A stretch of 58,981 bases of DNA from Rubrivivax sp. (GTDB lineage: Bacteria; Pseudomonadota; Gammaproteobacteria; Burkholderiales; Burkholderiaceae_C): the NCBI GenBank assembly GCA_016789865.1, contig JAEUPC010000034.1, positions 1 through 58,981 on the forward strand. Reading direction: 5' to 3'. The translations under genes and the position numbers were made by a program. Below, piece by piece: positions 1-58,981 of this stretch; the first letter of the stretch is position 1, and the number at the start of each line of letters is the position of its first letter. The notes beneath the pieces are model-generated. The model saw nothing but the letters and a program-made list of their open reading frames with translations. It was not told the DNA's origin and made no database searches.

Positions 1-273
1 GACCACGCCGATGAAGGCGAAGCTGGAACCCAGGTAGCTGGGCACCTTGCCGCCGGTGACGACGAAGAAGATGAGCGTGCCGATGCCGCTCATCAGGATG
101 GCCACGTTGGGGTCGAAGCCCATCAGGATCGGCGCCAGCACGGTGGCGCCGAACATCGCGATGACATGCTGCACGCCCATCGCCGCGGTCTGCGGCCAGG
201 GCAGGCGTTCGTCGGGGGCCACCACGTCGCCGGGGGCGGGGCGCACTTCGCGCCACGAAAGCATCGAGCTCAT
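1..273 (-). CDS. NCS2-family nucleobase permease, N-terminal part (runs off the window)
   Basis: This is the first 91 codons of an inner-membrane nucleobase:cation symporter of the NCS2 (uracil/xanthine permease, UraA/RutG-like) family. The reading frame is open to the window edge. Family hallmarks visible are the conserved start of TM1 ([19 protein letters not shown], residues about 24-42), the APILMGFDP loop, and [16 protein letters not shown] near the cut edge, which is the conserved NCS2 re-entrant strand. The ATG at 273 is preceded by GAGGAG at good spacing. It lies 261 bp downstream of mtnP on the same strand. MtnP releases a free purine base, so a purine substrate is a reasonable guess, but the first 91 residues do not separate uracil, xanthine and adenine carriers. 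Confidence 0.9.
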
Positions 274-534
274 GGGTGTGTCTCCTCGTTGTTGTGCGGC
301 CTGGCGCATCAGCCATCAGGTGACGGCCGCGGTGCACCGGGGGCCGAACCCGGCGCTGCGCGGGCGTGATGCTGGTGCCGCGGCGGCGCGCTCACAAGGC
401 GGGTGAACACGGGGGGCGGTGCCAAGGCGGTGCCGCGTGATCCGTGCAGGCGGAACACGTGGTGTCGGCGCTTCACGCGCCGGGCACGCGTGGCAGCCAG
501 GCCGCCGCGCGCTGGCACGCGACGTCGCAGGCGC

Positions 535-1380
535 TCAGCGGCGCAGCACGGCCAGCCAGTCGCGCTGCTGGGCGGTGAGCGCGGTGTCGGGCGTCATCAC
601 CGCGTCGGCCAGTGCGGTGCGGATCTCGGGTTCGGGTTCGGGCAGCGGCGAGAGCAGCAGCGCATCGATGACGCGCCGGGCCTGGCCGAGGCTTTGCGCG
701 TAGCGCTCGAAGATGGCCGCGACGCTGGCGTGCTGGCCCGGGTCGTCGAGCCAGCAGTCGTAGTCGGTGACCACGGCCATCGTCGCGTAGGCGATCTGTG
801 CCTCGCGCGCGAGGAAGGCCTCGGGCACGTTGGTCATGCCCACCAGGTGGCAGCCGGCCTGGCGCATGAAGAAGCTCTCGGCCTGTGTGCCCAGCCGCGG
901 CCCTTCGACGCAGGCGTAGGTGAGGCCGCGGTGCACCGGCACGCCCACGCGCTGCGCCGCAGCCTGCACCGCGCCGACGAGCCGGCCGCTCACCGGCTTG
1001 GCGGTGGAGATGTGCGCCGCGACGCCGCGGCCGAAGAAGGTGCGCTCGCGCGTGCCGCGTGTCCAGTCGAAGTACTGCTCGGGCATCGCCAGGTCGCCTG
1101 GCGCCAGCCGGTGCGCGAGGCTGCCCACCGCCGAGACGCTGAGCAGCATCGTCGCCCCGGCGCGCTTCAGCGCAAAGACGTTGGCGCGGTAGTTCACCTC
1201 GTGCGGCAGCAGGCGGGGGCCCTTGCCGTGGCGCGCCAGGAAGGCCAGCCGCCGGCCGTGCAGCGTGCCGATGCTCACCTCGCCCGAGGCTTCGCCGAAC
1301 GGCGTGGGCTCGTCGATGCGCTGCTCGATGTGCAGCCCGGCGAGTTCATAGAGGCCGCTGCCTCCGACGATGGCGAGCAT
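535..1380 (-). CDS. mtnP: S-methyl-5'-thioadenosine phosphorylase (MTAP-type)
   Basis: This cytosolic nucleoside phosphorylase of 281 residues, the usual length for the trimeric MTAP/PNP family, would cleave methylthioadenosine from polyamine synthesis into adenine and methylthioribose-1-phosphate. It begins with the phosphate-binding segment AIVGGSGLY (residues 3-11). RHGKG follows near residue 50 and MTNVPEA in the substrate pocket. The TDYDCW motif near residue 215 carries the two aspartates that in MTAP contact the 6-amino group of adenine, which favours MTAP over the methylthioinosine-specific enzymes. A 90-bp gap separates it from the crotonase-like gene upstream, and the nucleobase permease follows on the same strand, so a salvage operon is likely. 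Confidence 0.93.
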   Translation of the reverse strand: MLAIVGGSGLYELAGLHIEQRIDEPTPFGEASGEVSIGTLHGRRLAFLARHGKGPRLLPHEVNYRANVFALKRAGATMLLSVSAVGSLAHRLAPGDLAMPEQYFDWTRGTRERTFFGRGVAAHISTAKPVSGRLVGAVQAAAQRVGVPVHRGLTYACVEGPRLGTQAESFFMRQAGCHLVGMTNVPEAFLAREAQIAYATMAVVTDYDCWLDDPGQHASVAAIFERYAQSLGQARRVIDALLLSPLPEPEPEIRTALADAVMTPDTALTAQQRDWLAVLRR

Positions 1381-1470
1381 GGGGTTCTCCTGGCGTGGAA
1401 AGGGGCGGCGGCAGCAGCGTGCGGGCGCGCGGGCGCGTGGTCCGGTCAGCAGAGGGCAGGACCGTTGCGC

Positions 1471-2253
1471 TCAGCGACCCTCGAAGCGCGGCGCGCGCTT
1501 TTCGGCAAAGGCCGCGAGGCCTTCGCGCAGATCGGCGCTGGCACCGCAACGGGCTTCGCGTTCGCGCAGGCGGGCGAGCACGACGTCGCCGCGTGCCACC
1601 TCGTTGAGCGACTGCTTCATGCCCTGCAGCGCCAGCGGCGCGCCGGCCAGCAGGCTGGTGGCGAGGGCCTCGACTTCGGCGTCCAGCCGCTCGGGCGCGA
1701 CGAGCACGTCGAGGTAACCCAGCCGCCGCAGCTCGTCGGCAGGCACCGTCTCGGCCAGCAGGAACAGGCGCTTGGCCGCAGGCAGGCCGAGCCGCGACAC
1801 GTAGCGCCGCAGCCCGCTCGGGTAGTAGTGCAGCCCGAGGCGCGCCGCGGGCATGCGCAGCTCCATGCCCTGCACGCCGACGCGGAAGTCGCAGGCCAGC
1901 GCCAGGTCGGTGGCGCCGCCGAACACGCCGCCGTTCAGCCGCGCGATGGTGGGCACCGGCAGCGCTTCCAGCGCATCGACCGTGCGCTCGAAGAGCTGCG
2001 GGTCGGCGGTGCCGTCGCTGCCTTCGCCCAGCTGGTCGATGTTGAAGCCGGCGCAGAACAGCCGCCCCTTGCCTGTGAGCACCACCACGCGCAGCGTGGC
2101 GTCGGTGGCCAGCCGCGCGAAGTGCGCCTGCAGCGCGAGCAGATCCTCGCGGTGCAGGCGGTTGAGGTGCTGCGGGCGGACGAGCGTGATGGTCGCCCGG
2201 CCCGGGGCCGGGAAGCTCAGCTCGGGCGGTCCGCCGGGGGTTGTTGCGGCCAT
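1471..2253 (-). CDS. Enoyl-CoA hydratase/isomerase (crotonase) family protein
   Basis: This 260-residue single-domain crotonase-fold protein acts on CoA thioesters. The oxyanion-hole segments are present: FCAGFN around residue 70 and NGGVFGGATDLALACDF around residues 110-126. By eye, the two catalytic glutamates of true enoyl-CoA hydratase (E144 and E164 in the rat enzyme) fall on Asp in ATDLALACD and on Ala in MPAARLGL. Simple hydration is therefore doubtful, and an isomerase, hydrolase or lyase role is possible. It sits between serA (113 bp upstream) and mtnP (90 bp downstream) on the same strand with no CoA-pathway neighbour, so its substrate cannot be read from context. Confidence 0.88.
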   Translation of the reverse strand: MAATTPGGPPELSFPAPGRATITLVRPQHLNRLHREDLLALQAHFARLATDATLRVVVLTGKGRLFCAGFNIDQLGEGSDGTADPQLFERTVDALEALPVPTIARLNGGVFGGATDLALACDFRVGVQGMELRMPAARLGLHYYPSGLRRYVSRLGLPAAKRLFLLAETVPADELRRLGYLDVLVAPERLDAEVEALATSLLAGAPLALQGMKQSLNEVARGDVVLARLREREARCGASADLREGLAAFAEKRAPRFEGR

Positions 2254-2366
2254 CTTGGGCTATGCACCGTGTGGCCCGACCCGGCGGCCCTGGCGCAGCC
2301 GGGTGAATCGAGGCGCTGGCGGCGCCCTTCTGGCGAGCCCGCGCGCGCCGGGCGCACGCGCCGGCT

Positions 2367-3569
2367 TCATGGCTCAGGGAGGTAGCGCACGCTCAGCACG
2401 CCGTGGATGCCGCGCAGCGCACCGAGCACCGCGTCGGCCACGGGGCTGTCCACATCCACCAGCGTGTAGGCCATCGCACCCTTGCTCTTGTTGACCATGT
2501 TGTGGATGTTCAGCCCCGCCTGCGCCATCGTCGTGCTGATCTGGCCCAGCATGTTGGGCACGTTGCTGTTGGCGATGGCCACGCGCCAGCGGCTCTCGCG
2601 CTCCATGCTCACGCTCGGAAAGTTCACGGCGTTGGCCACCTGGCCGTGCTCGAGGTAGGCGCGCAGCTGGTCGACCACCATCACCGCGCAGTTCTCCTCG
2701 GCCTCGCGCGTGCTGGCGCCCAGGTGCGGCAGCGCCACGATGCGCGGGTGGCCGAGCGTGGCCGCGCTGGGGAAGTCGCACACGTAATAGGCCAGACGCT
2801 CGCTGGCCAGCGCTTCCAGCATCGCCGAGTCGCTGACCACGCCCTCGCGGCTGAAGTTGAGCAGCACCGCGCCCTGGCGCATGAGGCCGATGTTGGCGTC
2901 GTTGACCAGCCCGCGCGTGGCGTCCAGCAGCGGCACGTGCACGGAGACGAAGTGCGCGCTGCGCAACACCTCGTTGACGCTGGTGGCGCGCTTGACCTGC
3001 GAGGGCAGGCTCCAGGCGGCGTCGACCGTGATCTCCGGGTCGTAGCCGAGCACGTTCATGCCCAGGCGGATGGCCGCGTCGGCAACCAGGCAGCCGATCT
3101 TGCCCAGGCCGATGATGCCCAGCGTCTGACCGGCGATCTCGAAGCCGGCGAACGCCTTCTTGCCGTCTTCGACCGCCTTGTCGAGGTCGGCATCGTCGGC
3201 CCTCAGGCCGGCGACGAACGCCTGCGCCGGCGCCAGGTTGCGCGCCGCCATCAGCATGCCGGCGAGCACCAGCTCCTTCACCGCGTTGGCGTTGGCGCCC
3301 GGCGCGTTGAACACCGGTGCGCCGCGTTCGCTCATCGCGGCCACCGGGATGTTGTTGGTGCCGGCGCCGGCGCGGCCGATGGCCTTCACGCTGGCGGGAA
3401 TCGCCATCTGGTGCATGTCGGCGCTGCGCACCAGCACGGCCACCGGGTCGCTCACGTCCTTGCCGACGCGGTAGCGCTCGGCGGGCAGGCGAGACAGGCC
3501 ACTGGCGGAGATGGCGTTCAGCACCAGCACGCCGTGGCGCTGGTTTGCGCCTGGGTTGCCCTCAGCCAT
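2367..3569 (-). CDS. serA: D-3-phosphoglycerate dehydrogenase
   Basis: This NAD-dependent dehydrogenase catalyses the first committed step of serine synthesis, 3-phosphoglycerate to 3-phosphohydroxypyruvate. The 400-residue protein has a 2-hydroxyacid dehydrogenase catalytic domain, a Rossmann domain with GIIGLGKIG near residue 150, and a C-terminal ACT domain (about residues 325-400, [18 protein letters not shown]) that in this family binds serine for feedback control. Catalytic Arg ([10 protein letters not shown]) and His ([14 protein letters not shown]) are visible. It is the short ACT-only form without the extra intervening domain. The ATG overlaps the 3' end of serC by 8 nt, so the two are translationally coupled. 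Confidence 0.96.
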
Positions 3570-4644
3570 GCTTCGCCTCGAAGTCCTTCATGTATGCGAC
3601 GAGCGTGCGCACGCCCTCGATCGGCATCGCGTTGTAGATGGAGGCGCGCATGCCGCCCACCGAGCGGTGGCCCTTGAGCTGCACCATGCCGGCGGCCTCG
3701 GCGCCCTTCAGGAATGCGGCGTCCAGGGTCTGGTCCTTCAGCTTGAACGGCACGTTCATCCAGCTGCGGCAATCCCTGGCCACTGGCGCCTGGTAGAAGG
3801 CCGTCGTTTCCAGGTAGTCGTACAGCAGCGCCGCCTTGGCGCGGTTGTGCGCTTCCATCGCCGGCAGGCCGCCCTGGGCTTCGAGCCACTTGAACACCAG
3901 CCCGGCGATGTAGATCGCGTAGGTGGGTGGCGTGTTGTACATGCTGTCGTTGTCGGCCACCGTCTTGTAGTCGAAGGCCGAGGGCAGCAGCGGGTGCGGC
4001 TGGCCGAGCAGCCCTTCGTGCACGATGACGATGGTCAGGCCGGCCGGGCCGATGTTCTTCTGTGCGCCGGCGTAGATGCAGCCGAACTTCGCCACCTGCA
4101 CCGGCCGCGATAGGATGTCGCTGCTCATGTCGGCCACCAGCGGCACGCCGCCGACCTCGGGCGTGAAGTGGTACTGCACGCCGCCGATCGTCTCGTTGCT
4201 GCAGATGTGCACGTAGGCCGCGGCCGGGTCGAGCTTCCACTCGGCGCGCGGCGGGACGGTGGTGTAGCCGCTGGCCTCGGCGCTGGCCGCCACGTTCACC
4301 TTGGCGTACTTCTTGGCCTCCTTGATGCTCTTCCTGCTCCACTCGCCGGTGTCGATGAAATCGATGCCGGCTTTGCCGCGCAGCAGGTTCATCGGCACGA
4401 TGGCGTTCTCGGCGATCGCGCCGCCCTGCATGAACAGCACCTTGTAGTTCGCGGGCACCGCCAGCAGCTGGCGCAGCAGGGCTTCGGCCTCGGCGGCGAT
4501 GGCGATGAACTCCTTGCCGCGGTGGCTCATCTCCATCACGCTCATGCCCGAGCCGTGCCAGTCGAGCATCTCTTCGGCGGCCTCGCGCAGCACGGGCTCG
4601 GGCAGCGCCGCGGGGCCGGCGCTGAAGTTGAAGACGCGGGTCAT
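3562..4644 (-). CDS. serC: Phosphoserine aminotransferase
   Basis: This PLP-dependent class V aminotransferase converts 3-phosphohydroxypyruvate and glutamate to phosphoserine, directly after SerA, and in the family can also serve pyridoxine synthesis. At 360 residues it has the usual length. It starts with [14 protein letters not shown], carries the HRGKEF phosphate-binding segment near residue 45, and has the PLP lysine in [12 protein letters not shown] near residue 195. The ATG at 4644 is preferred over the in-frame TTG at 4653 because it has GGAAGG upstream and matches the family N-terminus. serC is first of the serC-serA pair, and the 215 bp up to katG must hold divergent promoters. Confidence 0.97.
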
Positions 4645-7082
<2,438 letters not shown>

Positions 7083-7120
7083 AGCACCGCGGCGTGGTGG
7101 GCAGCAGCCGGCGCGCTGGG

Positions 7121-8386
7121 CTAACGCTCGACGCGCCGCCCCAGCTGCTGCATCTCCTCGATCGAGATCACGCGGTCGGTCTCGATCTTGCCGCCGGTGA
7201 TCTTCCACACCAGCGCCGGCCCGGTGACGTCGCCGTTCGCGTCGAACTCCACCGGCCCGGTGGCGCCGTTGTACTTGATCGGCTTGCCGGCCTTGATCAG
7301 CTCCACGGCCTTCTTGAACTCCGCCGGCCCCGTGCCCACCGCGGTGCCGTTGGCGGCGTGCACCTGGCGGATGGCCTCGCGGATGCTCGGGCCGGTGAGG
7401 TCCTTGGCAATGTTCATCGCCAGGCCCAGCACCATCACCGCGTCGTACTGCGTGTGCACGCCGGGGCCCTTGCTGTCGGTCTTGAACTTTTCCTCGAAGG
7501 CCTTGTTGAAGGCGTCGACATGGGGGCCGGCGACCTGCGCGTTGTCCATGCCGAAGAAATCTTCGACGAACTGCGCGCCCACGCCGTTGACGAAGTCCAG
7601 CGTGCGCATCGAGTTGTTCAGCGCCACGCGCTTGGGGCCGCCCAGGCTCAGCCACTCGCGCACGATGGTCACCGCGTCCTTCGGGAAGCCGATGAGCAGC
7701 AGCGATTCGGGCTTGGCCGCCAGCGCCCGCGTGACCTCGGCGCGGTAGCTCGGCTGGTTGTCGTTGTAGGGCACCTCCACCGCGATGTCGCCGCCCAGCT
7801 TGCCCGCGGCGGTGCGGTAGAAGCCCAGCATGTCCTTGCCGAAGTCGGTGTTGACGTAGATGACGGCGGTCTTCTTGAAGCCGCGGCGTGCGGTCTCGCT
7901 GGCCGTGGCGAAGGCCTGCGTCTTGGAGGTGGGAATGGTGCGGAAGAAGTAGCCGCCCGAGCGCCCGTCCAGCGTGAAGGGGCTGGCCGTCGAGCAGCAG
8001 GTGACCTGCACCACCTTCGAAGGCGCCGTCACCGCGGAGATGATGGGGCCGGTGACACCCGAGCTGATGGTGCCGGTGAAGGCGGCCACCTTCACCACTT
8101 CGACCAGGTACTTGGCGGCATCCACGCCGACGGTGGGCTGGCCCTGGTCATCGCGCAGGATGAACTGCACCGGGCAGCCCTTGATGCCGCCGCCGGCGTT
8201 GATGTGCTCGAAGGCCAGTTCGGCGGCCTGCGAGATCTTCTTGGTGATCGGCGCCATCGAGCCGGTGAGCGGCAGGATGCCGCCCACCTTCACCGGGCAA
8301 CCGGCCTGCGCCTGCGCGGCGCCGGCGGCCCACAGCAAGGCTGCGCCGATGGCGGCGCCACGGGCCAGAGTTCGAATGAATTTCAT
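7121..8386 (-). CDS. LIV-type ABC transporter periplasmic substrate-binding protein
   Basis: This is the periplasmic binding protein of the adjacent ABC importer (Peripla_BP_6/LivJ family, 421 residues). It opens with an n-region MKFIRTLARG, a hydrophobic core and a likely signal-peptidase site AQA|QAG near residue 25. KVGGILPLTGSMAP is the usual first strand of the family, and NTDFGKDMLGFYRTA marks the second lobe. The ATG at 8386 has GAGGAG upstream. It is last in the operon, 99 bp after the permease, and probably sets substrate specificity. LIV-type proteins also bind aromatic acids, amides and urea, so the branched-chain label should not be taken literally. The operon enzymes suggest an aromatic amino-acid-like or lactam ligand. 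Confidence 0.93.
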   Translation of the reverse strand: MKFIRTLARGAAIGAALLWAAGAAQAQAGCPVKVGGILPLTGSMAPITKKISQAAELAFEHINAGGGIKGCPVQFILRDDQGQPTVGVDAAKYLVEVVKVAAFTGTISSGVTGPIISAVTAPSKVVQVTCCSTASPFTLDGRSGGYFFRTIPTSKTQAFATASETARRGFKKTAVIYVNTDFGKDMLGFYRTAAGKLGGDIAVEVPYNDNQPSYRAEVTRALAAKPESLLLIGFPKDAVTIVREWLSLGGPKRVALNNSMRTLDFVNGVGAQFVEDFFGMDNAQVAGPHVDAFNKAFEEKFKTDSKGPGVHTQYDAVMVLGLAMNIAKDLTGPSIREAIRQVHAANGTAVGTGPAEFKKAVELIKAGKPIKYNGATGPVEFDANGDVTGPALVWKITGGKIETDRVISIEEMQQLGRRVER

Positions 8387-8485
8387 CGAGCGTCTCCTCT
8401 TTGGACTGATCAACACAAGGCTGAAGCGGGGGCGGTGGCGCGCGAGGCCACGAGAGGCCCCGCCCGGCTTCCGATGCGGCCCAGC

Positions 8486-9433
8486 CTACCCGCTGGCATG
8501 CCGCGACACAACGGCTTCTTCCCCGATCAGCCCGCGCGGGCGCTTCAGCAGCATCAGCACCAGCGCCAGGCCGATCAGGATGACTTGCACCGCCGCGCCC
8601 TGCGCCGCATGCGCGGGGGGCAGCAGCTTGGTGACGGCGATGCCCGACAGCGTCCAGATCGCCCACACCACCAGCGCGCCCAGCAAGGCGCCGCGGTTGT
8701 TGCCGCTGCCGCCGACGATGAGCATCGTCCACACCTGGAAGGTGAGGATCGGCAGGAAGTCGAACGGGCTGACGAAGCCGATGAAGCCCACGTACAGCGC
8801 GCCCGCCAGCCCCATCAGCGTGGAGCCGATGACGAACGCCTCGAGCCGGAAGCGCCCGGCCGCCTTGCCCAGCGCCACGGCGGCCACTTCGTCTTCGCGA
8901 ATGGCCCGCAGCACGCGGCCCCACGGCGAGCGCAGCATGCGCTCCAGCCCCCAGTAGGCCAGCGCCACGATGCCGGCCAGCAGCACGAGGTAGGCGCCGT
9001 TGAACGCCGCCGGCGTGGTGAAGAACTCCGAAAGCGGCTTGCCCAGCCGCGTGAGGCCGTTGGGCCCGCCGGTGAGTTCGGCCCAGTTCAGCGTGACGAG
9101 CTGGATGGCCACCGCGATGCCGAACGAGCTGATGGCCAGGTAGTCGCCGCGCAGCCGGATGGTGATGCGGCCGATGAGCCACGCGGCCAGCGCCGTGACC
9201 GCCATCGCACCGGCGAGCCCGAGGCTCCAGTGCCAGCCGAAGTTGCCCAGGTGGTCGGGCAGCGGCGCCGCCGTGAGGATGGCATGCGTGTAGCCGCCGA
9301 TGGCATAGAAGCCCACGACCCCGGCATTGAACAGCCCCGTGAAGCCCCACTGCAGGTTCAGCCCCAGCGTGACCAGCGCGAGGATCAGCACCACGCAGGC
9401 GAAGAAGACGAGGTAGGAGGCGATGCCGCTCAC
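8486..9433 (-). CDS. livM: LIV-type ABC transporter permease (LivM-like)
   Basis: This inner-membrane permease of 315 residues has about eight hydrophobic segments and is the LivM-type half of the importer. Family segments visible are LGLNLQWGFTGLFNAGVVGFYAIGG with the gaps typical of BPD_transp_2, the GDYLAISSFGIA cytoplasmic loop, and LRAIREDEVAAVALGK, the EAA-like loop that contacts the ATPase. It starts with GTG at 9433, 31 bp after livH. The C-terminus is KRPRGLIGEE followed by a short tail. It pairs with the LivH-like permease to form the channel. Confidence 0.93.
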   Translation of the reverse strand: MSGIASYLVFFACVVLILALVTLGLNLQWGFTGLFNAGVVGFYAIGGYTHAILTAAPLPDHLGNFGWHWSLGLAGAMAVTALAAWLIGRITIRLRGDYLAISSFGIAVAIQLVTLNWAELTGGPNGLTRLGKPLSEFFTTPAAFNGAYLVLLAGIVALAYWGLERMLRSPWGRVLRAIREDEVAAVALGKAAGRFRLEAFVIGSTLMGLAGALYVGFIGFVSPFDFLPILTFQVWTMLIVGGSGNNRGALLGALVVWAIWTLSGIAVTKLLPPAHAAQGAAVQVILIGLALVLMLLKRPRGLIGEEAVVSRHASG

Positions 9434-9464
9434 TGGAATGCTCTTCGCACCAAGACCGCCGGCC

Positions 9465-10388
9465 TCACCGGTCGCCCTCGCGCCGCTCGCCGAACAGGCC
9501 CTGCGGCCGGGCGAGCAGCACGACCAGCAGCAGCGCGAAGCTCATCGCCGGCTTGTAGCCCGGGCTCACGACGAGCAGCAGCACGTTTTCGGCCAGGCCC
9601 ACCGCCAGCCCGCCGATCACCGCACCGGCCAGGCTGCCCACGCCGCCGAGGATGGCCGCGGCGAAGAGCGAAAGCAGCAGGCTGCCGCCGATCTCCGGGT
9701 TGACCTGCGGCGTGAGGCCCTGGAACACGCCGGCCAGCGCGGCCAATGCACCACCCAGCAGCCAGGTCGTGCGGATCACGCGCTCCACCTCGATGCCGCA
9801 GGCCGCGGCCAGCGCCGGGCTCTCGGCCGCTGCGCGCAGGGCCACGCCGGTGCGGCTGCGCGCGAGCCACTGGTGCAGCGCCACCACCACGAGCAGCGTG
9901 ACCACCAGGATGGCCACCTGGTTGGGCAGCACGCGCACGCCGGGCAGCACCTCGGCGGCCATCTGCAGCTCGCGTGTGTAAAAGCGCGAGTCGTGGCCCC
10001 AGAACAGCACGATCAGGTGCCGCATCACGAGCCCCAGGCCGAACGAGGCGAACACCAGCGTCAGATGCCCGGCGCCGCCGGCGCGCAGCGGCCGGAACAC
10101 CAGCCGGTCCACCGCCCAGGCCAGCGCGCCGGCGAGCGCCATCGCCACCGCCGTGGCCAGCCACAGGCCGAAGCCGAACGACAGCCCCAGGCTCGGCGCC
10201 CCGGCGCCGACGAAGCCGACGATCACCAGCGCGATGTAGCCGCCCCAGGTCAGCAGCTCGGCGTGCGCGAAATTCGCGAAGCGCATGATCTGCATCGTGA
10301 AGCTGATGCCGATGGCGCCCAGCGCGATGACCGCGCCGGTGAGCACCCCGTCGGCGAGGGCTTGGCCCAGCATCATCGAGCCGAACAT
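9465..10388 (-). CDS. livH: LIV-type ABC transporter permease (LivH-like)
   Basis: This inner-membrane permease of 307 residues is the LivH-type partner in the importer. It begins MFGSMMLGQALADGVLTGAV, with the family segment MQIMRFANFAHAELLTWGGY near residues 32-51. The cytoplasmic coupling loop is LRAAAESPALAAACGIEVE and the C-terminus ends LLARPQGLFGERREGDR. The ATG at 10388 overlaps the livF stop codon by one base (TGATG), a re-initiation junction, so a fixed translation ratio with the ATPase is likely. Confidence 0.94.
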   Translation of the reverse strand: MFGSMMLGQALADGVLTGAVIALGAIGISFTMQIMRFANFAHAELLTWGGYIALVIVGFVGAGAPSLGLSFGFGLWLATAVAMALAGALAWAVDRLVFRPLRAGGAGHLTLVFASFGLGLVMRHLIVLFWGHDSRFYTRELQMAAEVLPGVRVLPNQVAILVVTLLVVVALHQWLARSRTGVALRAAAESPALAAACGIEVERVIRTTWLLGGALAALAGVFQGLTPQVNPEIGGSLLLSLFAAAILGGVGSLAGAVIGGLAVGLAENVLLLVVSPGYKPAMSFALLLVVLLARPQGLFGERREGDR

Positions 10389-11200
10389 CAGGCCGGTTCC
10401 TTTGCCGCAGCTGCCAACCCGGCTGCCCCGGCCACCGCCGTGCGCCCGCCGAGGAAGGCCAGCGCCACCTGCGGGTCGCTCAGCAGTTCGCCCGCCGCCC
10501 CTTCGATGCGGTTGCGGCCTTCGGCCAGCACATAGCCGCGGTGCGAGTGCTTCAGCGCCCCCTTGGCGTTCTGCTCCACCATCAGCACGGCCACGCCGGT
10601 GGCGGCCAGCGCGCGCACACGCATGAACACCTCTTCCACCAGCAGCGGAGACAACCCCGCGGTGGGCTCGTCCAGCACCACGAGCAACGGGTCGGTCATC
10701 AGCGCGCGCGCCACGGCCAGCATCTGGCGCTGCCCGCCCGACAGCGTGCGCGCCTTGTCGCGGCGCTTGGCGGCCAGCGCCGGGAACACCTCGTAGGCGC
10801 GGTCGAGCCGGGCCGCCAGCAGCCGCGGGTCGGCCAGCAGGTGGGCACCGGCGCGCAGGTTGTCGTGGATGGTCAGCGTGGTGAACACGTTGGCCGTCTG
10901 CGGCACGTAGCCCACGCCGGCGGCGATGACCTCGTGCGCGGGCAGGCCGGTGATCTCGCGCGCGCCGAGCATGACGCGCCCGCTTTCCACCGGCACCAGG
11001 CCGACCACGGCCTTCAGCAGCGTGCTCTTGCCGGCGCCATTGGGGCCGATGATCGTGACCACCTCGCCGGCCGCCACGGTGAGCGAGGCGCCATGCACGA
11101 TCGGCAACCCGCGCACGTAGCCGGCGACCAGCGCCTGCACGGCGAGCAGGGGCGCTGCGCTGCCGGCCGTGCTTGCGGCCTCGGTGCCCACCGTGTTCAA
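10388..11200 (-). CDS. livF: LIV-type ABC transporter ATP-binding protein (LivF-like)
   Basis: This is one of two ATPase subunits of the importer, 270 residues. Walker A is GPNGAGKST, the ABC signature is LSGGQRQMLAVARAL and Walker B is LLVVLDEPTAGLSP, all in the short LivF form. The start is the TTG at 11200. It overlaps the livG stop (TTGA) and has a perfect AGGAGG seven bases upstream, whereas the first in-frame ATG lies 141 bp further up inside livG. A GTG at 11191 is the alternative. A roughly 15-residue polar N-terminal extension precedes the usual family start LLAVQALVAGY. Confidence 0.93.
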   Translation of the reverse strand: MNTVGTEAASTAGSAAPLLAVQALVAGYVRGLPIVHGASLTVAAGEVVTIIGPNGAGKSTLLKAVVGLVPVESGRVMLGAREITGLPAHEVIAAGVGYVPQTANVFTTLTIHDNLRAGAHLLADPRLLAARLDRAYEVFPALAAKRRDKARTLSGGQRQMLAVARALMTDPLLVVLDEPTAGLSPLLVEEVFMRVRALAATGVAVLMVEQNAKGALKHSHRGYVLAEGRNRIEGAAGELLSDPQVALAFLGGRTAVAGAAGLAAAAKEPA

Positions 11201-11994
11201 GCCGCGGCCTCCTGCGCCGGGGCCGGTGCGCCCGGGACTTCGCCAAGGTAGGCATCGAGCACGCGGCGGTCGCTGCGGATGCTCGCCGCGTCGCCTTGCG
11301 TGACCACCCGCCCGCCCATCATCACGACGATCGGCGCGCACACGCTCATCACCAGGTCCATGTTGTGCTCGATGACGAGGAAGCTGATGCCGCGTTCGCG
11401 GTTAAGCCTCACGATGCGCTCGACCAGCGTCTCGAGCAGCGCCGGGTTGACGCCGGCGGCCGGCTCGTCCAGCAGGATGAGCCGCGGCTCGATCATCAGC
11501 ACGCGCGCCAGCTCCAGCAGCTTGTGCTGCCCGCCGGAGAGCTGGCCCGCCAGCTCGGCGGCCTTGCCGGCCAGGGCGCACAACTCCAGCACCGCCATGG
11601 CCTGCTCGCGGGCGCGGCGTTCTTCGGCGGCAATGCGCGTGCCGCCCAGCCAGTTGCGCCAGAAGCGCTCGCCAGCCTGCGCGGCGGGCACCAGCATCAG
11701 GTTCTCCAGCACCGTCATCTGCGCGAAGGGCCGCGGCACCTGGAACGTGCGCGCCAGCCCGCGGTGGAAGATGCGCTCGGGCGGCTCGCCGGTGATGCGC
11801 TGGCCGGCGAAGAAGATCTCGCCGGCATCGGGTGCCAGCGCGCCGGCGACCAGGTTGAACAGCGTCGTCTTGCCCGCGCCATTGGGGCCGATGAGGCCGG
11901 TGATGCGGCTGGCCTCGACGTCCAGCGTCACGCCGTCCACCGCGGCCAGGCTGCCGAAGCTGCGGCGCAGCTGCCGCAATTCGAGCAGCGCCAT
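11197..11994 (-). CDS. livG: LIV-type ABC transporter ATP-binding protein (LivG-like)
   Basis: This second ATPase subunit has 265 residues in the LivG form. Walker A is GPNGAGKTTLFN, the Q-loop region is GLARTFQVPRPFAQMTVLEN, the signature is LSGGQHKLLELARVL and Walker B is LILLDEPAAGVNP. The C-terminal BCA_ABC extension (VLDAYLGEV) typical of LivG is present. The ATG at 11994 overlaps the ridA stop by one base (TGATG), placing the transporter genes in the same transcript as the enzymes upstream. Confidence 0.95.
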   Translation of the reverse strand: MALLELRQLRRSFGSLAAVDGVTLDVEASRITGLIGPNGAGKTTLFNLVAGALAPDAGEIFFAGQRITGEPPERIFHRGLARTFQVPRPFAQMTVLENLMLVPAAQAGERFWRNWLGGTRIAAEERRAREQAMAVLELCALAGKAAELAGQLSGGQHKLLELARVLMIEPRLILLDEPAAGVNPALLETLVERIVRLNRERGISFLVIEHNMDLVMSVCAPIVVMMGGRVVTQGDAASIRSDRRVLDAYLGEVPGAPAPAQEAAA

Positions 11995-12428
11995 CAGGCC
12001 GGCCCCGGCATCGGCGTGCGCGCGGTGTCCGGTGGCGTGCCCTGTCGCAGCGCGGTGACCTCGATCTCCACCTTCGCCTGCTCCACCGCCAGCGAGCAGC
12101 ACACCGTGGTGTTGGCCGGCCGCGCCGCGCCCAGCCGCTCCTTCAGCACGGCGCTCACCGCCGGCACGTCGGCGCGTTCGGGCACGTAGACGCGCACGCG
12201 CACCGTATCGACCAGCGTGGCACCAGCCTGCGCGAGCGCCGCCTCGATGATCGACAGCGCCACGCGCGCCTGCCCGGCCGCGGTGGGTGGAAAGGCGTCG
12301 GCCGCGCGGTCGAAGCCCACCGTGCCGGAGACGAACACCCAGTCGCCCTGCGCCACGGCGCGCGAATAGCCGGCCAGTTCCTCCCACGGCGAGCCGCTCG
12401 AGATGTGTTGCCGCCGCTCCGCGCTCAT
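11994..12428 (-). CDS. RidA-family enamine/imine deaminase
   Basis: This small cytosolic YjgF/YER057c/UK114-family protein of 144 residues comes from a family whose characterised members hydrolyse reactive enamines and imines released by PLP enzymes. Family features are GDWVFVSGTVGFD near residues 29-41, the central helix QARVALSIIEAALAQAGATL, RVRVYVPERADVPAVSAVL, and the late strand VEIEVTALRQG. The usual catalytic Arg before the final strand is not obvious: the segment reads AARPANTTVCCSLAVEQAKVEIEVTA in pieces, which resembles the non-archetypal RidA subgroups. It lies between two operon members with overlapping codons on both sides, so it probably handles an imine intermediate or acts as a specific hydrolase here. 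Confidence 0.88.
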   Translation of the reverse strand: MSAERRQHISSGSPWEELAGYSRAVAQGDWVFVSGTVGFDRAADAFPPTAAGQARVALSIIEAALAQAGATLVDTVRVRVYVPERADVPAVSAVLKERLGAARPANTTVCCSLAVEQAKVEIEVTALRQGTPPDTARTPMPGPA

Positions 12429-13678
12429 ACCGACACCTCCTGGAATCGCGGCGCGCGCCAGCGCTCTTCGGAGAGGATGGCTTTCAGGCGCTGCACCGCT
12501 TCCCACAGCTCGACGTGCGCCACGGTGGCCGGCGCCAGCCCGAAGCGGATGACGTCGGGCTGGCGGAACGAGGTGACCACCCCCGATTCCAGCAGCGCCT
12601 CGCAGGTGGGCCCGCCGCCCGGGCAGGCGAAGGCGAGGTGGCCACCACGGTGCGCGTAGTCGGCCGGCGAGAGCAGGCGCACGCCGAGCGAGGCGCACTG
12701 TTCGTCCATCAGGGTCGCCAGCGTCGTCGAAAGCGAGCGGTGCCTGGCGTGCAGCGCGGCCGGCGCCACCCCGGCCCAGACGCGCGCGGCGCACTCCATC
12801 ACCGCGTTCTGCAACACCGGCATGGTGCCGGTGATCAGCGACAGCGGCCCCGCGGCGGGTTCGTACTCGCCGCGGAAGTTCATGCGGTCGGCGTGGCCCA
12901 GCCAGCCCGGGAGTGCCGGCCAGTCACGGTTCTGCAGGTCGCGGCGGATGTAGGCCAGCGCCGGCGCGCCGGGGCCCGCACTGAGGTACTTGTAGCTGCA
13001 GGCCACCGCAAAGTCGGTGCGGCTGTCGGCCAGCGGCACCGGCACCGCACCCGCGCTGTGCGAGCAGTCCCACAGCACGCGCGAGCCCACGGCGTGCGCT
13101 GCGGCGGTGGTGGCCGCCATCGGCCAGCGCCACGAACTGCGGTAGTCCACATGCGCCAGCATCACCATCGCCACGTCGTCGCGCAAAGCGCCGGCGAGTT
13201 CGTCCGGCGAGTGGATGCGCCGCTCGGCCCAGCGACCGCCCGAATGGCGCACGACGCCTTGCACCACATGGGCATCGGTGGGGAAGCCCTCGGGCTCGTA
13301 GACGATGAAGCGGCGGCGTTCGCTGTCGGGCTCGCTGGCCGCCAGCTGCAGCCCGTAGGCCAGCAGCTTGTGCAGGTTCAGCGTGGTGTTGTCGGCGGCG
13401 ATCACGTCCTCGGGCGGCGCGCCGAGCAGCGGGGCCATCGCCGCGCCGATGCGCTGCGGCGCATCGAGCCAGTCGGCCAGGTGCCAGGCCCGGCGGCGCT
13501 GCACCGCCCACTCGACCTCGAGGGCCTGCGCCATGCGTGCTGGCGCGCCGGCGGGCATCGCGCCGATCGAGTTGCCGTCGAAGTACAGCGTGCCCGGCGT
13601 GCCCGGCACGAACGCGGCGCGCAGCGCGGCCAGCGGGTCGGCGGCATCCAGGGCACGGCAGTCGGCCAAGGTGATCAT
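12425..13678 (-). CDS. Kynureninase-like PLP enzyme (copy A, divergent)
   Basis: This aminotransferase class V-fold enzyme of 417 residues is related to kynureninase, which cleaves the C-beta/C-gamma bond of kynurenine to give anthranilate and alanine. The PLP lysine is Lys230 in SYKYLSAGPG, preceded by WDCSHSAGAVPVPL, which holds the Asp and His that contact the cofactor. FDGNSIGAMP near residue 35 matches the kynureninase N-terminus. The substrate-side loop differs from the usual form: GWLGHADRMNFRGEYEPA instead of the common GWxGHxxPFxFxPxYxPA. A changed substrate is therefore plausible. The ATG at 13678 overlaps the hyuB stop (TGATG) and has GAAGGA upstream; the TTG at 13681 is not needed. 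Confidence 0.88.
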   Translation of the reverse strand: MITLADCRALDAADPLAALRAAFVPGTPGTLYFDGNSIGAMPAGAPARMAQALEVEWAVQRRRAWHLADWLDAPQRIGAAMAPLLGAPPEDVIAADNTTLNLHKLLAYGLQLAASEPDSERRRFIVYEPEGFPTDAHVVQGVVRHSGGRWAERRIHSPDELAGALRDDVAMVMLAHVDYRSSWRWPMAATTAAAHAVGSRVLWDCSHSAGAVPVPLADSRTDFAVACSYKYLSAGPGAPALAYIRRDLQNRDWPALPGWLGHADRMNFRGEYEPAAGPLSLITGTMPVLQNAVMECAARVWAGVAPAALHARHRSLSTTLATLMDEQCASLGVRLLSPADYAHRGGHLAFACPGGGPTCEALLESGVVTSFRQPDVIRFGLAPATVAHVELWEAVQRLKAILSEERWRAPRFQEVSV

Positions 13679-15516
13679 CAAGGCGGTCCTTCACCGGGCG
13701 GGCGGGCCGGCGGGCCCGCGCGTGGCGGCGGCGAATCTTCCCCGACGGCGGTGGCTGCCGCACTTGGCGTCAGCCCCGATGTGCCGTAGACCTCGGCGGC
13801 GGCATGGGCGCTGACGAGGCCTGCAAGCAGGTCGGCCTGCACGCGCGTGGGGTCGCGCTCGCGCGGTGGGCCGAAGCCGCCGCCGCCCGGCAGGTCCACC
13901 TGCAGCCGGCCGCCGGCGGGCACGACGATCGTCGCCTTGCCCTCGAACGGTACGCCGCGGCCTGCGGCATCGCGCACCTGCACCTGGCCCGGCGCACCGT
14001 CGAGGCCGCCAGCGCGCCCGCGCGCCGGGTTGGCACGGCGGTCGAAGGTGGCCGCGGCGCAGTTGAACGGCACGCCATCGCGAGCGCCGACCACGATGCG
14101 CTGCGCCAGCCCGCCGCGCTGCCGGCCGGCACCGCCGGAATCGGGCAGGAACTCCTTGAGCCAGAAGACCAGCGGCGCCTGCGTCTCCGTCACCTCCACC
14201 GGGATGCCGCCGACACCCGACGGGAACGCGGTGGTCGACAGCCCGTCCTTGGCCGGCCGCGCGCCGGTGCCGCCCAGGCCCACGGCCATGGTGTTGAACG
14301 CGGGCTGCCCGGGGGCGCCGCCGGCCATCGCCAGCACCCAGATGCTGCCGGCCGACTCCGCCGGCACGCGGCCGGCGAGCGCTGCTTCAAGGCAGCCGAA
14401 CATCAGGTCGGGCAGCATCTGGCCCACGACATGCCGTGCGGTCACCGGCGCGGGCCGCAGCGGGTGCACGATGGAACCCGCGGGCGCGCGCACCTCGAAG
14501 CAGGCCAGCGACCCGGCGTTGTTGGGCACCTCGGGCGCGACCAGGCACTTCAGGCCGAACACCGAGTAGGCGTCGGTGTAGCACTTGGGCGAGTTGATGC
14601 CGCGCGCCGAGGCCGGCGACGAGCCGGCGTAGTCGACGACGATGCGCTCGCCGTCGTTGACGAGTTCGGCGGCGAGCTCGATCGGCGCTTCGTAGCCATC
14701 GAGCCGCATGTGCGCGCGCCAGCGCCCGCGCGGCAGCCTGGCGATCGCCGCGCGCGTGGCGCGCTCGCTGCTCGCAAGCACGTGCTCGGCCAGCGCGTCG
14801 AGGTCGGCGAGGCCGAACTCGCGCATCATCGCCACCAGCCGCGCCGCGCCCACTTCGTTGCTGCTCACCAGCGAGAGGATGTCGCCACGCGCCTCGACCG
14901 GGTTGCGCGAGTTGGCCTGGATCACCGCCAGCAGGTCCTCGTTCAGCCGCCCGCCATCGACAAGCCGGAGGTGCGGGATGCAGGTGCCTTCTTCGAACAC
15001 CGACTTCGCCTCGGCCGAGAAGCCCACGCCGCCGACATCGATGGTGTGGCAGGTGGAGGCGAACAGCGCCACCGGTTCGACCGCCGCGTTTGCGGAGGCG
15101 GCCTGCGGCAGGAACACCGGCGTGACGACGACATAGTCGAACAGGTGCCCGGTGCCCAGCCACGGGTCGTTGGTGATGAACACGTCGCCCGCTCGCATGG
15201 TGGCCAGCGGAAAGCGCACGAGGAAGTGCTGCACCGCGGCGGCCATGCTGTTCACGTGCCCCGGCGTGCCGGTGACGGCCTGCTCCAGCATGCGGCCGGC
15301 GCGGTCGTAGACGCCGGCGGAGAGGTCGCCCGCCTCGCGCGCCACCGAGCCGAAGGCGGTGCGCAGCAGCGCCTGCGCCTGTTCCTCCACGACGGCGACG
15401 AGGCGGTTCCACATCACCTGCGTGCGGATGGCGGCCAGCGCGTGGCCGGTCGTCGTGCGGACCGTCGTGCGGGTCGTTGTGCCGGCGGTTGTGCCGGCGG
15501 TCGGGTAGGTGGTCAT
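13678..15516 (-). CDS. Hydantoinase B/oxoprolinase family subunit
   Basis: This 612-residue protein is the beta-type subunit of the ATP-dependent hydantoinase/5-oxoprolinase/acetophenone-carboxylase superfamily and works with HyuA next door. Family segments include WNRLVAVVEEQAQALLRTAFG near residues 35-56, FITNDPWLGTGHLFDYVV, FSASTCHTIDVGG-like ASTCHTIDVGGVGFS, NAGSLACFEVRAPAGSIV and the glycine-rich LPGGGGFGPP near the C-terminus. The first 25 residues are a Thr/Gly/Ala run encoded by tandem repeats (15447-15502) that lies outside the conserved fold. The ATG overlaps the hyuA stop (ATGA). The substrate cannot be assigned from sequence. Confidence 0.93.
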   Translation of the reverse strand: MTTYPTAGTTAGTTTRTTVRTTTGHALAAIRTQVMWNRLVAVVEEQAQALLRTAFGSVAREAGDLSAGVYDRAGRMLEQAVTGTPGHVNSMAAAVQHFLVRFPLATMRAGDVFITNDPWLGTGHLFDYVVVTPVFLPQAASANAAVEPVALFASTCHTIDVGGVGFSAEAKSVFEEGTCIPHLRLVDGGRLNEDLLAVIQANSRNPVEARGDILSLVSSNEVGAARLVAMMREFGLADLDALAEHVLASSERATRAAIARLPRGRWRAHMRLDGYEAPIELAAELVNDGERIVVDYAGSSPASARGINSPKCYTDAYSVFGLKCLVAPEVPNNAGSLACFEVRAPAGSIVHPLRPAPVTARHVVGQMLPDLMFGCLEAALAGRVPAESAGSIWVLAMAGGAPGQPAFNTMAVGLGGTGARPAKDGLSTTAFPSGVGGIPVEVTETQAPLVFWLKEFLPDSGGAGRQRGGLAQRIVVGARDGVPFNCAAATFDRRANPARGRAGGLDGAPGQVQVRDAAGRGVPFEGKATIVVPAGGRLQVDLPGGGGFGPPRERDPTRVQADLLAGLVSAHAAAEVYGTSGLTPSAAATAVGEDSPPPRAGPPARPPGEGPP

Positions 15517-17744
15517 GTGGCTCGCTCGCGCTGCAGATGCAGGTGGCCCTGACTGTCCAACTGCGCCGACCAGCCCGGCGGCACGACGGTGCTGGTCTCG
15601 TGTTCGGTGATGATGGCCGGCCCCGACACGCCCTGGCCTGGTGCGAGATCGAAGCGCCAATGGGTCGCGAAGGCGATCGCCGCGCCGGCCTCGGGGTCCC
15701 AGGCGATGCGTTCGCCGCCGGGCGGCGCAACGCGGGCCGGGGCCGCGGATGGCGGCAAGGCCCGCTGCACCGCCGGCGCGGGCGTCGAGACGGTCACCGA
15801 CCAGGTGACGATCTCCACCGCGGCGCCGGGGATGACGAGGCCATAAGTGCGGCGGTAGGCGGCTTCGAAATCGTCGCGCAGGTGCCTGATCGCGGACGCA
15901 TCCAGCGCCCCGGCCGGCACCGGCACGCGCAGCTCGTGGCCCTGGCCCTGGTAGCGCAGCTCGACGAGGCGCTCGACGCGCAGCCGCGGCTTCGTGTTCG
16001 AGGTGGCCGCGCCGGGCGCGTGGGTCGCCATGATCGCCGCGGCCGGTTCGACCACCGCGCGTGCCCCGGCCTCCATCTCGGCCAGCCGGGCATCGAGCGC
16101 CTGGCCGTCGGCCCCGCTGAGCAGCCGCACGTCGCTGCGCACCACCTCGAAGGCGATCGGCGCGCGCAGGAAACCGATCGCCGAGCCCACGCCGGCGCCC
16201 GCGGGGACGACGATGCGCGAGATGCCGAGCTTGGTGGCCACGCGCGCCGCATGCAGCGGCGCGGCGCCGCCGAAGGCGATCATCGCGTGGTCCTCGGGCG
16301 CGATGCCGCGTTCCACCGCATGCACGCGCGCCGCGTTGGCCATGTTCTCCTCGACGATCTCCGAGAGCCCCGCGGCCGACCAGAAGGCGTCGAGCCCGAG
16401 TGCGGCGCCCACACCGCCCTCGAGGGCCGTGTGCGCCGCCGCGGCGTCCAATGGCATGCGCCCGGCCGCGAAGCGCTGGCCATCGATGCGCCCGAGCACG
16501 AGGTTGGCATCGGTGACGGTGGGCGCGCTGCCGCCGCGGCCGTAGCAGGCCGGGCCCGGTTCGGCGCCCGCCGAATCCGGGCCGGCGGTGATGCGGCCGA
16601 GCGCATCGACGCGCCCGATGGAGCCGCCGCCGGCACCGATCTCGACCAGCTCGATGACCGGCACGCGCACCGGCAGCCCGCTGCCCTTGAGGTTGCGGTA
16701 GGCGCGGCCGATCTCGAAGCGGCGCGCGCGCTCGGGCTCGCCGCCGGCGATCAGGCACACCTTGGCGGTGGTGCCGCCCATGTCGAAGGCCATCACGTCC
16801 AGCGGCTGCGCGCCTTCGGGCGCCAGCTCGCGCGCCAGCTGTGCGGCGAGGATCGCGCCGCCCGCCGGGCCGCTTTCGACCAGGCGGATCGGAAAGTGCT
16901 CGGCCAGCTCCAGCGTGGTGACGCCGCCGCCGGACATCATCAGCAGCAGCGGCACGGCGAGCCCGGCGGCGTCGAGTTGCGCACGCAGGCGGCCGAGGTA
17001 GCCGGCCATCAGCGGCCGCACGTAGGCGTTGGCCGCGGTGGTGGACAAGCGTTCGTACTCGCGCATCTCGGGGCACACCTCGCTGGAAAGGCACACGGTG
17101 ACCCGCGGCCCCAGCACCTGCTGCACGATCTCGCGCGCGCGCCGCTCGTGCGCAGGCCACGCATAGGCGTGCAGGAAGCCGACGGCCACCGCCTGCACAC
17201 CGGCGGCGGCCATCGCCTCGGCGGCGCGGCGCACCGCGGCTTCGTCCAGCGGCACGAGCACCGTGCCGTCGGCGGCCGTGCGTTCCGGCACGGTGAAGCG
17301 CAGCGGGCGCGGCACGAGTTCGGGCGCGCGCTCGATGTTCACGTCGTACTGCTCGAAGCGCTTCTCGTAGCCCATCTCCAGCACGTCACGGAAGCCCCCG
17401 GTGGTGAGCAGCGCGGTGCGGGCGCCCTTGCGCTCGATGAGTGCGTTGGTGGCCAGCGTGGTGCCGTGGATCACCAGGCCCACGTCCGCAGGCGCGAGGC
17501 CCGTCTCTTCGAGCAGGTGGGCGATGCCCTGCATCACGCCTTGTTCGGGCGCGCGCGGCGTGGTGAGCACCTTGCAGGAGTGGCGTTGCGGCGCCTCGCC
17601 GGCCGCGGCACCCCATTCGAGCACGAGATCGGTGAAGGTGCCGCCGATGTCCGCCGCGATGCGCGCGCGGCCGGGAGTCGCGGCGGCGGCGGATGCGGCG
17701 GCCGATGTGGCGGCGGACTGGGCGGCGGCGGTGTGGGCGCTCAT
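15513..17744 (-). CDS. Hydantoinase A/oxoprolinase family subunit
   Basis: This ATP-binding subunit of the HyuA/HyuB complex (743 residues) belongs to the acetate/sugar-kinase-like fold and activates an amide, lactam or ketone by phosphorylation before hydrolysis or carboxylation by the complex. The phosphate loop RIAADIGGTFTDLVL lies near residues 27-41. Later family marks are STTAANAYVRPLM, VMAFDMGGTTAKVCLI near residue 330 and AFGGAAPLHAARVATKLGI. The first 25 residues are Ala/Ser/Thr-rich. The ATG at 17744 is used because upstream frame overlaps the preceding gene. It begins 11 bp after the upstream kynureninase-like gene and overlaps hyuB. Whether it is an oxoprolinase, hydantoinase or carboxylase is not decided by these motifs. 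Confidence 0.93.
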   Translation of the reverse strand: MSAHTAAAQSAATSAAASAAAATPGRARIAADIGGTFTDLVLEWGAAAGEAPQRHSCKVLTTPRAPEQGVMQGIAHLLEETGLAPADVGLVIHGTTLATNALIERKGARTALLTTGGFRDVLEMGYEKRFEQYDVNIERAPELVPRPLRFTVPERTAADGTVLVPLDEAAVRRAAEAMAAAGVQAVAVGFLHAYAWPAHERRAREIVQQVLGPRVTVCLSSEVCPEMREYERLSTTAANAYVRPLMAGYLGRLRAQLDAAGLAVPLLLMMSGGGVTTLELAEHFPIRLVESGPAGGAILAAQLARELAPEGAQPLDVMAFDMGGTTAKVCLIAGGEPERARRFEIGRAYRNLKGSGLPVRVPVIELVEIGAGGGSIGRVDALGRITAGPDSAGAEPGPACYGRGGSAPTVTDANLVLGRIDGQRFAAGRMPLDAAAAHTALEGGVGAALGLDAFWSAAGLSEIVEENMANAARVHAVERGIAPEDHAMIAFGGAAPLHAARVATKLGISRIVVPAGAGVGSAIGFLRAPIAFEVVRSDVRLLSGADGQALDARLAEMEAGARAVVEPAAAIMATHAPGAATSNTKPRLRVERLVELRYQGQGHELRVPVPAGALDASAIRHLRDDFEAAYRRTYGLVIPGAAVEIVTWSVTVSTPAPAVQRALPPSAAPARVAPPGGERIAWDPEAGAAIAFATHWRFDLAPGQGVSGPAIITEHETSTVVPPGWSAQLDSQGHLHLQRERAT

Positions 17745-17754
17745 GACCGGCGAC

Positions 17755-19182
17755 TCACACGCTCGGCTTCGCGAAGCGCGGCTCGCACCAGCGGTTGCTT
17801 CGCAGCACATCGGCCAGGCGCTGCACGGCGTCGAAGAGCTCGACGTGCCGCGTGGTCAGCGGGTGGGGCGCCAGCCGCAGCGCATCGGGCTGGCGCGTGG
17901 AGACGACCACGCCGGCTTCCACCAGCGCCTGGCCGAGCGCATTGACGTCGGCACCCGGCGCGGTGAAGCGCAGCGCAAGGTGGCCGCCGCGCCGCCGGGC
18001 GTCTCGCGGGCTGGCGAGCTCGATGCCGAGCGCGGCCAGCTGCTGGTCGACCAGCGCGATCAGCGTCTCGTGCAGCGAGCGGTGGCGCGCGTCCAGCGCG
18101 GCCACGTCGACCTCGCGCCAGACTTCGGCGGCGCCGGCGAACGCGGCGTGCGCCAGCACCGGCGGCGTGCCGACCTGGAAGCGGCCGATGCCCTCGGCGG
18201 GCTCGAACTCGGGCGCGAAGTCGAAGGTGCGCTCATGCCCCATCCAGCCGGCCAGCAGCGGCCAGGCAGGGCCTCGATGCCGCGGGTGCACGTAGAGGAA
18301 GGCCGGTGCGCCAGGCCCGCCGCACAGGTACTTGTAGCCGCAGCCGACGGCGAAGTCGGCGTTCGCCGCAGCCAGCTCGATGCGGCTGGCGCCCGCCGCG
18401 TGCGAGAGGTCCCACAGCACGAGCGCACCGTGGCGGTGGGCCAGTTCGGTCAGGCGCGGCAGGTTCAGCCGCGCGCCGCTGCGGTAGTCCACCAGCGACA
18501 GCGAGACCACGGCCACGTCGCCGTGGCGCAGCGCCGCTTCGAGCGCGTCTTCCATCGCGTCTTCGAGCGTGGCCTCGGGCGTGGCCTCGGGCGTGGCCTC
18601 GGGCGCAACGTCGTGCATGGCGCCATGCGCAGTATTGTGCGCGGCACGGCGCGCGGCACCCTCGGTGACGCCGCCCGCGGGCCGGGCAGCGGCGGGCGCA
18701 TCGGCCGGCGCCGGTGCCGCGCTGCGAAGCTCGGCCAGACCGTGCCGCACCAGGCCCTGCGCGGCGTACCGGTTCGACGGAAAGACCACCTGCTCGACGA
18801 CGATCGTTCGCCGCGGCGCGCGCAGCGCCAGCGCATGCGCCAGCAGCTTGGTGTGGTTGACCGTGGTCGAGTCGGCCACGACAACGTCGCCAGGCCCGGC
18901 GCCGATGAGCGGCGCGATCGCCGCGCCGAGCGTGCGCGGCTCGCCCAGCCAGTTCCAGCGCGTTTCGTTCCAGCCGCGCCGCCGCGTGAGGCGCCAGCCC
19001 TGCTCGAGGCGTTCGGCCATGCGTGTGGGCACGCTGGCGGGCATCGGGCCGATGGAGTTGGCGTCGAGGTAGATCACGCCTTCGGCGCCGGGCGCGAAGC
19101 GCGCCGCGGCGGCGGCCAGGCGCGCCGTCACCGGGGCGGCGTCGAGCGCGGCGCAGTCTTCGCGCGTGGTGGCCGCGGTCAT
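17755..19182 (-). CDS. Kynureninase-like PLP enzyme (copy B, with low-complexity insertion)
   Basis: This is the second kynureninase-fold enzyme of the operon, 475 residues against about 415 in the family. The PLP lysine is Lys284 in GYKYLCGGPGAPAFLY, and WDLSHAAGASRIEL supplies the Asp/His pair. GWMGHERTFDFAPEFEPA followed by RFQVGTPPVLA is close to canonical kynureninase, so this copy is the better kynureninase candidate. The extra length is a Pro/Ala/Glu-rich insertion of about 60 residues (about 170-230), partly encoded by a 12-bp repeat (18562-18604, reading as ATPE units), placed where the family has a short loop. The ATG overlaps the SRPBCC stop (ATGA). Confidence 0.9.
   Translation of the reverse strand: MTAATTREDCAALDAAPVTARLAAAAARFAPGAEGVIYLDANSIGPMPASVPTRMAERLEQGWRLTRRRGWNETRWNWLGEPRTLGAAIAPLIGAGPGDVVVADSTTVNHTKLLAHALALRAPRRTIVVEQVVFPSNRYAAQGLVRHGLAELRSAAPAPADAPAAARPAGGVTEGAARRAAHNTAHGAMHDVAPEATPEATPEATLEDAMEDALEAALRHGDVAVVSLSLVDYRSGARLNLPRLTELAHRHGALVLWDLSHAAGASRIELAAANADFAVGCGYKYLCGGPGAPAFLYVHPRHRGPAWPLLAGWMGHERTFDFAPEFEPAEGIGRFQVGTPPVLAHAAFAGAAEVWREVDVAALDARHRSLHETLIALVDQQLAALGIELASPRDARRRGGHLALRFTAPGADVNALGQALVEAGVVVSTRQPDALRLAPHPLTTRHVELFDAVQRLADVLRSNRWCEPRFAKPSV
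18562..18604. repeat. 12-bp tandem repeat inside kynureninase copy B
   Basis: About three and a half copies of GGCCTCGGGCGT lie in the gene for kynureninase copy B and encode repeated ATPE units on the minus strand. The unit length is a multiple of three, so copy-number change keeps the frame. Confidence 0.75.
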
Positions 19183-19688
19183 GGCCCGCCGTCGCCTGCA
19201 GCGCTTTCCAGCACGCCGCGGATGAGGTCGATCTCCACTTCGTGCGCCGCCTTCAGGCGCTGCCAGCGTGTCGCCTCCATGCCGGCCGGGCGCCAGGCCA
19301 GCAGCGTGACGAGGCAGGTGCCGGTGGGGTGGCCGAATGCGCCGCCTTCGTGCACGCGCGCTTCGATGCGCGGGACAAGCGCATCGGCGGCAGCGCCGAC
19401 CGCATAGCGCACGACGCCCGCGGCGGCATCGGCTTCGATGCGCGCGAAGCCGCTGCCGCCGCTGAACAGCGACTCGCCGGTCACGAGGCCACCGGCAACT
19501 TCGCGCGTGTGCCACATCCCCAGATTCCAGCGCGCCAGGCCGGCCGCGGTGGTGAGCAGCGCCCAGGCGCTCTCGCGCGGTGCGCGGCACAGCCGCGCCA
19601 CGGCGTGCACGTTGCCGCCGCCCCGGCCTTCGCTGGGGTCGGTGGGGCCGGCGGCGCAGGGCGCAGGGGTGGGCGGAATGGGATCCAT
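19179..19688 (-). CDS. SRPBCC (START/Bet v1-like) domain protein
   Basis: This 169-residue protein, first gene of the large operon, has the pattern of a SRPBCC ligand-binding fold: an opening strand VHAVARLCRAPRESAWALLTTAAGLARW, a middle of strands (GGLVTGESLFSGGSGFARIE), and a long C-terminal helix ending EVEIDLIRGVLESAA, written here in short pieces. Proteins of this fold bind or modify hydrophobic ligands, for example aromatase/cyclase or polyketide-cyclase-like members. No catalytic residue can be named. Its place at the head of the operon, overlapping the kynureninase gene and facing the LysR gene, suggests it binds or processes the pathway substrate. The first 20 residues are Pro-rich and may not be part of the fold. 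Confidence 0.7.
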   Translation of the reverse strand: MDPIPPTPAPCAAGPTDPSEGRGGGNVHAVARLCRAPRESAWALLTTAAGLARWNLGMWHTREVAGGLVTGESLFSGGSGFARIEADAAAGVVRYAVGAAADALVPRIEARVHEGGAFGHPTGTCLVTLLAWRPAGMEATRWQRLKAAHEVEIDLIRGVLESAAGDGGP

Positions 19689-19801
19689 CAGGGGGGCCGC
19701 TCGCGGCCATGCTCGCAGTCATGGTCGCAGGCAGGCGCGCGCAGCGGCAATCGGTAGTCGCCCGCGAGACATTCCGCGCGGTTATGGGTTCAATCGCCGG
19801 C
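19689..19801. promoter_or_regulatory. Divergent promoter region between the LysR gene and the catabolic operon
   Basis: This interval of about 110 bp separates the LysR-type regulator from the start of the eleven-gene minus-strand operon, the classical arrangement for LysR control. Two CATG boxes eight bases apart (19708-19723) and a T-N11-A element around 19772-19784 are candidate contacts. None is strong enough to call by eye. Confidence 0.4.
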
Positions 19802-20761
19802 ATGACGCTCGCCTCGCTGGACCCGGCCGCGCTCGCGCTCGTCGCGGCGGTGGACGAATGCGGCAGCCTCAGCGCGGCGGCGCGGGCGCTGGGCATCACG
19901 CAGCCGGCCATGACCAAGCAGCTGGCGCGGCTGGAAGTGCAACTGGGCCTGGCGCTGTTCACGCGCGGTGCGCGCGGGGTGCTGCCCACCGCGTACGCGC
20001 AGGCGCTGCTGCCGCGCGCGCGCATCGTGCGGGCGCAGCTGGCGATGGCGGCGCAGGAACTCGACCAGCTGCGTGGCGCGCGCGAGGGCCGCGTCACCGT
20101 GGCGTTGTCGCACCTGGCGGTGGTGGTGCTGCTGCCGCGCGTGCTGCCGGCGTTCCGCGCGGCGTGGCCGAACATCGTGCTGCGCTTCGTGCCGACGACG
20201 TTTCCGCACCGCTATGCCGGGCTGCGCGAAGGCGACCCCGACATGGCGCTGGCGCAGCTGCCCGGCGACGCGCTGACCGCCGAGTACAGCGTGCGCCCGC
20301 TGCTGCAGGCCGACGTGGCGGTGGTGGCGCGGCCGGGCCACCCGCTGGCGCGCGCTGTCTCGCTGGCCGAGCTGCGTGGTGCCGAGTGGGTGCTGCCGAG
20401 CCTGGACAGCGCCACCACCGCGGCACTGGCCGCGGCGCTGCAACGCGCGCGGTTGCCGCCGCCGCATTGCATCGTGACCAGCGAGACGCTGACCGGGCTC
20501 GAGACCATCGTCGCGGCCAGCGACCTGCTGGGTGCCATGCCGGCCGAGGTGGCCGCGGCGCGCGTGCGCGCCGGCTCGGGGCTGGTGCGCCTGCCGCTGG
20601 CCCCGGCGCCGCGCGGGCATGCGCTGGCGTTGGTGCGCTGGGCCGACGCCCCGCCGACACCGGCGGCGCAGGCACTGGCCGAGATGTTCGTGCAAGCCGC
20701 GCGCGAGGTGGCGCATGGGGCGCCGGCGCGGCGCGCTGTGGGGGCGGCGGGCCGGCGCTGA
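19802..20761 (+). CDS. LysR-family transcriptional regulator
   Basis: This LysR-type regulator has 319 residues. The winged helix-turn-helix occupies about residues 5-62 (GSLSAAARALGITQPAMTKQ, then LEVQLGLALFTRG). An effector-binding domain follows with the usual PHRYAGLREGDPDMALAQLP strand and a hinge near residue 90. It is divergent from the SRPBCC-to-LivJ operon and most likely activates it in response to the imported compound or a pathway intermediate. The start is either ATG 19802 or ATG 19784 in the same frame; neither has a good ribosome-binding site. The C-terminal tail (HGAPARRAVGAAGRR) is low complexity and borders a 12-bp tandem repeat just past the stop. Confidence 0.92.
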   Translation: MTLASLDPAALALVAAVDECGSLSAAARALGITQPAMTKQLARLEVQLGLALFTRGARGVLPTAYAQALLPRARIVRAQLAMAAQELDQLRGAREGRVTVALSHLAVVVLLPRVLPAFRAAWPNIVLRFVPTTFPHRYAGLREGDPDMALAQLPGDALTAEYSVRPLLQADVAVVARPGHPLARAVSLAELRGAEWVLPSLDSATTAALAAALQRARLPPPHCIVTSETLTGLETIVAASDLLGAMPAEVAAARVRAGSGLVRLPLAPAPRGHALALVRWADAPPTPAAQALAEMFVQAAREVAHGAPARRAVGAAGRR

Positions 20762-20796
20762 GTGGCGTCCCGGGGGCAGCGGGCGCCGCGTTTGGG

Positions 20797-20844
20797 GGCG
20801 TGGTCGGGGGCGTGGTCGAGGGCGTGGTCGAGGGCGTTGTCGGG
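20797..20844. repeat. 12-bp tandem repeat, four units
   Basis: Four contiguous copies of GGCGTGGTCGRG, the last with one change, lie in the 180-bp gap between the LysR gene and the CWC gene. The copies begin at 20797, 20809, 20821 and 20833. It is non-coding on the plus strand and looks like replication slippage. Confidence 0.85.
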
Positions 20845-20942
20845 GCGCGCGGCGCGATCGGTCTTTGGCCGGCGAAAGCCCTGCGCCGCGGCGACAGAAT
20901 CGCCGGTATGGAACCGAGGTCTTCCCGATGGGCGGCGCGCGC

Positions 20943-21305
20943 ATGAGCCAGTTTCCGGTCACGAGCGAAGCCGCCGAGGTCAGCGCTGCGCCGCGCGCCG
21001 AGCACCGCTGCCCGTTGTGCGGCGAGCCGAACGGCTGCGTGCCGGCGGCCACCGGCACCTTCGGCGGCGGCCCGTGCTGGTGCCGCGAGGTGGTGTTCAG
21101 CGGCGAGGTGCTGGCGCGTGTGCCCGAGGCCGCGCGCGGCCGGGCCTGCCTGTGCCGGCGCTGCGCCACCACCACCACCGGCACGGCCAGCACCACCGGC
21201 GACACCGGCCACACCGGCCACACCGGCCACACCGGCAACACCGGCAACACCGGCAACACCGGCACCGACGTCGACGTCGACGTCGGCGACGGGCCGGCGC
21301 GGTGA
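20943..21305 (+). CDS. Cysteine-rich CWC-domain protein with repeat-derived tail
   Basis: This small protein of 120 residues has the CWC cysteine pattern: HRCPLCGEPNGC near residues 22-33, GPCWCREV near residues 43-50 and CLCRRC near residues 69-74. In this family the cysteines are presumed to bind zinc, and the function is unknown. The CWC motif ends by residue 74. The remaining 46 residues are TG/TGH/TGN and DVDV repeats encoded by 9-bp and 6-bp tandem repeats, very probably recent slippage rather than fold. The ATG at 20943 follows a possible in-frame start at 20928 (MGGAR-). It stands between the LysR gene and the amidase. Confidence 0.85.
   Translation: MSQFPVTSEAAEVSAAPRAEHRCPLCGEPNGCVPAATGTFGGGPCWCREVVFSGEVLARVPEAARGRACLCRRCATTTTGTASTTGDTGHTGHTGHTGNTGNTGNTGTDVDVDVGDGPAR
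21202..21290. repeat. 9-bp and 6-bp tandem repeats in the CWC gene
   Basis: Three copies of ACACCGGCC are followed by about three of ACACCGGCA and then GACGTC units, all in frame, at the 3' end of the CWC gene. They encode the GHT/GNT and DVDV tail. Confidence 0.9.
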
Positions 21306-21393
21306 GCCACCCGCGCACGCAGCCGCCGCGGGGCGCGGGCCGCCGGCGCTCCCACCGGCACACGCGCTGGCGGTTTCACCCGTTCCCGCAACC

Positions 21394-22158
21394 ATGACCG
21401 CGCTGCACATCCGCGACGCCCGCATCGCCTCGGCGAGCTTTCGCCCGCGCACCGAGGCGGTGGACACGCTCGTGCTGCACCACACCGCGTTGGACCTCGC
21501 GGCTTCGCTGAAGGTGCTGCGTGAGGGCGCTGTCAGCGTGCACTTCGTGCTCGCCGAGGACGGCACGGCCTACAAGCTGCTCGAGGACGGCGAGGTCGGC
21601 TGGCATGCGGGCCTGTCGATGTGGCGCGGGCGGCCGGATGTCAACGCGCGCTCGATCGGCATCGAGATCGTCAACCTCGACGGCAACCTGCACGCCTACC
21701 CGCGCGCGCAGGTGGCCGCGCTGATCGAGCTGTGTACGCTGATCCTGCGGCGCCACCCAGGCATCGGGCCGCGCAACGTGGTCGGCCACTCCGACATCGC
21801 CCCCCGGCGCAAGGTCGATCCCGGCCGGCGCTTCCCTTGGCAGCGGCTGGCCGAGGCGGGCATCGGCCGCTGGCCCGGCGGCGCCGAGCCGCGGCCGGTG
21901 GGCAGCGAGGCCGAAGTGCAGGTGCTGCTCGAAGCCTGCGGCTACCCACCACCGCACGCCTTTGGCCGCGACGAGCGGCGCGGCGGCAACATCTGGGTGC
22001 CCGACGCCGCCCGGCCCCCGCCCGGCGTGACCGGCGTGGAGCGCGTGACCACCGCCGACATCCTGCGGGCCTTCCAGCTGCACTACCAGCCGCGCGCACG
22101 CGCCGGGCGGGCGACGGCCCACACGATGGGGCTGCTGCACTGCCTGGCGGCGCCGTGA
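21394..22158 (+). CDS. N-acetylmuramoyl-L-alanine amidase (Amidase_2/AmiD-like)
   Basis: This 254-residue zinc amidase of the AmpD/AmiD/PGRP superfamily cleaves the amide between muramic acid and L-alanine of peptidoglycan or anhydro-muropeptides. The first zinc His is in LVLHHTAL near residue 30, and later ligands are His and Asp in VVGHSDIAPRRKVDPG. Catalytic Glu lies in RSIGIEIVN. A C-terminal region (about 170-254) resembles a peptidoglycan-binding helical domain and ends DILRAFQLHYQPRA. No signal peptide is seen, so it is cytosolic (AmpD-like recycling) unless exported by another route; the length and C-terminal domain fit AmiD better. The ATG at 21394 starts MTALHIRDAR. Confidence 0.9.
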   Translation: MTALHIRDARIASASFRPRTEAVDTLVLHHTALDLAASLKVLREGAVSVHFVLAEDGTAYKLLEDGEVGWHAGLSMWRGRPDVNARSIGIEIVNLDGNLHAYPRAQVAALIELCTLILRRHPGIGPRNVVGHSDIAPRRKVDPGRRFPWQRLAEAGIGRWPGGAEPRPVGSEAEVQVLLEACGYPPPHAFGRDERRGGNIWVPDAARPPPGVTGVERVTTADILRAFQLHYQPRARAGRATAHTMGLLHCLAAP

Positions 22159-22295
22159 GGCCGAGCCGCGCGCGCTCCGCGGGGATCCGGCGATGCGCTC
22201 GCGCGGGGCCGCGGGCAAAATGCCGCCCGCGACGCAGGCCCCTACGCCTCTTGCCTCCCCACACACAGGCCACTCCACTCCCAGCCGAACACGCC

Positions 22296-23507
22296 ATGAA
22301 CGCTCCGTTGCCCACTGCCGCCATCGCCAGCCTGCCGCCTGCGCTGGAGGCCATCCGCGCCCAGGAGGCCGAGATGGTGGCCATCCGCCGCCAGATCCAC
22401 CAGAACCCCGAGCTCGCCTTCGAGGAGACCGCCACCGCCGACCTGGTGGCCGAGCGCCTCGCGCGCTGGGGCTACGAGGTGCACCGCGGCCTGGGCGTCA
22501 CGGGGGTCGTCGGCACGTTGAAGGTGGGCACCAGCACGCGCCGCATCGGCCTGCGTGCCGACATGGACGCACTGCCGATCAAGGAAACCAGCGGCAAGGC
22601 CTGGGCCAGCCAGGTGCTCGGCAAGATGCACGCCTGCGGGCACGACGGCCACACCGCCATGCTGCTGTCGGCGGCGCGCCACCTGGCCGCCACGCAGAAC
22701 TTCGACGGCATCCTGCACGTCGTCTTCCAGCCCGCCGAAGAGGGGCTGGGCGGCGCGAAGAAGATGCTCGACGACGGCTTCCTCGACCTCTTCCCCTGCG
22801 AGGCGATGTTCGGCATGCACAACATGCCGGGCCGGCCGCTGGGCAAGTTCGCCGCGGTGCCCGGCTATGCCCTGGCCAGTGCCGACCGCGCCGTCATCAA
22901 GGTGCGCGGGGTGGGCGGGCATGGCGCCATGCCGCACTACGCCGCCGACCCGGTGGTGGCCGCTTCCAGCCTGGTGATGGCGCTGCAGACCATCGTCTCG
23001 CGCAACGTGCCGCCGCTGCAGATGGGCGTGGTCACCGTCGGCGCGTTCCTGGCCGGTGATGCGCCCAACGTCATTCCCGGCGTCGCCGAGCTGCGCCTGA
23101 CGATCCGCGCTTTCCGCCCCGACGTGCGCGACCTGCTCGAGAAGCGCATCAACGAAATCGCCCAGGCGCAGGCCGCGGCCTTCGGCTGCACGGCCGAGGT
23201 CGACTACCAGCGTGGCTACCCGATGCTTCACAACCACGCCAAGGAAACGGCGTTCTGCCGCCAGGTGATCACCGACTGGCTCGGCGCCGAGGGCCTGCTC
23301 GAAGCCGAACCCGTCACCGGCAGCGAGGACTTCGCGTTCTTCCTCGAGAAGGTGCCCGGCTGCTACGTCTTCATCGGCAACGGTGAAGGCAGCGAAGGCG
23401 GCTGCATGGTGCACAACCCCGGCTACGACTTCAACGACGCGGCGCTGTCCACCGGCGCCAGCTACTGGGTGAAGCTGGCCGAGACGTACCTGAACAAGGC
23501 CGCCTGA
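22296..23507 (+). CDS. M20-family amidohydrolase (hippurate hydrolase-like)
   Basis: This metal-dependent amidohydrolase of 403 residues belongs to the M20D group that removes acyl groups from amino acids (hippuricase, N-acyl- or indole-acetyl-amino acid hydrolases). The dinuclear-metal motifs are LRADMDALPI with the metal Asp, GKMHACGHDGHTAML near residues 108-122, FQPAEEGLGGAKKM with catalytic and metal Glu, and GMHNMPG. VTGSEDFAFF supplies the late metal His/Glu region. The first 20 residues are a short extension. It is followed without a gap by the GTG of the esterase, indicating co-translation. Confidence 0.94.
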   Translation: MNAPLPTAAIASLPPALEAIRAQEAEMVAIRRQIHQNPELAFEETATADLVAERLARWGYEVHRGLGVTGVVGTLKVGTSTRRIGLRADMDALPIKETSGKAWASQVLGKMHACGHDGHTAMLLSAARHLAATQNFDGILHVVFQPAEEGLGGAKKMLDDGFLDLFPCEAMFGMHNMPGRPLGKFAAVPGYALASADRAVIKVRGVGGHGAMPHYAADPVVAASSLVMALQTIVSRNVPPLQMGVVTVGAFLAGDAPNVIPGVAELRLTIRAFRPDVRDLLEKRINEIAQAQAAAFGCTAEVDYQRGYPMLHNHAKETAFCRQVITDWLGAEGLLEAEPVTGSEDFAFFLEKVPGCYVFIGNGEGSEGGCMVHNPGYDFNDAALSTGASYWVKLAETYLNKAA

Positions 23508-24284
23508 GTGACGCCAGGCGCGCCCCCGCCGCCGTCAGAGGCCGAGTGGGCGCCGCAGGGCGGGCTGCCCTACGGCGCCGAGCTGCCGCTGCCGGTGGAG
23601 TGGCTGCCCGCCAGCGGCGCGCCCGAGCAGCTGATCCTGCTGCTGCACGGCTGGCGCGGTGACGCGAGCCACATGCTGCCGCTGGCGCAGGCGCTGCGCG
23701 GCGCGTTTCCGCAGGCGGCCATCCTCGCGCCCGACGGGCCGAGCCCGGGCGACGGCACGACGCCGCAGCGCGCGCGCGGCCGCCAGTGGTATGCCGTCAC
23801 CGGCCTTGTCTTCGACGACGCGGGCATGAAGCTCTGGGCCGAACGTGTGCAGGCCTGCGTGCCCGGGCTCGTGCACTGGGTGCGTGCGCAGCAGCGGCGG
23901 CTGAACGTGGGCGCGGCGGCCACGGCGCTGGCCGGCTTCTCGCAAGGCGGCATCATTTCGATGGCCGCGGCGCTGGCCACCGACGGGCTCGCCGGCCGGG
24001 TGCTCGGCTTCGGTGCGCGCTGCCTGCAGCGGCCGCTGGAAGCGCCGCAGCGCACCACGTTCCACCTGTTCCACGGCGGGGCCGACGAGGTGATCGCCGC
24101 GCAGGGCTCACGCGATGCGTTCCGGTGGCTGGCCGATCTGCAAGGCGACGCCACCATCGACATCGCCGAAGGCGTGGGCCACGAGCTGCATCCCGCGCTC
24201 ATCGAGTGCGCGCTGCACCGGCTCACCCACCACATCCCGATGCGCACTTGGCGCGAGGCGCTGGGGGCGGTGCCCGCGAACTGA
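23508..24284 (+). CDS. Alpha/beta-hydrolase, YpfH/carboxylesterase family
   Basis: This 258-residue serine hydrolase of the phospholipase/carboxylesterase group resembles E. coli esterase YpfH. LILLLHGWRGDASHM carries the oxyanion loop, and the nucleophile is Ser in GFSQGGIISMAAAL. Catalytic Asp is likely in HGGADEVIA and His in GVGHELHP. The start is GTG at 23508, directly after the M20 stop. The first 30 residues (GAPPPPSEAEWAPQGG) are disordered. The two hydrolases may act together on acylated metabolites, but the substrates are not shown by the sequence. Confidence 0.9.
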   Translation: MTPGAPPPPSEAEWAPQGGLPYGAELPLPVEWLPASGAPEQLILLLHGWRGDASHMLPLAQALRGAFPQAAILAPDGPSPGDGTTPQRARGRQWYAVTGLVFDDAGMKLWAERVQACVPGLVHWVRAQQRRLNVGAAATALAGFSQGGIISMAAALATDGLAGRVLGFGARCLQRPLEAPQRTTFHLFHGGADEVIAAQGSRDAFRWLADLQGDATIDIAEGVGHELHPALIECALHRLTHHIPMRTWREALGAVPAN

Positions 24285-24339
24285 AGCGCGATCGACCACC
24301 CTCAACCACCCTCGCCCACCATCGGCCACGCTCTCGACG

Positions 24340-25119
24340 ATGTTGATCCTGCTGTCCCCCGCCAAGAGCCTGGACTACGACACGCCGGTGCCGGCCGCCG
24401 TGGCGCGCAAGGCCACGCTGCCGGTGTTCACTGACGAAGCCAGCGCGCTGATCGGCGTGATGCGCAGGAAGACGCCGGCGCAGGTGGCGCGGCTGATGGA
24501 GCTGTCCGACAAGCTGGCGCAGCTGAACGTCGGCCGTTATGCCGCGTGGACACCCGCTCACGACGCGACGAACAGCAAGCCCGCAGTGCTGGCCTTCGAT
24601 GGCGACGTGTACGACGGCCTGCAGGCACGCACGCTGAAGGCGGCCGATCTGGCCTGGGCGCAGCAGCACCTGGTCATCCTCTCGGGCCTGTACGGCGCGC
24701 TCCGGCCGCTGGACCACCTGCAGCCCTATCGGCTGGAGATGGGCACGGCGCTGGCCACGAAACGCGGCAAGGACCTCTACGCGTGGTGGGGCGACCGCGT
24801 CGCCGGGTACTTGAACGAACGCCAGGCTGACGAGGCGGCGCCGGTGATCGTGAACCTCGCGTCCATCGAATACGGCCGGGTGGCGCTGCGCCCGGCGCTG
24901 CGCGCCTGCGTCGTCGACTGCGTGTTCGAAGACTGGAAAGGCGGCGGCTACAAGATCATCAGCTTCTTCGCCAAGAAGGCGCGCGGGCTGATGGCGCGGC
25001 ACCTGATCGAGCAGCGTGCACGCACGCCCAAGGCGCTGGAGAGCTTTGCCGCCGAGGGCTACGCGTGGGACCGCGGCGCGAGCACGGTCGATCGCATGGT
25101 GTTCAGACGCCGCGCATGA
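24340..25119 (+). CDS. yaaA: Peroxide stress protein YaaA
   Basis: This 259-residue UPF0246/YaaA protein starts with the signature MLILLSPAKSLDYDTP, followed by LSGLYGALRPLDHLQPYRLEM in the middle and FEDWKGGGYKIISFFAKKARG toward the C-terminus. In E. coli the protein limits free iron and DNA damage during peroxide stress, and the fold binds DNA. The window also has katG, but 17 kb away, so joint regulation is only a possibility. The stop overlaps an ATG (ATGA at 25116-25119) that opens the first unit of the 63-bp repeat. Confidence 0.97.
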   Translation: MLILLSPAKSLDYDTPVPAAVARKATLPVFTDEASALIGVMRRKTPAQVARLMELSDKLAQLNVGRYAAWTPAHDATNSKPAVLAFDGDVYDGLQARTLKAADLAWAQQHLVILSGLYGALRPLDHLQPYRLEMGTALATKRGKDLYAWWGDRVAGYLNERQADEAAPVIVNLASIEYGRVALRPALRACVVDCVFEDWKGGGYKIISFFAKKARGLMARHLIEQRARTPKALESFAAEGYAWDRGASTVDRMVFRRRA

Positions 25120-25241
25120 GCGCGCCGGGCCGTTCCCAAGCGCTCATTCCGGAGCGCTTCAAGCGCGAAGGTACTCGAGTGAGCGCGCCGGGCCGTTCCC
25201 AAGCGCTCATTCCGGAGCGCTTGAAGCGCGAAGGTACTTGA
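25116..25241 (+). CDS. Possible 41-residue repeat peptide upstream of the M48 gene
   Basis: This open frame is made of repeat units 1 and 2: two near-identical 21-residue blocks, MSAPGRSQALIPERFKREGT then VSAPGRSQALIPERLKREGT, ending at the TGA 25239-25241. Its ATG overlaps the yaaA stop, and its stop abuts the GTG of the M48 gene, so it would couple translation of the two. It has no fold or family. It may be merely an upstream leader created by repeat duplication, or untranslated. Confidence 0.3.
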   Translation: MSAPGRSQALIPERFKREGTRVSAPGRSQALIPERLKREGT

Positions 25242-25300
25242 GTGAGCGCGCCGGGCCGTTCCCAAGCGCTCATCCCCGGGCGCTTCAAGCGCCCTGGCCA
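25116..25300. repeat. 63-bp tandem repeat, three units, spanning the M48 gene start
   Basis: Three copies start at 25116, 25179 and 25242. Units 1 and 2 differ at only a few positions, and unit 3 matches for about 40 bp and then diverges into the M48 coding sequence. Each unit opens with ATG or GTG followed by AGCGCGCCGGGCCGTTCCC, and 63 is a multiple of three, so the frame is kept. Unit 1's ATG overlaps the yaaA stop, unit 2 ends in TGA where unit 1 has CGA, and unit 3's GTG is the apparent M48 start. Confidence 0.92.
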
Positions 25301-27158
25301 CACCACGGCGCTGTCGCGCGCCGGGCTGGCCGCGCTCGCGGTGGCGGGCTTGCTGGTCTACCACGCGATCGTGCTGGCCCCGTTTGCGCTGATCGCGCTG
25401 GTGAACCCGTGGACCAGGTACTTCGGCCCGTGGCCCGCGTTGGTGCTGGTGGCCGTGGTGTGGTGGGTGTGGCGGCCGGTGACGGTGGTGCCGGGCCGCG
25501 TGGTACCGCGTGCCGACGCGCCGGCGTTGTACGCGGCGCTGGACGAAATGGCCGGGCGCCTGGCCGCGCGCCAGGTCGACGAGGTGCGCCTCTTGGCCGA
25601 GGTCAACGCCGCGGCGATGCGCGTGCCGGTGCGGTGGCAGCCCTGGCGCGCGCGCCAGGTGTTGTTGCTCGGCGAGCCGCTGCTGGCCTTCCTGGACGAA
25701 GCGGCGGTGCGCGCGGTGATCGCGCATGAACTGGGTCACTTCTCACGCCACCACGGGCGCCTGGGGCATTGGTTGTACCGCACGCGCACGGCCTGGCTCG
25801 ACCTGGCCGGACTGGGTCAGGGCAGCCGCGATGAGGTGTCCTTGCTCGAACGAGGTGCGGCGGCGTTCGCGCGAGTGTTCGCGCCTTGGTTTGCGCGCAT
25901 CAGCTTCTTGCACGCCCGCCGCTGCGAGTTCGAAGCCGATGCGGATGGCGCCGCGCTCGTCGGGCCGCGTGCGATGGCCACCGCGCTGGCAACACTGGAG
26001 GTGCTGCAGCAGCGACTGGCCCGGTGGCAGCGGGAGCAACTGCCGCGCCTGCTGGCCGACCTGCCCGAGCCGCCGGCCGACCACACGGCGCGCCTGCGCG
26101 AAGCCCTGCAGCAGGGCGCCGTGAGCGACGAGGATTGGGCGCGGCTGGAACAGGCCGAGCCCGACGAGTGGGACACCCATCCTTCGCTGGCGCAACGGCT
26201 GCAGGCGCACAACGTCTCGCCGGCCGAGGCCCGGGCCGCGGTGAGGGTTCCGGCGCCGCGGAGCGCCGGTGCCCATTGGTGGCGCGATTGGCCGGCGTTC
26301 GAAGCCCGGCACGATGCCCGGTGGCGTGAGGAACGCACCGGCGCATGGCGGCTGCAGCACCCGCGCCGGCGGCATGAGCGCCTGCGCTGGCTCGCGCTGC
26401 GCGCTGCGGGCGATGTGTCGATCGAGAGCGCGCGCCTGGCGCTGGCCAACGGCGACAGCGCCAGTGCCGTGCGGGCGGGCGAGGCGTTGGCGAACGACGA
26501 AGCCCACGCGGCCGAGGCGCGGTTCATCGTGGGGGCGGGCCGCCTGGCATTGGGCCAGCGCGCCGGCTTGGACGACCTCGAGGCCGCGGTGGCTGCGGCG
26601 CCGGGCTGGGCCTGCGCTGGGCGGGCGCTGATCGCGCAACACGAGCACCTGCTGCCAGGACCGGCCGAGAGGCGGCGCAACCAGGCTCTGCTGGAGCGTG
26701 CCGCGCAACGGCGTGCGGCCGCGGCGGCGGAGTTGCTGGCCGGCGTGCCGGCCGCCGACATCACGGCGCTGCACTTGCCCGAATGGGTTCATGCCGCGGT
26801 GAGCGAGGCGCTGCGCCTGCCGGTCGTGGCCGCCGCATGGTGCGCGCAGCGCTCGGTCCGGCACGACGGAAGGGTCTACGAAGGCAACCTGCTCGTCCTG
26901 CGATTGCGCACCGCGCAGTTCATGTCCGAGCGGTTGACCGAGGAAGCGTTCTCGCGGCAGGCCGAAGATGTGCTGCGCGCGCTGGTGCCCGCCGACCGCT
27001 TGGTGCTGGCCTGGACCGCGTTCACGACCGAGCCCCTGCCGTTGCCGTTGCAGGCCCTGCTGACGCGGTGGGTGTGCGAGGCGGACCGCGCATGCCTGGT
27101 GGTGCCCGACCCCGCCGAGCCGCTGGCCGAGGGCGTGCGAGCCGCACTGCTCGGATGA
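25242..27158 (+). CDS. M48-family metallopeptidase
   Basis: This integral inner-membrane zinc peptidase related to HtpX/Ste24 has 638 residues. Two hydrophobic segments near residues 25-75 precede the catalytic domain. The zinc motif is His162-Glu163-Leu-Gly-His166 in VIAHELGHFS, and the third ligand is Glu231 in CEFEADADGAALVG. The C-terminal 350 residues are helical, Arg/Ala-rich and not part of the peptidase core. A GTG at 25242 inside repeat unit 3 is taken as start; ATG alternatives would cut into the membrane region. Members of the family degrade misfolded membrane proteins; the extension gives no further hint. Confidence 0.88.
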   Translation: MSAPGRSQALIPGRFKRPGHTTALSRAGLAALAVAGLLVYHAIVLAPFALIALVNPWTRYFGPWPALVLVAVVWWVWRPVTVVPGRVVPRADAPALYAALDEMAGRLAARQVDEVRLLAEVNAAAMRVPVRWQPWRARQVLLLGEPLLAFLDEAAVRAVIAHELGHFSRHHGRLGHWLYRTRTAWLDLAGLGQGSRDEVSLLERGAAAFARVFAPWFARISFLHARRCEFEADADGAALVGPRAMATALATLEVLQQRLARWQREQLPRLLADLPEPPADHTARLREALQQGAVSDEDWARLEQAEPDEWDTHPSLAQRLQAHNVSPAEARAAVRVPAPRSAGAHWWRDWPAFEARHDARWREERTGAWRLQHPRRRHERLRWLALRAAGDVSIESARLALANGDSASAVRAGEALANDEAHAAEARFIVGAGRLALGQRAGLDDLEAAVAAAPGWACAGRALIAQHEHLLPGPAERRRNQALLERAAQRRAAAAAELLAGVPAADITALHLPEWVHAAVSEALRLPVVAAAWCAQRSVRHDGRVYEGNLLVLRLRTAQFMSERLTEEAFSRQAEDVLRALVPADRLVLAWTAFTTEPLPLPLQALLTRWVCEADRACLVVPDPAEPLAEGVRAALLG

Positions 27159-27254
27159 CCACGCCGTGCGAAGCGAGGCCACGCCGCACGCGGACTTTCG
27201 TTGGCGTGCGGCAGCGGGGTGCCGCCGATGGCCATGACCCTGCGCGCGTGACGC

Positions 27255-28451
27255 CTATGAAACCGCGCCCGCCCCATAGCGCCCGCGCAGCAGCCGGCCG
27301 GCCGCGAAGCGCTCGAACGCATAGGTTTGCAGCGGCACCGCGGTGGGCAGGCCGAGCGCGGTTTGCGCGAGCAGTTCACCGATCGCCGGCGAGAGCTTGA
27401 AGCCGTGGCCCGAAAAGCCGAAGGCGGCCACCAGCCCCTCGATGCCGGGCAGCGGGCCCAGCACCGGGTTCCAGTCGGGCGTGACGTCGTAGACGCCGGT
27501 CCATGACGAGGCGAGCGCCGCCTCCTCCCAGCCCGGAAAGCGCGCCGCCACCTGCGCGCCGATGTCGGCCACGAGGTCCATGCTCACGTCGCCCTGGGCC
27601 GTGTCCGGCACGGCCAGCACCTCGCCGGCGGTGCCTTCGCTGACCAGCATCTGCGTGCGGCCGTAGCTTCGCGTGTACAACATGCCCGGCGATGCGAGGT
27701 CCTTGAACACCGGCATCGCGCTCGTGTAGGCCCCCGGCCCGGCCAGCGCCAGCACGCGGTGGCGCTCGGCCACCAGCGGCAGCGCGATGCCGGCCCAACG
27801 CCCGAGTTCATGGGCCCAGATGTTCTGTGCACTCACCACCATGGCGGTGCCGATGCGCCCGGCCGCAGTCAGCACGCCGCGCACGCGGTGGCCCTCGATC
27901 ACCAGGCCCTCGGCAGCCACGCCCTCGAGAAAGTGCACACCCAGCCGCCGCGCGGCGCGGGCCAACGATGTGGCGGTGAGCGTTGCGTCGGCATAACCCG
28001 CGTCGGGCTCGTGGCCGATGAGCGCGGCATCGTCGAGGCGCGCGATCGGCAGCAGCTCGCGCGCTTCCTGTGCGCTCAGCCGCTGCACGGCGATGCCGCG
28101 CGCGGCCTGCGCGGCGAGCGCGGCGTCCAGCGCCTCGCACTTCTCGCCGGCCGGGGCGGCGATGAGGTAGCCGCACTTCACCAGGCCTGCGCTGGCCTCG
28201 TCATCGCCCAGCTCCTGGGCGAAGTGCTCGAAGAAGCGCCAGCTGCGCTGCGCCAGCTCGACGTTGCCCGGCACCGAGTAGTGTGTGCGCAGGATGCCGC
28301 TGCTCATGGCGCTGGTGCCCTCGCCGATGCGGCCGCGGTCCAGCACCACGACGCGGCCGGCGCCCAGGCGTGCCAGGTGCCAGGCCGTGGAGCAGCCGAT
28401 GACGCCGGCGCCGATGACGACGACGTCGGCCGATGGCGGGGGGAGGGTCAT
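27255..28451 (-). CDS. FAD-dependent oxidoreductase (DAO/sarcosine oxidase-like)
   Basis: This 398-residue flavoprotein of the DadA/sarcosine-oxidase/glycine-oxidase superfamily oxidises an amine or amino acid. The dinucleotide site is VVVIGAGVIGCSTAWHLARL near residues 9-28. RIGEGTSAMSSGILR contacts the flavin, and the late segment VLGPLPGIEGLVAAFGFSGHGF, in two parts here, is the second FAD region with the conserved GHG. It reads divergently from the TAXI-TRAP genes with 102 bp between starts, so the transporter may bring in its substrate, but this is inference. The ATG at 28451 is preceded by a GA-rich weak ribosome-binding site. A 96-bp gap to the M48 gene holds nothing recognisable. Confidence 0.93.
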   Translation of the reverse strand: MTLPPPSADVVVIGAGVIGCSTAWHLARLGAGRVVVLDRGRIGEGTSAMSSGILRTHYSVPGNVELAQRSWRFFEHFAQELGDDEASAGLVKCGYLIAAPAGEKCEALDAALAAQAARGIAVQRLSAQEARELLPIARLDDAALIGHEPDAGYADATLTATSLARAARRLGVHFLEGVAAEGLVIEGHRVRGVLTAAGRIGTAMVVSAQNIWAHELGRWAGIALPLVAERHRVLALAGPGAYTSAMPVFKDLASPGMLYTRSYGRTQMLVSEGTAGEVLAVPDTAQGDVSMDLVADIGAQVAARFPGWEEAALASSWTGVYDVTPDWNPVLGPLPGIEGLVAAFGFSGHGFKLSPAIGELLAQTALGLPTAVPLQTYAFERFAAGRLLRGRYGAGAVS

Positions 28452-28553
28452 GGCAGGCAGGGCAAATCAGGAGGCGCGGCGAAGGCCGGTGCCGGCATGC
28501 TAGACGCCTTGCGTTGACGCCCTCCGTCGCCTCTTCAAGGAACCCCTTCGACC

Positions 28554-29543
28554 ATGAGCAAGTCCCGCCGTACCGTGCTGGCCCTGGCCAGCCTGTTCAC
28601 CGCCGGCACGCTGGCGTTGCTGTCGGCCGTGGCCGTGGCGCAGCAGCAGCGCCTGTTCTTCGGCATCGCCACCGGCGGCACCGGCGGCACCTACTACCCG
28701 CTGGGCGGCATGCTGGCCCAGCTCATCAGCAACAAGGCCACGGTGGGCGGGCAGAAGGTCAGCGCCACCGCCGAGGCCGCGGGCGCCTCGGTGGGCAATG
28801 CGCGCCTGCTGGGCAACAAGGAAATCGAGTCGGCCTTCGTCGCCGCCGACATCCTCGATGCGGCCTTCAACGGCACGGGCCAGTTCAACGCCGGCGCGCT
28901 GAAGAACCTGCGTGCGCTCGGCGCGCTGTACCCCGAGACGGTGCAGCTCATCACCCGCGCCGACTCGGGCATCAACAGCGTGCGCGACCTCAAGGGCAAG
29001 AGCATCAGTTCCGGCGCACCGGGCTCGGGCCAGTACCAGCTGCTCACCGACTTGCTGCGCGTGCACGGCATGAGCCGCACCGACGTGAAGGAGGACTCCA
29101 GCTCGTTCACTCAGGCAGTGGACAAGATCAAGGACGGCAACCTGCACGCCACGCTCATCACCGCCGGCGTGCCGACCGCGGCCGTCACCGACTTCGCGCA
29201 AAGCCACGCGCTGAAGGTGATCGCGCTTTCCGGCCCCGAAATCGCCGAGTTGCGCAAGCAGCAGCCCTTCTACGCCGAAGTGCCGCTGCCGGCCAACACC
29301 TACAAGGGCCAGACGGCCGCCGTGCCCACGCTGGCGGTGATGGCGGTGTGGGCCACGCACGAAGCCTTGCCAGAACCGGTCGCCTACGAGGTGACCAAGG
29401 CGCTGTACGAGAACACGGCCATCATGGGCCAGGTGCATGTGCAGGGCAAGAACATCACGCTGGCCACGGCCACCGCGGTGGGCACGGCGCCGCTGCACCC
29501 CGGGGCGGCGCGCTACTTCAAGGAGAAGGGTGTCCTGAAGTGA
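28554..29543 (+). CDS. TAXI-family TRAP transporter solute-binding protein
   Basis: This periplasmic binding protein of the TAXI (TRAP-associated extracytoplasmic immunogenic) type has 329 residues. The signal peptide has n-region MSKSRRT, a hydrophobic stretch, and a likely cut after AVAVA near residue 26. The family opening FFGIATGGTGGTYYPLGGML follows. It binds an organic acid or amino acid and hands it to the fused TRAP permease (32390-34627). Its stop overlaps the start of the DUF1850 gene (GTGA). The permease, which usually follows next, is displaced by three unrelated genes. Confidence 0.94.
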   Translation: MSKSRRTVLALASLFTAGTLALLSAVAVAQQQRLFFGIATGGTGGTYYPLGGMLAQLISNKATVGGQKVSATAEAAGASVGNARLLGNKEIESAFVAADILDAAFNGTGQFNAGALKNLRALGALYPETVQLITRADSGINSVRDLKGKSISSGAPGSGQYQLLTDLLRVHGMSRTDVKEDSSSFTQAVDKIKDGNLHATLITAGVPTAAVTDFAQSHALKVIALSGPEIAELRKQQPFYAEVPLPANTYKGQTAAVPTLAVMAVWATHEALPEPVAYEVTKALYENTAIMGQVHVQGKNITLATATAVGTAPLHPGAARYFKEKGVLK

Positions 29544-30007
29544 GCCGGCAGCGCCTGCGCCGGGCTGCCGCGGCGGTGCTCGCCTGCGGCGCGGCCGCAG
29601 GCAGCGCCCAGGCGTGCGAGCTGCGCGCCTTCGAGCACCGCAGTGGCCGCGAGGTGCTGCGCGCGCCGCTGGCCGCCGGTGCGGCGCCGGAGCTTCGCGT
29701 GAGCTTCGTGCACTCCGTGCTGGCCACCCCGGTAGAAGACCGCTACCTGTGGCGCGATGGAGCCTGGCTGTTGGTGGAAGAGCGCTTCCAGGGCGAAGGC
29801 TACGGCCTGCCGCACGCCGCGGGCCCCGGCGAGCGGCTGGAGCGCACCGAGAGCGGATGGCGGCTCGTGCTCGAACGGCCGGTGGTGCCGCTGGTCGTGC
29901 GGCCGCTGCTCGCGCAACGCATGAGTCTCACGCTCGATGGCGGGCGCAGCTGGCTGCTGGGTGTGCTGACCGCGCACGCGGTGGAGCTGCGCGCCGAAGG
30001 CTGCTGA
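29540..30007 (+). CDS. DUF1850 family protein
   Basis: This small exported protein of 155 residues, DUF1850, commonly sits beside TAXI-TRAP transporters. The signal-peptide-like N-terminus VSRQRLRRAAAAVLACG is followed by a beta-rich body: LRVSFVHSVLATPVEDRYLW with the conserved HSV segment, VEERFQGEGYGLP, and VPLVVRPLLAQRMSLTLDGG. Its start is GTG at 29540, overlapping the TAXI stop by four bases. Function is not known; association suggests a part in the transporter's assembly or binding. No intact permease lies directly downstream, which is unusual. Confidence 0.88.
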   Translation: MSRQRLRRAAAAVLACGAAAGSAQACELRAFEHRSGREVLRAPLAAGAAPELRVSFVHSVLATPVEDRYLWRDGAWLLVEERFQGEGYGLPHAAGPGERLERTESGWRLVLERPVVPLVVRPLLAQRMSLTLDGGRSWLLGVLTAHAVELRAEGC

Positions 30008-30139
30008 GCGGGCCGCGTCACTGGCGGCCCAGCTTGCGGCCCGGCGGTGTGACGGCGGTGTGACGGCGCAGCCGGCGCGCTGCGTGCCTCGATCAACACA
30101 TGCGTATCGCGCCGCCGCGCCGCGCTGCGGCCTTGCCCG

Positions 30140-30167
30140 GCGGCTCGCGCATCCGCAGGTGAGCCGC
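30140..30167. other. Perfect hairpin in the leader of the HupE-like gene
   Basis: GCGGCTC (30140-30146) pairs with GAGCCGC (30161-30167) around a 14-base loop, within the 218-bp gap between DUF1850 and hupE. It has no T-run, so it is not a simple terminator. The same gap has an 11-bp direct duplication GGCGGTGTGAC around 30042-30064. A metal-dependent leader control is possible but I see no known riboswitch motif. Confidence 0.35.
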
Positions 30168-30225
30168 TCGCGTATGCTGCGCTTGGCGGCCTGACTCCAC
30201 GCGACCTCCGATGCAAGTCTTCCCA

Positions 30226-30843
30226 ATGAACCCTCTTACCGCGGCTGGCGCGTGGCGGCGCCTTCGGCGCTGCGCGGCGGCGTTGCTGGCCGGCCTGGCC
30301 GCGGCGGGTGCGGCTTTCGCCCACGAAGCCAGCGGTCCGGCTGGCGGCTTTCTCAGCGGCTTTCTGCACCCGCTGGCCGGCCCTGACCACGTGGTGGCGA
30401 TGGTGGCCGTGGGCCTGTGGGGTGCGTTCCTCGGGCGGCCGGCGCTGTGGCTGCTGCCGGTGGTGTTCCCGCTGGTGATGGCCGCGGGCGGCGCGGCCGG
30501 CGTGCTGGGCATGCCGCTGCCGGGCGTGGAGGTGGGCATCGCGCTGTCGGCCATCGCGCTGGGCGGCGCGGTGGCCGCGGGCTGGCGCGCGCCGCTGGCG
30601 CTGGCGGCCGTGATGGTGGCGGCGTTCGCCGTGTTCCACGGCCATGCGCATGGCACCGAGCTGCCGCAGGCCGCCGACCCGATCACCTACAGCCTGGGCT
30701 TTGTGGTCGCCACCGGCTTGCTGCACCTGTGCGGCATCGCTTTCGGTGAGCTCACCCGCTTTCCGTGGGGCGGCAAGGCGGTGCGCGGGCTCGGTGCGCT
30801 CATCGCGGTGGTGGGGGCGGGCTTCCTGGCGCGCGCCCTTTGA
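30226..30843 (+). CDS. HupE/UreJ family nickel/cobalt permease-like protein
   Basis: This 205-residue inner-membrane protein of the HupE/UreJ family is associated with nickel or cobalt uptake for hydrogenase and urease. It has a signal peptide (cut after AAFA near residue 28 in front of HEASG). The first family motif HPLAGPDHVVAMVAVGLWGA lies around residues 45-64. FAVFHGHAHGTEL supplies the second His-rich membrane motif, and six or so hydrophobic segments follow in order. ATG 30211 is an alternative start. It is first in a three-gene cassette with short or overlapping gaps (TTGA to the next gene). No urease or hydrogenase gene is in the window. Confidence 0.9.
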   Translation: MNPLTAAGAWRRLRRCAAALLAGLAAAGAAFAHEASGPAGGFLSGFLHPLAGPDHVVAMVAVGLWGAFLGRPALWLLPVVFPLVMAAGGAAGVLGMPLPGVEVGIALSAIALGGAVAAGWRAPLALAAVMVAAFAVFHGHAHGTELPQAADPITYSLGFVVATGLLHLCGIAFGELTRFPWGGKAVRGLGALIAVVGAGFLARAL

Positions 30844-31412
30844 ATTCGGCGCCCGTGGTCGACCCCGGCTTCTTCGAGGGCCTTGTGCAACCCGTGCGCG
30901 AAGCCGGCATGCTGATGCCGCTGCTGGCGACGGCGTTGTTCGTCGGGCAGCAATGGGGCGCGCAGCCCGCGGCGGCCGGCGCGGCTCGTGCGGTGTACCC
31001 GGCGTGGGCGGCGTTCGCCCTGTCGCTGGGCGTGGCGCTGGTGTTGTCGCTGACCGATGCGTTGCCGCTGTCGCGTGTGCCGTGGCCCAGCCTGGTGGCC
31101 GCGGCACTGGGGGGCCTCACGGTGGCGGTCGGGCGCACTTGGGGCGCGCCGGTGTTCGCCGTGCTGGCGGCGGTGCTGGGCGCCGGGGTGGGGCTGGCTG
31201 CCGTGCCACCGCCCGCCGCAGCCTCGGCGACGGCGATGCCCTGGGCGCTGGCCGGCGGCGTCTTCGTGGGCGCGCTGGCCGGGGCGCTGGCCGGTGCGGC
31301 GCTGGTGCGCCCGCTGCGGTGGGCCTGGGCACGCGTGGGCGTGCGGGTGCTGGCCTCGTGGGTCGCGGCGGCGTCCCTGATCGTGCTGGCGTTGAGCATC
31401 GCGCGGGGGTGA
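30840..31412 (+). CDS. Small integral membrane protein of unknown function in the HupE cassette
   Basis: This 190-residue protein is almost wholly hydrophobic with about five predicted membrane segments. It begins LNSAPVVDPGFFEGLVQPVR, then LMPLLATALFVGQQWG. It starts with TTG at 30840 overlapping the hupE stop (TTGA), or GTG at 30855, and ends one base before the DUF4198 GTG. I do not recognise a family by sequence. The opening helix with GQQWGA, and its location, resemble the second membrane protein that occurs beside HupE/UreJ permeases, so a metal-transport partner is a fair guess. Confidence 0.75.
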   Translation: MNSAPVVDPGFFEGLVQPVREAGMLMPLLATALFVGQQWGAQPAAAGAARAVYPAWAAFALSLGVALVLSLTDALPLSRVPWPSLVAAALGGLTVAVGRTWGAPVFAVLAAVLGAGVGLAAVPPPAAASATAMPWALAGGVFVGALAGALAGAALVRPLRWAWARVGVRVLASWVAAASLIVLALSIARG

Positions 31413-31413
31413 C

Positions 31414-32283
31414 GTGAGCGCGCGGTGGATGAACCTGCTGTCGGCGGTGCGGCGCGTGCGCGCACACGCGCGCGCAACGGCGGCGGCGCTTGCGGCACCC
31501 GTGGGTGCCGTGGCGATGGCGGCGCTGACCGCCGCACCGGCGCTCGCGCACGACACCTGGTTCGAGCGCGTCGAGGCCGGCGAGCGGGCCGCTGCGCAGC
31601 CGCTGCAACTGGCGCTGGGCACCGGCACCCACTACCCGCGCTATGAAGACCCGGTGCAGCCGAAGTACCTGGCGCACCTGGCCTGCGTCGATGGTCAAGG
31701 CACGGCCTACAAGACCGAGCCCGCACGGGCGGGCCGCCGCCACACGGTGGTGCGCGTGCCGGGGCTCGATGCCGCGGCCTTCAGCTGCGTGGCGCGCCTG
31801 CACAGCTTCGAGATCGAACTCACGCCGGCGCTGGTCGATGTGTACTTCGAGGAAATCCGCGCCGGCGATGCGTTGCGCGCGGTGCTCTCGCGCCAGCGCG
31901 CACAGGGCCAACCGTTCGAGGAGCGCTACCTCAAGGTGGCACGCATCGAAGGCCTGGTGGCGCCTGCCCGCCCCCAGAGCGCCGAGCGCCAGCCGCTGGA
32001 CGTGCTGCGGGTGGCCCCGGGTGGCGTGCTGAAGGCCGGGGCTGAAGCCGTGTTCGAAGTGCAGCGCGACGGCAAGCCGCTGGCCGACCAGCCCGTGCAG
32101 TTGCTGAACGACGCGGCCCCGGCGGGCCTGTGGGCACGCACCGATGCCGCCGGCCGCATCACGATCCGGCTGCCGTTGCCCGGCCGCTGGCTGCTGCGCG
32201 GCGTGGATCTGCGCCCGCCGGCCAGCGAGGGCGCGCGCTGGGAAAGCCGCTTCATCGCCTACACCTTCGAGGTGGCGCGCTGA
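31414..32283 (+). CDS. DUF4198 domain protein (periplasmic, metal-uptake-type)
   Basis: This exported 289-residue protein has a long n-region and a signal peptide cut after ALA near residue 45, ahead of HDTWFERVE, a His-containing N-terminus typical for the DUF4198 family near nickel/cobalt systems. TGTHYPRYEDPVQPKYLA follows, and the second half (GVLKAGAEAVFEVQRDGKPL) looks like a beta-sandwich domain. DUF4198 members are proposed periplasmic metal-binding or uptake proteins. The start is GTG at 31414. It closes the hupE cassette, and the fused TRAP permease starts about 100 bp later. Confidence 0.85.
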   Translation: MSARWMNLLSAVRRVRAHARATAAALAAPVGAVAMAALTAAPALAHDTWFERVEAGERAAAQPLQLALGTGTHYPRYEDPVQPKYLAHLACVDGQGTAYKTEPARAGRRHTVVRVPGLDAAAFSCVARLHSFEIELTPALVDVYFEEIRAGDALRAVLSRQRAQGQPFEERYLKVARIEGLVAPARPQSAERQPLDVLRVAPGGVLKAGAEAVFEVQRDGKPLADQPVQLLNDAAPAGLWARTDAAGRITIRLPLPGRWLLRGVDLRPPASEGARWESRFIAYTFEVAR

Positions 32284-32389
32284 GCCTCTGAGCCGGCCTG
32301 TGCCGGCAGGCCCTGGGCCGCGGCGCGGCCGCCACCGGGACTTGCCCTGAACCTCGCGGCCGGCGGCGGGCCCGAGAATGCCGCGCTGC

Positions 32390-34627
32390 ATGAGCGCCGC
32401 CGCACCGCCTGAACCGCACAAGCCCCAGGACGAAGTCGACCGCCTGATCGAGCAGTTCGACCCCGAGTCGAACTTCCGCCGGCTGGTGGGCGTGTCGGCC
32501 GGCGTCGTCACGGTCATCGCGGTCGCGCTGTCGGGCTGGCACTACTACACCGCCGGCTTCGGGCTGCACAACGAGATCGCGCACCGTGCCATTCACCTGT
32601 CGGTGGTGCTGGGGCTGGTGTTCCTCGTCTTCCCGCGTCAGCGTCGGCTGCCGGGGCCGTGGGAATGGGTGGTGTCGGCGGGGCTGGGCGCCTTCTACCT
32701 GCTGCTCGGCTGGGGCTTGCTGGAGGCGTTCAACGAGCCGGTGCCCTCTGCGGCGAAGCTCGCCTTCGTCGGCGTGCTGCTGGCCATCGCGGCGCTGGCG
32801 CTGCCGTTCAAGGTGTACGACGGCAGCCACCGCCACATCCCGGGGCGTGACTGGATCTTCGCGGCGCTGGCCGCGAGCTTCTCGCTGTATCTGCTGGTCT
32901 TCTTCGACGGCATCTTCATCCAGCGCCCGGGGCAGCATACGCCCGTCGACCTGATGTTCGGCGTCATCGCCATCGCGATGGTGCTGGAGGCGACGCGCCG
33001 CACGATGGGCATCTTCCTGCCGCTGCTGGCGGTGGTGGTGGTGCTGTACGGCCTGTTCGGCCCCTACCTGCCCGGCGGCCTGGCGCACCGCGGCTACAGC
33101 GTGCCGCGCGTGGTGGCGCATCTGTACAAGGGCACCGAAGGCATCTACGGCATTCCGGTGGGCGTGGTGGCGACCTTCGTCTTCCACTTCGTGCTGTTCG
33201 GCATCATGGCCCAGCTCACGGGCCTGGGGCAGCTGTTCGTGAACCTGGCCACCATCGCCGCCGGGCGCTTTGCCGGCGGGCCGGCCAAGGTGAGCGTGGT
33301 GAGCTCGGGCCTGTTCGGCATGATCAGCGGCAGCGCGATTGCCAACACCGTGACCACCGGCGTGATGACGATCCCGCTGATGAAGCGGGTGGGCTTCTCG
33401 CCGCGCTTTGCCGGCGCGGTGGAAGCGAGTGCTTCGTGCGGCGGCCAGGTCACGCCGCCCATCATGGGCGCGGCCGCCTTCATCATGGCCGAGACGCTGG
33501 GCATGCCCTACAACCAGCTGATCCTGATTGCCATCGTGCCGGCGGCGCTGCACTACTTCGCCATCCTGTACATGGTGCACCTGGAGGCGAAACGGCTGAA
33601 GCTGGCCGGCATGCCGCCCGAGGAGATTCCGTCGCTGGCGTTCGTGCTGAAGAGCTCGTGGCACCTGTTCATCCCGCTGGGGGTGATGGTGACGCTGCTG
33701 CTGATGCAGTACACGCCTTTCCTCGCGGCGTTCTGGGGCATCACGCTGACGGTGGCCTGCTCGTGGATTCCGAAGCTGCTGGGCAGGTTCGGCGCCGGCA
33801 TGGTGGGCCTGGCGATCACGCCGCGCGCGCTGGTGCAGGGCTTCGAGATGGGCGCCAAGAGTGCGCTGGGCATCGGCGCGGCCTGCGCTTGCGTGGGCTT
33901 CGTGCTGGGCATCACCACGCTCACCGGCATGGGCTTCAAGTTCAGCGCCTTCGTGCTCGACCTGTCGGGGGTGGCGGCGCAGGCCGTGGTGGCGGTGGAC
34001 GCCTTCAAGTGGTTTCAGCCCAAGGACGTGACGATCCTGTTCGGTCTGCTGTTCACCGCCGTCGCCTGCATCATCATGGGCAGCGGCGTGCCGACCACGC
34101 CCACCTACATCATCCTGGCCAGCATCGTGGCGCCGGCGCTGGCGCAACTGGGCGTGCCGCAGCTGGCCACGCACTTCTTCGTCTTCTACTACGGCGTGCT
34201 GGCCGACGTGACGCCGCCGGTGGCGCTGGCCGCGTTTGCCGCCGCCGGCATTGCGCGCAGCGAGCCCATGCGCACCGGCATGACGGCGTTCCGCCTGAGC
34301 ATGGGCAAGGCGCTGGTGCCGTTTGCCTTTGTCTACGCGCCGGCACTGCTGTTCGTGCAGTTCACCTGGCTGCAGTTCGGCGTCGCGCTGGTGGCGGCGG
34401 TGGTGGCCATCATGGGGCTGGGCGCGGCGTACACCGGGCACTTCGGCGGGCGGCCCATCGGGCGCGCGGCATTCTGGGCGCTGAACGGGCTGTCGCTCGC
34501 GCTGGTGTTCGCCGATCCGGAGGTGACTGCCGTGGCCGCGCCGCTGGTGCTGGCCATCCTCGCCTGGCATGCACGCCGCGGCAACCCTGCGCCGACGCAG
34601 TCGGTTGCACCGGGGGGAGGGGGCTGA
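32390..34627 (+). CDS. TRAP transporter fused permease (4TM/12TM)
   Basis: This large inner-membrane permease of 745 residues combines the small DctQ-type part (N-terminal about 200 residues) and the DctM-type part. The DctM family segment reads MISGSAIANTVTTGVMTIPL, then EASASCGGQVTPPIMGAAAF near residues 345-365, and a second half with MGSGVPTTPTYIIL and DVTPPVALAAFAAAGIA. It works with the TAXI binding protein (28554-29543) to import an organic acid using an ion gradient. ATG 32378 is an alternative start; 32390 matches the usual MSAAAPPEP beginning. It is cut off from its usual partners by the hupE cassette. Confidence 0.92.
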   Translation: MSAAAPPEPHKPQDEVDRLIEQFDPESNFRRLVGVSAGVVTVIAVALSGWHYYTAGFGLHNEIAHRAIHLSVVLGLVFLVFPRQRRLPGPWEWVVSAGLGAFYLLLGWGLLEAFNEPVPSAAKLAFVGVLLAIAALALPFKVYDGSHRHIPGRDWIFAALAASFSLYLLVFFDGIFIQRPGQHTPVDLMFGVIAIAMVLEATRRTMGIFLPLLAVVVVLYGLFGPYLPGGLAHRGYSVPRVVAHLYKGTEGIYGIPVGVVATFVFHFVLFGIMAQLTGLGQLFVNLATIAAGRFAGGPAKVSVVSSGLFGMISGSAIANTVTTGVMTIPLMKRVGFSPRFAGAVEASASCGGQVTPPIMGAAAFIMAETLGMPYNQLILIAIVPAALHYFAILYMVHLEAKRLKLAGMPPEEIPSLAFVLKSSWHLFIPLGVMVTLLLMQYTPFLAAFWGITLTVACSWIPKLLGRFGAGMVGLAITPRALVQGFEMGAKSALGIGAACACVGFVLGITTLTGMGFKFSAFVLDLSGVAAQAVVAVDAFKWFQPKDVTILFGLLFTAVACIIMGSGVPTTPTYIILASIVAPALAQLGVPQLATHFFVFYYGVLADVTPPVALAAFAAAGIARSEPMRTGMTAFRLSMGKALVPFAFVYAPALLFVQFTWLQFGVALVAAVVAIMGLGAAYTGHFGGRPIGRAAFWALNGLSLALVFADPEVTAVAAPLVLAILAWHARRGNPAPTQSVAPGGGG

Positions 34628-34643
34628 GCGAAAATCCGCCGCC

Positions 34644-35591
34644 ATGAGCGAGACCACCACCCAAGCCACCCAAGCCACCCAAGCCACGCAGCACGTGAAC
34701 CAGACCGTCACCGACGAACTGCGCAAGTGGATCGTCGAGCAGGCCGAGGCCGGCTGCCGCCCCGACGACGTGCTGGAAGCGATGAAGAAGGCCGGCTGGG
34801 ACGAAGAGATCGCGCTGGACGCGATGGAAGACACGCTGCGCGCCCGCCTGGACGAGCTCGGCCCGCGCAAGGGGCGGGGCTCTGCTGCCGCTGCTGCTGC
34901 CGAAGTGGCCGAGCAACTGCCGCCCGCGGTGCCGGTGCCCAACCCCGACTACGTGGAGTCGATGGGCCCGCTGGTCGATGTCGACGGCCACCCGGTGCGC
35001 GTGCTGATGAGCATGGCGGCCAGCCCGCGCGTGATGATCTTCGGCGGCCTGCTCTCCGACGAGGAGTGCGACCAGCTGGTGGCGCAGTCCCAGCCGCGGC
35101 TGGCGCGCAGCGAGACGGTGGACAACGCCACCGGCGGCAGCGAGGTGAACGCGGCCCGCACCAGCGACGGCATGTTCTTCGAGCGCGGCGAGACGGCGCT
35201 CATCGACAAGATCGAAAAGCGCATCGCCAAGCTCGTCAACTGGCCGCTGCAAAACGGCGAGGGCATCCAGATCCTGCGCTACCGCCCGGGTGCGGAGTAC
35301 AAGCCGCACCACGACTATTTCGATCCCGTCCACCCCGGCACCGCGCGCATCCTGGAACGCGGCGGCCAGCGCGTGGGCACCGTGGTGATGTACCTGAACA
35401 CGCCCGAAGGGGGCGGTGCGACCACCTTCCCCGAGGTGGGGCTGGTGGTGGCGCCGGTGAAGGGCAACGCCGTCTTCTTCAGCTACGACAAGGCGCACCC
35501 CAGCACCAAGACGCTGCACGGCGGCGCGCCGGTGACGGCCGGCGAGAAGTGGGTGGCCACGAAGTGGATGCGCGAGGGCGAGTTCAGGTGA
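34644..35591 (+). CDS. 2-oxoglutarate/Fe(II) oxygenase, prolyl 4-hydroxylase-like
   Basis: This soluble 315-residue dioxygenase belongs to the prolyl 4-hydroxylase superfamily, which hydroxylates protein prolines or related substrates. The Fe(II) triad is His222 and Asp224 (PHHDYFDP) with His292 (LHGG), and Lys302 (EKWVATKW region) is a likely 2-oxoglutarate contact. An N-terminal helical domain (about 25-70, TDELRKWIVEQAEAGCRPDD) precedes it and may form a substrate or dimer interface. Residues 6-15 are TQA repeats from a 9-bp tandem repeat. No partner substrate gene is adjacent, so the target protein is unknown. Confidence 0.92.
   Translation: MSETTTQATQATQATQHVNQTVTDELRKWIVEQAEAGCRPDDVLEAMKKAGWDEEIALDAMEDTLRARLDELGPRKGRGSAAAAAAEVAEQLPPAVPVPNPDYVESMGPLVDVDGHPVRVLMSMAASPRVMIFGGLLSDEECDQLVAQSQPRLARSETVDNATGGSEVNAARTSDGMFFERGETALIDKIEKRIAKLVNWPLQNGEGIQILRYRPGAEYKPHHDYFDPVHPGTARILERGGQRVGTVVMYLNTPEGGGATTFPEVGLVVAPVKGNAVFFSYDKAHPSTKTLHGGAPVTAGEKWVATKWMREGEFR
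34658..34687. repeat. 9-bp tandem repeat in the oxygenase N-terminus
   Basis: Three copies of ACCCAAGCC lie just after the start codon and encode TQATQATQ in the oxygenase. The repeat is in frame and lies outside the catalytic domain. Confidence 0.85.
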
Positions 35592-35682
35592 GGGCCCGGG
35601 CCTTCTTCTTGCCCGCCGCGGCCAGGCCCTAGCCGGCGGCCGGGGCTCCGAGGGCTGCGCGCGGCCGTACCGGACGGTGTGC

Positions 35683-36465
35683 ATGCGCGCGCGACGACGC
35701 ACCTTTCTCGCCGCCGCCCTGCCGCTGTTGGCTGCGCCGGCGCCGGCGCAGGCGCAAGCGCCAACCGCCGCGCTGACCATTGCCGCCGCTTCAGACTTGC
35801 GTTTCGCGCTGGACGAAGTGCTGCGGCCCTTCCGGCAGGCGCATGCCGAGGTACGCCTCGAGGTCATCTACGGCGCCAGCGGCAAGCTGGCGACGCAGGT
35901 TCGCCATGGCGCGCCGTTCGATGTCTTCCTCTCGGCCGACCGCGCCTTCGCCGACGAGCTGCAGCGCGCGGGCTTCACGGCCGGGGCGCCGCGCCTGTAC
36001 GCCATCGGCCACTTGGCGGCCTGGAGTGCCGAGGCGGCGCTGGGCCGCCTGCCGCTGGCCGAACTGGTGCGGCACCCGGCGGTGCGCCGCTTCGCCATCG
36101 CCAACCCGGAGCATGCGCCATATGGGCGGCGCGCCATGGAAGCGCTGCAATCGCAAGGCCTCGCCGACGTGGTGCGCCCCAAGCTCGTGCTCGGCGCCAA
36201 CGTCGCACAGGCCGCACAGTTCGTCGAGACGGGCGCCGCGCAGGCCGGGCTGGTGGCGCTGTCGCTGGTGCTGTCGCCTGGACTGTCGGGCAAGGGCGCG
36301 TACACGCGTGTTCCGCAGGCCTGGCACCAGCCGCTGGAGCAGGCGCTCGTGGTCACGCGCCGTGCAGCAGACAATGCACGCGCCCATGCCTTCGTTGCCT
36401 ATCTGGAAACGCCGCCGGCACGCGCCACGCTGCGCCGCTGCGGCTTCGCGCTGCCCGGCGAGTAG
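35683..36465 (+). CDS. modA: Molybdate ABC transporter substrate-binding protein
   Basis: This periplasmic molybdate-binding protein of 260 residues, first gene of a modABC operon, has a signal peptide (RRRTFLAAALPLLAAPAPAQ, cut near residue 25). It then opens with LTIAAASDLRFALDEV, the ModA start in which Ser and Asp contact the oxyanion. GASGKLATQVRHGAPFDVFL is a further family segment. ATG 35683 is chosen; GTG 35677 would add two residues. In this family the protein feeds molybdate for molybdopterin enzymes. Confidence 0.94.
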   Translation: MRARRRTFLAAALPLLAAPAPAQAQAPTAALTIAAASDLRFALDEVLRPFRQAHAEVRLEVIYGASGKLATQVRHGAPFDVFLSADRAFADELQRAGFTAGAPRLYAIGHLAAWSAEAALGRLPLAELVRHPAVRRFAIANPEHAPYGRRAMEALQSQGLADVVRPKLVLGANVAQAAQFVETGAAQAGLVALSLVLSPGLSGKGAYTRVPQAWHQPLEQALVVTRRAADNARAHAFVAYLETPPARATLRRCGFALPGE

Positions 36466-36513
36466 CACTGGCGCGCGCCGGCCTCGCGGCGGCCGCACCG
36501 CGCCGGGTTGGCC

Positions 36514-37188
36514 GTGAGCGAAGGCGACTGGCAGGCGCTGGGCGTCACGCTGCGCCTGGCGGCCACCACCACGTTCGTGCTGTTGGTGCTGGGTACGCCG
36601 CTGGCGTGGTGGCTGGCGCGCACGCGCTCGCGCGCCGCGCTGGTGGCCGAGTCGCTGGTGGCGTTGCCGCTGGTGCTGCCGCCGACGGTGCTGGGCTTCT
36701 ACCTGCTCGTGCTGCTCGGGCCGCAAGGTGCGGTGGGGCAGGCGCTGGCGGCGCTGCACCTCCCGGCGCTGGTGTTCAGCTTCTGGGGCCTGGTGCTGGC
36801 CAGCGTGATTTCCAGCCTGCCCTTCATGGTGCAGCCGCTGCGCGACGCCTTCGCCGGCGTGGGCGTGCGCATGACCGAGGTGGCCGCCACGCTGCGCGCT
36901 TCGCCGCTGGACGCGTTCTTCACGGTGGCCGTGCCGCTGGCGCGGCGCGGCTTCTTCAGCGCCATCACGCTCACCTTCGCGCACACGGTGGGCGAGTTCG
37001 GCGTCGTGCTGATGGTGGGCGGCAACATCCCCGGCGCGACACGCGTGCTGTCGATCGCCATCTACGACCACGCCGAGGCGATGAACCACGCCGCCGCGCA
37101 CGCGCTGGCCGGCGGGCTGCTGCTGGCGTCGTTCGCGGCGCTGGTGGCGTTGAACCTGCTCAACCGGCGGCGGGCAGTGCCGGCATGA
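36514..37188 (+). CDS. modB: Molybdate ABC transporter permease
   Basis: This inner-membrane permease of 224 residues is the ModB type, with about five hydrophobic helices. The family coupling loop reads EVAATLRASPLDAFFTVAVP, with further conserved segments LPLVLPPTVLGFYLLVLLG and AHTVGEFGVVLMVGGNIPG. GTG 36514 is taken as start; a TTG at 36508 also fits. It follows modA at 48 bp and overlaps modC by four bases (ATGA). Confidence 0.95.
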   Translation: MSEGDWQALGVTLRLAATTTFVLLVLGTPLAWWLARTRSRAALVAESLVALPLVLPPTVLGFYLLVLLGPQGAVGQALAALHLPALVFSFWGLVLASVISSLPFMVQPLRDAFAGVGVRMTEVAATLRASPLDAFFTVAVPLARRGFFSAITLTFAHTVGEFGVVLMVGGNIPGATRVLSIAIYDHAEAMNHAAAHALAGGLLLASFAALVALNLLNRRRAVPA

Positions 37189-38303
37189 TCGAGGCGCGCT
37201 TCGAGCACCGGTTCGCCCAGGGCGCGGCGCCCGGCAATGCCGCGCCGGGCACCCCAGGCTTCTCGCTCGACGTCGACCTGCGGCTGCCGGCGCGCGGCGT
37301 GAGCGTGCTGTTCGGCCCTTCGGGCTGCGGCAAGACCACGCTGCTGCGCTGCCTGGCCGGGTTGCAGCGGGCCGGCCGCGGGCGCCTGGTGGTCGATGGC
37401 GAGGTCTGGCAGGACGACCACCGCTTCGTGCCCGTGCACCGGCGCGCCATCGGCATGGTGTTCCAGGAAACGAGCCTGTTCCCGCACCTCACCGTGCAGG
37501 GCAATCTCGACTACGGCCTGCGGCGCGCCGGGGCCGCGGCCGGCGCGGCGGGGCGCACCGCGCTGGAGCAGGCGATCGCGCTGATGGGCATCGCGCCGCT
37601 GCTGCCGCGCCGGCCCGAGGCGCTTTCCGGCGGCGAGCGCCAGCGCGTGGCCATCGCGCGGGCACTCGCGCTCGGCCCGCGCCTGCTGTTGATGGACGAG
37701 CCGCTGGCCGCGCTGGACGCGCGGCGCAAGCAGGAGATCGTGCCGTTCCTCGACCGCCTGCATCGCGAGCTGACGACCCCGGTGGTGTACGTGACGCACG
37801 CCATCGGCGAGGTGATGCGCCTGGCCGACCACGTGGTGGCGCTGGACGCCGGCCGTGCCACCGCCGCCGGGCCGCTGTTCGAGATGGTCGCGCGGCTGGA
37901 CGTGCCGCAGCTGGCCCAGGACGAGGCGGCCGGTGTGGTGCTGCCCTGCACGGTGGTCGAACGCGACGGCGCGTTTCACCTCTCGCGCATGGCCTTCGAC
38001 GGCGGCGCACTGTGGACCCGCGACCTGGGCCACGCCGTGGGTGACGCGGTGCGTGTGCAGGTGCTGGCGCGCGACGTGAGCCTGGCGCTGCACGAGCCCC
38101 AGGCCACCAGCATCGCCAACCAGTGGCCGGGCCGACTGCAGGCGCTGGCCGACGATGTGCACCCGGCCAACCGCCTGGCCCTGGTGCGCGTGGGTGGGGT
38201 GCTGGTGATGAGCCGCCTTACGCACCGTTCGGCCACCCGGCTGGCCTTGCAGCCGGGCATGCCCGTGTGGGTGCAGGTGAAGGCGGTGGCAGTGGTGGGC
38301 TGA
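37185..38303 (+). CDS. modC: Molybdate ABC transporter ATP-binding protein
   Basis: This ATPase of the molybdate importer has 372 residues. Walker A is FGPSGCGKTT, the ABC signature is LSGGERQRVAIARAL and Walker B is LLLMDEPLAALDARRK. The C-terminal quarter (about 295-372) is the TOBE/MOP regulatory domain that in ModC binds oxyanion and can inhibit transport. The ATG overlaps the modB stop. It converges on the beta-CASP gene with 27 bp between stops. Confidence 0.96.
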   Translation: MIEARFEHRFAQGAAPGNAAPGTPGFSLDVDLRLPARGVSVLFGPSGCGKTTLLRCLAGLQRAGRGRLVVDGEVWQDDHRFVPVHRRAIGMVFQETSLFPHLTVQGNLDYGLRRAGAAAGAAGRTALEQAIALMGIAPLLPRRPEALSGGERQRVAIARALALGPRLLLMDEPLAALDARRKQEIVPFLDRLHRELTTPVVYVTHAIGEVMRLADHVVALDAGRATAAGPLFEMVARLDVPQLAQDEAAGVVLPCTVVERDGAFHLSRMAFDGGALWTRDLGHAVGDAVRVQVLARDVSLALHEPQATSIANQWPGRLQALADDVHPANRLALVRVGGVLVMSRLTHRSATRLALQPGMPVWVQVKAVAVVG

Positions 38304-38330
38304 AGGCCTGCGAAGCGCTGACGCCGGCCG

Positions 38331-39728
38331 CTACAGCGCGACGGTCTCGCCCTGCTGCGGCACGCGCACCTGGCGCCAGCCCAGTTCATGCTCGATGGCC
38401 TGGCGCAATGTGTCGGCGGCCTCGGGCTCACCGTGCACGACGTAGGTGCGCTGCGGGGCCTCGCCGCGCAGGCCGCGCAGCCATTGCAGCAGCTCCGGGC
38501 GGTCGGCGTGCGCCGAGAAGCCGCGCAGGTGGTGCACCGCGGCGCGCACCGGCACGGACTCGCCGTGGATCCTGGTTTCCCGCTCGCCGGCCACCAGCCG
38601 CGCGCCGCGGCTGCCGCCGACCTGGAAGCCGGCGAAGACGATGGAGTTGCGCTCGTCGGGCGCCAGCGCCTTCAGGTGGTGCAGCACGCGCCCGCCGGTA
38701 GCCATGCCGCTGGCCGAGATGATGACGCGCGGAAAGCGTGCGACCGTCAGGCGCATCGAGGCGGCGGCGTCGGCGACGATGCGCACGCCGTCCATCAGCG
38801 TGGTCACCTCGCGCGGTTTCACGCGCAACAGCTTGCCATGCTGTCGGTACAGCGTGGTGGCCTCGATGGCCATCGGGCTGTCCAGGAAGATCGGCAGCTC
38901 CCTGGCGATGCGGCCGGCGGCGCGCAGGCGTTGCAGCACCAGCAGCAGGGCCTGCGCGCGGCCGACGGCGAACGCCGGCAGGACCACGCTGCCCCCGCGT
39001 GCCGCCGCATCGGTGACGATGGCGGCCAGGCGCGCCGCGCTGTCTTCGAGCACATGCTCGCGGTTGCCGTAGGTCGACTCCACCAGCACCACGTCGGCCG
39101 ACTCGGGCGGCTGCGGCGGCGGCATGAGCAGGTCGTCGCTGCGCCCGACGTCGCCGGAGAACAGCACGCGCATGCCGCGGTGTTCGAGCCGCACGGCACA
39201 GGCACCCAGCAGATGGCCCACCGGCGTGAGGTGGATGCGGCTGGCGCCGATCTTCAGCTCGCGCCCCGGCGGCAGCGGCACGAACTGCGTGATGGCGCGT
39301 CGCGCGTCGGCCTTGGTGTACAGCGGCAGCGCCTTGGCATGCTTGGAGTAGCCCAGGCGGTTGGCGCGCCGCGCGTCCTCTTCCTGCAGGTGCGCGCTGT
39401 CCAGCAGCAACACCGCGGCCAGGTCGCAGGTGGCAGGGCTGGCGTGGATCGGCCCGCGGAAGCCGTGCTTCACCAGCGCGGGCAGCCAGCCGCTGTGGTC
39501 GACGTGCGCATGGCTGAGCACCACGGCGTCCAGGCCACGCAGCGCCTCGGGGAACAGCCAGTTGCGTTCGCGCTGCTGCTTGAAGCCCTGGAACAGACCG
39601 CAGTCCAGCAGGATCTGCCGCTCGCCGGTGTCGACCAGGTGCCGGCTGCCGGTGACGCCATCGACGGCGCCCAGGAAGGTGAGCTTCATTTGTGGCGTAG
39701 GCGCTGGGTGCGAGGAACGTTCGGTCAT
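38331..39728 (-). CDS. Metallo-beta-lactamase/beta-CASP RNase-like hydrolase
   Basis: This 465-residue two-metal hydrolase of the MBL-fold with a beta-CASP insertion is the family of RNase J/CPSF-73-like nucleases and bacterial YkqC-type proteins. The MBL motif is LSHAHVDHSGWLPALV near residues 70-85, the insertion runs about residues 210-400, and the C-terminal motif is RGFSAHADRPELLQWLRGL with the conserved His. It probably processes RNA. The start ATG overlaps the stop of the upstream cation-efflux gene (ATGA), so the two are co-expressed. Confidence 0.93.
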   Translation of the reverse strand: MTERSSHPAPTPQMKLTFLGAVDGVTGSRHLVDTGERQILLDCGLFQGFKQQRERNWLFPEALRGLDAVVLSHAHVDHSGWLPALVKHGFRGPIHASPATCDLAAVLLLDSAHLQEEDARRANRLGYSKHAKALPLYTKADARRAITQFVPLPPGRELKIGASRIHLTPVGHLLGACAVRLEHRGMRVLFSGDVGRSDDLLMPPPQPPESADVVLVESTYGNREHVLEDSAARLAAIVTDAAARGGSVVLPAFAVGRAQALLLVLQRLRAAGRIARELPIFLDSPMAIEATTLYRQHGKLLRVKPREVTTLMDGVRIVADAAASMRLTVARFPRVIISASGMATGGRVLHHLKALAPDERNSIVFAGFQVGGSRGARLVAGERETRIHGESVPVRAAVHHLRGFSAHADRPELLQWLRGLRGEAPQRTYVVHGEPEAADTLRQAIEHELGWRQVRVPQQGETVAL

Positions 39729-40873
39729 CGCGTCACCACCTCGATCGTGACCTCGGCCAGTTGCGGCCAGCGCGCGAGGTAGCGGCGCACCCGCGCGGCG
39801 CTGAGCCCGGGGTCGCGGCTGGCCAGGCGCACGGTGCCGGTCCAGCGGCTGCGCTCGGTGCGCCACAGCCGCAGGTGAAGCACCTCCGCACGGCCAGCCC
39901 ACGGTGCCTCGTCGTCGAGGCCGCGGCGCACCTCGCCGACGAGCGGGTCGTCCATCTCGCGGTCCAGCAGCACGCGGCCGGTGTCACCCACGAGCAGCAC
40001 GCCCCAGCGCGCGACCATCGCCGCACCGACCAGGCCGATCAGTGGATCGAGCGCGCGCCAGCCCAGCCACAGCCCGGCGGCCAGCGCCACGATGGCCAGC
40101 GCCGAGGTGGCCGCATCGGCCAGCACATGCAGGTAGGCCGAGCGCAGGTTGAGGTCGGCATGGCGGGGGTGTGCGTGGCTCGCGCCATTCGTGCCATTCG
40201 CGCCACTCGCGCCACTCGCGCCACTCGCGCCACTCGCGCCACTCGCGCCATGAGCGAGGTCATGGTGATGGCCCTCACCATGGGCCTGTCCGTGCCGATG
40301 GTCGTGGCCCGGCACCCGGCCGTGCCGATGGCCGGCACTCCGTGCGTGGCTGTGGCCGTGGCCATCTCCCGCGCCGGAATGTTGATGCCCGGACCCCGGC
40401 GGCCCATGCTCGTGCGGCCCGAGCAGCCAGGCGCACACGAGGTTCACTGCCAGGCCGAGCGCGGCGACGGCGATCGCCTCCTCGTAGCGGATCGGCTGCG
40501 GGCTGATCAGCCGTTCGACCGACGCTGCGACGATGCTCACTGCCGCGGCCAGCAGTGCGATGGCGCTGGCGAACGCGGCCAGCACCTCCACCTTCCACGG
40601 CCCGAACGCGAAGCGCGGGTCGGCGCGCCAGCGCCGCGCCAGCGCGTAGGCCACGGCTGCCAGGCCGATGGCCGCGGCATGCGTGCCCATGTGCCAGCCG
40701 TCGGCCAGCAGCGCCATCGAGTTGAACCACCAGCCGGTGGCCACTTCCACCACCATCGTGGCGGCGGTGATGCCGGCCACCAGCCGCGTGCGCCGTTCGG
40801 CGAAGTGGGGCTCGTGCGTCGCGGCCCGGGAAACCTCGGTGGTCTCGGCAAGCTCGGCGGTCGGTGCGGGCAT
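39725..40873 (-). CDS. dmeF: Cation diffusion facilitator, DmeF-like (Co/Ni efflux)
   Basis: This inner-membrane antiporter of 382 residues exports divalent metal from the cytosol. It has the DmeF-type opening LLADGWHMGTHAAAIG in helix 2 with the metal Asp and His, and the matching helix 5 site LHVLADAATSALAIV. A His-rich cytosolic loop lies between them (GHGHSHARSAGHRHGRVPG and more, about residues 160-245), followed by Gly-Ala-Ser repeats from a 9-bp tandem repeat. Members with this architecture export cobalt and nickel. ATG at 40873 begins MPAPTAEL. It follows after a 164-bp gap the serine-hydrolase gene and overlaps the beta-CASP gene. Confidence 0.88.
   Translation of the reverse strand: MPAPTAELAETTEVSRAATHEPHFAERRTRLVAGITAATMVVEVATGWWFNSMALLADGWHMGTHAAAIGLAAVAYALARRWRADPRFAFGPWKVEVLAAFASAIALLAAAVSIVAASVERLISPQPIRYEEAIAVAALGLAVNLVCAWLLGPHEHGPPGSGHQHSGAGDGHGHSHARSAGHRHGRVPGHDHRHGQAHGEGHHHDLAHGASGASGASGASGASGANGTNGASHAHPRHADLNLRSAYLHVLADAATSALAIVALAAGLWLGWRALDPLIGLVGAAMVARWGVLLVGDTGRVLLDREMDDPLVGEVRRGLDDEAPWAGRAEVLHLRLWRTERSRWTGTVRLASRDPGLSAARVRRYLARWPQLAEVTIEVVTR
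40180..40250. repeat. 9-bp tandem repeat in the DmeF-like gene
   Basis: About five perfect copies of GCCACTCGC, plus decayed flanking copies, encode the GAS/GAN repeats of the His-rich loop region on the minus strand. The unit is a multiple of three. Confidence 0.9.
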
Positions 40874-41037
40874 CTTGGCGAAAGCGTGTCGGTGGGTTTC
40901 GTGGGCCCGGCGGCGCCAGGCCCCGCAGGGCCGCAGCGCGGCCGCCGCAGTGCCGATGCACGGCCGGCGCGCGCGGCGCCGGTTGGACGTGGCCGCGCTG
41001 GGGAGTATGCCGGCGCCCGGGCGCGTGCCCGCGCCGC

Positions 41038-42552
41038 TCAGCGCAGCCAGTCGACCGCGGCCGTGATGAGCGCGAAGGTCTCCGCCTCGGCCTGCGCGTC
41101 CTGGCGTTGCAGCCAGGCGCCCCAGACGACCGCCACCACGTCCTCGGCCGGGTTCAGGTACAGGAACTGCCCGTGCAGCCCCTTGCCGGTGAAGGCCACA
41201 CCGGTGCCCAGGCTCCACCACTGATAGCCGTAGCCTGCGAAGGCGGTGGGCGAAGGGTCGGGCCAGCCGGCCAGGTTGCGCCAGCCGGCGGGCAGCACCC
41301 GCTGGCTGCCGATCACGCCGTCGCGCAGCACGACGAGGCCGAAGCGGCCGTAGTCGCGCAGCGTGGCGCTGAGCACGCCACCGGCCATCTCCTGGCCGTT
41401 GGGTGCCTCGATCATCCAGTACGCGGCCGACTCCATGCCCGCGCGCGACCAGATGCGCGCCGAGAGGTAGTCGCTCAGCGTGGCCCCGGTGACGGCGGTG
41501 ACGATGGCGCCCAGCACGAAGGTCTCGCCGGTGCTGTAGTTGAAGCGCGTGCCGGGGGCGGCCGCGCGCGGCCGTGTGCGCATGAAGTCGAGCACGGCGC
41601 CGGCCGGACCGGCCAGCGCCGCCTGGCTGAAGCGCACGATGTCGGAGGCGGCGTCGCCGTACTCCTCGTTCCACTGCACGCCGGAGGCCATGCGCAGCAG
41701 CTCGCGCACCGTGGCGCCCTCGTAGCCGCCGCCGCGCAGCGCGGGCACAATGGTCTCGCAGCGCCGGTCCAGGCTGTCCAGGCTGCCGTCGTGCAGCGCG
41801 GCGCCCACCAGCGTGGACGTGAAGGACTTGGCCACCGAGAACGACACCCAGCGCGAAGTCTCGGTGTTGCCCATGCCGTAGCGCTCCAGCGCGACGGCGC
41901 CGTTCTTCAGCACCAGCAGGCCGCTCACGCGGCGCCGGCTCATGAGTTCCTCGGGCGTGCGGCTGGCGCCTTCGAAGGAGTAGCGAAACCCGCTCATCGA
42001 GCGCGCGTGCGGCGGCAGCGCGGTCACGCCCGTGCCCCGTGCGATGTTGCGCGTCGCGTACAGCCGATCGACGTTGCGGAAGGTGGCGGCCTGGTTCTCT
42101 GGCGTGAAGCTCGCCAAGCTGGAGGCGATCTGCTCCGGTGGTGGTGGCGGTGGTGGCGGTGGTGGAGGTGGTGGAGGCGCTGGAGAGGGCGGCGGCGGAG
42201 AAGGTGGTGGTGGCGGAGAAGGTGGTGGCGGAGAAGGTGGTGGCGGAGAAGGTGGTGGTGGAGAAGGTGGTGGTGGTGGTGGTGGTGCTGGGGGAGAAGG
42301 CGGAGACGGCGCTGGCGGCGTGGGTGCAGGGGGAGCCGGTGCCGGTGTCGGACCAGGCGTCGGGCTGGGCGCCGGCCCCGGGGGCGAGCCGGGTGGAGGG
42401 GGGGCGGGCTCTGGCGCCGGCGCGCCGGCCTGGCCCGCGCCGCCGCCGCCACCGCACGCCGCGCCGCACAGCACCAGGCTCGCTGCGGCAGCCCACTGCA
42501 GGGCGCGGCGGCGCGCCGGGGGCAGGGCGTCGGGAGGTTCGGCGGCAACCAT
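41038..42552 (-). CDS. Beta-lactamase-family serine hydrolase, lipoprotein with polyproline linker
   Basis: This secreted serine hydrolase of the beta-lactamase/6-aminohexanoate-dimer hydrolase (EstB-like) fold has 504 residues. The catalytic motif is Ser239-Val-Ala-Lys242 (SFSVAKSFTS), followed by a Tyr motif in NYSTGETF. The N-terminus has a lipobox-like region (AAASLVLCGAAC near residues 22-33) after an Arg-rich start, suggesting a membrane-anchored lipoprotein. A Pro-rich linker of about 95 residues (45-139, PPPPSPPPPS units) separates this from the catalytic domain. The linker is encoded by a G-rich tandem repeat. The substrate may be an amide or ester; it is not shown. Confidence 0.88.
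   Translation of the reverse strand: MVAAEPPDALPPARRRALQWAAAASLVLCGAACGGGGGAGQAGAPAPEPAPPPPGSPPGPAPSPTPGPTPAPAPPAPTPPAPSPPSPPAPPPPPPPSPPPPSPPPPSPPPPSPPPPPSPPPPSPAPPPPPPPPPPPPPPEQIASSLASFTPENQAATFRNVDRLYATRNIARGTGVTALPPHARSMSGFRYSFEGASRTPEELMSRRRVSGLLVLKNGAVALERYGMGNTETSRWVSFSVAKSFTSTLVGAALHDGSLDSLDRRCETIVPALRGGGYEGATVRELLRMASGVQWNEEYGDAASDIVRFSQAALAGPAGAVLDFMRTRPRAAAPGTRFNYSTGETFVLGAIVTAVTGATLSDYLSARIWSRAGMESAAYWMIEAPNGQEMAGGVLSATLRDYGRFGLVVLRDGVIGSQRVLPAGWRNLAGWPDPSPTAFAGYGYQWWSLGTGVAFTGKGLHGQFLYLNPAEDVVAVVWGAWLQRQDAQAEAETFALITAAVDWLR
42134..42295. repeat. G-rich tandem repeat encoding the polyproline linker
   Basis: Plus-strand units such as GGTGGTGGCGG and GGTGGCGGAGAA repeat through this stretch and read as PPPSPPPP units on the minus strand within the serine-hydrolase gene. 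The repeat expands without breaking the frame. Confidence 0.85.
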
Positions 42553-42654
42553 GCAGCCAGCCTACGCCAACGCAGCCGGCCCGGGTGCGCCTCGCACGCC
42601 CCGGTTACCGCTGCGAGTGCATCGAGCTGTAACGCCGCCGGGCTTGGGCGGCGT

Positions 42655-43296
42655 TCAATCCGCTGCCAGGTCCTGCAGTTGGGCCGACGACAACACACGC
42701 ATGCCGGGCCGCCCCTCGGCCACTGCACGCAGCAGCGCGCACGCCACGCGCGCGGCTTCGATCGGCCGCCACGCCTTCGGAATGAAGCCGGCGATCGGCC
42801 GCGTGAGCGCGATCGCCAGCGCCTCGCCTACGCGCCCGGGCTGGCCAAGCGAGCCGCGGTCGCCCACCAGCAGCGACGGCCGCGCGACCACGACGCTGGC
42901 GAAGCCCACGGCGGCCACGGCAGCCTCCATCTCGCCCTTGACGCGGCTGTAGAAGTTGGCCGAGGCCGCGTCGGCGCCCAGCGCCGAGACGACGCCCAAG
43001 CGCTTCACGCCGGCATCGCGGCAGGCCCGGGCGAAAGACAGCACGGCATCGAAGTCGACGGCGCGGAACGCCGCCGGCGAGCCGGCCGCCTTGATCGTCG
43101 TGCCCAGGCAGCAGTAGGCCTCTTCGGCCTGTGGCAAGGGTGGCAGTGCGGCGAAGTCGACCACGTGCACGCTGTGCTGCGCGCCGACCTCGGCCGGTGT
43201 CTTGCGCACCAGCAGGTGCAGGCGGCCGCGGCCATGCCACTGGCGTGCCACTTCGCGTCCGATGAGGCCGGTGGCACCGGCGAGCAAGGCGGTCAT
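42655..43296 (-). CDS. NAD(P)-binding Rossmann oxidoreductase (atypical SDR)
   Basis: This 213-residue protein of the atypical short-chain dehydrogenase type has the N-terminal glycine motif ALLAGATGLIGREVAR. The VSALGADAASANFYSRVKGE segment holds a YxxxK motif at the position of the catalytic Tyr and Lys. RPSLLVGDRGSLGQPGR follows. It is most like the small NAD(P)H-binding proteins (Htatip2/YwnB group). Its substrate cannot be inferred; it stands alone between the serine hydrolase and the ATPase gene, which reads away from it. Confidence 0.85.
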   Translation of the reverse strand: MTALLAGATGLIGREVARQWHGRGRLHLLVRKTPAEVGAQHSVHVVDFAALPPLPQAEEAYCCLGTTIKAAGSPAAFRAVDFDAVLSFARACRDAGVKRLGVVSALGADAASANFYSRVKGEMEAAVAAVGFASVVVARPSLLVGDRGSLGQPGRVGEALAIALTRPIAGFIPKAWRPIEAARVACALLRAVAEGRPGMRVLSSAQLQDLAAD

Positions 43297-43488
43297 GGCG
43301 GGTTCCCATCGATGGGCGGAGCTGCAGCGTACCCCATCCCATCGACGCGCAACTGCGTGAGCGCCGAGCCGCGAGTCCCCACGAAAGGTGGGGCCACCGA
43401 CGGCATCCGACAGGCCCGATTTCCGCGTGCTCCGACATCGTGTTCCCCTCGGCGAAATGCAGTGAGTCTCCGCCGGCCGGCTCGCACA

Positions 43489-43502
43489 TTGACCGCCCTC
43501 AA
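43489..43502. promoter_or_regulatory. FNR/Anr-like palindrome upstream of the P-type ATPase
   Basis: TTGACCGCCCTCAA matches the FNR/Anr core TTGA-N6-TCAA, with the inner T/A of the full TTGAT-N4-ATCAA replaced. It is centred about 67 bp before the ATPase ATG, a position compatible with activation. The block behind it (ATPase, universal stress protein, Kef, flavocytochrome) fits oxygen-limitation control. Confidence 0.5.
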
Positions 43503-43562
43503 GTCCAGTGTTGACGTGCTGCGGACCATCGGTGCCAGACCATCACCCACCACACACACACG

Positions 43563-46298
43563 ATGAGCATGTCGGCGAACCCGCTGTCTTCGAGTGGAAG
43601 CGCGCCGCTTGGCACTGCTGCGTGCGCGCCGTGGCATGCCTGCGGGTGCGAAGCGGCCCTCGAGCGACTTGCGTCACAGCCTCGTGGCCTGGGCGCCGCC
43701 GAGGCCGCCAAGCGGCTGGCGCGCCACGGCCGCAACGAGCTGCCGCCACCGGCGCGGCGGCCAGCCTGGCTGCGCTTTGCGCTGCAGTTCCACAACCTGT
43801 TGATCTACGTGCTGCTGGTCTCGGGCGCCGTGACGCTCGTGCTGCAGCACTGGGTGGACGCGGGCGTGATCTTCGGTGTGGTGGTCATCAACGCCATCGT
43901 CGGCTTCGTGCAGGAGGGCAAGGCCGAGCGCGCGCTCGAAGCGGTGCGCGCCATGCTGGCCCGCCACGCGATCGTGTTGCGCGACGGCGAGCGCGTGCAG
44001 ATCGACGCCGCCGAGCTGGTGCCCGGCGACATCGTGCTGCTCGCCTCGGGCGACCGCGTGCCCGCCGACCTGCGCCTGGTGCGCGTGAAGAGCCTGCGCA
44101 TCGACGAGGCCGCGCTCACCGGCGAATCGGCGCCGGTGGACAAGGGCGATGGGCCGGTAGCCGCCGAGGCCGTGCTCGGCGACCGCACCTCGATGGCCTA
44201 CCTGGGCACCGTGGTCACCTACGGCCAGGCGAGCGCCGTGGTGGTGGAAACCGGGCGCGCCACCGAACTCGGCCGCATCGGCGCGCTGGTGGAAGGCGCC
44301 CAGACGCTGGCGACGCCGCTGACGCGGCGGCTGGACCAGTTTGCGCGCCAGGCCACCGTCTTCATCGTCATCGGCTCGGCGCTCACCTTCCTCTTCGGCT
44401 GGTGGGTGCATGACTTCCCGGCCGTGGAGATCTTTCTCGCCGTCGTCGGGCTGGCGGTGGCGGCCATTCCCGAGGGCCTGCCGGCGGTGGTGACGGTGAC
44501 GCTGGCCATCGGCACGCAGCGCATGGCCAAACGCCACGCCATCGTGCGCCGGCTGCCAGCGGTGGAAACGCTCGGCTCGGTGACCGCGATCTGCACCGAC
44601 AAGACCGGCACGCTGACGAAGAACGAGATGACGCTGGTGAGCGCGCTGCTGCCGCAGCGAACGCTCGATGTGAGCGGCGTGGGCTATGTGCCCGAAGGCG
44701 GCTTCGGCGAGCGTGGTGAACCGGTGGCTGCGGCCGGCGCCACGGACCTCGCCGCCTTCGCGCGTTGCGCGCTGCTGTGCAACGACGCCGCGCTGCACCG
44801 CGACGAGGGCGGCCAATGGCAGCTGGCCGGCGACCCCACCGAAGGCGCGCTGCTCACGCTGGCGCTGAAGGCGGGGCTCGACCCGGCGGCCGAGCGCGCC
44901 GAACACCCACGCGTGGACGAGATCCCGTTCGAGTCCGAGCACCGCTACATGGCCACGCTGCACCACGACCATGCCGGGCATGCCACGGTGTACCTGAAAG
45001 GGGCGCCCGAACGGGTGCTCGATCTGTGCCGCGTGCTGCCCGACGGCAGCGCCATCGATCGTGGCGCCTGGCATGCCGCGGTCGAGCGTGCCGCGCGCGC
45101 CGGCCAGCGGGTGCTGGCGCTGGCGTACCGCGAGCTGCCTGCCGGCACCGCGGCGCTGCAGCAAGCGGACATCGACGCGGGCTTCACGCTGCTGGGTCTG
45201 GCCGGCTTGATCGACCCGCCGCGGCCCGAGGCCATCGAGGCGGTGGCGCGCTGCAAGAGCGCCGGCATCGACGTGAAGATGGTCACCGGCGACCACGTGG
45301 CCACCGCGGCGGCCATCGGCCACCAACTCGGCCTCGTGCACCGCGAACCCCTGGAGGGATTGGAGATCGAGACGCTGGACGACGCGACGCTGGCCGGGCG
45401 CGTGCTGCGCACCGGCATCATCGCGCGCGCCAGCCCCGAGCACAAGCTGCGGCTGGTGGCCGCGCTGCGCGCGCGCGGCCACGTGGTGGCGATGACCGGC
45501 GACGGCGTCAACGACGCGCCGGCGCTGAAGAGCGCCGACATCGGCGTGGCGATGGGCGGCAAGGGCACCGACGCGGCACGCGAGGCCGCCGACATCGTGC
45601 TCACCGACGACAACTTCGCCTCCATCGCCGCCGCGGTGGGCGAAGGCCGCACGATCTTCGACAACATCAAGAAGGCGCTGGTCTTCATCCTGCCCACCAA
45701 CGGCGGCGAGGCCGGCGTCATCCTGCTGGCGGTGTTCCTGGGGCTGGCGCTGCCGGTGACGGCGGCGCAGATCCTGTGGATCAACATGGTCACCGCGGTG
45801 ACGCTGGCGATCGCGCTGGCCTTCGAGCCGCCCGAGCCCGGCGGCATGGCACGGCCGCCGCGGCCGCCGGCCGAGCCGCTGCTGACGCCGCTGCTGCTCA
45901 CGCGTGTGGCCTACGTCAGCCTGCTGATGGTGGCGATGACGTTCGCCGTCTTCCACTGGCAGCTGGCGCGCGGCCTGCCGCTGGAGGCCGCGCGCACGGC
46001 GGCGGTGAACATGCTGGTGCTGGGTGAGCTCACGTACCTGTTCAACTCGCGGCACTTCGTGGCCAGTTCGCTGGAGCGCGACACCCTCACCGCGAACAAG
46101 GTGGCGTTCTGGATGGCCGTGCTGCTGCTGGCGATGCAGGTAGCCTTCACGCATGTGCCGCTGATGCAGGCCTTGTTCAAGACCGTGGCGCTCGATGCCG
46201 CGGCCTGGGGCGTGGTGGCGGCGCTCTCGCTCGTGAAGTTCGGCTTGGTCGAGGCCGAGAAGGCGTTGCTGCGGCGGCTGGGCGTGCAGCGGATCTGA
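43563..46298 (+). CDS. Cation-transporting P-type ATPase (P2-type, Ca/Mg-like)
   Basis: This inner-membrane cation pump of 911 residues has all catalytic marks. The phosphorylated Asp346 is in [16 protein letters not shown] lies at 186-189, PEGLP at 303-307 in helix 4, KGAPE near 479 for nucleotide binding and GDGVND at 646-651. The PEGLP form in helix 4 places it with P2-type pumps for Ca2+ or other divalent or monovalent ions; the ion cannot be fixed by these motifs. The N-terminus has an extra Cys- and His-containing stretch ([13 protein letters not shown]). It probably forms one operon with the USP and Kef genes, with 28-nt gaps. Confidence 0.94.
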
Positions 46299-46326
46299 AC
46301 CCCCTGTGACCCTGGAGGCGATGACC

Positions 46327-47262
46327 ATGACCCACACTCCCGCCGCCGGCGGCCGCTGGCCGCCGCAGCCGCTGCAGCGCATCGTCTGCGGCACCGACTT
46401 CTCGCCGGCGGCCGAACGCGCGCTGGCGCGCGCCGCATTGTTCGCGCGCGAACATGGCGCGACGTTGGTGCCCGCGCACGTCATCGCCTCTTCCTTGTGG
46501 GACGACGCGTCGGCGCGCCTTGCCGGCCTGTTCGGCACCGACATGCCCGCGCCCGAGGCGCTGCAGGCGGCGGCCGTAAACCGGCTGCGCGAATGGGCCG
46601 CCGGCGCCGACCCCGACGAGCGATTTCGCTGCGAGCCGGCGGTGTGCGTGGGCCGTGCGCCGGCCGAACTGGCGCGGCTGGCCGCCGAGCCGCCGGCCGA
46701 CCTGCTGGTCGTCGGCGACCGCGGCGGCCACAGCCTGCGCGAACTGGTGCTGGGCACCACCGCACAGAAGCTGCTGCGCACCAGCCCCTGCCCGGTGCTG
46801 GTGGTCAAGCGGGCGGCCGAGCTCGGTTACGCCAACGTGCTGGTGCCGACCGATTTCTCCGAGCCTTCGCGCGCCGCACTGCGTGCCACCGCGGCGCTGC
46901 TGCCGCATGCGGTGCTGCATCTGGCCCACGCCTTCGAGCTGCCGTTCGACGGCATCGTGCGCGCCGATGTCAGCGAGGCCACACGCCGGCACTACCTGCA
47001 GCAGGCCGAACGCAACCTGCGCGCCGAGTTGCACGTGCTGGCCGACCAGTTGGGGCTGAGCGCGGCGCGCCGCGTGCTGCACGTGGCGCACGGCTACCCC
47101 GCCACCTGCATCGAACGCTGGGCCGAGCAGATGCGCGTCGACCTGGTGGCGCTGGCGGCGTTCGGCAAGTCGGGCCTGGAGCGCGCGTTCCTCGGCAGCG
47201 TCAGCCTGCATGCCGTGGCGCACGCCGGGTGTGACGTGCTGCTGCTGCGCGGCATCGAGTAG
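46327..47262 (+). CDS. Universal stress protein, tandem UspA domains
   Basis: This 311-residue protein has two UspA folds in series. The first starts RIVCGTDFSPAAERALARAA near residue 17. Its nucleotide segment is LLVVGDRGGHSLRELVLGTTAQ, read in two pieces, and the second starts NVLVPTDFSEPSRAALRATA near residue 172 and ends SVSLHAVAHAGCDVLLLRG. The G-x2-G-x9-G(S/T) pattern for ATP binding is kept in the first domain and weak in the second (AFGKSGLERAFLGS). ATG 46327 is preferred because GGAGG lies eight bases upstream. Position between an ion pump and Kef suggests control of ion homeostasis under stress. Confidence 0.93.
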   Translation: MTHTPAAGGRWPPQPLQRIVCGTDFSPAAERALARAALFAREHGATLVPAHVIASSLWDDASARLAGLFGTDMPAPEALQAAAVNRLREWAAGADPDERFRCEPAVCVGRAPAELARLAAEPPADLLVVGDRGGHSLRELVLGTTAQKLLRTSPCPVLVVKRAAELGYANVLVPTDFSEPSRAALRATAALLPHAVLHLAHAFELPFDGIVRADVSEATRRHYLQQAERNLRAELHVLADQLGLSAARRVLHVAHGYPATCIERWAEQMRVDLVALAAFGKSGLERAFLGSVSLHAVAHAGCDVLLLRGIE

Positions 47263-47290
47263 CGCCGGCGCGGGTGGGAAGGAGCCCAGG

Positions 47291-49021
47291 ATGGCGGGCG
47301 AAGTGGCGGGCGCACTGTCAGGTGCCGCGGGCACTTTCGGCGAGATCGCGCTGCTGCTGGGCGGCGCGGCGGTCGTCGGGGCGGCGGCGCAGGCGCTGCG
47401 CCAGCCGCTGATCGTGGCCTTCATCGTCGTCGGCCTGCTGGCGGGCCCCTCGGTGCTGGGCTGGGTGCGCTCGCTGGACGAGATCGACCTGCTGGCGCAG
47501 ATCGGCGTGGCGGTGCTGCTGTTCGTGGTCGGCCTCAAGCTCGACCTGCACCACGTGCGCCACCTCGGGCCGGTGGCACTGGCCACCGGCATCGGCCAGC
47601 TCGCCTTCACCATCGTCATCGGCTTCGCGATCGCCATTGCGCTCGGCCTGGGCGGCGTGGAGGCGCTGTACGTCGCGGTGGCGCTCACGTTTTCCAGCAC
47701 CATCATCATCGTCAAGCTGCTGTCGGACAAGCGCGAGATCGACTCGCTGCACGGCCGCATCGCGGTGGGCTTCCTGATCGTGCAGGACATCGCAGTGGTG
47801 ATCGCGATGCTGGTGGTGGGCAGCTGGACCGCCGGTGCCGACCCGGCGCTGGCGGCGCTGAGCGTGGCCGCGCGCATGCTGGGCGCGGTGGCCGCGGTGG
47901 GCTTGCTGATGCGCTGGGTGCTGCCGCCGCTGGTGGCGCGGCTGGCGCGCTCGCAGGAGCTGCTGCTGCTGTTCGGCATCGCCTGGGGCGTGGGGCTGGC
48001 GGCCGCCGGCGAGTTGCTGGGCTTCTCGCGCGAGGTGGGGGCCTTCCTCGCCGGCTTCTCGCTCGCCTCCACCCCGTACCGTGAGGCGCTGAGCACGCGG
48101 CTGACCACGGTGCGCGACTTCCTGCTCCTGTTCTTCTTCGTCGACCTCGGCGCCAAGGTCGACCTCGGCGCGCTGGCCGGCGACTTGCTGCCCGCGGCTG
48201 TGCTGTCGCTCTTCGTGCTCATCGGCAACCCGCTGATCGTGATGGCGATCATGGGCGCGATGGGCTACCGCAAGCGCACCGGCTTCATGGCCGGGCTGAC
48301 GGTGGCGCAGATCAGCGAATTCTCGATCGTCTTCGTCGCGATGGGCATCTCGCTCGGCCACGTCGACGCCGGCGCGCTCGGCCTGGTGACGCTGGTGGGG
48401 CTGGTGACGATCACCTGCTCGACCTACCTGATCCTCAACGCCGAGCGCCTGTTCGAGCGGCTCGAACCTTGGCTGGGAGCGTTCGAGCGCCGTGACCCCT
48501 GGCGTGAACGTGAAGGCGAGAGCGCCGGGCACGGCGCGCCGCAGGTGCTGGTGTTCGGCCTCGGCCGCTACGGCGCGCGATTGCTCGACCGGCTCGCCGC
48601 GCAGGGCCTGGCGGTGGCCGGGGTCGACTTCGACCCCGACGTCGTGCGCCGCCTGGTCGCGCGCGGGCTCGACGTGCGCTACGGTGACGTCGAAGATGTG
48701 CACCTGGTCGAGCAACTGCCGCTGCCGCACATCCGCTGCATCGTCAGCACGCTGCCGCAGCCCGAGGTCAACGCCCAGCTCGTGCAGACGCTGGCCGCCG
48801 CGGGCTATGCCGGCAGCACGGTGGTGACGGCGCACGACGAGGCGGACGGCGCGCGCGCCACGGCGGCCGGCGCACGCCACGTGCTGCACCCGTACCGCGA
48901 CGCCGCCGACCATGGTGCCGAGCAGGTGGCGGCGCTCGTCGGCGCCGCGCCCGCGAGCGGCGGCGCGCCGCCGCTGCCGGGCACCGCCGGCATGGTCGAA
49001 GCGATGGAGGCACCGCGATGA
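47291..49021 (+). CDS. Kef-type K+/H+ antiporter (CPA2) with RCK domain
   Basis: This 576-residue monovalent cation:proton antiporter of the YbaL/KefB/RosB type has twelve or so membrane helices with family segments LIVAFIVVGLLAGPSVLGW, LFVVGLKLDLHHVRHLG and FLLLFFFVDLGAKVD. The C-terminal RCK/TrkA-N domain, VLVFGLGRYGARLLDRLAAQ near residues 417-436, binds NAD(H) and gates the channel in this family. The ATG has GGAGC upstream. The next gene's ATG overlaps its TGA (ATGA), joining it to the flavoprotein. Confidence 0.95.
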   Translation: MAGEVAGALSGAAGTFGEIALLLGGAAVVGAAAQALRQPLIVAFIVVGLLAGPSVLGWVRSLDEIDLLAQIGVAVLLFVVGLKLDLHHVRHLGPVALATGIGQLAFTIVIGFAIAIALGLGGVEALYVAVALTFSSTIIIVKLLSDKREIDSLHGRIAVGFLIVQDIAVVIAMLVVGSWTAGADPALAALSVAARMLGAVAAVGLLMRWVLPPLVARLARSQELLLLFGIAWGVGLAAAGELLGFSREVGAFLAGFSLASTPYREALSTRLTTVRDFLLLFFFVDLGAKVDLGALAGDLLPAAVLSLFVLIGNPLIVMAIMGAMGYRKRTGFMAGLTVAQISEFSIVFVAMGISLGHVDAGALGLVTLVGLVTITCSTYLILNAERLFERLEPWLGAFERRDPWREREGESAGHGAPQVLVFGLGRYGARLLDRLAAQGLAVAGVDFDPDVVRRLVARGLDVRYGDVEDVHLVEQLPLPHIRCIVSTLPQPEVNAQLVQTLAAAGYAGSTVVTAHDEADGARATAAGARHVLHPYRDAADHGAEQVAALVGAAPASGGAPPLPGTAGMVEAMEAPR

Positions 49022-50349
49022 GCGCGCGCACGACGCAGCGCGCCATCGGCTGGCTCGCGCTCTATCTGCTGCTGGTGCTGGCGCCGGTGCTGCTGCTGGC
49101 TGACGCCGCGCGCACCCCGGGGCGAGGGTTCGCCTGGGACTTCTCGATGGCGCTGGGCTACGTGGCGCTGGCGATGTTCACGCTGCAGTGGGTGCTGATC
49201 GCGCGCTTCAAGCGCGCGACGGCGCCGTTCGGCATCGACATCGTCTACTACTTCCACCGCTACCTCGCGGTGGTGGCGCTGGCGCTGGTGGTGGTGCACG
49301 TGGCGTTGATCGCAGTGGTGCACCCGCAGGCCCTGGGCAGCGCCGACCCGCGCAGCGCGACAGCGCACATGTCGGCCGGCCGCGCCGCGGTGGCGCTGCT
49401 GGTCGTCGTCACGCTGTGGGCCCTGCTGCGGCAGCGCCTGGGCGGCGACTACGACCGCTGGCGCATCGCGCATGCGCTGCTTTCGGCGCTGGCGCTGGCG
49501 GCGGCGTTCTGGCACCTCTTCGGCTCGGGGCATTACCTCGACGCACCGTGGAAGCGAGCGCTGTGGGTGGCCTACGCGCTGGCCTGGGTGGCGCTGCTGC
49601 TGTATGTGCGCGCGCTGCACCCCTGGGCCATTGCGCGGGCACCGTGGCGCGTGCGCGAAGTGCGCCCCGAGCGCGGCCGTGTGTGCACGCTGGTGCTCGA
49701 GCGCGAAGATGGCCATGCGCTCGCTTTCGAGCCGGGCCAGTTCGCGTGGCTCACCTTGCGCGCCTCGCCGTTCGCGATGCGCGAGCACCCGTTTTCCATC
49801 GCCTCCAGCGCCGCCGACGGCCGGCGCGTCGAGCTGTCGATCAAGGCGCTGGGCGACTTCAGCACCGGCGTGCGCGACGTGCCGCCCGGCGAGCGCGCCT
49901 GGCTCGATGCGCCTTACGGCCACTTCAGCGTCGACCGCCACCCGGCGGCCGAGGGCTACGTGTTCGTGGCCGGCGGCATCGGCATCGCGCCGATGATGTC
50001 GATGCTGCGCACGCTGGCCGACCGCGGCGACCGCCGGCCGCTGCTGCTGATCTACGGCAACCGGGCCTGGGAGCGCGTGGCGTTCCGCGAGGAACTCGAG
50101 CAGCTCGCCAAGCGGCTCGACCTGAAAGTGGTGCACACGCTGATCGAACCGCCGCCCGGCTGGACGGGCGAGCGCGGCCTTGTCACGCGCGAGCTGCTGG
50201 CGCGGCACCTGCCGCCGGCCGCAGCGCTGGCGCGGCGCGAGTTCTTCGTCTGCGGGCCGACCGCGATGACGCTGGCGGTGGAACGCGCCCTCGGCACACT
50301 GGGCGTGCCGGCCGAGCGTGTGCACAACGAACTCTTCGACTGGGTGTAG
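49018..50349 (+). CDS. Ferric-reductase-like transmembrane flavoprotein (FAD/NAD oxidoreductase)
   Basis: This 443-residue membrane protein has two parts. The N-terminal ferric-reductase domain has about six helices with paired His for haem (FHRYLAVVALALVVVHVAL and RIAHALLSALALAAAFWHLF). The C-terminal ferredoxin-reductase domain has FAD motif EHPFSIASSA and NAD site GGIGIAPMMSMLRTLADRG near residues 320-338. It moves electrons from NAD(P)H across the membrane. It overlaps the Kef gene, and the cytochrome c gene starts 3 bp after its stop, so the cytochrome is a likely electron acceptor. Confidence 0.92.
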   Translation: MSARTTQRAIGWLALYLLLVLAPVLLLADAARTPGRGFAWDFSMALGYVALAMFTLQWVLIARFKRATAPFGIDIVYYFHRYLAVVALALVVVHVALIAVVHPQALGSADPRSATAHMSAGRAAVALLVVVTLWALLRQRLGGDYDRWRIAHALLSALALAAAFWHLFGSGHYLDAPWKRALWVAYALAWVALLLYVRALHPWAIARAPWRVREVRPERGRVCTLVLEREDGHALAFEPGQFAWLTLRASPFAMREHPFSIASSAADGRRVELSIKALGDFSTGVRDVPPGERAWLDAPYGHFSVDRHPAAEGYVFVAGGIGIAPMMSMLRTLADRGDRRPLLLIYGNRAWERVAFREELEQLAKRLDLKVVHTLIEPPPGWTGERGLVTRELLARHLPPAAALARREFFVCGPTAMTLAVERALGTLGVPAERVHNELFDWV

Positions 50350-50352
50350 ACC

Positions 50353-50757
50353 ATGCTTCGACAAACCCGTGCTCGCTGGCTGGCCGGCGCCACCGCCGCC
50401 GCGGTGGTGGTGGCCTCGGCCGCCTTTGCCGCCCTTCGCAACCTCGGCGGCGACACGGCCGCCAAACCGGCGCCGCCGGGCGCGGCCGCAGCGCCGACGG
50501 CGGCACAGGCCGCGGGCCGCGCCGCGTTCGAACGCCTGAAATGCATGAACTGCCACTCGGTGGCGGGCCAAGGCAACCCGGCCAACCCGCTGGACGGCGT
50601 GGGCGCGCGGCTGGACCGCGCCGCGCTGCAGGAGTGGACGCTGGGCACCGGCCGCGCCGCCGGCCAGCTCTCGGCGGGCGCCAAGCGGCAGAAGGCCGTC
50701 GCCGTGGGCGACGCCGAGCTGCCGGCGCTGCTGGACTACCTGGCGAGCCTGAAGTGA
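50353..50757 (+). CDS. Small class-I-like cytochrome c
   Basis: This exported single-haem cytochrome c of 134 residues has an N-terminal hydrophobic segment (residues 8-27), either signal or anchor. The haem site is CMNCHSVAGQ near residues 64-73. Beyond it I see no methionine in the C-terminal half (GAKRQKAVAVGDAELPALLD), where class I cytochromes normally supply the axial ligand. The sixth ligand is therefore uncertain and could be another residue or vacant. It lies next to a ferric-reductase-like flavoprotein, likely its redox partner. Confidence 0.9.
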   Translation: MLRQTRARWLAGATAAAVVVASAAFAALRNLGGDTAAKPAPPGAAAAPTAAQAAGRAAFERLKCMNCHSVAGQGNPANPLDGVGARLDRAALQEWTLGTGRAAGQLSAGAKRQKAVAVGDAELPALLDYLASLK

Positions 50758-50767
50758 GGCCGCGCCG

Positions 50768-50881
50768 ATGGGTGAACGCCGCGTGTGCATCGACCTCGCG
50801 CTGCAAGGCGGCGGCGCGCATGGCGCGTTCACCTGGGGCGTGCTCGACCGGATGTTCGGCGGGGAGCGCATCGAGATCGAG
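50768..50881 (+). pseudogene. Patatin-like phospholipase, N-terminal remnant
   Basis: The 38 codons from ATG 50768 spell the family opening of patatin-like phospholipases: DLALQGGGAHGAFTWGVLDR, then RIEIE. In intact members the GxSxG nucleophile follows within ten residues. Here the frame runs instead into unrelated sequence and then into the TerB-like gene, so about 90% of the gene is missing. The fragment lacks any catalytic residue. Confidence 0.8.
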
Positions 50882-50962
50882 CGTGCGCAATGCGGGTCCT
50901 TGCCCCACCTTCGCAGAATGCGCTTTCCTTGCCTTGCACCGCCCACCCCCGGAGGATCCGCG

Positions 50963-51892
50963 ATGACCCTTGCCACCAGCAGCCACGACGAAAGCGCCGC
51001 GCGCGTGCTGGCGTTGATGACCGCCGCCAACGGCCGCGTCAAGGACTGCGAGTTGCAGACCCTTGCGCGCCTGGACGCCTTCGGGCAGCTGGGCGTCAGT
51101 CGCCATCGCTTTCTGCACCTTGCGCAGCGCGCCCTGGACGACGTGGGCGGCCGCATGGCCGAACGCGGCTCGCTGCACGTGGCCGACCTGCTGTATCTGG
51201 ACCACCTGCTCGAAGGTGTGCACGACCGCCGCCAGCGACTGCTGGTGTGCCAGCTGGCAGGCGCGGTCATCGCCGCCGATGGCCGGATCAGCCCTGCCGA
51301 ACGCGACGCCTACGGCCGCCTGCGGGCCCGCTGGCGGCTGGGCGAGCCGACGACGGCCTTGCCGGCGGCCCGGCTGCGCCCGCTGGCCCCGCGCGGCGCC
51401 CACCCGCTTCACCGTCACCCTGCGCCTGGCAGGCCCATTCGACTCGCAGAAGGAAACGCGACGATGAAAACTGCCGCCCATCGGCCCCACGACGAGAGCG
51501 CCGCGCGCGTGCTGGCCTTGATCGTCTCGGCCAATGGCCACCTCGATGCACGCGAGCTGGGCCGGCTGGGCGAACTGGGCGCCTTTGCGCTGCTGGGCCT
51601 CAGCCGCAAGCGCTTCGAGGCGCTCGCGTCGGCTTGCCTGCGCGACGTCGGTACGCATCTGGGGGAGTGCAGCTGGCTGCGCGCGAGCGAGATGCGCTAC
51701 ATCGACGACCTGCTCGATGCGGTGGCCGACCCGGCAACGCGGCTGCTCGTTTGCCGCCTGGCCGCCGCGGTGGTCACTGCTGACGGACGGGTGAGCGAAG
51801 ACGAACGCCTCGTCTACCAGCACATGCTGATGCGCTGGCACATCGACGACCAGATGGTGACGCGGGCGATTCTCGACGCGGGCGCGGCCTGA
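50963..51892 (+). CDS. Tandem TerB-like protein
   Basis: One open frame of 309 residues holds two copies of a helical TerB/DUF533-type domain: HDESAARVLALMTAANGRVK near residue 8 and HDESAARVLALIVSANGHLD near residue 175. Each has LLVCxLAGAVIAADGRI-type acidic-helix segments ending in SPAERDAYGR or SEDERLVYQH. ATG 50963 has GGAGGA upstream. A second ATG at 51464 with AGAAGGAAA upstream could start copy 2 as a separate gene; the link (51340-51463) looks like read-through past a lost stop rather than a designed linker. TerB proteins are linked to metal and stress responses. No Ter neighbours are present. Confidence 0.8.
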   Translation: MTLATSSHDESAARVLALMTAANGRVKDCELQTLARLDAFGQLGVSRHRFLHLAQRALDDVGGRMAERGSLHVADLLYLDHLLEGVHDRRQRLLVCQLAGAVIAADGRISPAERDAYGRLRARWRLGEPTTALPAARLRPLAPRGAHPLHRHPAPGRPIRLAEGNATMKTAAHRPHDESAARVLALIVSANGHLDARELGRLGELGAFALLGLSRKRFEALASACLRDVGTHLGECSWLRASEMRYIDDLLDAVADPATRLLVCRLAAAVVTADGRVSEDERLVYQHMLMRWHIDDQMVTRAILDAGAA

Positions 51893-51945
51893 TCCGGGAG
51901 TCCGGACGACCGGAATCGTGGCGGGCGTTGGACTTCGATTCGAGC

Positions 51946-52017
51946 GCCCAGCTGCCGGGCAGCACGGCGCTGGACCTGCTGCACCATGCCGCGTGCGACG
52001 TGCTGGTTGTGGCGTGA
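51946..52017 (+). pseudogene. Universal stress protein, C-terminal remnant
   Basis: In one frame, the sequence ending at the TGA 52015-52017 reads LPGSTALDLLHHAACDVLVV, the conserved last strand and helix of UspA proteins (compare LGSVSLHAVAHAGCDVLLLRG at the end of the USP at 46327-47262). No start codon, ATP-binding loop or earlier domain precedes it, so it is a 3' fragment. Confidence 0.65.
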
Positions 52018-52044
52018 AGGTGGCCGCCGGCTCTGCGGGCTGTC

Positions 52045-52617
52045 TCAGGCCGGCGGCGGCCCGCGCTGCGCGCGCCGTCGCCGCCTGCGCACGGCCACGC
52101 CGGCGATCCACAGCGCGTGCACCGCGGCCCAGGCGAACACGGCGCCGACGCTGGCGAACACCAGCAGCCCCAGCATCAGCGGCTTGCCGATGGCCAGCAC
52201 GCGCGCCGACCAGCTCTCGTCGCCGGGCTCGGCGGCCATCTGCTCCGACCAGGTCTCGGCCCGCGCGCGTGCCTGCTCGGCGTCGACGCGCTCGCCCAGC
52301 AGCGCGCTGCCGGTCTGGTAGGCCGCCACCCCGATCGGCACATAGGTGAAGGGGTTGGAGACCAGCGTCGCCACCGCGGCCACCGGCAGGTTGGCGCGCA
52401 GCAGCAGCGCCGCCGCCGCCGCGGCCGCGATCTGCAGCACCGGGATCAGGAAGCCGAAGAACACGCCGATGGCCGCGCCGGCGGCGACGCGGTGGCGCGT
52501 CAGGTGCCACAGCCAGGGGCGATCCAGCAGCGGCCGCAGCCAGCGCAGCGAGGGCGAGGCCTGCAGCCGCTCGGCGCTGGGCAGGTAACGTCGGAAGCGC
52601 TCGCGCATGGTGCGCAT
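52045..52617 (-). CDS. DUF2062 family membrane protein
   Basis: This 190-residue inner-membrane protein has the DUF2062 core: HRVAAGAAIGVFFGFLIPVL near residues 41-60, then LVSNPFTYVPIGVAAYQTGS, and a C-terminal helix pair ending in an Arg-rich tail. Function of the family is unknown. ATG 52617 is used (GAGG upstream); 52608 would remove three residues. It is divergent from the Na/Pi cotransporter with only 21 bp between starts, so both promoters must overlap neighbouring sequence. Confidence 0.88.
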   Translation of the reverse strand: MRTMRERFRRYLPSAERLQASPSLRWLRPLLDRPWLWHLTRHRVAAGAAIGVFFGFLIPVLQIAAAAAAALLLRANLPVAAVATLVSNPFTYVPIGVAAYQTGSALLGERVDAEQARARAETWSEQMAAEPGDESWSARVLAIGKPLMLGLLVFASVGAVFAWAAVHALWIAGVAVRRRRRRAQRGPPPA

Positions 52618-52638
52618 CTTGCCTCGACGAAACACCCG

Positions 52639-54246
52639 ATGAGCGAATGGCCATTGCTGTTGGCGAGCACCGCGGGCGGCGTCGGCCTGTTCCTGCTGGG
52701 CATGCAGCTGATGACCGACGGGCTCAAGCTGGCCGCCGGCCGCCAGCTCGAACAGCTGCTCGCGGCGGCCACACGCAGCCGCGCCCGCGCGCTCGCCGCG
52801 GGCGCGGCAGTGACGGCGCTGGTGCAGAGCTCGAGCGCGGTCACCGTGGCCACCATCGGTTTCGTCAACGCCGGGTTGATGAACCTGGCGCAGTCGCTGT
52901 GGGTGCTGTTCGGCGCCAATGTCGGCACCACGATGACCGGCTGGCTGGTCGCGCTGGTCGGCCTGAAGCTGAAGGTGGAGGTGCTGGCGCTGCCGCTGGT
53001 GGGCGTGGGCATGGCGCTGCGGCTGGCCGGTGGCGAGCGGCGGCGCGGCGCGCTGGGGCAGGCGCTGGCCGGCTTCGGCGTGCTGTTCGTGGGCATCGGC
53101 GTGCTGCAGCAGGCCTTCACCGGCATCGCCGCCACGGTGCAGCTGCCCGAGGGGGCCGGGCCGTGGGCCGTGCTCGCCCAGCTGGGCATCGGGTTCCTGC
53201 TGACGACGTTGATGCAGTCGTCCAGCGCGGCGCTGACCGTGGCGCTGTCGGCGGCTGCCGGCGGGCTGCTGTCGGCGCAAGGCGCCGCGGCGGTGGTCAT
53301 CGGCGCCAACGTGGGCACCACCGTGACCGCGGTGCTCGCGGCCGTGGGGGCGACCGCGAACGCCAAGCGCGCCGCCGCCGCACATGTGCTGTTCAACGTC
53401 ATCACCGGTGCGGTGGCGCTGGCGCTGCTGCCCTGGCTCGTGGCGGCGCATGCGGCGCTGCGCGAGGCGCTGGGCGCGACGCCCGACCCGGCGGCCAAGC
53501 TGGCCGCGTTCCACACCGCCTTCAACGTGCTGGGCGTGCTGCTGATGTGGCCGCTGGCCGCCGGGCTGACGCGCTGGCTCGAGGCACGCTGGCGGGGCCC
53601 GGAAAGCGACGAAGGGCGACCGCGCCACCTGGACCGCAACGTGCTGGGCGTACCCACGCTGGCCCTCGATGCGCTGGAACGCGAGCTGGCGCGGTTGCTG
53701 GCGCTGTCGGCACGCATCGTGACGCGCGTGTTCGAAGGTGACACCGTCGCCGCGATCGAACCGCAGTCGCAGGCCGCCGAGCGACTGCGCCGCGCAGTGG
53801 CCGAGTTCGTCGTGCAAGTGGGGCGCCAGGGGCTGCCCGAAAGCGCAGCGAGGCGGCTGCCCGAGTTGCTGCGTTCGGCCCGCCATGCCGAGGTCGCGGT
53901 GCAGGCGGCGCTGGAGGCCGCCGGCGCCACACCGCCGCCGTCGGCAGGGCCCGACGCTCAAGCGTGGCAGGCTTTCCGCGCGGCGGCGTTCGCCGTCATG
54001 CGCGGTGGCGAGGCCGCGACCCGTGCCGAGCCCGAGTTGGAACGCTGCTACGAGCGGCTCAAGGCCCGGTTGCTGCAGGCCGCCAGCATGGCGCGCACGG
54101 CCCTCGACCAAGCCGATGCGGCACTGGAGCGCGCCAGCGACTTGCACCGCGCGGTGCGGCAACTGGCCGACGGCTGGCGATTTCTGCGCTCGGCCCGAGA
54201 GCCGGGCGATGCCGGCCCGGCCGACCCGGGCGTCAATGCGCCATGA
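52639..54246 (+). CDS. Na/Pi cotransporter family protein with PhoU-like tail
   Basis: This 535-residue membrane protein of the NptA type has two inverted Na/Pi repeats, each with the QSSSA signature: TALVQSSSAVTVATIGFVNA near residues 56-75 and TTLMQSSSAALTVALSAAAG near residues 192-211. The C-terminal 190 residues are a PhoU-like helical domain. In this family it imports or exports phosphate with sodium. ATG at 52639 begins MSEWPLLLAS. The 3' end overlaps the converging USP gene by 14 bp. Confidence 0.93.
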   Translation: MSEWPLLLASTAGGVGLFLLGMQLMTDGLKLAAGRQLEQLLAAATRSRARALAAGAAVTALVQSSSAVTVATIGFVNAGLMNLAQSLWVLFGANVGTTMTGWLVALVGLKLKVEVLALPLVGVGMALRLAGGERRRGALGQALAGFGVLFVGIGVLQQAFTGIAATVQLPEGAGPWAVLAQLGIGFLLTTLMQSSSAALTVALSAAAGGLLSAQGAAAVVIGANVGTTVTAVLAAVGATANAKRAAAAHVLFNVITGAVALALLPWLVAAHAALREALGATPDPAAKLAAFHTAFNVLGVLLMWPLAAGLTRWLEARWRGPESDEGRPRHLDRNVLGVPTLALDALERELARLLALSARIVTRVFEGDTVAAIEPQSQAAERLRRAVAEFVVQVGRQGLPESAARRLPELLRSARHAEVAVQAALEAAGATPPPSAGPDAQAWQAFRAAAFAVMRGGEAATRAEPELERCYERLKARLLQAASMARTALDQADAALERASDLHRAVRQLADGWRFLRSAREPGDAGPADPGVNAP

Positions 54247-55105
54247 GCAAAGGCACGTTCATCGCCCGCAGCATCGAGCGCGTGACGCCGCCCAGGATCC
54301 ACTCCAGCGCGCGCGGCCGGCCGTAGCCGCCCATCACGACCAGATCGGCGTCGATCTCGGCGGCGCGCAAGAGCACGCCATGGGCGACCTGCGCGTCCGC
54401 GCCGGTGTCGCGCTGCACGCGGTCGACCGCATCGGCGACGGGAATCTCGTGCCGCTGCAGCGTGCAGGCCACGCCGTGCCTTTGCAGATGGGCCTGCGTG
54501 GCCATCAGCAGCGGCGCCGTGCGCGGCGATTCGCCGCCCATGTGCAGCAGTTCCACCGCCGCGGCGCGCTGCAGCAGCGGCAGCGCGTCGCGCAGCGCAC
54601 GCGCGCATTCGCGCTTGGGTGCCCAGGCCACCAGCACGCGGTGGCCGGCGCTGGGCAGCGCGCCCTTGCGCCCGCTCATCTGCCGCGGCACGATGAGCAG
54701 CGGGCAGCCGGCGGCCATCAGCAGCTTCTCGGGCAGTTCGCGGCCGTGCCCGGCGGGCGGTGCGTCCTGGCCCTGGGCGACGACGAGCAGATCGGCGCTC
54801 AGTGAACGCGCGGTCAGCGCCTGCAGCGCCTCGCCGTGCTCGACCGTCAGCGGCGCGCCGCCCAGCAGCGGCTCGGCACCCGCGCGCGCACGCAGCTCGC
54901 GCTCGCGGCGCTCCTGCACCGACACCTGCTCGGCCACCGCGGCGGCCTCGGCCGAGATGAAGGCCCCCAGCGGCGTGGGGTCGACGGCGTACACCGCGCT
55001 CAGCCGCGCGCCGTGTTCGGAGGCAACGGCCATGGCAATGCGCAAGACCCCGGCGCTGTCGGGGCTGTCGTTCACGTGCGCGATCACGTCGTGGATGGCG
55101 TTCAT
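54233..55105 (-). CDS. Universal stress protein, tandem UspA domains
   Basis: This second tandem USP has 290 residues. Its opening is DVIAHVNDSPDSAGVLRIAM, the first domain ends SADLLVVAQGQDAPPAGHGR and MAAGCPLLIVPRQM, and the second runs from RVLVAWAPKRECARALRDAL to the clear ATP motif VVMGGYGRPRALEWILGG near the C-terminus. Only the second domain keeps the G-x2-G-x9-G pattern. Its stop lies inside the 3' end of the Na/Pi gene on the other strand. Upstream lie a near-FNR palindrome (55156-55169) and a strong hairpin. Confidence 0.92.
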   Translation of the reverse strand: MNAIHDVIAHVNDSPDSAGVLRIAMAVASEHGARLSAVYAVDPTPLGAFISAEAAAVAEQVSVQERRERELRARAGAEPLLGGAPLTVEHGEALQALTARSLSADLLVVAQGQDAPPAGHGRELPEKLLMAAGCPLLIVPRQMSGRKGALPSAGHRVLVAWAPKRECARALRDALPLLQRAAAVELLHMGGESPRTAPLLMATQAHLQRHGVACTLQRHEIPVADAVDRVQRDTGADAQVAHGVLLRAAEIDADLVVMGGYGRPRALEWILGGVTRSMLRAMNVPLLMAH

Positions 55106-55155
55106 GGCAGGCGCTCCTTCACGGCGCAGTCTGCCGACGCAGCGGCGCGCGGCCG

Positions 55156-55200
55156 TTGAGCCTGAGCAAGCCCGATGCCGTTTTGGCGACCTCGGGCTTG
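55156..55200. promoter_or_regulatory. Near-FNR box and hairpin between the USP and fliR
   Basis: TTGAGCCTGAGCAA (55156-55169) differs from TTGA-N6-TCAA by one base and lies about 50 bp upstream of the USP start. It overlaps a strong hairpin: CAAGCCCGA (55167-55175) pairs with TCGGGCTTG (55192-55200), with a small inner GCC/GGC stem. The hairpin may end the upstream fli transcript or the USP leader; it lacks a T-run. Confidence 0.4.
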
Positions 55201-55305
55201 TCCAAGGGGTTCAATCCGGGAGCCCCAGCGCGCCATGCCCAGCGTGGCGCCTCGGGATGTCGCGCCACGGCATGGGCCGCGAACCGCGCAATGCGCGGAG
55301 CCCTC

Positions 55306-56070
55306 CTATCGGAACGCCGCCAGCGCTCGCTCCAGCGCCATCGTGAATGGTGTCTGCAGGGCCGGCAGCGTCAGCAACAGGCCAAGCAGCCCGACCGTCA
55401 ACGTGATCGGAAAGCCGATGGAGAAGATGTTGATCTGCGAAGCCACGCGCGACACCGCGCCCAACACGAGGTTCACGAACAGCAGCATGGTGATGATGGG
55501 CAGCGCGATCCACAGGCCGGTGCTGAAGAGATCCGCGCCCCAGCGGTGCGGCTGCACGCTGCGCAGGAAGGCGAACGGTTCGGGCCCCACCGGGAAGGCC
55601 TGGAAGCTCTGCGCCAGCGCGGCGATGACGATCAGGTGGCCGTTGATGACGATGAACAGCCATGCGATCGTGGTGCCGAAGAAGCGGCTGCTCGGCGTGG
55701 CCGTGCCTGCGCTGATGGGGTCGAAGAAGCCGGCGAAGTTCAAACCCATCTGCAGGCCGATCAGTTCACCGGCGAACTCCACCGCGGCGAACACCAGCCG
55801 CACCGAGAACCCCAGCGCCAGGCCGATGACCATCTGCTGCGCCACCAGCGGCAGCAGTTGCGGCAGCGAGTCGAGTGCCAGCGGCGGCGGCGCCGGAAGT
55901 ACCGGTTGCGCAGCCAGCGCGATGAAGGCCGCCAGCGCGATGCGCACGCGCATCGGCACCGTGCGTTGGCCGAGCACGGGCAGCGCGCTGAACAGCGCCA
56001 GCGCGCGCAGGAACGGCCACACGAGCGGCGTGATCCAGGCCAGCAGCTGGGCTTCGGTGAAGGTGATCAC
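55306..56070 (-). CDS. fliR: Flagellar biosynthetic protein FliR
   Basis: This integral membrane protein of the flagellar type III export gate has 254 residues and about six helices. It starts VITFTEAQLLAWITPLVWPF and has family segments LGFSVRLVFAAVEFAGELIG and FSIGFPITLTVGLLGLLLTL. The start is GTG at 56070; it follows fliQ with a 38-bp gap. FliP, FliQ and FliR form the export channel. No flhB lies downstream before the USP gene. Confidence 0.96.
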   Translation of the reverse strand: MITFTEAQLLAWITPLVWPFLRALALFSALPVLGQRTVPMRVRIALAAFIALAAQPVLPAPPPLALDSLPQLLPLVAQQMVIGLALGFSVRLVFAAVEFAGELIGLQMGLNFAGFFDPISAGTATPSSRFFGTTIAWLFIVINGHLIVIAALAQSFQAFPVGPEPFAFLRSVQPHRWGADLFSTGLWIALPIITMLLFVNLVLGAVSRVASQINIFSIGFPITLTVGLLGLLLTLPALQTPFTMALERALAAFR

Positions 56071-56108
56071 GGGTGCGACTCGTGCCTTGCTCGCGGTTGG
56101 CTGCGGCT

Positions 56109-56378
56109 TCAGCCCACCGCGGCGGGCAGGGCCATCAGCGTGCGCTGCAGGTACTCCACCAGCGTCGTCAACATCCACGGCCCGGCCACGGCCAACACGA
56201 CCACGGCTGCGACGATCTTCGGTACGAAGGACAGCGTGGCTTCGTTGATCTGGGTGGCGGCTTGGAAGATGCTGACCACGAGGCCGACGACCAGCACCGT
56301 GCCGAGCACAGGGGCGGCGACCATCAGCAGCATCATCAGGCCTTGCTGGCCGGCGGTGAGGACTGTTTGGGCATCCAT
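56109..56378 (-). CDS. fliQ: Flagellar biosynthetic protein FliQ
   Basis: This 89-residue export-gate subunit has two membrane helices, the normal FliQ form. It opens MDAQTVLTAGQQGLMMLLMV and carries the family loop QAATQINEATLSFVPKI. It is separated from fliP upstream by 160 bp containing a long palindrome, an unusual gap since fliP, fliQ and fliR normally abut. Confidence 0.96.
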   Translation of the reverse strand: MDAQTVLTAGQQGLMMLLMVAAPVLGTVLVVGLVVSIFQAATQINEATLSFVPKIVAAVVVLAVAGPWMLTTLVEYLQRTLMALPAAVG

Positions 56379-56452
56379 TCGGGACTCGGGTCTTCTTGAA
56401 GCCGGTGCTTCGGCGGGGCTTTCTTGAAGGTTTGCTTGTTCGAGTGAGTCGT

Positions 56453-56500
56453 TCGTACTTTCACGAGGCCGGGTCCCGCCCCGGCCTGGTGGAAGTACGA
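56453..56500. repeat. 48-bp near-perfect palindrome between fliP and fliQ
   Basis: TCGTACTTTCAC (56453-56464) pairs with GTGGAAGTACGA (56489-56500), with one G-T wobble. Inside it AGGCCGGG (56466-56473) pairs with CCCGGCCT (56480-56487) around a 6-base loop. The full stem has 20 pairs, and both strands form it. It is not a T-tailed terminator; it may be a REP-like element. Confidence 0.9.
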
Positions 56501-56538
56501 AACGCCTCGTTCAGCGCCGCCACAGAAGCACCCAGCCA

Positions 56539-57354
56539 TCAAGTGGCAAACGAGGCCGCCAACGACCCCAACAGCAGATTCCACCCATCCGCCAGCACAA
56601 ACAGCATCAGCTTGAACGGCAGCGCCACCAGCACCGGGCTCAACATCATCATCCCCAGGCTCATCAGCACGCTGGCGACGATCATGTCGATGATGAGGAA
56701 GGGGATGAAGATCATGAAGCCGATCTGGAAGGCGCTTTTCAGCTCGCTGGTGACGAACGCCGGCACCAGCACCGTCAGCGGCACGGCCTCGCCCTTCACC
56801 TCGGGCGGCAGCTTGGCCAGGCGGGCGAACAGGGCGACGTCGCTTTGCCGCGTCTGCTTGAGCATGAACTCGCGCAGCGGCTTCACGCCTTCTTGCAGCG
56901 CGCGCTCGGCAGGCATCGTGCCGGCCGCGTAGGGGGCCCAGGCCTGCTCGTGGATCTTGTCGATCGTCGGGCCCATCACGAAGAAGGTGAGGAACAGGCT
57001 CAGGCCGACGATCACCTGGTTGGGCGGTGCGGCCTGCGTGCCCAGCGCCTGGCGCACCAGGCTGAGCACGATGACGATGCGGGTGAATGCCGTCATCAGC
57101 AGCAGCACCGCCGGGATGAACGACAGCGCGGTGAAGAACAGCAGCGTCTGCACCGGCACCGAGTAGCTGGTGCCGCCGGGGCCCTGGCCGATGATCAGCG
57201 GCAGCGTGCCGCCGCCGCCCGTGCCTTGCTGCGCCAGCGCGGGGGCGGCGATCAGCAGCGCGCCGGCCAGCAGACCGGCCAGCACACCGCCCCGTGGGCA
57301 GGGCGCCGGTCGCGGCGGCCGCGGCCCGGCGGGGTGGTGGCGCTCAATGCGCAT
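56539..57354 (-). CDS. fliP: Flagellar biosynthetic protein FliP
   Basis: This export-gate subunit has 271 residues. The N-terminal cleavable signal segment is Pro/Arg-rich ([20 protein letters not shown]) with a likely cut near residue 41, after which the mature protein starts [13 protein letters not shown]. The family core reads [20 protein letters not shown], then [20 protein letters not shown], and the C-terminal helices [23 protein letters not shown] 57354 overlaps the fliO 3' end by 11 bp. Confidence 0.96.
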
Positions 57355-57736
57355 GGTCCGCTCCGGGGGCGCTGCCCCGCAGGCGCCCGAGCAGTTGGGC
57401 GAAAGTGGCTGCGGCTGGCCCGCGTGCCGGGGGGGTGGTCGCGGCGCCGGGCAGGGGCGTGGGCAGCGTGGCCGGTATCGGCGCCAGCGCGCTCATCGTG
57501 TGCAGCGTGGTGATGTTCGACGGCGTCACGCCGAGCACCAGCCAGACCTTTTCGTCGCCGCGGCCAAGCTCGACCGTCACCACCTTCTGCGACGCCGACA
57601 GCGGCAGCACCGCCACCGCGCGCGCGGTGCCGGCGATGGCCGGCGCGCCGATGAGCTGCGAACGCCGGGCCAGCCACAGCGCGAGCGGGATCGAGGCCAC
57701 GATGGCCAGGAACCAGAGAAGCGAGGTCCAGTTCAC
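57344..57736 (-). CDS. fliO: Flagellar protein FliO
   Basis: This 130-residue membrane-anchored export protein has a single N-terminal helix ([20 protein letters not shown]) followed by a soluble part, [20 protein letters not shown], ending in a Pro/Ala-rich tail. The strand region that recognises the export gate in FliO is [17 protein letters not shown]. It lies 139 bp after fliN, with a G-rich repeat in the gap, and overlaps fliP. Confidence 0.9.
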
Positions 57737-57744
57737 AGTCGGTT

Positions 57745-57875
57745 CTCAGCCTCACCGCGGACGATCGATCCTGGCAAGGACATGGGCAACCCGGTGGCCG
57801 CCGCGGAACCGGCGTTGCCGGGCCGCTGGCGGCGCCCCCAGGGGGGAAGGCGCCGGAGGCGCTGCGGGGGAAGGC
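57745..57875. repeat. G/C-rich palindromic element between fliN and fliO
   Basis: The 139-bp fliN-fliO gap holds GGCGCC at 57831-57836 and at 57849-57854 flanking CCCCAGGGGGG, so it can fold into a stem. The motif resembles dispersed intergenic repeats common in related bacteria. It is non-coding as far as I can see. Confidence 0.4.
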
Positions 57876-58346
57876 TCATGTTCGCGACAGCCGCCGCATG
57901 CGCTCGCTGGGCGTCACGATGTCGGTGAGGCGGATGCCGAACTTCTCGTTGACCACCACCACTTCGCCCTGGGCGATGAGGAAGCCGTTCACCAGCACGT
58001 CCATCGGCTCGCCGGCCAGCGTCTCCAGTTCCACCACCGAGCCCTGCGCCAGCTGCAGGATGTTCTTGATCGGCACCCGTGTGCGTCCCAGCTCCACCGT
58101 CAGCTGCACGGGGATGTCCAGGATCATCTGCAGGTCGTTGCCGGCCGCGGCCGTGGCGCCGGGGCCGAAGTTCGCGAAGCTGGCCGGGGCCACGCTCTCC
58201 AGCGGCGCGGCCACTTCGCTGGCGATGCTGCTGCCGCCGCCGGAGCCGCCCTTGCTCTCCGACAGCGCGGCAGCCCATTCGGCGGCCATCTTGTCTTCTT
58301 CGCTGATGCCGGCGCCCTCGGCGCCGGCCGCTGCATCAGTTGCCAT
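57876..58346 (-). CDS. fliN: Flagellar motor switch protein FliN
   Basis: This 156-residue rotor protein carries the SpoA domain at its C-terminal half: ILDIPVQLTVELGRTRVPIK near residue 75, then LAQGSVVELETLAGEPMDVL and NEKFGIRLTDIVTPSERMRR. The N-terminal 70 residues are Ala/Ser/Gly-rich and variable in this family. The ATG overlaps the fliM stop by 11 bp. Confidence 0.95.
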   Translation of the reverse strand: MATDAAAGAEGAGISEEDKMAAEWAAALSESKGGSGGGSSIASEVAAPLESVAPASFANFGPGATAAAGNDLQMILDIPVQLTVELGRTRVPIKNILQLAQGSVVELETLAGEPMDVLVNGFLIAQGEVVVVNEKFGIRLTDIVTPSERMRRLSRT

Positions 58347-58981
58347 GTTGGGACTCCGCGAGCCAGCCGAGGTTCGAATGGGTGATCAGGCGCTCGACCT
58401 TCAGCGCGTAGCGGTTGTTCGAGGTGCCGTAGTGGCAGTCGAACACCGGCACGCCGTCGACGGCGGCCTGGATCCGGGGGTTGAGGTCGAGTTCGATGAA
58501 GTCGCCGGGCTTGAAGCTCAGCAACTGCTCCACCGTGGCCGGGGCGCGGGCCAGTTCGGCGACGAGCTCGACCTCGGCGCTCTGGATCTGATGCTCCAGC
58601 AGCTTGACCCAGCGCCGGTCGGGCTCGCTGGAGTCGCCCTGCATGGTCGAGTACAGCACGTCGCGGATCGGCTCCAGCGTGCTGTAGGGCAGGCAGAAGT
58701 GCACCGAGCCGCTGACGTCACCGATCTCCAGCGTGAACGCCGTCGAGATGACGATCTCGCTGGGTGTGGCGATGCTCGCGAACTGCGGCTGCATCTCCGA
58801 GCGCTGGTACTCCAGGTCGACGGGGTAGATGCCGATCCACGCCTTGCGGTACTCGGCGATGATGCACTCCACCAGGCGCAGGATCACGCGCAGCTCGGTG
58901 GGGCTGAAGTCGCGCCCCTCGATGCGGGTGTGGAACTTGCCCGCGCCGCCGAACAGCGAGTCGATGACCGCGAACACCAGG
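58336..58981 (-). CDS. fliM: Flagellar motor switch protein FliM, C-terminal part (runs off the window)
   Basis: This is the C-terminal 214 or so residues of FliM, a rotor protein that binds CheY-P; the N-terminal CheY-binding part is beyond the window. The visible frame opens LVFAVIDSLFGGAGKFHTRI, with VDLEYQRSEMQPQFASIATP, the family middle-domain segment, and the C-terminal SpoA domain ending NNRYALKVERLITHSNLGWL. No start is present in the window. Confidence 0.95.
   Translation of the reverse strand, partial: LVFAVIDSLFGGAGKFHTRIEGRDFSPTELRVILRLVECIIAEYRKAWIGIYPVDLEYQRSEMQPQFASIATPSEIVISTAFTLEIGDVSGSVHFCLPYSTLEPIRDVLYSTMQGDSSEPDRRWVKLLEHQIQSAEVELVAELARAPATVEQLLSFKPGDFIELDLNPRIQAAVDGVPVFDCHYGTSNNRYALKVERLITHSNLGWLAESQHGN

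Follow-up and report, generated by a model that had tools for sequence, protein, structure and literature searches.

A putative catabolic operon combining HyuAB homologues, kynureninase-like enzymes and a LIV-type importer in Rubrivivax sp.

Organization of the operon

The window, a stretch of 58,981 nucleotides from Rubrivivax sp. (contig JAEUPC010000034.1 of assembly GCA_016789865.1), carries an operon at positions 7121 to 19688 of the minus strand with a divergent LysR gene. All eleven genes listed in the preliminary description are present, encoding, from the first gene onward, an SRPBCC-fold protein, KynB, HyuA, HyuB, KynA, a RidA-family protein, LivG, LivF, LivH, LivM and a LIV-type periplasmic binding protein. 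The genes are tightly packed, mostly with overlapping stop and start codons, and the operon looks like a functional unit. Pfam domains were matched in the products of ten of the eleven genes and in the regulator, the exception being the SRPBCC protein. Start codons were picked among candidates (KynB, 19182; HyuA, 17744; HyuB, 15516; KynA, 13678; LivH, 10388), mostly by overlap with the preceding gene. The LysR-type regulator (325 amino acids [aa]; 19784 to 20761, plus strand) contains HTH_1 and LysR_substrate domains. Homologous regulators with 53 to 58% identity adjoin the related module described below in loci L126, L127, L128 and L131; read by eye, the CCATAAC context of the start at 19784 is repeated in L126, L128 and L131, which favors this choice of start, and is absent in L127.

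The last five genes, all on the minus strand, encode a complete LIV-type ABC importer set. It comprises two ATPases with ABC_tran domains (LivG, 11197 to 11994, in which BCA_ABC_TP_C was slightly under its cut-off; LivF, 10388 to 11200, with a possible alternative GTG start at 11191), two permeases with BPD_transp_2 domains (LivH, 9465 to 10388; LivM, 8486 to 9433) and a binding protein with a Peripla_BP_6 domain (421 aa; 7121 to 8386). The importer reached 52.3 bits against NF011933 (cut-off, 477), and the nearest solved relatives of the binding protein are general LIV-type proteins of weak similarity.

The RidA-family protein (144 aa; 11994 to 12428, minus strand) matched Pfam Ribonuc_L-PSP with 75.6 bits (cut-off, 27.3; longer open frame scored) and TIGR00004 with 53.1 bits (cut-off, 106.25). 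Judged by its sequence, it is a member of the superfamily that lies outside the TIGR00004 subfamily.

The first gene (19179 to 19688, minus strand) encodes a protein of 169 aa without a match in Pfam or NCBIfam. It belongs to a conserved family, with 12 invariant columns among 13 aligned sequences including that of the window. An AlphaFold model (pLDDT, 83.6) has a predicted helix-grip fold, upholding the earlier assignment to SRPBCC. The best Foldseek match was CqsB2 (6ipv; E value, 3e-7), followed by ARO/CYC and PYR/PYL proteins among others; identities were 12 to 18% among the 50 matches listed, at E values of 3e-7 and weaker.

HyuA and HyuB

HyuA (743 aa; 15513 to 17744, minus strand) contains Hydantoinase_A with its N and C domains and is the putative ATP-binding subunit of an ATP-dependent lactamase/hydantoinase. 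HyuB (612 aa; 13678 to 15516, minus strand) contains Hydantoinase_B and is the putative metal-binding hydrolase subunit. All three ATP motifs of HyuA are intact (DIGGTFTD at 32, DMGGT at 321 and GAEPGP at 393), as is the metal site of HyuB, in which D64, H124, D127 and H157 align with D41, H99, D102 and H124 of CapB. The ATP motifs of the A subunit and the CapB metal ligands are described in passages of PMC8453981. Against the caprolactamase models NF050156 and NF050157 (cut-off, 1000 bits), scores were 471.4 and 157.1 bits, the former, for HyuA against the CapA model, being under half of the cut-off.

Membership of the same superfamily, and PDB matches of HyuA and HyuB that include acetone/acetophenone carboxylase subunits, suggest a different activity, in which HyuAB would be an ATP-dependent ketone carboxylase acting on a ketone from another step. 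This is very improbable, as N-methylhydantoinase and caprolactamase gave the top scores, the two-subunit layout is that of caprolactamase and the operon has no further carboxylase subunit. Scores against the acetophenone carboxylase models (251.1, 156.7 and 87.9 bits) were below cut-offs of 1250 to 1500 bits.

Kynureninase-like proteins

KynA (417 aa; 12425 to 13678, minus strand) and KynB (475 aa; 17755 to 19182, minus strand) each contain KYNU_C and Aminotran_5 domains and represent a D132 and a D132N type, respectively. All 21 HyuAB-linked kynureninase-like proteins form one clade, split from ordinary kynureninases at 100/100. The first kynureninase tree omitted nine rows as duplicates or fragments; the second carried over 19 rows and added 18, with L072 standing for L131 (same contig). 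All five clade members scanned fell below the TIGR01814 cut-off of 246.4 bits (KynA, 200.5; KynB, 207.2; L032, 199.6; L031, 211.2; L133, 222.9), and all four ordinary kynureninases scanned were above it (279.2, 316.5, 318.8 and 303.8). The genome from which the window comes encodes, elsewhere, a separate ordinary kynureninase, which exceeds this cut-off.

K227, the site of the PLP lysine, is retained across the clade; Y226, D201, W64, F129, W256, G281 and R375 are likewise conserved in the alignment of all 21 linked proteins, and the only substitution at T282 is an S in one protein. We take these residues to have catalytic or substrate roles in Pseudomonas fluorescens kynureninase. The clade differs at positions 61, 203, 310, 343 and 367, which vary little or not at all in ordinary enzymes, and at position 60 in 18 of its 21 members; in P. 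fluorescens numbering, KynB has R60, R61 and S367. D132 is lost in the KynB type, with D132N in six of six. These substitutions and the scores under the equivalog cut-off would also suit enzymes that have moved to another PLP reaction (e.g., decarboxylation, elimination or racemization) on the amino acid freed by HyuAB. Such a shift is rather unlikely, however, as eight of the nine other PLP- and substrate-site residues checked are kept throughout the clade and the ninth, T282, is kept in 20 proteins.

Recurrence of the module

A scan of named genomes with KynA as the sole query gave no match, and HyuB orthologues were therefore used as queries. HyuAB genes lie near a kynureninase-like gene of the single clade in at least 17 loci (14 of the 80 HyuB loci listed, the window, G059 and G462). 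The operon is thus one version of a scattered module consisting of HyuA, HyuB and a HyuAB-linked kynureninase-like enzyme, often with the SRPBCC protein. Carriers include Burkholderiales, Alpha- and Gammaproteobacteria and one Rokubacteria metagenome-assembled genome (MAG); several module loci are from MAGs, in which binning errors are possible. Three others are in strain-named, non-MAG records (Ramlibacter ginsenosidimutans KACC 17527, Taklimakanibacter lacteus SYSU D60012 and Aestuariivirga sp. YIM B02566), so cultured carriers probably exist. Three orthologues of HyuB are 78 to 79% identical to it. Apart from the genome that contains the window, 398 genomes of the phylum gave no HyuB match above 55% identity, so the module is rare.

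In tblastn searches of the 80 listed HyuB loci with the window proteins, SRPBCC was found in 10 of the 14 module loci and the binding protein and RidA in five each, versus none of the other 66 loci for any of the three. Over all 17 module loci, SRPBCC was not seen in six (one of which, L137, is on an 8.7-kb contig) and a RidA-type gene was not seen in 11. The full gene order of the window is preserved in L127, from a Burkholderiales MAG. The prospect raised in the preliminary description, that homologous clusters might prove fragmentary and have unrelated neighbors, was not borne out for the core, and the transporter recurs in part: LivGFHM and the binding protein are found in L127 and in the Rokubacteria MAG locus L130 at 63 to 85% identity, the binding proteins being 82 and 85% identical, respectively. 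Two kynureninase types, also anticipated there, co-occur in three of the 17 loci, with one type in the available stretch elsewhere. Similarly, a LIV importer is directly part of the module in six of the 17 loci, and importers vary in others, with a gene for a TctC-type binding protein in four and a TRAP transporter in L151.

The HyuB proteins of all 17 module loci fall inside one 35-row clade (SH-aLRT, 97) of a 93-row tree that excludes L094 and L099, the longest branches. Fourteen of the 35 rows, several on short contigs, have no linked kynureninase-like gene, and four are near ordinary kynureninases. The substrate of HyuAB is therefore not necessarily tied to the kynureninase-like enzyme.

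HyuAB and LIV genes are common in the searched genomes, and L149 combines HyuAB of the module clade with adjoining arylformamidase and ordinary kynureninase genes, as might be expected if the operon were a chance grouping of unrelated genes or an accessory to ordinary kynurenine degradation. This explanation is barely credible, given that the core recurs across classes and in the Rokubacteria MAG, that the linked enzymes form a single clade, that L127 keeps the full order and that an ordinary kynureninase is encoded elsewhere in the genome. On sequence evidence, the core in at least 17 loci and the complete gene order of L127 mean that clustering of the core genes is more than chance.

Neighbor annotation at L133, L151 and L154 did not converge on one substrate, and two candidate partners were rejected as core components. 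P450 genes lie near HyuAB in L072, L073 and L074, and those of L073 and L074 are 80% identical; the L072 copy is only distantly similar to that of L073, and no match of >37% was found in G000, G059, G047 or G462. A glyoxalase-bicupin protein adjoins SRPBCC in G047 and G217, is one gene from HyuB in L154 and, in G059, adjoins the kynureninase-like gene that comes after SRPBCC. No counterpart was detected in G462 or in G000, a MAG with 77% completeness, and the protein is an optional partner at most.

Relationship to kynurenine degradation

The absence of nearby kynA, kynB or anthranilate genes had been taken to indicate that the ordinary kynurenine route is not the likely purpose of the operon. 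None was found among 15 other window open reading frames scanned, to 29.5 kb, some of which are not real genes, and the separate ordinary kynureninase of this genome supports the same view. Ordinary kynureninases are beside HyuAB in L144, L147 and L152 as well as in L149. As a pointer to kynurenine chemistry, L149 is weak because a sugar-type ABC ATPase, an apionate-lactonase-like gene and a gene for a racemase/aldolase-like PLP enzyme are also present.

Proposed pathway

The earlier interpretation is partly supported overall: the data fit import, opening and cleavage of a putative cyclic kynurenine-like amino acid. In the scheme considered here, a cyclic amide would be taken up by the importer and activated by HyuA at the cost of ATP, and the metal site of HyuB would open the ring, by analogy with ATP-dependent caprolactamase. 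The opened product would carry a free α-amino group, required by the PLP enzyme, and a γ-oxo or γ-hydroxy carbon, enabling one or both kynureninase-like enzymes to cleave the Cβ-Cγ bond and release alanine and a carboxylic acid (or oxo acid). RidA may remove by-products of the enamine or imine type; the SRPBCC protein may bind or isomerize an intermediate. We infer the substrate, the order and type of the reactions and what RidA and SRPBCC contribute, and give even chances to the operon being a dedicated catabolic module of this kind, with ATP-dependent opening of an imported cyclic amide and cleavage of the freed γ-oxo or γ-hydroxy amino acid to alanine and an acid.

The order of the two enzymes could also be reversed. 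Kynureninase performs retro-aldol cleavage of dihydrokynurenine, and kynurenine-site residues are retained in the KynA/KynB clade. The PLP enzyme might thus act first, as a retro-aldolase on oxidized tryptophan (e.g., dioxindolylalanine), yielding isatin and alanine, and HyuAB would then convert the isatin lactam to isatinate. Passages of PMC12633357 describe the iad auxin route as dioxindole to isatin to isatinic acid to anthranilate, with its early steps revised, and IaaCE, a HyuAB relative, is proposed in passages of PMC8453981 to open 2-oxoindoleacetate with ATP. Nevertheless, the module has no conserved oxygenase to make dioxindolylalanine, the P450 encoded close to the G217 locus shows only remote similarity (23% over 199 columns) to the two P450s beside L073 and L074, and isatin hydrolases, as described in PMC6117287, resemble kynurenine formamidase, a different family. 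Reversal is therefore unlikely.

Returning to ring opening before C-C cleavage, the same core in distantly related bacteria indicates that the operon probably encodes a real degradation pathway. At somewhat short of even chances, this pathway would be an undescribed one, joining ATP-dependent lactam opening to C-C hydrolases of a distinct kynureninase-like branch; it would move between distant lineages, with alternative importers, and would serve a cyclic amide (possibly oxidized tryptophan) for which no route of microbial degradation is known. The two diverged paralogues in Burkholderiales, one of them D132N throughout, would act together, e.g., by handling two stereoisomers or by forming a heterodimer. 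Within the open-access literature (subscription papers were mostly outside the scope), no paper naming kynureninase and hydantoinase together was found, nor one with kynureninase, oxoprolinase and operon together, and searches for kynureninase-like gene clusters gave unrelated material only.

Annotation by family alone yields "kynureninase" and "hydantoinase" and assigns these enzymes to pathways in which they probably do not belong. The conserved pairing of HyuAB with a kynureninase-like enzyme offers a direct route to a new substrate through two purified enzymes and the binding protein, and the module would supply naturally occurring kynureninase variants whose substrate sites are altered.

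Comparison with known systems

HyuAB shares ATP motifs and metal ligands with ATP-dependent caprolactamase CapAB and N-methylhydantoinase, and its two-subunit layout with CapAB, but its scores are less than half the CapA cut-off and far under that of CapB, and the operon context differs. KynA and KynB (37.6 and 39.1% identical, respectively, to P. fluorescens kynureninase 1QZ9) share with kynureninase the fold family, the PLP lysine and most of the substrate-site residues examined, whereas their own clade, scores below the TIGR01814 cut-off, changes at 60, 61, 203, 310, 343 and 367 and, in KynB, D132N set them apart. The ordinary bacterial kynurenine pathway also uses a kynureninase-type enzyme but has no place for HyuAB, and neither formamidase nor tryptophan dioxygenase is present among the 15 other window open reading frames scanned.

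IaaCE, of anaerobic indoleacetate degradation in Aromatoleum, is of the HyuAB type and is proposed to drive N-heterocycle opening with ATP; the likeness is by description rather than sequence, and the passages of PMC8453981 on IaaCE mention no kynureninase-like partner. The iad auxin locus of Variovorax, as presented in PMC12633357, serves catabolism of an indole ring and includes a dedicated ABC binding protein, the latter feature being shared by the operon. Unlike the operon, the iad locus relies on the IadCDE oxygenase and on IadI, which is annotated as kynurenine formamidase, and the term "hydantoin" is absent from that account.

Operon and regulator

The preliminary description had reported an eleven-gene operon, and this gene set was confirmed: SRPBCC, KynB, HyuA, HyuB, KynA, RidA, LivG, LivF, LivH, LivM and a binding protein follow one another on the minus strand from 19688 down to 7121, and stop and start codons mostly overlap. 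The case is stronger than claimed, as HyuA, HyuB and a kynureninase-like gene form a conserved module. The assembly (G000) is MAG-like (4.59 Mb, 247 contigs, 77% complete), with the window as one contig. Names of 10 of the 11 genes and of LysR are backed by Pfam. The first gene, without a Pfam match, belongs to a family in which 13 aligned sequences, including the window's, share 12 invariant columns; its predicted model is confident across most of its length and was placed by Foldseek among SRPBCC proteins, e.g., CqsB2, aromatase/cyclases and PYR/PYL receptors.

The divergent LysR gene starts at 19784, in a start context that recurs in relatives' loci L126, L128 and L131. GGAATG-like words occur in the promoter gap (19689 to 19783) and in the equivalent gap of L126, L127, L128 and L131 (5 of 5 loci). 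By eye and without a chance control, the word is exactly GGAATG in every one of these except L126, which has GGAATA, making it a candidate regulator half-site. A convergent peroxidase-family gene (4839 to 7082; 747 amino acids with two peroxidase stretches) stops 38 bases short of the end of the operon and is probably unrelated to it.

Distribution and linkage

Among 81 genomes of the genus, HyuA matched at ≥70% in two besides the window's own (G059 and G047), and a sample of 399 genomes of the order added one (G217, 71%), whose contig was deposited as a Burkholderiales bacterium, of the same taxonomic order as G000. HyuAB adjoins kynureninase-like genes in G059, G217 and a further genome, G462, and module pieces lie at contig edges in G047. 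A HyuB scan of named genomes matched at least 595 stretches, from which the 80 best-matching loci among 550 relatives were kept, counts thus being lower bounds. Kynureninase matches were found in 18 of these 80, 14 of the new clade and 4 of the ordinary clade; the 14, with the window, G059 and G462, make at least 17 module loci (L131 and the G217 locus L072 are one contig). Carriers are Burkholderiales, a Rokubacteria MAG (L130), Chromatiales, Immundisolibacterales, Aestuariivirgaceae, Rhizobiaceae and Rhodospirillales. The Deltaproteobacteria label of L137 is doubtful, because 8.5 kb of it shares 82% DNA identity with L136, whose label is Proteobacteria. The window's entire gene order recurs in L127. 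Across 398 genomes sampled evenly from the phylum, the window's own included, HyuB matched at E 1e-150 in 25 others with a best identity of 55%, indicating that the module is rare and patchy, a spread consistent with transfer between lineages.

Partner genes were counted in those top 80 loci by tblastn (E 1e-5, window proteins as queries; several contigs were short). SRPBCC occurred in 10 of 14 module loci versus 0 of 66 others, and the binding protein and RidA each in 5 of 14 versus 0 of 66. On the HyuB tree, the label for a new-clade kynureninase near HyuAB (17 rows) required 6 changes against a shuffled mean of 15.8, and none of 500 shuffles was as low. All 17 rows fall within one 35-row clade (SH-aLRT 97; quick tree without bootstrap), the rest of which comprises 14 that lack a kynureninase and 4 that lie near ordinary kynureninases. 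Such clustering, taken alone, may come from close relationship. The genes constitute a conserved, probably catabolic module that is apparently uncharacterised; a search of open-access literature, with most subscription journals outside it, found no paper naming kynureninase with hydantoinase or oxoprolinase.

Kynureninase-like enzymes

KynA and KynB share 49% identity, and each is 38 to 39% identical to the Pseudomonas fluorescens kynureninase, to which an ordinary kynureninase on another contig of the genome (C222) is 58% identical. Against the NCBI kynureninase model (cut-off, 246.4 bits), KynA (200.5), KynB (207.2) and the proteins of L032 (199.6), L031 (211.2) and L133 (222.9) score below; above it are the genome's ordinary enzyme (279.2) and three further ordinary enzymes encoded near HyuAB in Alphaproteobacteria (304 to 319). 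Judged by sequence, KynA and KynB are not ordinary kynureninases. In a carefully built tree of 37 kynureninase-family rows, a 100/100 branch splits 21 linked proteins from the rest; these include that of L031, which has SRPBCC and is without HyuAB on the stretch covered, and G059 carries HyuAB with another kynureninase-like copy elsewhere than L031. Within the clade, the 3 KynA-type rows and the 6 KynB-type rows each form a 100/100 group.

Most catalytic positions (1QZ9 numbering) are retained: all 21 members keep K227, Y226, D201, W64, F129, W256, G281 and R375, and 20 keep T282. At positions fixed or nearly so in ordinary rows (16 or 17 of 17), changes in the clade include I61R, A203S, S310H, S343G and D367S in 21 of 21 and L60R in 18 of 21. 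Position 132 is N in all six KynB types; D occupies it in every ordinary row (17 of 17) and throughout the rest of the clade (3 KynA types and 12 further members). The KynB type is probably active, since it is the sole kynureninase-like copy on the stretch covered in L126 and L128. The window's KynB (475 amino acids, versus 385 to 430 in linked relatives) carries about 53 extra, Ala-rich residues with PEAT repeats (about 18553 to 18714), where no more than 2 of the 38 aligned rows have any residues.

Importers and neighboring genes

Two kynureninases and a LIV importer, taken at first as part of the cluster's design, are present, but in a subset of loci only. LIV genes lie directly within 6 of the at least 17 loci (the window, L127, L130, L133, L135 and L154); L130 has the same importer, with a binding protein 85% identical, and G059 has a LIV set on the opposite strand, a few genes off. 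One orthologous group of TctC-type binding protein genes accompanies the module in four loci (L126, 11647 to 12642; L128, 11634 to 12611; L131, 12909 to 13922; L073, 7599 to 8486), those of L126, L128 and L073 being 60 to 65% identical to the Pfam-confirmed copy in the G217 operon, and TRAP genes follow HyuB in L151. These importers suggest that the substrate may be an acidic small molecule.

Other genes were seen at relatives' loci. An aldo/keto reductase domain is fused to a RidA domain in L127 (15031 to 16527; domains from Pfam on this copy only), L130 (12098 to 13741) and L132 (2755 to 4254), and each of these loci also encodes a second, unfused homologue of aldo/keto reductases. A bicupin protein whose N terminus is glyoxalase-like is encoded in L031 (16626 to 17732), L072 (13775 to 14923), L119 (10773 to 11876) and L154 (12291 to 13373), near the SRPBCC or kynureninase-like gene and, in L154, near HyuB. 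A CDGSH iron-sulfur finger fused to a cupin domain adjoins the kynureninase-like gene in L150 (5429 to 6526; Pfam) and L151 (1777 to 2865; grouped with the former by blastp). P450 genes directly downstream of HyuB in L073 (634 to 1953) and L074 (12343 to 13899), from two genomes of one genus, are 80% identical. LacI-type regulators lie beside HyuA in L142 and L152. L149 has same-clade HyuAB convergent to arylformamidase and kynureninase genes (11738 to 13584), both above NCBIfam cut-offs, and a racemase/aldolase-like PLP enzyme also near HyuAB. In L133 (Aestuariivirga), the kynureninase-like gene is separated from the binding protein and LIV genes by a luciferase-like monooxygenase and an aminotransferase (4236 to 6585), neither of which reaches any listed NCBIfam cut-off.

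Proposed pathway and known relatives

The general proposal of import, ring opening and cleavage is plausible, although we infer its substrate and chemistry. PLP enzymes require a free alpha-amino group and those of the kynureninase type also a gamma carbonyl or hydroxyl. HyuAB would open a cyclic amide to yield the free amino acid for the kynureninase-like enzyme, and because ring opening can supply it, opening before cutting is the simplest order. The reverse, a retro-aldol cleavage to isatin followed by ring opening, is chemically possible and stands as a rival. The Arg pair (R60 and R61), a few residues ahead of W64, may bind the extra carboxylate that ring opening produces.

HyuAB scores far under the cut-offs of caprolactamase and acetophenone carboxylase models. 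HyuA contains DIGGTFTD, DMGGT and GAEPGP, and HyuB D64, H124, D127 and H157 align with the metal ligands of CapB, the caprolactamase subunit. The HyuA ATP motifs and CapB ligands are named in the caprolactamase paper (PMC8453981), which also lists IaaCE, the proposed ATP-dependent opener of 2-oxoindoleacetate, as a relative.
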